A stretch of DNA of 32,371 nt from Planctomycetota bacterium (GTDB lineage: Bacteria > Planctomycetota > Planctomycetia > Pirellulales > PLA5), in contig QEVJ01000062.1 of the NCBI GenBank assembly GCA_003576845.1, positions 1-32,371 on the forward strand, written 5' to 3'. This document shows, in pieces, positions 1-32,371 of the stretch. Under the pieces are notes generated by a model. The model saw nothing but the letters and a program-made list of their open reading frames with translations, was not told the DNA's origin and searched no databases. Positions within the stretch are counted from its first letter, which is position 1. Each line of letters starts with the position of its first letter. The translations under genes and the position numbers were made by a program.

Positions 1-2
1 CG

Positions 3-938
3 GCGGTGAATCTGGCGGCGGCGGGACCGCTGGTCAGCTTGTTCCTCGAATGGGCCTCGCGCAAGTGGGGGGCGGTTCTCGGCGACGAGGTCGCCCGACG
101 GCTCTCGCGCGACGCGCTTGTCGCGTTTGCCGTGGGGGCGGTGATCGGAGGGGCATTCTTAGCCGTTCTTTGGCGAAACGAGGGCGACCCGTTCGTGGTC
201 GCCCTGCTACGATTCTCCGCTGCCAAGCTGTGGTTTGCCGGGGGGGAACTGGTCTTTTACGTGCTCTGCCAGGGCGCCTACGTCGCCATGTGGCGACGCC
301 CGTGGAAACAAACCCCGGCGGGTCGGGTGGCCCATCGCCTGCTTGCGATCCTGGCGGCGACCAATCTGCTCTATCACTTCCCGCCCATGATGGCCGTTAT
401 CGGCGAAATCGCCGCAGGCAAACTTGCCGCGCCGGAGGTCATCGATGCGGCCGCGTATCGCGAGCTTGCGTTCACGCCCGCCGTGGCGTCGCGGAGTCTG
501 CACCACATTCTGGCGGCGGTCGCCCTGGCGGGATTGTATGCGGCGATCGCGGCGTGCCGGTTGTTGCCGCGTTCGGCCGGCGAGGCGTCCAGGATTGCTG
601 CCTGGGGCGCACGCATCGCCCTTATCGCAACGGTGCTGCAAATCCCCGTCGGGATTTGGGTCCTCCTGTCGCTGGAAAACAATCGCGCCCTGATGGGCGA
701 TAGTCTGCTGGCGACCGCGCTGTTTATCGTCGCTGTCGTCGCCGCGCTCGCATTGATGCATCATCTGGCGGCGATCGCGTTCGGCGATGTCACCCGCAAA
801 GCCGTGCTCACGGCGGCCGCGCTATTCGTGTTCGTCGTCGTGACGATGACCGCCACGCTCGTCTTCAGTCGTGCTGGCGCCCGACCGAAGGCGTTTTCCG
901 TGTCTGCCGGGCACGTGAGGTTCGATTTCAAGGAGTGA
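3..938 (+). CDS. Multi-pass integral membrane protein of unknown function (probably 5'-partial)
   Basis: I do not recognise the family. The frame is open to the left edge; a GTG at 6 is possible, but the sequence there already looks like the inside of a protein, so the true start probably lies outside the window. About seven hydrophobic segments can be seen (near residues 37-56, 73-95, 111-133, 165-186, 198-219, 232-256 and 268-290, counted from the GTG). Several histidines sit in or beside these helices (VAHRLL, YHFPPM, LHHILA, LMHHLA), which could be metal or haem ligands, but nothing proves it. Its stop lies 6 bases before the next gene, whose Shine-Dalgarno AAGGAG overlaps this gene's end, so the two are probably co-transcribed. 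Confidence 0.6.
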   Translation, partial: AVNLAAAGPLVSLFLEWASRKWGAVLGDEVARRLSRDALVAFAVGAVIGGAFLAVLWRNEGDPFVVALLRFSAAKLWFAGGELVFYVLCQGAYVAMWRRPWKQTPAGRVAHRLLAILAATNLLYHFPPMMAVIGEIAAGKLAAPEVIDAAAYRELAFTPAVASRSLHHILAAVALAGLYAAIAACRLLPRSAGEASRIAAWGARIALIATVLQIPVGIWVLLSLENNRALMGDSLLATALFIVAVVAALALMHHLAAIAFGDVTRKAVLTAAALFVFVVVTMTATLVFSRAGARPKAFSVSAGHVRFDFKE

Positions 939-944
939 GCTGCG

Positions 945-1907
945 ATGTCGCTGGAAATCGTGACGCTAGCGGACCCGGCATACGGGAGTTCGGCGCAGAT
1001 TCTGCCGGGCTTCGGCTTCAACTGCTTTCGCTTTACGGCAAATGCCGCGGGGCAGCCGATCGAAGTGTTGTGGGCCGAGCCAGGCTTCGAGTCCGGCGGC
1101 AAGCGCCCTTCGGGAAGCGGCATTCCGATCTTGTTTCCGTTTCCCGGTCGTATCGCCGGGACGACGCTGGAGTATGAAGGCCGCAAGTACGCCTTGGATG
1201 CCGGCGACGGACGCGGCAACGCAATCCATGGATTCGTGCTTAATCGGCCGTGGCGGGTCATCGAGCAGAGCCCGCAGCGCGTCGTCGGACAGTTTCACGC
1301 GTCCGTCGACGACGCGAAGCTGCGCGGCGCATGGCCGGGCGACTTTCGGATCACGGTCGCTTACGAGCTCGTGGGGAATTCTCTTGCGCTGGACGCACTG
1401 CTTGAGAACCCGGACGATGCGCCGCTCCCGATGGGCTTTGGCGTGCATCCTTACTTTCGCGTGCCGCTATGCGCCGGCGCAGGTGCGAATGCCGAGGCAG
1501 CCGCGCGATGCGTCCTCCGCGTGCCCGCGGCCGAGTATTGGGAACTCGCGGAAATGATCGCCACCGGACGCAAACTTGCCGCGAGCGTGCGCGGACCGCT
1601 CGCCACGGGCATCGCGTTTGGCGAGTCGCGGTTCGACGACGTTTTCACGTCGCTGGCGTTCGACGGCGACTGGTGCGAGTCGACGATCGCCGATCCAACG
1701 AGCGGGCGAACGCTTCGGATTGCGTTCGACCGCGGGTTTCGCGAGTGCGTCGTGTACAACCCGCCGCATCGGGAGGCGATTTGCATCGAGCCTTATACGT
1801 GCGTGCCGGGTGCGATCGAGATGTCGCGGCGCGGAATCGACGCGGGACTGAGAATTCTCGCGTCGGGCGAGTCGCTCGCGGCGCGCGTGAAGATCGAAAT
1901 CGCCTGA
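945..1907 (+). CDS. Aldose 1-epimerase (galactose mutarotase) family protein
   Basis: A 320-residue protein with the galactose-mutarotase fold signature. Such enzymes interconvert the alpha and beta anomers of free sugars in the cytoplasm. Visible landmarks are GNAIHG (His95) and MGFGVHPYF (His168), matching the two family histidines, and CIEPYT (Glu282), matching the catalytic base glutamate near the C-terminus. Length fits the family (about 300-350). The ATG at 945 follows AAGGAG at good spacing. No signal peptide is seen. The substrate cannot be read from sequence; the GalM/YeaD-like superfamily also contains hexose-6-phosphate epimerases, so the exact sugar is open. It probably shares a transcript with the preceding membrane protein. 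Confidence 0.85.
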   Translation: MSLEIVTLADPAYGSSAQILPGFGFNCFRFTANAAGQPIEVLWAEPGFESGGKRPSGSGIPILFPFPGRIAGTTLEYEGRKYALDAGDGRGNAIHGFVLNRPWRVIEQSPQRVVGQFHASVDDAKLRGAWPGDFRITVAYELVGNSLALDALLENPDDAPLPMGFGVHPYFRVPLCAGAGANAEAAARCVLRVPAAEYWELAEMIATGRKLAASVRGPLATGIAFGESRFDDVFTSLAFDGDWCESTIADPTSGRTLRIAFDRGFRECVVYNPPHREAICIEPYTCVPGAIEMSRRGIDAGLRILASGESLAARVKIEIA

Positions 1908-2148
1908 CGACGCATCCCCCGCGCTCGCTAGATACTTGGACCTTTCCGATGCCAGCGTAACCGGACCTTGGCGAGAATCGTCGCAGTCGCGACGGGTCGG
2001 TGCCGATAACGGGAATGAGCCGGACTGCCGTTGGGCGTCTGGTCCCCGCCGTCAAGGTTTATCCTGCCTGCCGAGATTCCCGCCTGGCGCTAGCGTTGCC
2101 GCACGAAGGTGCGTCGGGAGCGCCTCAACATTCGCGGAGACGACAAGG

Positions 2149-2691
2149 ATGCGTCGCTTTGTACTTGGTTTGATGGTTTGCGGCGCGATGGGCACATCGG
2201 CCGCCCCCGCGGTCGCCGGAGATGCCTGGCACGATTTCTGGCACGGCGTGAAGCGCGACTTTCATCGCAACAACTGCTGGCCCGACCCGTTCGTCTATCC
2301 GGACCGCGCGGGCGTGATCCAGCCGTTCGCCGTGCAAGTGCAAAACGGTTGGCGGCTGCAAAACCTGATGGCCGACCACCATTTCGACGCCAACTCGCAG
2401 CAACTCACGCTGGCGGGCAAAGAGAAGGTCCGCTGGATTCTCACTCAGGCACCAGAACGCTTCCGCACCGTGTTCGTGCAGCGCGGCGTGAATCCCGAAC
2501 AGACCGCCACCCGCGTCGATTCGGTCCAGCAGTTTGCGGCGAACCTGGTGCCGGCGGGCGAGTTGCCTGCGGTCGAAGAAACCAATCTCGCCCCGCGCGG
2601 CTGGCCGGCGGAAGAAATCAACGACACGTTCGTCAAGTACCGCACGACGGCCCGACCGCCGCAGTTGCCGGACTCGACGGGCGAAGAATAA
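2149..2691 (+). CDS. Small exported protein of unknown function
   Basis: A 180-residue protein with an N-terminal signal peptide: MRRF, a hydrophobic core, then a likely cleavage after AVAG near residue 23. The frame is open further upstream, but ATG 2149 is preferred because it places the signal peptide at the N-terminus and has GGAG and AAGG upstream. The mature part is rich in Trp, His and Pro near its start (WHDFWHG, NNCWPDPFVYPDR), followed by a soluble region (LTLAGKEKVRWIL, RGVNPEQTATRVDSV) that looks like a small outer-membrane or periplasmic domain. I recognise no named family. A TPR lipoprotein follows 224 bases later, so both may belong to one envelope-related unit. Confidence 0.7.
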   Translation: MRRFVLGLMVCGAMGTSAAPAVAGDAWHDFWHGVKRDFHRNNCWPDPFVYPDRAGVIQPFAVQVQNGWRLQNLMADHHFDANSQQLTLAGKEKVRWILTQAPERFRTVFVQRGVNPEQTATRVDSVQQFAANLVPAGELPAVEETNLAPRGWPAEEINDTFVKYRTTARPPQLPDSTGEE

Positions 2692-2915
2692 GGCGAATTG
2701 GCGGACGTGTCACGGATCGGCACTCCCGCAGACTGCCCAAACCGCCGAAACCGCGTCCTAAACTTTGCCAAACCGTCGCAGGTTGCGGGAACGGTTGCAG
2801 TCGGCTTCGGCGTTGAGACGATGAAACCCAACGGGGCGTGCTGCGCTCGACGAATGCGCGGCCGCCCCGACTTGCTCGCGACACGATTCGCGCCCTGCAC
2901 ACAAGGAGGTGTGAA

Positions 2916-4118
2916 GTGCGTTCCAAGTATTTCGTTGCCTTGCCGGCCGCGGTGACGTCGGCGGCCCTGCTCGCCGGCTGCGTTTCGCGTCCGGCCGGTT
3001 CGCCGACGCCCGTCACCTCCGAGGTCATGCCGGCGCCGGCAGACTCCGCGAGCGCGTCGCCTTGGGACAAGATCAAGGCCTCGTTCACGGGCAGCACGAA
3101 GCAAGTCGCATCGGCCGCGACTCCGAAAGAGCAGGTCATCAAAGCCAAGGACCCGCTGGCCCTGGCGACGCCGGCCAAGAAACCCGGCTCCGATCTCTAC
3201 GTTGCGGCCGCGAAGATTCACGAAACCAAAGGCGACTATGCCGCGGCCGCCGCTCAGTACGAAAGGGCGCTTGCCGTCGACGGCAACGATCTGGCCTCCT
3301 TGCTCGGATACGGGCATTTGCTCGACCGGCAGCGGAAGTTCACGGAAGCCACGCTGTATTACGAACGGGCGACGAAAGCCCATCCCAATTCCGCGGCGGC
3401 GTGGAACGATCTCGGTCTCTGCTACTCGCGGCGTTCGGCGACCGATCGGGCGATGCTCGATAAGTCGCTCGTCGCGCTGCGGCGAGCCGTCGAACTCAAC
3501 CCCGAGAAGAAGCTCTATCGCAACAACATTGCGGCCGTGCTTGTCGAAGCGGGCCGCGATGGCGAGGCGCTCCAACACTTGATGACGGCCCACGATCCGG
3601 CGACGGCCCACTACAACATGGGCTATTTGTCGAATCAGCAGGGGCGCGTCGATGCCGCGCGGCACTACTTCACCGAGGCCCTGCGGCTCAATCCGCAGAT
3701 GCAAGCGGCGCGGGGATTCCTAGAACAACTCGACCAGCAAAGCAACGCCGTCGCCGATCAGCGCGAGCCGCGTTATGCCCCGCGCGTGCTGCATGTGCCG
3801 ACGCAAACGGAGCGCTCGAGGCTCTCGCCGGTTTCGCAAGACGAACCGTGTCCCATGCCGCGACTCAACCACGGCGCGAAGGCGGCCGTCGAGTTTCAAT
3901 CGAGCGAAGAGTCCGATGCCGTTCGACCGGCATCGGTAGAATTGCCGCTTGGCGACGAGGATGCGCCGTCAGATGCCGGCGCAGCGGCGACAGCCGTCTA
4001 CGAAGAACCGGCCGACGCCACGATCGACGCCACGATCGACGCCGACGTCGAACCCGCGGTCTTCGAAGACGCACCCGGTCCGGACGATTGCTTCGGCGAC
4101 GCGCCGCTGCCGAAATAG
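2916..4118 (+). CDS. TPR-repeat lipoprotein
   Basis: A 400-residue predicted lipoprotein. I choose GTG 2916 because AAGGAGG lies six bases before it and it begins a typical signal (RSKYF, hydrophobic core, lipobox LLAGC, acylated Cys near residue 22); the longer open frame adds an unlikely Arg-rich leader. Residues about 90-300 hold tetratricopeptide repeats (YAAAAAQYERALAVDG, TEATLYYERATKAHP, AWNDLGLCYSRR, AARHYFTEALRLNP), which normally scaffold protein complexes. The C-terminal 100 residues are acidic and probably disordered, with a duplicated ATID unit encoded by a short direct repeat near 4013-4046. It converges on flhB with 59 bases between stops. A role near the flagellar base or in envelope assembly is possible from location only. 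Confidence 0.8.
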   Translation: MRSKYFVALPAAVTSAALLAGCVSRPAGSPTPVTSEVMPAPADSASASPWDKIKASFTGSTKQVASAATPKEQVIKAKDPLALATPAKKPGSDLYVAAAKIHETKGDYAAAAAQYERALAVDGNDLASLLGYGHLLDRQRKFTEATLYYERATKAHPNSAAAWNDLGLCYSRRSATDRAMLDKSLVALRRAVELNPEKKLYRNNIAAVLVEAGRDGEALQHLMTAHDPATAHYNMGYLSNQQGRVDAARHYFTEALRLNPQMQAARGFLEQLDQQSNAVADQREPRYAPRVLHVPTQTERSRLSPVSQDEPCPMPRLNHGAKAAVEFQSSEESDAVRPASVELPLGDEDAPSDAGAAATAVYEEPADATIDATIDADVEPAVFEDAPGPDDCFGDAPLPK

Positions 4119-4165
4119 GGCCCGGCCGCTTCGCGACGAGAGAACGTGCATCGTGTCCAGCGCAA

Positions 4166-4186
4166 CGCGCGGATCGATCACGCGCG
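4166..4186. terminator. Possible hairpin at the convergent gene end
   Basis: Six-base arms CGCGCG at 4166-4171 and 4181-4186 flank a 9-base loop that contains the flhB stop codon. It lies between two converging genes, where a bidirectional terminator would fit. There is no T-tract on either side, so this is not a standard intrinsic terminator and may be chance in GC-rich DNA. Confidence 0.2.
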
Positions 4187-5263
4187 CTTCATCGCTCCGG
4201 GAATCGTCTTGCCCTTGAGCTGATAGACGTACGCCAGCACTTCGGCGACGGCGGCGTAGGACTGATCGGGTACCGGGTGGCCTGCGTCGACTTCTTTGAA
4301 CAGCAACCGCGCGAGCGGCTTGTTCTCGACGATCGGTACGCCGTGTTCCAAAGCCAGTTGGCGAATCCGGGCGGCGAGGATTCCCGCTCCTTTTGCGACC
4401 ACGACCGGCGCGGCCATCGTCTCGCTGTCGTAGCGCAGGGCCACGGCGAGTTCCGTCGGGTTCGTAACGACCACGTCCGCCCTCGGCACCTCCGATCGAA
4501 GCCGCTGCTGGGCAAGCTGCTTCTGAACCTGCTTGCGGCGGGCGGCGACGTGCGGGTCGCCTTGAAACTCCTTGAGTTCCTCGCGAACTTCCTGCACCGA
4601 CATCCGCAATTCCTGCTCGAACCGCCATCGCTGATAAAAGTAATCGAGAAGCGCAAGCACGACGAGCGCCACGCCGATCTTCAGCGCCGTCCAGAGCACG
4701 AGGTCGAGCAGCACTTGCCCCACTTGACCCGCGCTTAGCCCCGCCAGCGCGAGGATGTCGTCGCTACGATTGAACAGCGTCACGCCCGCCACGGTCGCGA
4801 CGACGGCGACCTTGAACAGGCCGAACGTCAGCCGCATCACGCTGGCCATCGAAAACATCCGGCCGAATCCGGCCAGCGGATTGACGTGCGACCAATCGGG
4901 CAGGGCCTTTTGCGGCAGGAACATCACGCCCACTTGCCCGAGCATCGTCACGATCGCCACGGCCATCGGCACGGCCATGATCGGCAGAACGGTTGTCGCA
5001 AGCTCCCACATCAGCGTATTCCAGTGGTGCTGGAGAAAGCCCGTGTCGACCGATAACCACGCTTCGCCGCCGAGTTGCGTTTGCAGATACCGGGCGAGCG
5101 TTTCGAGCAAACCGCTGCCGAGCATCAGCAGCGCCACCACGCCCGAGAGCAGCACGATTGCGGAAGTCAGGTCCTGGCTGCGCGCGGCCTGACCTTCTTC
5201 GCGCGCCTTCTCACGGCGATGCGGCGTAGGTTCCTGCGACTTTTCGTTGTCGTACTCGGCCAC
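4178..5263 (-). CDS. flhB: Flagellar export switch protein FlhB
   Basis: A 361-residue inner-membrane component of the flagellar type III export gate; it wraps the FliPQR core and switches substrate class from rod/hook to filament. It opens with the family start (EPTPHRREKAREEGQ), then four hydrophobic segments between residues 35 and 210, then a cytoplasmic domain with the self-cleavage site NPTE at 268-271 (usual form NPTH) and VENKPLARLLF at 312-322. Cleavage would fall between Asn268 and Pro269. The start is GTG with no visible Shine-Dalgarno; the bases before it are pyrimidine-rich and run into a heptamer repeat array. It is the last gene of the cluster; flhA does not follow. Confidence 0.95.
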   Translation of the reverse strand: MAEYDNEKSQEPTPHRREKAREEGQAARSQDLTSAIVLLSGVVALLMLGSGLLETLARYLQTQLGGEAWLSVDTGFLQHHWNTLMWELATTVLPIMAVPMAVAIVTMLGQVGVMFLPQKALPDWSHVNPLAGFGRMFSMASVMRLTFGLFKVAVVATVAGVTLFNRSDDILALAGLSAGQVGQVLLDLVLWTALKIGVALVVLALLDYFYQRWRFEQELRMSVQEVREELKEFQGDPHVAARRKQVQKQLAQQRLRSEVPRADVVVTNPTELAVALRYDSETMAAPVVVAKGAGILAARIRQLALEHGVPIVENKPLARLLFKEVDAGHPVPDQSYAAVAEVLAYVYQLKGKTIPGAMKRA

Positions 5264-5273
5264 GGGAATGGGA

Positions 5274-5410
5274 GTTTGGAGGTTAGAGGTTGGAGGTTAG
5301 AGGTTGGAGGTTGGAGGTTAGAGGTTAGAGGTTAGAAATGCGGTTTGCTCCCGCATCGTGCAGCGATGGCGTTCTCCAATCCCCAACCTCTAACCTCCAA
5401 CCTCTAACCT
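5274..5410. repeat. Heptamer repeat arrays forming a perfect 28-bp inverted repeat (fliR-flhB gap)
   Basis: Eight uninterrupted 7-base units (GGTTAGA or GGTTGGA) fill 5281-5336, preceded by a degenerate unit GTTTGGA. Four units in reverse orientation (CCAACCT or CTAACCT) fill 5383-5410. Positions 5280-5307 and 5383-5410 are exact reverse complements over 28 bases, separated by 75 bases. The stop codon of fliR (5404-5406) is part of the last reversed unit. In the fliR-flhB transcript the arms could pair into a long hairpin just upstream of flhB. Confidence 0.95.
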
Positions 5411-6198
5411 CTCCACGAATCCGTAATCGTCTCCAGCACGGCGTCGAGCTGGTCCTCGAACACCATCACGACGGTTCCTACCGAAAATGCAAGCGCCGCC
5501 AGGGCGACGATCGTGTTGAGCGGGATGCCGAGCGCCAGAGCATTGAGTTGCGGCAGCGTGCGGGCGATCAGACCGAGCACGATTGTGGAAAGCAGCAGCG
5601 CCGTGAGCGCCGGTGCCGCCGCGCGAATGCCAAGCAGAAAGCTTTGCGATAGGAGCGTCGTCATCGACTCGAGCGAGCCTTCGATCGCGACCCCTGAACC
5701 CGGCGGCATCGCCACGAGCGTATCGAGCAGCGCGGCGACGACCTGGCGATGCCCGCCGACGAGGACGAACGCGGCCATCGTGGCGTAGAACAGCAACTGC
5801 GAGATCGAGTGGACTTCCTCGTTGAGTCCGGGATTGAACACTTCTCCCAGGGCCATGCCGCTCACCTGGCCGAGCAACTGCCCCGCGACCTGAATGCCGC
5901 TGAAAACGATCATCACACCCAGGCCGAGCGTCGCGCCGATCACGAGTTCGCCGGCGATGAGGGCCAGCATTTGGGCGAGGTGAACCGGTCGCTCGACCTG
6001 GCTATCCCAAACGAGCGGCGCGACGACCGCCGACAGCGCGACGGCCAGAAACGCGCGGACGCGCATCGGCGCCTCGCGCGCGCCCAGAACCGGCGCCGTC
6101 ATGATCAGCGCGCCGACGCGCGACAGAATCAACAGAAACACGACCAGCCGCGGTTCCCACAGCGGACGCCAGGCTTCGATTTGATGGAGCCATTGCAT
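5404..6198 (-). CDS. fliR: Flagellar export gate protein FliR
   Basis: A 264-residue inner-membrane protein, one subunit of the FliP5-FliQ4-FliR1 export gate through which rod, hook and filament proteins leave the cell. Family features are visible: an N-terminal segment with RVGALIMTAPVLG near residues 27-39, RVRAFLAVALSAVVAPL near 47-63, a loop with GQVSGMALGEVFNP near 110-123, and about six hydrophobic helices. Length matches the family (about 250-265). The start ATG 6198 lies 12 bases after the fliQ stop. The final codons (SWRG, stop) merge into a heptamer repeat array, so the C-terminal end may have been reset by repeat insertion. Confidence 0.95.
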   Translation of the reverse strand: MQWLHQIEAWRPLWEPRLVVFLLILSRVGALIMTAPVLGAREAPMRVRAFLAVALSAVVAPLVWDSQVERPVHLAQMLALIAGELVIGATLGLGVMIVFSGIQVAGQLLGQVSGMALGEVFNPGLNEEVHSISQLLFYATMAAFVLVGGHRQVVAALLDTLVAMPPGSGVAIEGSLESMTTLLSQSFLLGIRAAAPALTALLLSTIVLGLIARTLPQLNALALGIPLNTIVALAALAFSVGTVVMVFEDQLDAVLETITDSWRG

Positions 6199-6210
6199 CG
6201 GTCGGCGACG

Positions 6211-6480
6211 TCACTTGAGCGTGTCGGGAATGCCGGCGATCAGGTCGTGCGAATACTGCACCAGCCGCGAAATCACCCACGGCAGCGACCAGCCCAGTAC
6301 GAGCATCATCGCCACGATTTTGGGAACGAACGTGATCGACTGCTCTTGGATCTGCGTGAGCGCTTGCAACAATCCCAGCACGAGCGCCACGAGCAAGCCG
6401 CAGAGCAATACCGGCGCAACGACGACGAGCGATTCGAGAATCGCTTGCCGCGTCAGGTCGATGGCGGTTTGAGCGTCCAT
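6211..6480 (-). CDS. fliQ: Flagellar export gate protein FliQ
   Basis: An 89-residue protein with two hydrophobic hairpin helices, residues about 16-40 and 50-75, and the family pattern AIDLTRQAILESLVVVAP followed by a Gln-rich turn (LQALTQIQEQSITFVPKI). FliQ is the four-copy subunit of the export gate. Length equals the usual 89 residues. It lies between fliP (177 bases upstream, a gap filled with repeats) and fliR (12 bases downstream). No clear Shine-Dalgarno is seen before ATG 6480. Confidence 0.95.
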   Translation of the reverse strand: MDAQTAIDLTRQAILESLVVVAPVLLCGLLVALVLGLLQALTQIQEQSITFVPKIVAMMLVLGWSLPWVISRLVQYSHDLIAGIPDTLK

Positions 6481-6502
6481 GCGATGAATTGACTTTCAAG
6501 CT

Positions 6503-6649
6503 CGTAGGGTAGGTCGAACGAAGTGAGGCTCACCGCTGGGAATGTGGAACGTGGAACATTGAACGCCCGAGGCCGGATGGTTCCACGATCTTCATTCGCC
6601 GCTCCGCCTCGCCTCCGGTCGGCCGCGCTTCGCTCGAACCGATCCTACG
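6503..6649. repeat. Repeat-rich gap with imperfect inverted repeat and short heptamer array (fliP-fliQ)
   Basis: The arms at 6503-6525 (starting CGTAGGGTAGGTCGAACG) and 6626-6649 (ending CGAACCGATCCTACG) are imperfect reverse complements with about 17 matching positions. Between them, 6544-6564 holds three 7-base units: GTGGAAC, GTGGAAC, ATTGAAC. The whole gap between fliP and fliQ is made of this material; no gene or promoter is evident. Confidence 0.65.
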
Positions 6650-6657
6650 CATTCACG

Positions 6658-7551
6658 TCATGTGAATGCAAAGCTTTCGAGCAGCATCTTCACCACGAGA
6701 TGCCAGCCGTCGAGCAACACAAACAGCAGGATCTTGAACGGCAGCGAGATCAGCGCCGGCGGCAGCATGAGCATGCCCATCGACGTGGTCACGCTGGCGA
6801 CGATCAGATCGAGAATCAAGAACGGCAGGTAAATCTGAAACCCGATCAGGAACGCGGTCTTCAGCTCGCTGAGCATGAACGCCGGGAGCAACGCTTGGAG
6901 AGGAACTTCGACGTCGCCGTCCTGCGCGCCGTAGTACACGTAGCGCGGCGTTTCGCCCGATTCGGTCGCCGGCGGCGGCGGGAGATAGTCGAGAAACAGC
7001 CGCACGTCGTCGTCGTTGCCGGTGCGCACGATCTGGTCGCTCATGAACTTGCGAAGCGGCTTGACGCCTTCCGTCCACGTGCGTTCGAGCGTTGCGCCTT
7101 CGGCCTGGCTCGTGTAAGGCGAAATGGCGTTCTCGTACACGGCCGTCCACGTCGGCGTCATGACCACGATCGTCATAAACAACGCAAGCGTCGTGATGAC
7201 TTGCGACGGCGGGAGTTGGTTCGTACCCAATGCCTGTCGCAGCACGCCCAGCACGACCACGATCCGCACGAAGCTCGTCGTCATCATCATGATCGCCGGG
7301 GCGAGGCTGATGACGGTGAGCAGGAGCATCACCTGTAGCGCCGACGTGATGCCCTCGGGACTGGTGAGTTGCGTCGGTTCGAGGGAAAGGTTGCTGGATG
7401 CGTCGACGGCCGTGCCTTGGTTGGCGCCGTCTTGAGCGGGCGCGACCGTTGCCGTCGCCAGAACGGCGATCGCGACGACGCCGAGCACAAGCGGACGAAG
7501 TCGCCGATTCAAAACTCGACAAAGCACTAGGCCCCAACGGAGATCAAACAT
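6658..7551 (-). CDS. fliP: Flagellar export gate protein FliP
   Basis: A 297-residue export gate subunit. The N-terminus carries a cleavable signal peptide (hydrophobic residues about 19-36, cut near AQDG), known for FliP. Then come the family signatures: LLLTVISLAPAIMMM at 77-90, TSFVRIVVVLGVLRQALG at 92-109 and NQLPPSQV at 111-118, two further helices and a conserved end (MGMLMLPPALISLPFKILLF). The start ATG 7551 overlaps the fliO stop by eight bases, which signals translational coupling. The frame runs open far upstream, but that part overlaps fliO and has no family similarity. Confidence 0.95.
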   Translation of the reverse strand: MFDLRWGLVLCRVLNRRLRPLVLGVVAIAVLATATVAPAQDGANQGTAVDASSNLSLEPTQLTSPEGITSALQVMLLLTVISLAPAIMMMTTSFVRIVVVLGVLRQALGTNQLPPSQVITTLALFMTIVVMTPTWTAVYENAISPYTSQAEGATLERTWTEGVKPLRKFMSDQIVRTGNDDDVRLFLDYLPPPPATESGETPRYVYYGAQDGDVEVPLQALLPAFMLSELKTAFLIGFQIYLPFLILDLIVASVTTSMGMLMLPPALISLPFKILLFVLLDGWHLVVKMLLESFAFT

Positions 7552-8272
7552 CGGCAACCTCCGTCGATGGCCGCGAAAGGCGGGGCAGGCCGAAGCGGCC
7601 GGAACGCATCGAAGTGCGCGACGAGCCAGCCTCGTCGCCGCCGAACTGAGAGAACAGATTGCGGAACGACGCCGTGGCGCTGTTTGGGCGGGCTTGCTGA
7701 CAAAGCCCGACCAGACGTTCCACCTCAGCCGCGTCGGTGATCTCGGCCAGCGTTTCCGCGCCGCCGGTCGTGACGGAGAGCAACAACAGCTTGTTGCCGC
7801 AGCGCACGAGTTGGGCCTGGTGGCGCGCGGCCAGCGGCCAGTGGCCGAGCACCTCGAACACCTCGCCGGGAAGCGTCCGCAGCGACTTCGGTCCGGTCCG
7901 GCGCAGGAACCAGACAACTGCCAGGAATAGCCCGAGGACGACGGCGAGGCTGGCCAGCGCATTGAGCAGCGTCGACCAACCGCTCGGCTTGGGCGAAGAT
8001 TCGCCGTCGACCGGAGCGGGCAACCGCTTGCTCGCCAGGGGCAGCGTCCGATCGCCGACCGCTTCGGCTGCAGGAGAGGGTGGCGACGTGTCGGGCATCG
8101 CCAACTTCGGCTGACGGGGAAAGACGGTGTGGGCGCCGAACGGCTCGCGGAGCGATTGGGCGTCATTACCGCGCGCCGAACCGCCTTCGACAGCATATAG
8201 CGGCGCCGCAAGCGTCATCGCGAGCGCGATGCCAAGCAGAGTCGGCTTCATTCCGGGCGAGAAATGCGGCAT
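7544..8272 (-). CDS. fliO: Flagellar biosynthesis protein FliO
   Basis: A 242-residue FliO-type protein, which helps assemble the FliP ring. Residues about 7-22 form a signal-like hydrophobic stretch, followed by a Pro/Ser-rich linker. A transmembrane helix (LASLAVVLGLFLAVVWFLRR, near residues 104-123) precedes the conserved domain with RTLPGEVFEVLGHWPLA and RCGNKLLLLSVT, typical of FliO. I prefer ATG 8272 (AAGG five bases before it) because it puts the signal sequence at the N-terminus; ATG 8254 and an earlier in-frame start at 8413 are alternatives. It ends overlapping fliP. Longer than E. coli FliO (about 100-120 residues) because of the N-terminal extension. Confidence 0.85.
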   Translation of the reverse strand: MPHFSPGMKPTLLGIALAMTLAAPLYAVEGGSARGNDAQSLREPFGAHTVFPRQPKLAMPDTSPPSPAAEAVGDRTLPLASKRLPAPVDGESSPKPSGWSTLLNALASLAVVLGLFLAVVWFLRRTGPKSLRTLPGEVFEVLGHWPLAARHQAQLVRCGNKLLLLSVTTGGAETLAEITDAAEVERLVGLCQQARPNSATASFRNLFSQFGGDEAGSSRTSMRSGRFGLPRLSRPSTEVADV

Positions 8273-8433
8273 CCTTGCCTTCGCGGTTTCGAGTTCAAGT
8301 CGGTCGCGTCGACCGGTCGATTCCAGCGACACGCGCACCGTTTGCGGCGTTTCGAGCGTTGCGAACGAGTAGATTCGGTTGTAATCGCGAATTTCGCCGG
8401 CAGCCGAAACCATCGGCCGAGCGGCGATTCCGG

Positions 8434-9105
8434 TTATGCGGCGTCCACACGTTCACCGACGACCAGTTCGGCGACGCGGACGCAAAAATTATCGTTGAGC
8501 ACGAGTACCTCTCCGCGGGCGATGAGCCGCCCGTTGACGTAGATGTCGACGGGATCGCCGGCCAGCTTATCGAGCGACACGACCGCGCCTTTGCGGAGCT
8601 TGAGGACGTCTTCGAGGTACATGTGCGTTCGGCCCAGTTCGATTTCCAAGTCGAGTTCGACGTCGCGAATCAGGTCGAACGTCGCAGCTTCGGTCGAAGG
8701 CGGCGAACCGGCGAAATCCTGAAGCTGCAATGGTTTTGCGCCGGGCGGCAACGTGTCGTGCTCCGCCTGGACGGAGGCGATTGCGGCCTGCGCATGGTTG
8801 AGCAGCAGTTCGACGTCGCTGGCTGCCTGCGTCGCAGAAGGCTTGGGCGTCGTCGTATTGGGCAGCGGCGCCGCCTTGGTTGCCGATGCCGCCGAACCCG
8901 CGCCGGCCACCTGGTTGCTCGTCGGCGACGCAGGCGAGGGCGCAATGCCCCCGCCCTTGAGCAGTGCCTCGATCTCGTCCTGGCCCAGCGATGGGCCGGC
9001 TTCGGGCTTTTTGGCCGGCGCCACGGAAGGCGCATTGCCGGCCTGGGCCTGAGCGAGCAACTTCTCGATTTCGTCCTGCCCGATTTGTTCCGAGTCGTCC
9101 GCCAT
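8434..9105 (-). CDS. fliN: Flagellar motor switch protein FliN with two FliM-like N-terminal peptides
   Basis: A 223-residue switch protein. The last 80 residues are a SpoA/FliN domain ([52 protein letters not shown]), the part that builds the bottom of the C ring and binds FliH. Ahead of it lies a long Ala/Pro-rich linker with two copies of an unusual peptide: [10 protein letters not shown] at 8-17 and [10 protein letters not shown] at 40-49. Both resemble the N-terminal CheY-binding peptide of FliM (LSQDEIDALL type). ATG 9105 is used, with AAGGA seven bases upstream. fliL lies directly upstream; fliM, which normally stands between them, is absent. Confidence 0.93.
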
Positions 9106-9149
9106 AGGCAATCCTTGCTCTTGCGGCGGCCGCTAGCATTGCTGGCGGT

Positions 9150-9674
9150 CTACTGCTCGTAATAGGAGAAATCGCTGAACACGATTCCCTTGATCATTGC
9201 CTTCCCTAGCAGGCGGTTTGTTTTCTCCAAAATCTTCCGTTTAATCAAGCCCAACACGGGGTCGGTGAGGTCATTCATTTCGCTGGAGCGGATGATTTCC
9301 AGCACTTGTTCGCGAAAGCGGTGCTTGCGCTCTTCGATCAGGGTCGTCACGGTCGCCTCGTCGTTGGGCCGGACCGTGGCGTACAGCTTGAACGACACCC
9401 GCAAGGTCGTGTTCGACGTGGGCTGAAAGGCCGTGACGTCGAAATCGCCGAGCGATATCTCGACGCCCTCGCCGTCGTCGTGGCCCTCGTCTTCTTCGTC
9501 GCCGTGCCCGCCGTGGGCCTCGGCGCTTTCGGCCGGATTCGGCGCGGCCGTGCCGAAAAACCAATACGCCAGCCCGCACTCGACGATCATGATCGTCACG
9601 ACCAGGACGATGATTTTCAGCTTGCCGCCCTTTTTGGCGGCAGGAGCGGCTTCGGCGGCTTTATGGTCGGACAT
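9150..9674 (-). CDS. fliL: Flagellar basal body-associated protein FliL
   Basis: A 174-residue single-pass inner-membrane protein. A cytoplasmic Lys-rich N-terminus leads into one helix at about 19-40, then a periplasmic linker at 50-70 dense in Asp, Glu, Gly and His, and a FliL core (TTLRVSFKLYATV, IRSSEMNDLTDPVLGLIKRKILEKTNRLL) ending in SDFSYYEQ, close to the family ending F-T-F-V-Q type. FliL rings surround and stabilise the stator units. The His/acidic linker is longer than usual and could bind metal, which is only a guess. Start ATG 9674; TAGGA stands about ten bases upstream. The 367-base gap before it separates fliL from flgE, so a separate promoter is possible. Confidence 0.92.
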   Translation of the reverse strand: MSDHKAAEAAPAAKKGGKLKIIVLVVTIMIVECGLAYWFFGTAAPNPAESAEAHGGHGDEEDEGHDDGEGVEISLGDFDVTAFQPTSNTTLRVSFKLYATVRPNDEATVTTLIEERKHRFREQVLEIIRSSEMNDLTDPVLGLIKRKILEKTNRLLGKAMIKGIVFSDFSYYEQ

Positions 9675-10041
9675 GGCTCGGATTCCTACCGGGTCGAACG
9701 AGAGCGCGTTGCCGCCGCGGCGTCTGGCGAAGCCGCGCTGAAAACGCCGTCGCGCCGCCGGACGCTCCGTCGAAGCGTTCGGCGCACGTCGCGCCTCAAG
9801 TATTGCTCAGCCTGAGCGCATTGCCGCCCCACAAACACCGGAAAAATCGCGCGTCCCCTTCGCGCTGGGCGGTGCGAACCGTAGGAGGCGAATCCTTTCG
9901 CCGAGGTGCCGGTATTGACCAAAATCGGCGAAGGGATTCGCCTCCCACAGGCACCAAAACAAGTCGCTTCGTTCGGGATACCTTCCTGGAACGCGCCCGC
10001 AAATCCGCTACGACCGGAACGAGTCCGCCGACGATCGACGA
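9675..10041. repeat. Gene-free gap between flgE and fliL with several inverted repeats
   Basis: No credible gene is present. The strongest element is a pair of 21-base arms, 9884-9904 and 9925-9945, reverse complementary at 20 of 21 positions around a 20-base loop; the match extends outward with one more mismatch to 9881 and 9948. A smaller hairpin lies at 9757-9766 with 9774-9783, and a short dyad GCTCAG-C-CTGAGC at 9805-9817. The long hairpin could stop or stabilise transcript ends after flgE, or be a copy of a dispersed repeat. No sigma-54 type promoter is seen. Confidence 0.75.
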
Positions 10042-12537
10042 CTATCGCCGCAGGTTCAACAGCTCGTCGATCAGTTGTTGGGCCGTGGTGATGACCCGCG
10101 TATTGCTGCGGTATTGCGTCGACGCCAGGATCAGGTCGATCAGGTTCTTGCCGACGTCGGTGTTCGACAGCTCGACGGCGCCCGCGATGATGTCGCCGAT
10201 CCCCTGCTCGCCGGGATTGCCTTCGACGGGCAAGCCCGAGTTCACGCCGCCAGCGAACATGTTTTCGCCCCGCTGCTCGAGGCCGGCCGGGTTGGCGAAC
10301 CGCGCAAGCCGAATCTGGCCCAAGTCGCGCGTGACGCCGTTGCTGAACACGCCGCGGATTCGCCCATCTTCGCCGATGATGAAGCTCGACAGCGTTCCGG
10401 GGGCGAAACCGTCTTGTTGCGACGCCGCGATGCTGCTGCTGTCGGCCGCCAAGCCCGAAATCGCCGAGAAGTCGAGGTCGAACGTCAGCGGCGACTGGCT
10501 CGGCACGTTCGCCCGATCGATCGACACGGTGTCCTCGCTTACGCCCAAGACGTTTCCTTCGCCGTCGAGCGTGACGAGGCCGGTGCCGACCGCAATTGCC
10601 GCGCCGGTGAGCGGGTCGTTGTCGCCGGAGTCCGCGAACCAGCGGTACGTGACGCTGCTGTCGTCGCGCGATTCGAGCACGGTAGTCAGTCGAACCTGAA
10701 GCGGAATACCGAGCGAATCGTAGACGATGAAGTCGGTCGTCGCGCTTTCTCCGATCGCTTCCTGCACGGTGCCGAAGTCAAGTTGTGGGTTGAGCGTGGT
10801 GCTGTTCGGCGTAATGAGCGTGAGCGCGTCGAGCGGCACGTCGACGGCGTTGCCCGTGCCGTTGTTGCTGACGAACTGGAAGCGCCCGTTCGCGATCGAA
10901 CCGCCCGAGGAAAAGACCGGCGTGCGGTCGATCGCATCGGCCGCCGCAGAACCGGGAATGGGGTTCACCGGGTCGGCAGTCGATCCCTGAATGCCCAGCG
11001 CTTGGGTCATGAAGTTGACCAGTTCCTGGGCGGTCGTCGTGTCCGTGATGACGAACTCCTTGCCACTCAGGTCGCGGCCGCCCTTCTCTCCCGTAAACGT
11101 CAATGTTCCCTCTTCGAACACAGGCACGTAGTCGACGCTCTGGCCGTCGCCCGTGCGTTTGACCAGGTTTACCAGCAGCGTGTTCGACGCCATCGGAGGA
11201 CCGTCGAAGTCGAGTTCCTTATAGTTCGGATTGACCATCGAGTCGTCGCTGGAAATCACGGAGTCGGGCGTGGAGTCGGTGTAGTCGTCGCCGATGTTGA
11301 TCGTGTCGACGAGATAGAAGCTGTCCGCGTCGGTGCCGATGTTGCGGTAGATGCGAATGCGGTCGTATGCCGGGAATCCGCCGCCCGGCGGCACGGCCGG
11401 CGGCGTGGGTAGCCCCGTCAGATGAACGCGGTTGCCGGTAACGTTCACCGAACTCGTCAGCGGCGACGGCCGGCTTTCTTCGCCGGTCGTCTTATAAAAT
11501 GTGACGTAATAGCTGTAGCTGCCGTCGAGCGAAGTCGAATCGAGTTGGGCGCCCAAGGCGCCGTCCGCGGTCGTGTCGCTGTAGCTGGCCGTGCCGGCGG
11601 GAACCTGGCCGACGAGAAAATAGTTCGTGCCGCCATTCGTCGTGCGGTAAATGTTGACGAGTTGGTACGGTTCGGTGGCGGACGTGTCGTCGGGGATATT
11701 GGTCAGTTGCACCGAAGAGTTGCCCGCGCCGATCGTGACCGCCGAGGACGAACTGCCCGGCACGCTGTCGGAAGAGGGCATGCTTTCCTGCCCCGACGCA
11801 TCGACGAATGTAAATCGATAGCGATAGGTCGCGCCGGGAACGAGGCCGCCGGCCGTCGCCGAGCTTGCCGCCGTCGTCGTGGTCGTATCGGGGAGCGCGG
11901 CCGAAGCGGGAGTCGCTCCGGCCGACGGACGCGGCTGCAACCCGTCGCCCAGCACGGCGCTTTGGATGATCGCCGCCTGATCGGCGATGTCGCCGTCGGG
12001 AATGAGTGAACCCTCGAGGAAAACGTTCTGCGTGGCTTGCGCGACCGCCGTCGAGCCGAGCGGGATCGTGATCGGGACAAGTTCCGTGGCCTGCACCTGG
12101 AAGTTGTCGTCGACGCCGTGGCCGAGCAACCGGTTGCCGGTGATCGTCACCAATTCGTTCTGCGAATTGGTCTTGAACACGCCGTTGCGCGTGTAGAGCT
12201 GTTCGCCCGAACCGCCCTCGACGATGAAGAAACCTTCGCCTTGGATGGCCAGGTCCGAGGCGTTCGCGCTGATCTGGATCGTGCCTTGCGTGAAATTGGG
12301 CGTGATCTCGGCGACCTGCACGCCGAGGCCGATTTGCCGCGGGTTGGTGCCGCCGCTCGTGTCGGTCGGCGACGAACCGAGGCTCTGCGTCTGCAAGAAT
12401 TGCGTGGCGAACTGCGCCTGCGACGACTTGAAGCCGACCGTGTTCGAGTTGGCCAGGTTGTTGCCCGACACGTCGATTACGGCTTCCGCCGCTTGCAGGC
12501 CGGTAAGCGCGGTGTTGAGTGAGGATTGCAGACCCAT
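10042..12537 (-). CDS. flgE: Flagellar hook protein FlgE, enlarged
   Basis: An 831-residue hook subunit, about twice the enterobacterial length (about 400). The N-terminal part is typical: ALTGLQAAEAVIDVSGNNLANSNTVGFK spans residues 10-37, and LAIQGEGFFIV is at 96-106. The C-terminal helix is also typical: TDVGKNLIDLI and QYRSNTRVITTAQQLIDELLN. Between residues about 230 and 430 lie two related beta-rich units, each with an aromatic strand (TYRYRFTFVDASGQES; SYSYYVTFYKTTGEES), then NIYR or RIYR, then YFLV or FYLV, and a DTT or DST end. These look like duplicated fibronectin-III-like inserts on the hook's outer domain. FlgD caps it during growth; FliK sets its length. GAGGG lies about ten bases before ATG 12537. 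Confidence 0.92.
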   Translation of the reverse strand: MGLQSSLNTALTGLQAAEAVIDVSGNNLANSNTVGFKSSQAQFATQFLQTQSLGSSPTDTSGGTNPRQIGLGVQVAEITPNFTQGTIQISANASDLAIQGEGFFIVEGGSGEQLYTRNGVFKTNSQNELVTITGNRLLGHGVDDNFQVQATELVPITIPLGSTAVAQATQNVFLEGSLIPDGDIADQAAIIQSAVLGDGLQPRPSAGATPASAALPDTTTTTAASSATAGGLVPGATYRYRFTFVDASGQESMPSSDSVPGSSSSAVTIGAGNSSVQLTNIPDDTSATEPYQLVNIYRTTNGGTNYFLVGQVPAGTASYSDTTADGALGAQLDSTSLDGSYSYYVTFYKTTGEESRPSPLTSSVNVTGNRVHLTGLPTPPAVPPGGGFPAYDRIRIYRNIGTDADSFYLVDTINIGDDYTDSTPDSVISSDDSMVNPNYKELDFDGPPMASNTLLVNLVKRTGDGQSVDYVPVFEEGTLTFTGEKGGRDLSGKEFVITDTTTAQELVNFMTQALGIQGSTADPVNPIPGSAAADAIDRTPVFSSGGSIANGRFQFVSNNGTGNAVDVPLDALTLITPNSTTLNPQLDFGTVQEAIGESATTDFIVYDSLGIPLQVRLTTVLESRDDSSVTYRWFADSGDNDPLTGAAIAVGTGLVTLDGEGNVLGVSEDTVSIDRANVPSQSPLTFDLDFSAISGLAADSSSIAASQQDGFAPGTLSSFIIGEDGRIRGVFSNGVTRDLGQIRLARFANPAGLEQRGENMFAGGVNSGLPVEGNPGEQGIGDIIAGAVELSNTDVGKNLIDLILASTQYRSNTRVITTAQQLIDELLNLRR

Positions 12538-12606
12538 CGTATATGCCCTCGTGGCTGGAGTAGTTTACGGGTGGATAGGCGAGCGCGAGCGTTCGCGGGC
12601 CGCACG

Positions 12607-13065
12607 CTAGGCCGCGCGCACGTCGAGCACCTTATTGAGCGGGAACTTCTTGTCGCCGACGTGAAGGATCGGCTTGTTCGATTCGAGCGACACGCGGTCG
12701 ACAACGCCGGTGATGTTCTCGACTTTGACGCCGTCGTCCGTTTTCGTTTCGACCTGGCCGGTGACTTTCTTGCCGATCAGGCTGCCGGCGTTCGACAGGC
12801 TCTGGCCGAGTAGCACGGCGTCTTGACTCGTGAGCAGCGTGTTGAGCGTCTTGGTCATCTTATCGCTGGCCTCGATTTCGCGGATCTGGCTGATCTGCGT
12901 GAGGATTTCGCTGTTCTCCATCGGATTGAGCGGATCCTGGTTCTGTAGTTCGGTGACCATGAGCTTGATGAACTCGCCCATGTCGAGATCGCGAAGCGGC
13001 GCGTTCGTGCCGTCTTGCTGGCCGCGCGTGCCCTGAATGCCGACGGTCGGGATGGTCGATTCCAT
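12607..13065 (-). CDS. flgD: Hook-cap protein FlgD, short form
   Basis: A 152-residue protein with the conserved FlgD N-terminal block (MGEFIKLMVTELQNQDPLNP, then MENSEILTQISQIREIEAS), about residues 29-70. FlgD forms the scaffold at the hook tip that lets FlgE subunits polymerise. The rest is one small beta domain (SLIGKKVTGQVET to KFPLNKVLDV). E. coli FlgD is about 230 residues with a hook-like Tudor/FnIII pair; here the FnIII part appears absent. It sits between fliK and flgE, as in many clusters. No frameshift is seen, so the short length appears genuine. Confidence 0.92.
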   Translation of the reverse strand: MESTIPTVGIQGTRGQQDGTNAPLRDLDMGEFIKLMVTELQNQDPLNPMENSEILTQISQIREIEASDKMTKTLNTLLTSQDAVLLGQSLSNAGSLIGKKVTGQVETKTDDGVKVENITGVVDRVSLESNKPILHVGDKKFPLNKVLDVRAA

Positions 13066-13126
13066 TTTGTGTCTCGCTTTCGGTTTGGTCGTTCGCAGTG
13101 CTTGTGTCGCGCGCGGTTCGTTCGCA

Positions 13127-14800
13127 TCAGATCAGGACGTCCAACTCGCCTTGCGCTCGGTGCGGCCTCGTCGGCGTGGGGTGCGATTCGCCGCGTTGGG
13201 GTGCAGGGCTGCGGGCCATGCCCAGTGGACGGCGTTCGGGCGACGCGTCGCCTTGCGCGAATTGTCCTTGGCGATGGGAGTCGGCGGCGACTTCCACGTC
13301 GAACTGGGAAACCTTGATGTCGTGCGCCGACAGCCGTTCGCGGAGCGCCGGCAAGTTATCGACGATCAACGCCTTGGCTGCCGCGGTTTCCGTTTCGATC
13401 CGCGCGGACATCACGCCGGATTGCAGTGTCACCTCGAGGCGAATCGAGCCGAGCGACGGCGGACTGAGCCGCAGCCGCACCTCACCGCCGTTCTCGCCGA
13501 GCGTTTGAAACGCCCGCGAAACACGTTGCACGAGCCGCACGCGCTGGATCTCCGCCTCGGCGTTCGAGCCGTCGCCGGGGCGCAGCGCTGGCGAATTGCG
13601 ATTGTGTCCCAGACGTGAGACCACGCCGCGTGGATTCGACCCTTCGGTCGGCGCCGTGGGCTCGCGTTGCGCCGAACCGGCAACGACCGGAGCGGGCGCT
13701 GCCGCCTGCGGCTTCGGCGCCTCGGCTGTCGCGCCATGCTCATCGGATGCAACGCTCGGCGCTTCGGATGCGGGCAAGCTCGGCGTCTCCGCCGGGGCCG
13801 GCGGATTGCCGTTCGCAGGCGCCGCGCGTTCGTTGCCCTTCGCGAGGGCGCGTCCGGATGGTTTCGATTCGCGCAGGCCGTTGCCGGCGCTGAGCTTGGG
13901 CGCCGCGAGAGAACCCGCGTCCGAACCGAGCGGCGTACGTGCGGACAGTTCGGCCGCGGAGAGTGTCGCCTGTGCCGTCGCTTTCGTTCCGCGGCGTTCT
14001 TTGGAATCCATACGAACCGTGACCGCCGCGGACGCAGCTTTTTCTGCGGCTTGCGGCGACTGGCCGTTCGTGCCGACGAGGTCTGCCGCAGTAGTAGGTG
14101 AAAGGATCTCGTCGGTTGCGGCGTTCGCGAGCGCAGCGTTGTTGGGTAGCGTTTGTTGCGTATCCGCGGCCTCACCCACCCTATCGACGTGAACTTGAGC
14201 CGATCCGCCCGACGTTGCGGCAACCTTCGCACGCTCGGCGTCCGTCGCGGCGTGAATCGAGGTTGCTGTCTCATCCGCATTGTTTCCTTCGGTTTTCTCG
14301 TTCGCGGCGCCCTCATCGCGCGTTCGAGCGACGGCCGCGTCGATCGCGGCGGCGCCCGCAGCCGCCTCGGCCGCAAGTTCTTCGTCTGTATTGCTCGCGT
14401 CTTCGATGCGAGATTCTTCGTCGGACCGTTCCAGAGCAGGCGAAATCCCTTGTTCCGCCGTCGAATCGCCGATTTGGACGTCCTGGGCGGTCGCGTCGGA
14501 CCGTAGCCGAGTTTCGTCTTCGTTCGTGCTGCGCGAATCGGCGGCGTCGCGCGAAGGCGTCGTATCCGTACCGTTCCCATCGCGTTCCGGTCGGTCCGAA
14601 GGACGCTGCGAAGCGGGCCGCCGCGAGCTATCCTCGGGACGATCCCGCTCGCCGGCGCGATGCAGCGGGGCATTGCTGCGCGGTGGATTCGCGGCACGCG
14701 ACAACGCGGCGTCGAACGCCTCGTGCTCGCCCGAGGACGCAGCGACGAACACGGGATCGATGGCGGCAAACGTGGATTTGTCGGCAATGCGTTCGATCAT
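13127..14800 (-). CDS. fliK: Flagellar hook-length control protein FliK
   Basis: A 557-residue protein whose C-terminal part (near 450-530) is the FliK domain: GGEVRLRLSPPSLGSIRLEV, then ARIETETAAAKALIVDNLPAL and RERLSAHDIKVSQFDVEV. This domain contacts FlhB and switches export once the hook is complete. The preceding 440 residues are low-complexity, rich in Ala, Ser, Glu, Thr and Arg, and likely disordered, as expected for a molecular ruler. I prefer ATG 14800 because GAGG is correctly spaced; an ATG at 14809 lies right against that same sequence. The unusual size of FlgE may be matched by this long ruler region, which is inference. Confidence 0.9.
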   Translation of the reverse strand: MIERIADKSTFAAIDPVFVAASSGEHEAFDAALSRAANPPRSNAPLHRAGERDRPEDSSRRPASQRPSDRPERDGNGTDTTPSRDAADSRSTNEDETRLRSDATAQDVQIGDSTAEQGISPALERSDEESRIEDASNTDEELAAEAAAGAAAIDAAVARTRDEGAANEKTEGNNADETATSIHAATDAERAKVAATSGGSAQVHVDRVGEAADTQQTLPNNAALANAATDEILSPTTAADLVGTNGQSPQAAEKAASAAVTVRMDSKERRGTKATAQATLSAAELSARTPLGSDAGSLAAPKLSAGNGLRESKPSGRALAKGNERAAPANGNPPAPAETPSLPASEAPSVASDEHGATAEAPKPQAAAPAPVVAGSAQREPTAPTEGSNPRGVVSRLGHNRNSPALRPGDGSNAEAEIQRVRLVQRVSRAFQTLGENGGEVRLRLSPPSLGSIRLEVTLQSGVMSARIETETAAAKALIVDNLPALRERLSAHDIKVSQFDVEVAADSHRQGQFAQGDASPERRPLGMARSPAPQRGESHPTPTRPHRAQGELDVLI

Positions 14801-14836
14801 GGTGGGCATTCCTCGGCGACTCGCGGTCTGCCGCCG

Positions 14837-15520
14837 TCATGGGCCTTGGCGCGGCGTCTTGAGTTCGTTGAGCGTTTCGTTGACGGCCGTCACGCCGGGG
14901 TTGCGAATGTTCTCCAGAATCTTGGCGAGAATATCCTGGTCTTCCGGCGTCTTGAACTCCGCCAGCACCTTCGCCCGTTTGGTCTCTTCCATGTTCTTCA
15001 TGGCTTCGACGACGACGTCGATCTTGTTTTCCTTGTACTTGAGCAGCAATTGTTCCTTGGCCTGCTTGGGCTTCATGCTCTCGACGATCGACTGAAACTG
15101 GCGGCGGCCTTCGGCGACGGCTCGTTCCTTGTCTTTCTCCAGCCGGTTCTCATAAGCCGAGACGATCTGTCCGAAACGGTCCTTCTCTTCTTCGAGCGCA
15201 CGCTGAAGTTTCTTGAACTCGTTGACCATGTCGCGAACCATGTTCTCGCGCAGTTCCATGTTCGCAGCGATAGCGGCGCGGCGCATCTCGATCGCTTCCA
15301 GCGAAGCCTTTTCCGTGCTCGCAGGCGCGGCCGCCAGCCGTTCGGCTTCCCGTTTCGTCACCATCTCGATGCCGTGGGCGATGGCCGCCATTTGTTCGAG
15401 TTTTTCCGGGTCGAGATAGCCTTTCGACAGCGCGTAGCCCACGACGATCGCCAACGACACGACCGTTGCGAAGCACGACCAGCCGATCAACACGGAGAGT
15501 CCGGCGATCAAGCGTCCCAT
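14837..15520 (-). CDS. MotE-like membrane-anchored coiled-coil protein
   Basis: A 227-residue protein with one N-terminal transmembrane helix (about 5-31, ending VVGYALSKGYL) and a long charged coiled coil from about 80 to 150. The C-terminal 70 residues (AKEQLLLKYKENKIDVVVEAMKNM is split here as AKEQLLLKY and VVEAMKNMEETKRAKVLAEF) match the MgtE-N/MotE type motif, in which small helical repeats end in a loss-of-subunit phrase such as AKILENI. MotE proteins are periplasmic chaperones or anchors for the stator protein MotC or scaffold parts of the motor. The first 13 bases overlap fliJ, suggesting translational coupling. Position beside fliJ and fliK is also typical. Orientation in the membrane is inferred. 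Confidence 0.75.
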   Translation of the reverse strand: MGRLIAGLSVLIGWSCFATVVSLAIVVGYALSKGYLDPEKLEQMAAIAHGIEMVTKREAERLAAAPASTEKASLEAIEMRRAAIAANMELRENMVRDMVNEFKKLQRALEEEKDRFGQIVSAYENRLEKDKERAVAEGRRQFQSIVESMKPKQAKEQLLLKYKENKIDVVVEAMKNMEETKRAKVLAEFKTPEDQDILAKILENIRNPGVTAVNETLNELKTPRQGP

Positions 15521-15969
15521 GTCGTCTCCTCGCGCCGCGCAACGGCTTGCAAGGCGAATTCGTCGAGTTGTTTCGACTCGCGGCGAGAACTACGCTTCGC
15601 CTCGGCGAGCGCCTGCCGCTCGCGAAGCTTTTCGAGCGTCTTCACCTCCCGATCGGCCAGCGTCAAAGCTTCGCGGCGGCGCTCGATCTCGCCCAGCAGC
15701 AGCTCGCGCTGCCGGGCATACTCGTTTCGTTGGGCGACCAGCAGCGATTCGCGGCGCTGGCACTCGAGCAACCGGTCGACGTTGAGCCGGCCGGGGCGGG
15801 TCGCTTCGCGATAGTCGGCAGCCAGCTCCGCAAACTCCTCGCCCACCAACCGCAGCGCCTCGCCGAGCATCGACTCCGCGCGGAACGCCTCGGCCAACGC
15901 TCGGCGACGCTCGTCGCGAGTCGCCTCGCGGAGCTTGAGAAGCGTCGAAAGTCGGAACGCGGTTGCCAT
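15508..15969 (-). CDS. fliJ: Flagellar export protein FliJ-like coiled coil
   Basis: A 153-residue, almost wholly helical, Arg/Glu-rich protein. It starts FRLSTLLKLREATRDERRR, the familiar FliJ opening, and continues as an antiparallel coiled coil to about residue 140. FliJ sits inside the FliI hexamer, promotes its assembly and escorts chaperones to FlhA. It follows fliI by four bases and overlaps the next gene by 13, the normal fliI-fliJ arrangement. Length agrees with the family (about 145-150). Sequence identity in this family is always low, so the call rests on fold, opening motif and position. Confidence 0.85.
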   Translation of the reverse strand: MATAFRLSTLLKLREATRDERRRALAEAFRAESMLGEALRLVGEEFAELAADYREATRPGRLNVDRLLECQRRESLLVAQRNEYARQRELLLGEIERRREALTLADREVKTLEKLRERQALAEAKRSSRRESKQLDEFALQAVARREETTWDA

Positions 15970-15973
15970 TCGT

Positions 15974-17329
15974 TTACGGTGTCAAAGCGGCGATTGCCGG
16001 CGGTGCGGCGCGCGGCGCCGATTTGCGCTGCTGGTAGGCCTGAGCGATCTTGGTCAGTTCGGCGACGGCCTGCTCGACGCTCGAACGATCCTCGATCCGC
16101 TGGCGAAGGAACGCATTGAGCACGTCGTGCAGGTCGATGGCCGCGTCGACGGCGACGTTGCTTCCCCGGCGGTAGGCGCCGATCGAGATCAGGTCCTCGT
16201 TCTCGCGATACGCCGAAAGCAGTTCGCGAATTGCGGCGGCCGCGTGCTGGTGCGGCTGGTCGGTGATATCGCTCGCCAGGCGGCTAATGCTCGTCAGCAC
16301 GTCGATGGCGGGATAATGGCCCTTGGACGCCAGGCGGCGCGAAAGCCAGACGTGCCCGTCGAGGATTCCACGAACCGCGTCGGCGATCGGCTCGTTTTCG
16401 TCGTCCCCTTCGACGAGCACCGAGTAGAACGCGGTGATGCTGCCCAATGCCGAGCGGCCGGCGCGCTCCAGGAGCTTCGGCAACAGCGCGAAGACCGAAG
16501 GGGTGTAGCCGCGGGTCGTCGGGGGTTCTCCTGCGGCCAAACCGATCTCGCGCTGAGCCATCGCCACGCGCGTCACCGAATCCATAAGCAGCAGCACGTT
16601 CTTGCCCAGGTCGCGGAAGTACTCGGCGACGGCCGTGGCGACGAGGGCCGCGCGAACGCGGATTACCGCCGGCTCGTCGCTCGTTGCGATCACGACGACG
16701 CTGCGGGCGAGTCCTTCCGGACCCAAGTCGCGCTCGATGAAGTCGTTCATTTCGCGGCCGCGCTCGCCGATCAGCGCGATCACGTTGACGTCCGCCGCCG
16801 TGTACCGCGACATCATGCCGAGCAACACGCTCTTGCCGACGCCGGATCCGGAAAAAATGCCGAGCCGCTGGCCCTGGCCGCAGGTGAGCAATCCGTCGAT
16901 CGTGCGGACGCCCGTCGAGAGCGGTTTGTCGATGCGCGGCCGTTCGATCGGCCGCGGAGGCGGTCGGTCGACGGCGACGCGCTCGCCGAGGGCGGGTTGT
17001 GGGCGGTCGTCCACGCATTCGACGCGGGCGTTTACCACGCGGCCGAGCAACTCCGGCCCGACGCGGACGAAGCGCGTCGTGCGCACGAGGCGAGCCCGAT
17101 TGCCGCGGCGCACGCCCGAAAGATCGCCGAACGGATAGACGATCGTGGCGTCGTCGCGAAAGCCGACGACTTCACCCTCGACGTCGTCGCCGGTCTGGCG
17201 CTCGATGCGCACGGTGGCCCCGACCGGCGCGGGAAAACCCGCGACGGCGATCGTGGTGCCGACCGTGCGAATCACCGTGCCGCAAAGCGCGGTGGGCATG
17301 ATGGCGTCGAGGTGGTCGGAAAGCGACAT
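15974..17329 (-). CDS. fliI: Flagellum-specific export ATPase FliI
   Basis: A 451-residue ATPase of the F1-beta/type III family that energises export of flagellar proteins at the cytoplasmic face of the gate. The Walker A motif GSGVGKS is at 161-167, the ERGREMNDFIE segment is at 189-199, Walker B LLLMD is at 246-250, and TRGYTPSVFALLPKLLERAG follows. The N-terminal beta-barrel domain (about 15-90) and C-terminal helical domain are both present, so the enzyme looks complete. ATG 17329 begins 39 bases after fliH ends, in a short gap whose sequence again has a 7-base period. fliH, its negative regulator, is immediately upstream and fliJ is immediately downstream. Confidence 0.96.
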   Translation of the reverse strand: MSLSDHLDAIMPTALCGTVIRTVGTTIAVAGFPAPVGATVRIERQTGDDVEGEVVGFRDDATIVYPFGDLSGVRRGNRARLVRTTRFVRVGPELLGRVVNARVECVDDRPQPALGERVAVDRPPPRPIERPRIDKPLSTGVRTIDGLLTCGQGQRLGIFSGSGVGKSVLLGMMSRYTAADVNVIALIGERGREMNDFIERDLGPEGLARSVVVIATSDEPAVIRVRAALVATAVAEYFRDLGKNVLLLMDSVTRVAMAQREIGLAAGEPPTTRGYTPSVFALLPKLLERAGRSALGSITAFYSVLVEGDDENEPIADAVRGILDGHVWLSRRLASKGHYPAIDVLTSISRLASDITDQPHQHAAAAIRELLSAYRENEDLISIGAYRRGSNVAVDAAIDLHDVLNAFLRQRIEDRSSVEQAVAELTKIAQAYQQRKSAPRAAPPAIAALTP

Positions 17330-17334
17330 GAACC

Positions 17335-17362
17335 GGAATTGGGAGTCAGGAGCGGGGTCGGC
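17335..17362. repeat. Degenerate heptamer units in the fliH-fliI gap
   Basis: Read on the plus strand the gap divides into 7-base units GGAATTG, GGAGTCA, GGAGCGG, GGTCGGC. Each begins GG, but the rest varies. It is the weakest of the arrays in this window and could be chance taken alone; it is listed because its phase and GG start match the stronger ones. Confidence 0.45.
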
Positions 17363-17368
17363 GACGTG

Positions 17369-18022
17369 CTACGTGAGTTCTTCTTCGATTCGAGCGAGTT
17401 GGGCTTCGAACGTCTGGTCGATGACGCCGAATTGCGTTTCGATGCGGCACCCGCCGCGCGTGATCTGAGGGTCGGCGATGAGCTCTGCGGACGATAGTTT
17501 TGCGAACTCGGCGGCCAGTTTTTGGGCCTGGGGACCGAGGGCCGCGTGGTCGGCCGGATTCAGCCGGATCGTCAGGTGTCCGCCGCCAACGGCGAGTTCG
17601 AGCGCTTCGCGCAGCAGCTTTAAGGGAATTGCCGGTTCCGCCGCGACTTCCTTGCGGACGACGCGGGCCGCAATCTGCGCCGCCATGTGCACGACGTTGC
17701 GTTCCCAATGCGTCAGCCACGCCGTCTTTGCCTGCGCGATGCCGTCGATCGCTTTGCCGAGCGCCGGGAGCAGCGTCTTCATCTGCTTGCCGACCTTTTC
17801 GTCGAGCACCTTCTCGGCGGCGTCCATGGCCGCCTGGCGGCCTTGCTGTTCGGCTTGCGCGCGGATGGCGTTTGCTTCGCGATTGGCGTCGGCGAGAATC
17901 TTCGCCGCTTGTGCCCGGATTTCCGCCAGATACCGCTCGGCCTGCGCGTTCATGTCGTCGAAGTTGAACGCCGCGGCGTGCGGTTGGCGGGCGGAGGCCG
18001 ATTTGATGACCGTGGCCGTCAT
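17369..18022 (-). CDS. fliH: Flagellar assembly protein FliH
   Basis: A 217-residue soluble protein that dimerises, binds FliI and tethers it to FliN at the C ring. Residues about 28-75 form an Ala/Gln/Glu-rich helix (QAERYLAEIRAQAAKIL, EANAIRAQAEQQG), like the glycine-spaced helix of FliH and F-type b subunits. The C-terminal domain has ERNVVHMAAQIAARVVRKEV near 114-133, then LTIRLNPADHAAL and DPQITRGGCRIET, all standard for FliH. The ATG at 18022 overlaps the fliG stop in ATGA, which decides the start over the longer open frame running back through fliG. Confidence 0.92.
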   Translation of the reverse strand: MTATVIKSASARQPHAAAFNFDDMNAQAERYLAEIRAQAAKILADANREANAIRAQAEQQGRQAAMDAAEKVLDEKVGKQMKTLLPALGKAIDGIAQAKTAWLTHWERNVVHMAAQIAARVVRKEVAAEPAIPLKLLREALELAVGGGHLTIRLNPADHAALGPQAQKLAAEFAKLSSAELIADPQITRGGCRIETQFGVIDQTFEAQLARIEEELT

Positions 18023-19146
18023 GCGACACCTCCGGCGATCGACGCCTGCATCGCGTGCCACGCCGCCGCAACGACGTCCTGTGCCGCATCGAGATCGGCG
18101 AGCGAAACGGGTCCAAGTTCGTCCAACCCGCGGCAAATCTCGCGCGCTTGCGACTCGTCGAGTGCATCCAGCACACGGTCGACGAACGCCGGCGCGGCCG
18201 CCGCGAGCGCGAGCACGGCGACCGCGGGTTCGATGCCGCGCCACAGCGCGGGGAGCTCCGAGTCCGCGAGCATTTCGAGGTCTGCGAACCGCAAAGTACG
18301 TCCGCTGGGCGGCGAGGCCACGACGGGAAGCGGCCCGGCCGAAGCGGTCGCCCGTTGCGGCGCAGCCCCGCGGTGGCCAAGGCGTTCGGCAAGCGTTCGA
18401 TCGCGCTGGGCGAGCGCATCGAGCACGTGCCGCTGCGTGTAGTCGCTCGCGACCGACAGAATCCGCTGGGCGGCGGTCAAACCGACGGACGGTGTGCTCG
18501 CGTCGGTAGCCGGCGCGATCCACTGCCGCAAGGCGTCCTCGATCTCGCGCACGACGACCGCGTCGGTCGGTTCCATCGCCGCCAAACGCCGGAGAACTTC
18601 GACTTGGACCGGCTCCGCGAGCGCCGCCAAGACTTCGGCCGCCCGAGAAGGAGGCAAATGGGCCAACACCACAGCAATCGCTTGCGGGTGTTCGCGGCCC
18701 AGACGGCCGGCGAGTTCATCCATCCGAGCTTCGTGGAGAAAACGGAACGGCGGCTCGTCCCGATCCGGTAAGTCGGCGATCGCGTGCGTGGGTTCGGACA
18801 AGGCGACCGCGTCGTCAAACACCGCCTCATCGCGAACCGACGCAGCGAGCCGCTGGGCGACGCGGTCGTCGAGTTCGATGCCGGCGCCGTCGAGATTCGC
18901 GACGTTCGACTGGCGACGTTCGACGGTCGGAGTGCGCCTACTCGCCAAAGCGTCGAGCGCGGCTTCCGCTTCCTCTTCCGAAACGTCCGTCAACTCGACG
19001 ACAGCCTGCCGAACGCGATGGGCTTGCGCGGGAGACATCCGCGCAAGCAAGGCGTCCGCTTGCTCGCGATCGAGGCGGGCAAACACGATTGCAGCCATCC
19101 GGAGTTGTTCGCGTTGGGCGACCATCATTGATCTTGCATTGCTCAT
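18019..19146 (-). CDS. fliG: Divergent flagellar motor switch protein FliG
   Basis: A 375-residue FliG homologue. The middle domain keeps the FliM-contact motif EHPQ (152-155) in REHPQAIAVVLAHLPPSRAAEVLAAL, and the next armadillo-like segment (DYTQRHVLDALAQRD, 235-249). The C-terminal domain (286-360) aligns end to end (LRFADLEMLADSELP; CRGLDELGPVSLADLDAAQ), but the charged residues that in other FliG proteins contact the stator are replaced by uncharged or reversed ones. The N-terminal domain, which binds FliF, is also weakly conserved. It lies between fliF (6-base gap) and fliH (4-base overlap). I am sure of the family by position and motifs, less sure that it generates torque in the usual way. 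Confidence 0.85.
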   Translation of the reverse strand: MSNARSMMVAQREQLRMAAIVFARLDREQADALLARMSPAQAHRVRQAVVELTDVSEEEAEAALDALASRRTPTVERRQSNVANLDGAGIELDDRVAQRLAASVRDEAVFDDAVALSEPTHAIADLPDRDEPPFRFLHEARMDELAGRLGREHPQAIAVVLAHLPPSRAAEVLAALAEPVQVEVLRRLAAMEPTDAVVVREIEDALRQWIAPATDASTPSVGLTAAQRILSVASDYTQRHVLDALAQRDRTLAERLGHRGAAPQRATASAGPLPVVASPPSGRTLRFADLEMLADSELPALWRGIEPAVAVLALAAAAPAFVDRVLDALDESQAREICRGLDELGPVSLADLDAAQDVVAAAWHAMQASIAGGVA

Positions 19147-19152
19147 CGTTTG

Positions 19153-20829
19153 CTAACCGGCGCTCCCGATCCAACTGCGAAGAATCGCCGCGGCGCCGTC
19201 GGGGTCTTCGCGAATGAGGTCGGTGAGCTCGTCCTTGAGTGAGACGCCCGGCTCGCGACGTTTGAGAATCCGCGCGGCGGGCTTCTTGGCCTCCATTTCC
19301 GCCGCCGTTTCTTCCTTTGCCGGGCCCGATTCTTTCGCGGCGGGGAACGGAATCGTGGTGGCAAATGGCGTCGCAGGTTCCGGGGTTCCGGCGGCCGCGC
19401 CGCCCTTGATCGTCGACCGCAGCATCACCAGCGCGAACGCACCGAGCAGCACCAGTCCGAGCGTCGACCAATAATTACCCAGCCACGCAAGCACACCCGT
19501 CGCCAGGCTTGGCTCCGCCACGTCGGGCGGCGGAAAGTCGTCGAACGCCACGATCGTGACCGGCCTGAGCGGTTCGGTCGGATCGCTCACCGGCAGCAAG
19601 CCCGCGATAAGCGTCTTCATTTCTTGAATTCTGGCCGCTTCGATGGCGGCAACCTGATTGTCGTCGATTTTTTGGTCGTCGGGCACATTATTCTGCTTGC
19701 GCCACAGACGAACGAAGTAGCTCTTGGGCACGCTGATCGACGCGGTCACACGTTTGGGAACTAGGCCGAAATGTTCGCTCGTCGTTTGTGTGCCGCCGGG
19801 AGCGATGGTCTGGTTTGCCGTGCTTTTTTGCACCGTGGCGGTGTTCTTCGGCGACGATTCCACCACGGCGCCCGTGTTCGCCCCGGACGTGTTCGTACGC
19901 GTGCCGGGCACGCCGCCGGGTCCGGTCGTCTCCCGCGTTTCGTCCTGTGTCGTTTCCTCAGAACTGATGGTGACCGAGCCGGGCTTGTCGTATTTGATCA
20001 TGCGCTCTTGACGCCGGGCTTCCGTGTCGAGTTCGACGTTGATGGCGATCTGTACGCCCGGCACGTATCCGAGCGCCTTTTCGATTTGGGCCAAGAAGTC
20101 CTTTTCATACTTCTTGCGCAATTCGAGCAGTGAGTTGTCACCGCTTACGCCGTCGCCGGAAAGCCGATGCGAATGGCCGCTCACCAAGTCCGTGACCGTT
20201 ACGTCCTCGGGCCGCAATTGTGAAATCGCCGAAGCGACCATGTGGCCGATGCCGCGGATCCGCGATTCGTCGAGCGGTAGATTGCCCGTGCCTTTGACGC
20301 TGACCGAGGCGGTGCCGACCACTGTCTCGTGGAGACCGCCCTTCCTCTTGACATCGTACGCCACGGCGGCCTTGTCGATGCCCGGCATCGAGCGAATCCA
20401 TAGAGCGAGTTCTTCCTGGAGCGCGACTTTGAGCCGCTCCTCGCGTTCGCGGGCCGTGATGAACGGGCCGGCTTCGGTCAGCGTCTTTCGCAGTGCCGCG
20501 CCGAAGTCAGCCGGGAGAGCACCCGCGTCGGCGATCGCGCCCATGAAGGCGGCACGCTGGCCACGCGGCACGCGGATGCGGTTCCCTTCGATGGTATAAC
20601 CGTCGAGTCCCGCCTTGCCGAACGCCTGTTCCATCGCGTTGACTTCGCCGGCGCTGAAGTGCTGTCCGCCGAGAAGGTAATCGTCCGGCCCTCCAGCCTC
20701 CTGTCCGACCAGCCAGACGAGGCTGACGATCAACACGCCGAGCAACAGGCCCGCAGTGATTCGCGCGCCGGGCGTCATCGACCGGAACAGATCGGCGACT
20801 TGCGCGAGGGCTTTGTTGAGGAAGTCCAT
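19153..20829 (-). CDS. fliF: Flagellar MS-ring protein FliF
   Basis: A 558-residue membrane protein that builds the MS ring, the first structure of the flagellum. A first helix lies at about 24-43 and a second at about 449-470. Between them are the periplasmic ring-building domains (LDGYTIEGNRIRVPRGQRAAF; MPGIDKAAVAYDVKRKGG; GIGHMVASAISQLRPEDVTVTDLV; EKALGYVPGVQIAINVELDTE). The cytoplasmic tail ends in AAAILRSWIGSAG, the FliG-binding helix form. Length is normal (about 550). The bases before ATG 20829 hold no Shine-Dalgarno; they are a G/C-rich heptamer array. fliE is 80 bases upstream, fliG 6 bases downstream. Confidence 0.96.
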   Translation of the reverse strand: MDFLNKALAQVADLFRSMTPGARITAGLLLGVLIVSLVWLVGQEAGGPDDYLLGGQHFSAGEVNAMEQAFGKAGLDGYTIEGNRIRVPRGQRAAFMGAIADAGALPADFGAALRKTLTEAGPFITAREREERLKVALQEELALWIRSMPGIDKAAVAYDVKRKGGLHETVVGTASVSVKGTGNLPLDESRIRGIGHMVASAISQLRPEDVTVTDLVSGHSHRLSGDGVSGDNSLLELRKKYEKDFLAQIEKALGYVPGVQIAINVELDTEARRQERMIKYDKPGSVTISSEETTQDETRETTGPGGVPGTRTNTSGANTGAVVESSPKNTATVQKSTANQTIAPGGTQTTSEHFGLVPKRVTASISVPKSYFVRLWRKQNNVPDDQKIDDNQVAAIEAARIQEMKTLIAGLLPVSDPTEPLRPVTIVAFDDFPPPDVAEPSLATGVLAWLGNYWSTLGLVLLGAFALVMLRSTIKGGAAAGTPEPATPFATTIPFPAAKESGPAKEETAAEMEAKKPAARILKRREPGVSLKDELTDLIREDPDGAAAILRSWIGSAG

Positions 20830-20833
20830 GAAC

Positions 20834-20899
20834 GGGGCTGGGGACTGGGGGTTGGGGCTAGGGAGGATTCAGTGACCAGGATTCGGGATTCGGGGATTA
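20834..20899. repeat. Heptamer repeat arrays with quadruplex-forming potential (fliE-fliF gap)
   Basis: Positions 20834-20861 split into GGGGCTG, GGGACTG, GGGGTTG, GGGCTAG. Positions 20879-20899 split into GGATTCG, GGATTCG, GGGATTA. The first block has five runs of three or more G separated by two or three bases, a standard G-quadruplex pattern on the plus strand, which is the template strand for fliF. The array starts five bases from the fliF start codon. Confidence 0.85.
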
Positions 20900-20909
20900 C
20901 GCAGGTCGC

Positions 20910-21209
20910 TTAGATTCGCAGGTCCTTAATCTCGGCGAATGCTTCCACCATCTTGTTGCGCACTTGCATCATCATGCGAAACGCGAGGTCGGCCTTTTGG
21001 ACGGCGGTCAGGACTTGGGCCGGGTTGACGTCTTCGCCGACGCTCATCGCTTCCACCGCGCGGTCGGCGTCGAGTTGCATCTGGTTCACGTCGTGAATCG
21101 ACTTGACCAGCATGTCCTTGAACGACGAGTCCGTCGGCGCGTTGGCGCCGAGTTCGGGCAAGTGCCCCAACGCAGCCGGTTGCAGCGTGGTGGTGTTGAT
21201 TGCGGTCAT
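20910..21209 (-). CDS. fliE: Flagellar hook-basal body protein FliE
   Basis: A 99-residue rod adapter protein that links the MS ring to the proximal rod. The family core is clear: SFKDMLVKSIHDVNQMQLDA near residues 29-48, then VGEDVNPAQVLTAVQKADLAFRMM and the closing VRNKMVEAFAEIKDLRI. Length is typical (about 100). ATG 21209. It follows flgC after 44 bases and precedes fliF after 80, in the usual flgB-flgC-fliE-fliF order. Confidence 0.95.
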   Translation of the reverse strand: MTAINTTTLQPAALGHLPELGANAPTDSSFKDMLVKSIHDVNQMQLDADRAVEAMSVGEDVNPAQVLTAVQKADLAFRMMMQVRNKMVEAFAEIKDLRI

Positions 21210-21253
21210 GCTGGTTCACCGGTTTGTAGTTTGCGCTACGGTTTTGTATGTCG

Positions 21254-21676
21254 TTAGCCGATGATGCGGAGCGTTTGCTGCGACAGGCTTTTGGTGACTT
21301 CGATCACGCCGAGGTTGGCTTCGTAGGCTCGCGTCGCCTCGGTGGCGTCGACGAACTCGTTGATGACGTTGATGTTCGGGTACGCGACATAGCCTTTTTT
21401 CTCCCCGGACTTCTGCGCGTCGGGATGGCCGGGCTGGTAGCGCCAGAGCGGCTCGTTATCTTCGATGTTGACCGTCGATACCTTGACGCCGATGCCGCCG
21501 TCGCTGGTGGCCGTGTTTCCATCGACTTCGAAGACGACGTGTCGGGCTTGATAGGGAACCGCCTGGCCATCTTCGTTCCGCGTGGTCGAGACGTTCGCGA
21601 TATTGCCCGTGATCGCGTTGAGCCGCGTGCGTTGGGCGACGAGCGCGCTCGTGCTGATGTCGAGGGCGTGGATCAT
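21254..21676 (-). CDS. flgC: Flagellar proximal rod protein FlgC
   Basis: A 140-residue rod protein. The start is set by ATG 21676, giving MIHALDISTSALVAQRTRLN, with AAGGA eight bases upstream; an earlier in-frame codon adds ten unlikely residues. The rod motif NAITGNIANVSTTRN lies near 20-34, in the place where most relatives have NIANANTT. The C-terminal half has YVAYPNINVINEFVDATEATRAYEAN (here split: YVAYPNINVINEFVD, EATRAYEANL), also a family hallmark, and ends SLSQQTLRIIG. Directly upstream is a 281-base gap filled partly by repeats, then flgB. Confidence 0.95.
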   Translation of the reverse strand: MIHALDISTSALVAQRTRLNAITGNIANVSTTRNEDGQAVPYQARHVVFEVDGNTATSDGGIGVKVSTVNIEDNEPLWRYQPGHPDAQKSGEKKGYVAYPNINVINEFVDATEATRAYEANLGVIEVTKSLSQQTLRIIG

Positions 21677-21704
21677 GGCGGCGTCCTTGCCGAAGTCAGA
21701 AGGC

Positions 21705-21732
21705 AAAATGTAAAATGGAGAATGAAAAATGC
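21705..21732. repeat. AT-rich heptamer array (flgB-flgC gap, flgC side)
   Basis: Four 7-base units: AAAATGT, AAAATGG, AGAATGA, AAAATGC. It lies 29 bases upstream of the flgC start and is much richer in A and T than anything nearby. Its period is the same as that of the G-rich arrays, although the unit is unrelated. Confidence 0.8.
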
Positions 21733-21892
21733 TCGATGGAGCGCGGCGTTTTGCGGAATGGTTAAGGAAACGTGCTGCTGCGGCCGATTTTTGGAGCCAT
21801 GCTCATTGCACTGCTGATGCTCCGATTCTTCGCAAGCAATCAAGATGTCGTACGATGGCGTGTTCACGTCTCAACAAAAACTTTGCGATTTC

Positions 21893-21920
21893 CCTTCTGT
21901 CCACTGCCCACTGTCCACTT
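21893..21920. repeat. Heptamer array (flgB-flgC gap, flgB side)
   Basis: Four 7-base units: CCTTCTG, TCCACTG, CCCACTG, TCCACTT. It is located 37 bases after the flgB stop. Between this and the AT-rich array (21733-21892) I see no gene and no clear promoter. Confidence 0.75.
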
Positions 21921-21957
21921 AACCTGAACTTCAGTTGCGGCCGAAGGCCCCGTTGCG

Positions 21958-22377
21958 TTACACACGTTCGCTGATCGCCGCTTGAAGCAGGGAAAACTGG
22001 CTTCGCATGACCGCGATGGCCGTATTGTGTTGGGTTTGGTTCTTGAGGATTTCGGCGACCTGCTGGTCGAGGCCGTCGTTGCTGTCGTCGTGATACAGGA
22101 TCGACTTCATCGACTCCTTTACGTCTTCCATCGCTTGCGCGGCCGACGGTTTGTAGGCGGCTTCGCTCGGCGACTGCGACTTCGGGCCGGCGTGTTTGGC
22201 CTCGACCGCCTCCTTGAGCCGGGCTTGAAACGTGTCCACCGACAAGTCGCGGACCTTGTAACCCGGCGTGTCCATGTTGGCCACGTTCCCCGCGAGCACG
22301 TTGTGCCGGGCCTGCGAAAAGTTTACGACTTGTTCGAGGACGGGAATCGTCGTGTTGGCGAACAGATCGTTGAGCAT
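21958..22377 (-). CDS. flgB: Flagellar proximal rod protein FlgB
   Basis: A 139-residue rod protein and the first gene of the cluster. The conserved opening LEQVVNFSQARHNVLAGNVANMDTPGYK (residues 14-41, quoted here as NVLAGNVANMDTPGYK) is the rod-protein signature. The centre (about 60-80) is variable and charged, and the end (NTAIAVMRSQFSLLQAAI) is the FlgB terminal helix. Length matches relatives (about 135). ATG 22377 has AGG about ten bases upstream. A sigma-54 promoter placed about 50 bases before the start should yield a leader of about 38 bases. Confidence 0.95.
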   Translation of the reverse strand: MLNDLFANTTIPVLEQVVNFSQARHNVLAGNVANMDTPGYKVRDLSVDTFQARLKEAVEAKHAGPKSQSPSEAAYKPSAAQAMEDVKESMKSILYHDDSNDGLDQQVAEILKNQTQHNTAIAVMRSQFSLLQAAISERV

Positions 22378-22426
22378 GTTCGTATTACCTGGGGTCGATC
22401 GACAAAGGGCTCGCGTTAGTGCTCGG

Positions 22427-22442
22427 GCAAGTCGCGTGCCAA
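22427..22442 (-). promoter_or_regulatory. Sigma-54 (-24/-12) promoter for the flagellar cluster
   Basis: On the minus strand the sequence reads TTGGCACGCGACTTGC. The GG and GC pairs are exactly ten bases apart, as sigma-54 requires, and the match to TTGGCACG-N4-TTGC is complete at all key positions. Transcription should start near 22415, 38 bases before flgB. A sigma-54 activator gene ends about 200 bases upstream, which makes this its likely target. The site lies partly inside an inverted repeat. Confidence 0.85.
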
Positions 22443-22467
22443 TGCGGTCGGCATTGGAGCACGCGAC
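22431..22467. repeat. Inverted repeat overlapping the flgB promoter
   Basis: The arms GTCGCGTGCCAATGC (22431-22445) and GCATTGGAGCACGCGAC (22451-22467) pair fully except for two extra bases in the second arm, around a five-base loop GGTCG. The -24 element lies in the left arm. The hairpin might end the upstream activator transcript, act as an operator, or simply be a decayed duplicate of the promoter sequence in reverse. Confidence 0.8.
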
Positions 22468-22648
22468 TGCCGACGGGATGCCTCCGTGGCGGCCATCGCG
22501 ATAAGTTGTTGGAAGTTCACCGTTTGCGTTTCGTGGGCAATACGGGTCGCTTTGCCTTGCGTTTTTGGGTTACGGTTCCAGTCCGTGCTAGCGGCGAAAA
22601 CTGCCGAATAGTTTCGGCGAATCTTGCCGGAGTTTTGCGAACGAGGTT

Positions 22649-24097
22649 CTACCCTGCCTTAGCGAATGACTTTGTCCTGGGGGCGTAGCCATACTCGCGG
22701 AGCTTGCCGGACAGCGTGCGAATTCCGATGCCGAGGGCTTCGGCCGTCTTCGCACGATGCCCGCCGAAGCGTTCGAGCGTGGCTTCGATGAGTTTGCGTT
22801 CCATCTCTTGCATACTGAGTCCGGTCGGAAGCTCGGTTGCTCCGGCCGTGTTTGGGCCCGCGACCACGTGGGCATCGAGCCAAGGTCGCAGCTCGTCGGC
22901 GCTTACGCGGCCGGTCGTCGATAGGACGCTGGCGCGGGTTACGATGTTTTCCAGCTCCCGCACGTTGCCCGGCCAGCGGTAGGCGACGAGCAGGTCCATC
23001 GCGGAGTCGTCCAGCACGGCCGGCGGGCGATGAAGACGCTCGGCGGCCTTTGCGAGAAAGTGTCGCACGAGTTCGGGAATGTCTTCGCTGCGCTCGCGGA
23101 GCGGGACGAGTACAATCGGAACCACGGCGAGACGGTAGTACAAGTCGCGGCGAAAACGCCCGGCGTCGACCTCGGCCAGCAGATCTCGATTCGTCGTGGC
23201 CAGTACCCGAACGTCGACTTCGCGGGTGATGCTCGACCCGACCTTCTCGAACGCCCGTTCTTGCAGCACGCGGAGCAGCTTGGCCTGCAAGCCGAGGTCG
23301 ATTTCGGTGACCTCGTCGAGGAGAATGGTGCCGCCGTCGGCGAGTTCGAAGCGGCCGGTTCGGGGCGCGTCGGCGCCGGTGAACGCTCCGCGCTCGTGGC
23401 CGAAGAGCTCGCTTTCCATCAAATGGGCCGAAAGTACGGGACAATTGAGGCTGACCATCGGCGTGGCCGCGCGACGGCTTTCTTGATGGATGCTGCGGGC
23501 GACGAGTTCCTTGCCGGTACCGCTTTCGCCGCAAATGAGCACGGTTTCGCCGGTCGGCGCGACTTGGGCGATTTTTGCCCGCAATGCCCGCATCGCGGCG
23601 CTTATGCCAATCATCGCCGGCGTGTCGGAACACGCGGCGGCAAGTTGTTGCCGCTCGTCCTGCATGCGCCCTTGTTCGAGCGCGCGGTCGACGAGGCTTT
23701 CGAGCTGTTCGACGGTGAACGGCTTCTCGATGTAGTCGAACGCGCCGTGGCGAATCGCCTCGACTGCGGTCGCAACAGACGCATACGCCGTGACCATCAG
23801 CACCTGCGCTCCGTGGGGGCGGCGTTCGAGGTGCCGGATAAGTTCCAGGCCGCTCATGCCGGGCATGTTGAGATCGGTGACGATCACGTCGTAACTCTCG
23901 CCGTCGAGTCGGGCGAGCGCTTCGGCGGCGCTCGCTGCGCAGTCGACGCGGTGATCGGCATGCGCGAGGATGTCGGCCATCGAGCGTCGGGCGTCGGCGT
24001 GGTCGTCGACAATTAGGATCCGGCCGCCGGAGCGCGCGGAGCACGCGCCGGAGGTGCGGGAGGATGCTGGTCGCGAGTGTTGGGCGAGGGTGCTCAT
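22649..24097 (-). CDS. Sigma-54-dependent response regulator, FlrC/FleR type
   Basis: A 482-residue transcription activator. Receiver domain at about 26-140, with acidic pocket Asp31/Asp32, phosphoacceptor Asp75 (VIVTDLNMPG) and Lys125 (YIEKPF). AAA+ domain at about 160-395, with Walker A GESGTGKE at 190-197, the sigma-54 contact loop GAFTGA at 237-242 and TILLDE at 257-262. A Fis-type helix-turn-helix lies near the end (HRAKTAEALGIGIRTLSGKL). All parts needed to open a sigma-54 promoter are intact. ATG 24097 overlaps the kinase stop as ATGA. Because the flgB sigma-54 promoter follows directly, I infer it governs the flagellar cluster. NtrC, AtoC and ZraR are alternative family names. Confidence 0.93.
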   Translation of the reverse strand: MSTLAQHSRPASSRTSGACSARSGGRILIVDDHADARRSMADILAHADHRVDCAASAAEALARLDGESYDVIVTDLNMPGMSGLELIRHLERRPHGAQVLMVTAYASVATAVEAIRHGAFDYIEKPFTVEQLESLVDRALEQGRMQDERQQLAAACSDTPAMIGISAAMRALRAKIAQVAPTGETVLICGESGTGKELVARSIHQESRRAATPMVSLNCPVLSAHLMESELFGHERGAFTGADAPRTGRFELADGGTILLDEVTEIDLGLQAKLLRVLQERAFEKVGSSITREVDVRVLATTNRDLLAEVDAGRFRRDLYYRLAVVPIVLVPLRERSEDIPELVRHFLAKAAERLHRPPAVLDDSAMDLLVAYRWPGNVRELENIVTRASVLSTTGRVSADELRPWLDAHVVAGPNTAGATELPTGLSMQEMERKLIEATLERFGGHRAKTAEALGIGIRTLSGKLREYGYAPRTKSFAKAG

Positions 24098-24999
24098 GCG
24101 GCGGCCTCCCGAACGGGACGCAGGAAACGAACGGTGAATGCGGCGCCGCCTTCGGGGCAATTGCAGGCGGAAACCATTCCGCCGTGCGCATCGGCGATCC
24201 GCTGGACGATCGCCAGCCCCAGGCCGGTGCCGCCGCTCTTGGTCGTGAAGAACGGCTCGAACACGTGCGGCGCGACGTCTTCGGTGAGTCCCGGTCCGCT
24301 GTCGGCGACTTCCAATTCGAAACCGCCGCGTCCGTCGACGCCCGTGACGAACAATTCGCCGCCGTGGGGCATCACGTCGAGCGCGTTGAGCACGAGGTTG
24401 AGTACCATGCGGCGAAACATGTCGGCGTCGGCAAACAACGTCGCATGGGGCGACACGTCGATGTGCGTCACGATGTCTTGGGCTTCGAGCTGCGGCTCGA
24501 GCGACAGGAGGATCTCGCGGACGACGGTCGCCGGACGAAACAAGACGCAGCGCGGCTCGCGGTCGGACGTGAATTGCAGAAGATCGGTCACGGTTCCCTC
24601 CAGGGCGGTCACGCCGCCGGTTACTTTGTCGACGATGTCCAAACTCTCGCGGTCCGCGGAGAGCCGGCGGCAAAGCAGGCTCAAATACAAGGAAATCGGG
24701 ACCAGACTGTTGCGCACTTCGTGGGCCACGTGCGAAGCCATGTGGCCCAAGTCCGCGAGCCGATTCTTGCGGGCCAATTCGCGATTCTTGGCTTCCAATT
24801 CGTTCGTGAGCCGCGCCACCTCGCGGCGAAGCGATTCGTGCGTTTGCTCCAACCGGAGCGTCGCCGCGTGCCACGCGGCGAGCACCCTTTCCAGGTTCGC
24901 GTCCGGACCGAGCGCAAGCGCCGCGGCGAGCGGGTTCGCTTGTGCGCGGTCTTCCGGCGCGGGAGGCGCCTCGGTCGGTCGTTTCGTGCGCAAGGCCAT
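24094..24999 (-). CDS. Soluble sensor histidine kinase, FlrB/FleS type
   Basis: A 301-residue kinase without any transmembrane segment, so it should sense a cytoplasmic signal. Residues about 46-82 form a coiled coil. The H-box carries MASHVAHEVRNSLVPISLYL with phosphoacceptor His93. The ATP-binding domain has NLVLNALDVM (N box), DSGPGL, FEPFFTTKSGGTGLGLAI (F and G2) and a normal C-terminus. ATG 24999 is chosen because the preceding open frame overlaps the upstream gene; AAGGA lies eleven bases ahead. It overlaps its regulator by four bases. In other bacteria this kinase type reads completion of the MS ring/switch/export apparatus; whether it does so here is inference. Confidence 0.92.
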   Translation of the reverse strand: MALRTKRPTEAPPAPEDRAQANPLAAALALGPDANLERVLAAWHAATLRLEQTHESLRREVARLTNELEAKNRELARKNRLADLGHMASHVAHEVRNSLVPISLYLSLLCRRLSADRESLDIVDKVTGGVTALEGTVTDLLQFTSDREPRCVLFRPATVVREILLSLEPQLEAQDIVTHIDVSPHATLFADADMFRRMVLNLVLNALDVMPHGGELFVTGVDGRGGFELEVADSGPGLTEDVAPHVFEPFFTTKSGGTGLGLAIVQRIADAHGGMVSACNCPEGGAAFTVRFLRPVREAAA

Positions 25000-25007
25000 C
25001 GCAGCGG

Positions 25008-25454
25008 CTATCCTTCCGATACGAGGTCGAGTCCAAGCGACGCGGGCCGGTCGTCCGCGACGTAAGCGCTGTGGGCGGCGGCCGTAACGTGCATGCCGGA
25101 AAGCAGCCGCGCCGTTTCGTCGCGACGGCGAATCATTGCCCGTTCGCCCTCGCGTTCGAGCTGCATGACTTCGGCCAAGAGCGCGGCGCAATCGTCGGCG
25201 TGGCGGCGACACGCTTCGCGCGCGGCGTCCGAGGCCCACACGCGAAACTCGGGCGGCTCGTTGCGGAACGGCGCCAACTCGCGCTCGAGGTCCGACAACA
25301 TGTCGAGCAGACGCTGCTTCGTCGACAGCACCTTCGTAAGCTGGCTCCAGTCGTCGCCGGCAACCAGGTCCAACTGGCGCATGCCGAGCGTGCGAAGGTG
25401 AACGAGCACCTCGCGTCTGCGCGCGACGAGTTGGGCAAGGCGTCGGGTGTGCAT
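25008..25454 (-). CDS. Small coiled-coil protein, possible FlgN-like export chaperone
   Basis: A 148-residue helical protein. ATG 25454 overlaps the stop of the upstream TPR gene in TAATG, a strong sign of coupling, and excludes the longer open frame. Residues 1-62 look like the FlgN/FliT type: LVARRREVLVHLRTLGMRQL, a D-W-containing turn, then LTKVLSTKQRLLDMLSDLER. A second helix pair runs from 70 to 118. FlgN chaperones the hook-filament junction proteins; the resemblance is in helix pattern and in gene context only, with no unique motif. It is followed by the kinase gene eight bases later. Confidence 0.6.
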   Translation of the reverse strand: MHTRRLAQLVARRREVLVHLRTLGMRQLDLVAGDDWSQLTKVLSTKQRLLDMLSDLERELAPFRNEPPEFRVWASDAAREACRRHADDCAALLAEVMQLEREGERAMIRRRDETARLLSGMHVTAAAHSAYVADDRPASLGLDLVSEG

Positions 25455-28018
25455 TACAGTTTCGACATCCAATCGAGCAGCTTCTGCCACTCGGCGCGGG
25501 TTTGACTGGTCGCGGTCAGAAACGCGGCGTCGTCCGCGTTGATCCGGCCCAGAATGACTTTGGCCTGTTCGAGCGCGCCGCGGGCATCCGCGTCGCGGTT
25601 CATCCGCCGGTGGCAAGCGGCGATCTGGAAAAATGCGTGCAGCGCTTCGGGCAAGTTCTGGTAGCGGTTCGATGCCGCCTTGTACGCGGCGATCGCCTCG
25701 TCGTACTGGCCGACTTCATAGTACAGGTCGCCTAGGATGAAGTAGCAGTTTCGCTGGACGATGGCTTCGAGCGGGCTGAGGGGGCGCTTCTCCTGCTCGC
25801 GGTTCAGGTCGTTCTGCAAGCTTTCGTAGACGGCGATCGACTCCGAGACTGCGGTTTGGATGTCTTTGATCAGCCCAAGGCGAATCGCTTCGATGTTGGC
25901 GTCGCGGAGCTTGCGGCGCGGAAACTTGGCGATCCGGCGAAGCGCTTCGGCCCAGTGGTAGCGGGCCTGGACCACCTGCGGCGCTTCCGGATAGCGCTGC
26001 ACGGACTCTTCGAGGATGTTCGCAGCGCGGCGGTAGTGCTCGGCAGCCGATTCGAGCCGGGCAATGGCTTCGGTGCCCTTGTTCCGGGCATCCAAGGCGG
26101 CGCTTTGCTCTTCGTCCTGGATACCGTCGGCATAGGCCAGTTCGCCGAGCAGGAACAGTGAATCGCGCCATTCGAGACTGGCGGGAGTAAGCCGGCCGTC
26201 GATGTTCTCCTTGAGGTAGGCCTTGGCGGCGTCGACTTGGTTCTTCGACAGCAACGCTTTGGCGGCGAGCAGGCGGGCCCGGTAGCATGCCGCATCGCCG
26301 GGGTAAAGTTCGAGGCAGCGTTCGAACGAATGCAGCGCGCCGTCGACTTTGCCCAGAGCGAGTTGCGACTCGCCGATCGCGACGAGTGCCTGCGAGTTGC
26401 CGATCCGCGCTTCGTTTTCGAGAAACGTGCGATAGAGTTCGATAGCCTTGGCGAAGTCGTTGCCCGCGAAGTAGCTTTGAGCGGCCTGAAAAACGTCTTG
26501 AGGAAAGTGCTGGGTCGCGTAGCGGATCTCGGCCAACTCCGCGTACTTCCGGCCGGCAAAGCGATACTGCTCCTCGGATTTGAGCCGCAGGGGTCCGCCG
26601 TCGGCCGCGGCTGCAGCTTGCGCTTGCAGACTGCGCGCCCAACGTTGGTGAGCCTCGGCGGCCATTTGGGCCGCGCGACCGGCGTCGATGAGCGGAGGCA
26701 TCTTCTCGGCCAGCGCAGCCGCCGAGGAGAATTCGCTCTTGTCGATTAGCGACTGATAGACGGCTACGAGGCGCGCTCGAAACTCGTCGCGCGTGAACCA
26801 GGGATTCGGAAACGAGTCCGGACGGTTTGCGTCGACCAGCGCCTCGCGATAGGCCGTGGTCGCCGCCTCGGGTTCCTTGAGCGCTTGCAGCGCGTCCGCC
26901 AGCGAAAGCCGCGCGACGAAACCTTCTTGCCGGGTCGGATGCAGGGCCAGGGTTCGCGCGAATTGATCGGCCGCGCCGCGCACGTCGCCCAAGCGGGCCA
27001 GACACTCGCCGACATAGACCATCGCCTGCCGCGAGGGCGTTTCTTGCAACCGGTCGCGAAGCTGCGCGTAGCTGAAGGCGTCGATCGCCTGGCGAAGTTT
27101 CGTCCCCGCGAGCGCCTCGCCCTCGAATAGGCGGCGCGGCGCGCGGTCATCGCTAATCCGGCGGGCTTCGACCATCAACACGTTGCCGAGCACCACGCTG
27201 GCGGCGGCCGACTCCGCCGAGCTCTGTTCGATCGAGGCCAGCGTGTCGCGGCAGGCGTCGGTGTCGCCCAGATCGAGGAGGATTTCCGCGCGTTGCAACG
27301 CGCCCACCGAGCGGTCGTCGTCGGAAAGCCCGGGCGAGGCGAGAAACTGCCCGTTGTAACGGAGCGATTCGTGAGGATCGGGACGCGGCTCGCTGCGATA
27401 GGCTTTGGCAAGGAGGCGCGCGATGACGGCCGCCCGTTCCGGCGGGGCGATGGCGAGCGCTTCGCGAAGCGTCTCACGGGCGGCGACGTTGCGATCGACG
27501 GTGGCCAGACTGCGACCCAGCAGAAAGAGTCCTTCTCCCCGGCGGCCTTCGGGAAATCCACGGTCGCGGGCTTCTTCGAGCAAGCGAATGGCAAGCAGGT
27601 TACGCCGGCGGCGTTTGACGGGATCGATGATTTCCTGTGCTTCGTAGGCCGCCACCGCGCCGCGGGCGAACGCGACCGTTGCATTGGTCGGGTCGTTGGC
27701 GCCGTTCACGCGGAGCATTCTGGCGCACAGGGACCGCGTCTCGGAAAACGCGCGGCGATCGAGGGCGTCGAAGATTTCGGCGGGCTCGACCTCCGGCTCG
27801 ACGTCTTTGGCTTTGGGTTCCGGTTCGCTTCCCACGAGGGCGAACGAGCCAAGGACGAGCAACAGCAACCCGCCGCCACCGCCGGCCAGCAGCAAGGCGC
27901 GTTTGCGGCTCGACTTGGCCCAGGCGATGGCGCCCTGCAACCGCGCCTTGAGGCCGCCGCGCGTCGCGGTCGCCGCACGCGCGTGGGCGTCGGTCGTGTG
28001 GGCAGTCGCTGTCGACAT
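25454..28018 (-). CDS. Large membrane-anchored TPR protein
   Basis: An 854-residue protein with a basic N-terminal cytoplasmic stretch, one helix at about 41-63 (a Gly/Leu-rich segment flanked by SSRKR and SEPEPKAKD), and an extended periplasmic or extracytoplasmic region. This region carries many TPR-like helix pairs from residue 90 to the end, for example NVAARETLREALAIAPPE, DVRGAADQFARTLALHPT, DFAKAIELYRTFLENEA, KVDGALHSFERCLELYPGD and QYDEAIAAYKAASNRYQN. ATG 28018 is preferred; a TTG at 28099 would add 27 residues. No enzyme motif is seen. Being the first gene of the unit with the chaperone-like gene, kinase and activator, it may scaffold the basal body or feed the kinase, but this is inference. 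Confidence 0.8.
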   Translation of the reverse strand: MSTATAHTTDAHARAATATRGGLKARLQGAIAWAKSSRKRALLLAGGGGGLLLLVLGSFALVGSEPEPKAKDVEPEVEPAEIFDALDRRAFSETRSLCARMLRVNGANDPTNATVAFARGAVAAYEAQEIIDPVKRRRRNLLAIRLLEEARDRGFPEGRRGEGLFLLGRSLATVDRNVAARETLREALAIAPPERAAVIARLLAKAYRSEPRPDPHESLRYNGQFLASPGLSDDDRSVGALQRAEILLDLGDTDACRDTLASIEQSSAESAAASVVLGNVLMVEARRISDDRAPRRLFEGEALAGTKLRQAIDAFSYAQLRDRLQETPSRQAMVYVGECLARLGDVRGAADQFARTLALHPTRQEGFVARLSLADALQALKEPEAATTAYREALVDANRPDSFPNPWFTRDEFRARLVAVYQSLIDKSEFSSAAALAEKMPPLIDAGRAAQMAAEAHQRWARSLQAQAAAAADGGPLRLKSEEQYRFAGRKYAELAEIRYATQHFPQDVFQAAQSYFAGNDFAKAIELYRTFLENEARIGNSQALVAIGESQLALGKVDGALHSFERCLELYPGDAACYRARLLAAKALLSKNQVDAAKAYLKENIDGRLTPASLEWRDSLFLLGELAYADGIQDEEQSAALDARNKGTEAIARLESAAEHYRRAANILEESVQRYPEAPQVVQARYHWAEALRRIAKFPRRKLRDANIEAIRLGLIKDIQTAVSESIAVYESLQNDLNREQEKRPLSPLEAIVQRNCYFILGDLYYEVGQYDEAIAAYKAASNRYQNLPEALHAFFQIAACHRRMNRDADARGALEQAKVILGRINADDAAFLTATSQTRAEWQKLLDWMSKL

Positions 28019-28252
28019 TCCGTCGGCATCCGTGCCAGGAGTGGCGATTGCGCCCCCGCTCGTCGCCAGAATCCGTTCTGGCGGCGCAAGCGCGGGCAAG
28101 TGCGGCGGGCCGCGCGCAAATCGGGTGTTGCGCGGACAGCGGCGCGGGGCGGACTTGTACCGGATGAAGGCACGAGTGTCAACGTCCCTTCGGCGAAGGC
28201 TCTTCAGCTCGCCCAGTTTCGCAGGTCCGCCGAAACTGCCCGGATCGGCAGA

Positions 28253-29107
28253 TCAGCGAAGCGGGTCGAGTTTGCCGGCGGCGAGCAACGCCAATAGCAC
28301 CAATCCGAGCACGATCCGATAGACAACGAAGACGTACATCGTTCGCGACCGCAGGTAACGAAGCAGACCGGCGATGGCGATATAGCCGACGATGCCGGAA
28401 ATCACGGTCGCGACCACGAGGTTCGCCGCATCGGCGCTGCTGGCAAGCAGTTCCTGCCGCTCCTTGTACAGCTCGTAGACCCCCGCCGCGAAAACGGCAG
28501 GCAGCGACAGCAAAAACGAAAACCGGGCGGCCGTTTCGCGCGACAGCCCCAAGAACAGCCCGCCGGTGATCGTGACCCCGGAACGAGAAGCCCCGGGAAT
28601 CAGCGCGACCGCCTGCGCGAATCCCACGGCAATGGCGTCGGCCCAACCGACGTCGTCGAGCGTCTTGGGCGTGACGCCACGGGCCGCGCGGCGGAGCACG
28701 TATTGTTCGGCCACGACGAGCAGCACGGCTAGCCCGATGAGGGCCGCGGCAATGACATACAGCGAGCGAAGCTGCCCGCTAATCGCATCCTTGAATACCA
28801 GACCGAGAACGACGATTGGCGCCGTGGCGACGATCATCATCCAGCCCATGCGGCCGTCTTGCGACTGGGCAATCTTGCCGCGGAGCGTCTCGCCGAACCA
28901 GGCCATGCCGATCCGAAAGATGTCGGCGCGAAAATAGGCGAGCACGGCGACGAGCGTGCCGATCTGAATCACGGCCGAAAACGCCGCGCCCGGATCGCTC
29001 TCGCCGCAAAGGGCAGGCACGATCCGCAAATGCGCGGTGCTGCTGATCGGCAAGAACTCGGTGAGTCCTTGAACGATGCCCAGCAGGATGGCGAGCCAGA
29101 GTTGCAC
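28253..29107 (-). CDS. uppP: Undecaprenyl-diphosphatase UppP (BacA)
   Basis: A 284-residue polytopic membrane enzyme that removes a phosphate from undecaprenyl diphosphate, recycling the carrier lipid for cell-wall and surface-glycan synthesis. Family motifs are intact: TEFLPISSTAH at 16-26 and PGASRSGVTI at 171-180, with at least seven hydrophobic helices. I set the start at GTG 29107, directly before QLWLAILLG, as in relatives of about 270 residues; the open frame continues upstream but its translation is not membrane-like. It lies 234 bases upstream of the TPR gene on the same strand. Overexpression of this family gives bacitracin resistance in other bacteria. Confidence 0.92.
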   Translation of the reverse strand: MQLWLAILLGIVQGLTEFLPISSTAHLRIVPALCGESDPGAAFSAVIQIGTLVAVLAYFRADIFRIGMAWFGETLRGKIAQSQDGRMGWMMIVATAPIVVLGLVFKDAISGQLRSLYVIAAALIGLAVLLVVAEQYVLRRAARGVTPKTLDDVGWADAIAVGFAQAVALIPGASRSGVTITGGLFLGLSRETAARFSFLLSLPAVFAAGVYELYKERQELLASSADAANLVVATVISGIVGYIAIAGLLRYLRSRTMYVFVVYRIVLGLVLLALLAAGKLDPLR

Positions 29108-29294
29108 GGATGCGCTCGGTGTTGAGTCCGGTGCGTCGGGGACGCGGCCGCAACGGCGGCGCGAACGTGGAAGTATAGCTTGCCCAGCAACGGGCGACAG
29201 TCGAAGCCGTCGGCGGCAGTGGACGAGATTCCGGTGAACCGCCAGAATGATGCCTCGTTTGTCCACCGAACCTCGTTTGGCGACAATTGCACGA

Positions 29295-30248
29295 ATGGCC
29301 GAGATGTCGTTACCCCGCGTTGTAGCCGATGGTCCGCTGGCGGTGGACGTGCTCGAATTGCTCGCCGGGAAGGCGGAAATCCTTCCCTGGCCGACGGAGG
29401 ACTCGCCGCCCCCGCGGTCCGTCGATGCCGTGTACACCTTCGGTCATCCTCGGGTCGACGCGGCGCTGCTCGATCGCCTCGGGCCGCTCAAGGTAATCAG
29501 CAACTACGGCGTCGGCGTCGACCATATCGACGTGGCGGCGGCGACGGCCCGGGGCATTCCCGTCGGCAACACGCCGGGCATTCTCGACGGCGCCACGGCC
29601 GACTTGGGCTTCGCGCTGTTGCTCGCGGCGGCGCGGCGGGTGGTCGAGGGCGACCGCTACGCGCGCTCGGCCGAGTTTACGCAGTATGACCCCGCCTACA
29701 TGCTCGGCCGCGAAGCGCACCACGCGACGCTCGGCATCGTCGGCATGGGACGAATCGGTTGCGAAGTGGCCAAGCGAGCTCGCGGCTTCGACATGACCGT
29801 GCTCTATCACAACCGCAATCGGCGGCCGGAACAGGAAGCGGCGTTCGGTGCGCGGTACGTCGCGTTCGGCGAGCTGCTGGCCGAGTCGGACTATGTGATG
29901 CTCACCCTGCCGCTTACCGACGCGACGCGGGGTTTGATCGGCCGCGACGCGCTCGCGCGGATGAAGCCGACGGCGACGCTCATCAACGTCGCCCGCGGGC
30001 CGGTGGTCGATATGATGGCACTATACGACGCATTGTCAACGAGAAAAATCTGGTCCGCGGCGCTCGACGTGACCGATCCCGAGCCGTTGCCGCGCGATCA
30101 TCCGCTCCTTTTGCTCGACAACATTACGATTCTGCCCCATTTGGGCAGCGCGACCGCGCAGACGCGGCGAAAGATGGCGGAGTTGTCGGTGGAGAATCTG
30201 TTACTCGGGCTTCGCGGAGAGCCGTTACGGCATCAAGTGCGAGCGTAG
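29295..30248 (+). CDS. D-2-hydroxyacid dehydrogenase (glyoxylate/hydroxypyruvate reductase-like)
   Basis: A 317-residue NAD(P)-dependent oxidoreductase that reduces 2-keto acids. The Rossmann motif GIVGMGRIG is at 147-155. The catalytic triad is visible: Arg234 in NVARGP, Glu263 in DPEPLP and His282 in PHLGSAT. The substrate loop has NYGVGVDHIDV at 70-80. The Asn/Arg pattern after the dinucleotide fold (YHNRNRRPE) suggests NADPH preference. The exact start is unsure: ATG 29247, 29295 and 29304 are all in frame, and none has a good Shine-Dalgarno. It is divergent from uppP, and 43 bases separate it from the next gene, with a G-rich heptamer array between. Confidence 0.88.
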   Translation: MAEMSLPRVVADGPLAVDVLELLAGKAEILPWPTEDSPPPRSVDAVYTFGHPRVDAALLDRLGPLKVISNYGVGVDHIDVAAATARGIPVGNTPGILDGATADLGFALLLAAARRVVEGDRYARSAEFTQYDPAYMLGREAHHATLGIVGMGRIGCEVAKRARGFDMTVLYHNRNRRPEQEAAFGARYVAFGELLAESDYVMLTLPLTDATRGLIGRDALARMKPTATLINVARGPVVDMMALYDALSTRKIWSAALDVTDPEPLPRDHPLLLLDNITILPHLGSATAQTRRKMAELSVENLLLGLRGEPLRHQVRA

Positions 30249-30283
30249 CGGGGCGCGGGATTCGGGGCGGGGCTTGGGGCGAC
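30249..30283. repeat. G-rich heptamer array upstream of the flavin oxidoreductase
   Basis: Five 7-base units in phase: CGGGGCG, CGGGATT, CGGGGCG, GGGCTTG, GGGCGAC. Five runs of three or four G, one to four bases apart, give a strong quadruplex pattern on the coding strand. It ends eight bases before ATG 30292, fills almost the whole gap and leaves no Shine-Dalgarno. Confidence 0.8.
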
Positions 30284-30291
30284 GGTTAGCT

Positions 30292-31749
30292 ATGGCAGGC
30301 GGGTATCCAAAAATCGCGCAGTTCAAGGACGCGGGGGCGTTTCGCTCGCGGCTCTCGGAGCTTGGATTGTCGCTGCCGGTCGATGAGCGAGTGCTTTCGG
30401 CGGCGGAGAGTTCGCCCTTGGCCGAACCGCTATTGATCGGTTCTGAACGTACCGGCAGCTCGTTCCGCGTCGGCAACCGCTGGTGCATTCATCCGATGGA
30501 GGGCTGGGACGCGAATCGCGACGGATCGCCGTCGGAGTTCACGTTGCGGCGATGGCGAAATTTCGGCGCGAGCGGCGCGAAGTTGATATGGGGCGGCGAA
30601 GCAGCGGCCGTGCAAGGGGATGGTCGAGCGAACCCGCGGCAGACGCTGGCGACCGAGGAAAACCTCAGCGGACTCGTGCAACTTCGCGAAACGCTCGTCG
30701 GCGAGCACGCGGCGCGCTTCGGGAACACGGACGACCTGCTCGTCGGGCTCCAGTTGACGCACAGCGGGCGCTACTCTCGGCCCGACGGTCCGCCCGCTCC
30801 GCGAATTGCGTATCACCATCCGCTGTTGGACGCGAAGATGGGGCTCGATCCACACGATGCGACAGTCGTGTGGACCGACGACGATCTCGAACGACTGATC
30901 GACTGCTACGTCGCGGCCGCGAAGCTCGCCGAGCAAGCCGGGTTCCAATTCGTCGACGTGAAGGCGTGCCACGGCTACTTACTGCACGAGTTCCTAAGCG
31001 CGCGGCGAAGGCCAGGACGATTCGGCGGCGATTTCGACGGCCGCAGCAGAATCTTGCGGACAATCATCGAGCGGATTCGCGCTGAAGTTCCACGATTGCT
31101 CGTCGGCGTGCGGCTGAGCGTGTTCGATACCGTGCCGTTCGCAACGAGCCGCGAGGTGGGCCGGCCGATGGCGTTCGACGCAGTGCTGCCGTATGACTGC
31201 GGCTTCGGCGTCGACGCGCACGATCCCTTGACGATGGATCTACGCGAGCCTATCGAGTTGCTGCGGACGCTGCGCGACCTGGGCGTGGCGATGGTCAATC
31301 TTTCGGCCGGCAGTCCTTATTACAATCCGCACGTGCAGCGGCCCGCGATCTTCCCGCCGAGCGACGGCTATCAACCGCCCGAGGATCCGCTCGTCGGCGT
31401 CGGGCGGCAAGTCGACGCGGCGCGGCGATGCAAGGAAGCGGTCGCCGACTTGCCGATGGTGGGCACCGGCTACACGTACTTACAGGACTATCTGCCGCAC
31501 GTCGCGCAAGCCGTCGTTCGCGCCGGGTGGATCGACAGCGTGGGACTGGGCCGGATGGTGCTCTCGTATCCCGAGTTGCCGGCCGACGTGCTCGCAGGAA
31601 GGCCACTCGTGCGCAAGCAGCTCTGCCGGACGTTCAGCGACTGCACGACCGCCCCCCGCAACGGGATCGTGTCGGGCTGTTTTCCGCTCGATGCGTATTA
31701 CAAGCGGTTGCCGGAGGCGGAAGCGCTTCGCCGCGTCAAGTTTTCGTAG
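30292..31749 (+). CDS. NADH:flavin oxidoreductase / old yellow enzyme family protein
   Basis: A 485-residue FMN-dependent oxidoreductase of the OYE superfamily, larger than a simple OYE (about 360-400). Core motifs are present: GLQLTHSGRYSRP at 152-164 (flavin contacts) and VDVKACHGYLLHEFLS at 221-236, with His227 and His232 for the substrate site, followed by GGDFDGRSRILRTIIE. The region LVGVRLSVFDTVP and LGRMVLSYPELPAD complete the TIM barrel. The C-terminus has Cys445, Cys451 and Cys463 in spacing 5 and 11, unlike the usual CxxCxxxC iron-sulphur site of 2,4-dienoyl-CoA reductase. The substrate is unknown. ATG 30292 is used; a TTG at 30274 would start within the G-rich array. Confidence 0.85.
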   Translation: MAGGYPKIAQFKDAGAFRSRLSELGLSLPVDERVLSAAESSPLAEPLLIGSERTGSSFRVGNRWCIHPMEGWDANRDGSPSEFTLRRWRNFGASGAKLIWGGEAAAVQGDGRANPRQTLATEENLSGLVQLRETLVGEHAARFGNTDDLLVGLQLTHSGRYSRPDGPPAPRIAYHHPLLDAKMGLDPHDATVVWTDDDLERLIDCYVAAAKLAEQAGFQFVDVKACHGYLLHEFLSARRRPGRFGGDFDGRSRILRTIIERIRAEVPRLLVGVRLSVFDTVPFATSREVGRPMAFDAVLPYDCGFGVDAHDPLTMDLREPIELLRTLRDLGVAMVNLSAGSPYYNPHVQRPAIFPPSDGYQPPEDPLVGVGRQVDAARRCKEAVADLPMVGTGYTYLQDYLPHVAQAVVRAGWIDSVGLGRMVLSYPELPADVLAGRPLVRKQLCRTFSDCTTAPRNGIVSGCFPLDAYYKRLPEAEALRRVKFS

Positions 31750-31769
31750 TTTTTGTCGTTTTTCGTACT

Positions 31770-32371
31770 AGTGCGCCTCGCCTAAAGTTACGGGTAAAGT
31801 CGGCGGAGGCGGATTCGGGCGTCGGCGGTGGTGAATCGCCAGCGGACCGTGCAGTGGTTTTGGTTACGATCGTCTTCCCACGCCTTGAGTTCGGATTGTA
31901 GCTTTGCTACGGTGTCGAGGCGAGCATCGAGGCATTGTCGCGAGAGCACACTCAGTTCCGTCTCCGCGGTATTCAGCCAACTTCCGGTGCGTGGCGTATG
32001 AACCAGCGACAATCGCCCCGCAAGGCGACGCGCGTGTTCGGCGGGAAATGCTTCGAATTGTCGCACACCCACTTCACGCGCTTCGCGTCAGGGTAATCTT
32101 CTTCCAGCGACCGCCGCACCTGCTCTGCCCAGTCGACGCGAGTCCGGCTGTCGCAGGCTTCCACGCGACGCCAGCCGCGAATTGGATCGACAAACATGAA
32201 GATCGCCTGCGTGCCACGCCGCTCGTAATGATAGTCTTCGCGCACTCCGCGACCGGGCTGTATGGAATGCAGGGTTGCTCGTTCGTCAGCAACTGCTTGC
32301 TCGCTTCATCCATGCAGATCAACGGCTCTTCTTCGCTGTGCTCTTCCGTATACAGATCGAGAACTTCTTCC
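31770..32371 (-). mobile_element. Remnant of an IS630-type insertion sequence (truncated by the window edge)
   Basis: The inner end lies near 31770, just after a TA in TACTAG. The sequence GTGCGCCTCGCCTAAAGTTA there is what I would expect of the terminal repeat of this IS type, but the other end is outside the window, so the match cannot be checked. TA duplication on insertion is typical of IS630. The element stands 20 bases after the flavin oxidoreductase stop, so that gene is not interrupted. Confidence 0.7.
31788..32371 (-). pseudogene. IS630-family DDE transposase, frameshifted and partial
   Basis: Three pieces in three frames make one transposase. Near 32290-32371 the frame reads LICMDEASKQLL with the first catalytic Asp. 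It shifts by an indel around 32255-32262 into REDYHYERRGTQAIFMF and on to KRVKWVCDN, holding the second Asp (frame to 31973). After CDN a deletion of about ten codons joins it to EAFPAEHARRLAG in the next frame (31788-32072), which continues HTPRTGSWLNTAETELSVLSRQ with the catalytic Glu. It ends WRFTTADARIRLRRLYP, the normal family C-terminus. Two frameshifts and the loss of the LNTH-type segment mean it cannot be active. The N-terminal DNA-binding part lies beyond the window. Confidence 0.88.

Follow-up and report, generated by a model that had tools for sequence, protein, structure and literature searches.

In model bacteria FliG has three jobs, namely to join the C-ring to FliF, to hold FliM and to take up torque. 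The flagellar operon on a 32,371-nucleotide stretch of planctomycete DNA (hereafter, the window) raises the question of what a FliG is for when the charged residues of its torque domain are missing. The original prediction, an alignment by eye, had reported this loss and offered three options: torque generated through other charges, a second FliG elsewhere in the genome, or a structural or non-rotating role for this copy.

The fliF-operon FliG and its torque ridge

The open reading frame at 18019..19146 (minus strand) was found to encode a FliG of 375 residues, here termed FliG_D for divergent FliG, by Pfam search, AlphaFold modeling with VIA-align and order-wide alignment. Its FliG_N (about residues 9-77), FliG_M (about 132-211, including the EHPQ motif) and FliG_C (about 284-371) domains all scored above Pfam cut-offs. 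By MAFFT alignment of 96 FliG proteins, including E. coli FliG taken from the MG1655 record, the window protein aligned to the E. coli protein without gaps between 236 and 317, with K264 replaced by A315, R281 by S332, D284 by R335, D288 by R339, D289 by G340 and R297 by S348. The torque domain at about 18031..18300 (minus strand) is devoid of equivalents of K264, R281, D288, D289 and R297, and the charged ridge by which a torque FliG is recognized (K264, R281, D/E288, D/E289, K/R297) reads A, S, R, G and S, exactly as had been called by eye. Against TIGR00207, the NCBI equivalog model for FliG, the protein scored 85.1 bits, under the cut-off of 226.7, and its gene lies in the fliF-fliG-fliH order.

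Structural comparison gave the same result. An AlphaFold model built with 47 order-level homologues (pLDDT of 92-98 for FliG_C) was superposed on Thermotoga maritima FliG_C (1qc7; 88 residues, rmsd 1.5, Z 14.9) and on MotAB-bound FliG (8ucs; 85 residues, rmsd 1.1, Z 14.0). As both superpositions covered ranges of equal length, there is no register shift in FliG_C. Structural alignment had been named beforehand as the check that could overturn the charge loss; it did not restore charges to the torque helix, and the observation therefore stands. The folds of the model also matched FliF-FliG_N, FliM-FliG_M and FliG_C structures by superposition, and the EHPQ motif for FliM contact was located at E152-H153-P154-Q155, in agreement with the retention of fold and motif described initially.

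The genes listed here from fliF to the export gate are on the minus strand. Upstream of FliG_D is fliF (19153..20829), the sole FliF of the genome, with a C-terminal FliG-binding tail, REDPDGAAAILRSWIGSAG, and beyond it fliE, flgC and flgB (20910..22377, from open reading frames and synteny). Downstream are fliH (17369..18013; Pfam FliH, 93 bits), the export ATPase gene fliI (15974..17329; open reading frame and order-wide synteny), fliJ (15508..15969; position and synteny) and a MotE-like coiled-coil gene (14837..15520) that was named by position, is syntenic in flagellated relatives only and gave no confident match in a family search. The operon continues with fliL (9150..9674), the C-ring gene fliN (8434..9111; FliMN_C 83 bits, TIGR02480 103 bits) and the export gate genes fliO-fliP-fliQ-fliR-flhB (4178..8413), which were assigned by synteny and by an FlhB match of 390 bits, with fliQ named by position only. 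The FlgE-like hook protein encoded at 10042-12537 has 831 residues, about twice the usual length, and is 809-986 residues long in all relatives seen. In most flagellated relatives motA-motB lie between flgE and fliL, next to fliL; the pair is absent from 8434-9674 of the window and is found on a separate contig (C29).

Canonical FliG and stator of the same genome

A whole-genome search detected a second FliG, as the original prediction had proposed, on contig C191 (L018, 9145-10149, plus strand). In that search its FliG_C domain scored 146.7 bits and that of the window copy 40.2 bits, and the protein from C191 matched TIGR00207 at 301.9 bits, above the 226.7 cut-off. On alignment it reads K264, R281, E288, E289 and K297 and, thus, has all five charges. 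The gene is preceded by two others that were named by eye, one CheX-like and one methyl-accepting-protein-like.

The genome was further found to encode one FliF, one FliM, two FliN-like proteins and one MotB. A second flagellar system was unsupported, as there is only one FliF and one MotB. One of the FliN-domain proteins (L023, 9027-9923 on contig C49, about 298 residues) is encoded beside a methyl-accepting-protein-like gene. MotA and MotB are adjacent on C29 and form the sole MotAB pair; other MotA candidates, on contigs C192, C55, C41, C128, C212 and C14, were ExbB/TolQ-like, were paired with ExbD-like genes and were rejected. MotA R90 and E98, the partners of FliG D288-D289 and R281 (PMC12505986), are intact. 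Since a canonical FliG with all five charges and a MotA with R90 and E98 are both present, the window copy would not be the torque FliG; the canonical FliG and canonical MotAB would form the torque pair, and FliG_D would therefore not be needed for torque.

We compared the ridge positions of 39 canonical and 53 divergent FliG copies by column statistics. Canonical copies had K264 in 97%, R281 in 100%, E288 and E289 each in 97% and a basic residue at 297 in 97%. By contrast, position 264 was never basic (K/R) in the divergent copies and was Ala in 66%; position 281 was basic in 17%, 288 was basic in 53% and acidic in 6%, and 289 was acidic in 8%, while 297 was still basic in 74% and 300 was acidic in 98%. 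The charge sign of ridge positions differed between species among the divergent copies. Most of these copies had the E.PQ motif for FliM contact, and a clade-specific motif, GPTRLSDVExAQ, was conserved among them. Because the same kind of loss is seen in these 53 order-wide homologues, while the canonical copies of genomes with a stator retain their charges, the loss of charge in the window copy is not due to chance. The canonical copies that departed from the ridge charges were one truncated at a contig end and those of two genomes with neither MotB nor flagellin (G029 and G051); the latter suggest that ridge charges decay once the stator is gone, even in the canonical copy.

Distribution, descent and predicted FliF contacts of FliG_D

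The genome set comprised 57 Pirellulales genomes (that of the window and 56 others), with the order label resting on named relatives of the canonical FliG and with motile or non-motile status inferred from gene content. Many are incomplete draft MAGs, so absences carry error, and copies with Pfam scores near the detection limit may be missed. Exactly one FliF was found in 56 of the 57, and a divergent FliG adjoined FliF in 53, including 18 genomes devoid of MotB. The canonical FliG, where present, was at a separate locus, often beside cheX. Two FliGs were likewise found in Botrimarina hoheduenensis, B. colliarenosi, Adhaeretor mobilis and Aeoliella straminimaris, and in each of these species fliF and fliH flank the divergent copy. 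Among Planctomycetales, Alienimonas chondri and a Gimesia had a single FliG, which was canonical and occupied the fliF-fliH slot, and more distant planctomycete genomes had the canonical FliG in the fliF-fliG-fliH position as well.

Phylogenetic analysis grouped the divergent copies in one clade (support 87/89), which joined FliF-FliG fusions found in some Planctomycetales and in another family at 100/99, although the long branches of the divergent sequences make their placement less certain than the support values suggest. The divergent copies and the canonical FliGs of Pirellulales and Planctomycetales fell on one side of a branch supported at 99/97; thus, the FliG_D paralog would have arisen inside the class Planctomycetia. 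The same branch leaves a horizontal gain of FliG_D from outside the phylum unsupported. Support was just 46/36 for placing FliG_D nearer to one or the other canonical FliG, that of Pirellulales or that of Planctomycetales.

Other FliG-like proteins were encountered. Two MotB-less genomes of one family (G019 and G054) encode a further divergent FliG (L118 and L119) away from fliF, with Lys at 264 (ALKQ) and a very long branch. Another FliG type in the same class (L235-L245; G074, G121, G134, G220, G251 and others) grouped near proteobacterial FliG on a long stem (100/100), with R281, E288 and E289 mostly kept and K264 often not, and may belong to a separately acquired flagellar set. Long open reading frames with weak FliG_C matches in G042 (L122) and G017 (L123) were identified by Pfam as TPR/multiheme cytochrome proteins and were set aside along with a similar weak match in G053 (L121); all three proteins are 880-950 residues long, and the matches probably reflect a generic helical repeat and not FliG.

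Canonical FliG, MotB and flagellin were all present in 33 of the 57 genomes, all absent from 17 and mixed in 7. For canonical FliG by MotB the counts were 34/5/1/17 (both, canonical FliG alone, MotB alone, neither), with p ~3e-9 by Fisher's test, which takes no account of kinship. When mapped on a tree of FliF+FliI, canonical FliG underwent at least 7 changes; three of five independent pairs agreed with the link to MotB and none opposed it, a result that was not significant because the independent pairs were too few. Canonical FliG was still present in three genomes without MotB and flagellin (G029, G043 and G051), and one genome that is 83% complete (G030) had MotB with no canonical FliG detected. 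The divergent FliG was found in 35 of 35 MotB-positive and 18 of 22 MotB-negative genomes. The typical MotB-negative locus reads fliF-fliG_D-fliH-fliI-fliJ-fliN-fliO-fliP-fliR-flhB and is devoid of the flgB, flgC, flgD, flgE, fliK, fliL and motAB of flagellated relatives. Genomes without stator, flagellin and canonical FliG usually retained FliM/FliN and the export gate. The GG motif of FliM, a FliG contact, was kept in most genomes with FliG_D as their only FliG, and the CheY-binding motif was eroded in several. Loci without rod, hook, filament and stator genes (L074, L079, L080, L096, L104, L105, L107 and L115) could possibly encode a stripped flagellar-type secretion system.

We also examined the FliG-binding tail of FliF, which ends in ..DPRVVALVIRQWINNDHE in E. 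coli and in ..REDPDAAANILRSWIGN in Pirellulales. Apart from the FliF genes of G026 and G055, which are interrupted where their contigs end, the tail was kept in every complete unfused FliF found alongside FliG_D, whether the genome was flagellated or not. It was missing in G025, in G048 and from the short FliF of G039, the three genomes that have FliF without FliG and FliM. In five genomes without MotB and flagellin, FliF and FliG were encoded by a single open reading frame (G003, L065; G021, L082; G038, L099; G052, L113; G056, L117). FliG_N is gone from these natural fusions, and FliF passes directly into FliG_M. If FliG_N serves to hold FliF, the covalent link would render it dispensable. 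Among the sequence data, these FliF-FliG_M fusions argue most strongly for a role of the divergent FliG as an adaptor from FliF to FliM. Related FliF-FliG fusions were observed in Planctomycetales (L247-L250; G323, G209, G220 and G121).

Compared to its counterpart in a congener, the window FliG had 65% identity, with a dN of 0.30 and a dS of 1.43, while the canonical FliG had 90% identity and a dN of 0.058. Every other operon gene in the comparison evolves more slowly than does FliG_D. As dS is near saturation, the dN/dS of about 0.21 for FliG_D is approximate, though well below 1. Judged by these rates, FliG_D is under purifying selection, yet appears the least constrained of the genes compared, and its fast evolution could reflect relaxed constraint. 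A pseudogene or sequencing error is ruled out by the intact open reading frame, this dN/dS and the order-wide conservation.

A probable division of labor between two FliGs

Of the three options offered initially, the second FliG elsewhere is shown, and the structural or non-rotating role is the best supported for the window copy, based on the retention of FliG_D without stator or flagellin, the FliF tail and the fusions; its role in the cell we infer from these patterns. FliG_D probably holds the export base of the flagellum together rather than drives rotation. We consider it likely that an old FliG duplication was split into a torque FliG and a scaffold FliG that links FliF to FliM and serves the C-ring and export gate. 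By this model, FliG would have duplicated within Planctomycetia, and in Pirellulales the fliF-operon copy would have turned into a scaffold while the torque job passed to the copy elsewhere, often beside cheX, paired with the single MotAB. FliG_D would keep two contacts (FliG_N to the FliF tail and the EHPQ of FliG_M to FliM) and would have lost the third, that of the FliG_C torque helix with the stator. From its original slot it most likely fastens FliM/FliN to the MS ring and, by way of these, FliH/FliI, which would let the export gate work with or without rotation. Binding of FliG_D to FliF and FliM is predicted from motifs and folds, and a scaffold and export role from gene content and fusions. 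In swimming cells both FliGs would presumably share one basal body and C-ring; they would then compete for one FliF tail, which counts against the model. A broader version is possible and is held more tentatively: that Planctomycetia have a dedicated torque FliG and a dedicated MS-ring and export scaffold FliG, and that in several lineages the scaffold has outlasted the rod, hook, filament and stator and, in some cases as part of a FliF fusion, forms the cytoplasmic ring of a flagellar secretion machine that is stripped down and does not rotate.

Other explanations were weighed against the scaffold model. That FliG_D is itself a torque FliG working on different charges, with compensating changes in MotA, is very improbable. 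The residues often basic at 288 (53%) and 297 (74%) and acidic at 300 (98%) would suit such a role, but the sign of the ridge charges varies between species, the sole MotA/MotB pair bears the classical R90/E98, the genome also offers a fully canonical FliG, and FliG_D is kept in 18 genomes without MotB; unconserved ridge charges and persistence without a stator therefore disfavor this option of the original prediction. An unlikely alternative is that FliG_D is a remnant of the former operon fliG in the course of decay, retained through chance or operon structure. Decay would account for its being the fastest evolving of the operon genes compared and for the weak FliG_C score in many genomes, but not readily for a gene that keeps an open reading frame, its full length and its synteny in all unfused relatives, has a dN/dS of about 0.21 even at saturated dS, conserves the GPTRLSDVExAQ motif, outlasts the loss of the whole filament and stator and, when fused to FliF, lost FliG_N alone.

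Planctomycetes can alternate between swimming and attached stages, and FliG_D might instead take the place of the canonical FliG in the C-ring at some life stages and so disengage the motor, as a rotor-side clutch of the sessile stage and not a constitutive scaffold. FliG_N and FliG_M are kept in both FliGs, so competition for the same FliF tail and FliM is possible; FliG_D is kept, however, in genomes that have no stator to disengage, and we regard this explanation as improbable.

Under the scaffold model, evolution appears to have split the torque job from the other two jobs of FliG and, thus, to have set up a natural experiment on the purpose of the C-ring in the absence of rotation. In practice, motility calls made from the presence of fliG fail in Pirellulales. 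We found no earlier account of the planctomycete FliG pair in searches of the open-access literature. With the canonical FliG of E. coli and Salmonella (TIGR00207), FliG_D shares the three-domain layout, EHPQ, the FliG_C fold (rmsd 1.5 to 1qc7) and the fliF-fliG-fliH position; it differs in the missing torque-ridge charges and in its score (85.1 bits compared to the 226.7 cut-off). The nearest precedent is Borrelia burgdorferi, in which FliG1 is used for torque and FliG2 for filament synthesis and flagellar assembly (PMC7225975, a review). Common to both are two FliGs with divided labor, and the likeness rests on that division, as the tree included one Leptospiraceae FliG only. Unlike in Borrelia, the assembly-type copy of Pirellulales is without torque charges, persists where stator and filament are lost, and in some genomes forms a fusion with FliF. 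Engineered FliF-FliG fusions of Salmonella and Vibrio reportedly still build rings, which shows that covalent linkage is tolerated (PMC6079021, PMC11481574); compared to these constructs, the planctomycete fusions are natural, have no FliG_N and come from genomes in which flagellin and stator are absent. According to a 2025 survey, 11% of non-motile species have rotor genes but no filament, and the possibility of another function was put forward (PMC12199754). Compared to that survey, a specific rotor paralog is named here, with its torque surface gone and its predicted scaffold contacts kept, and FliG_D thus offers a concrete protein and set of genomes with which to ask why many non-motile bacteria retain rotor genes.
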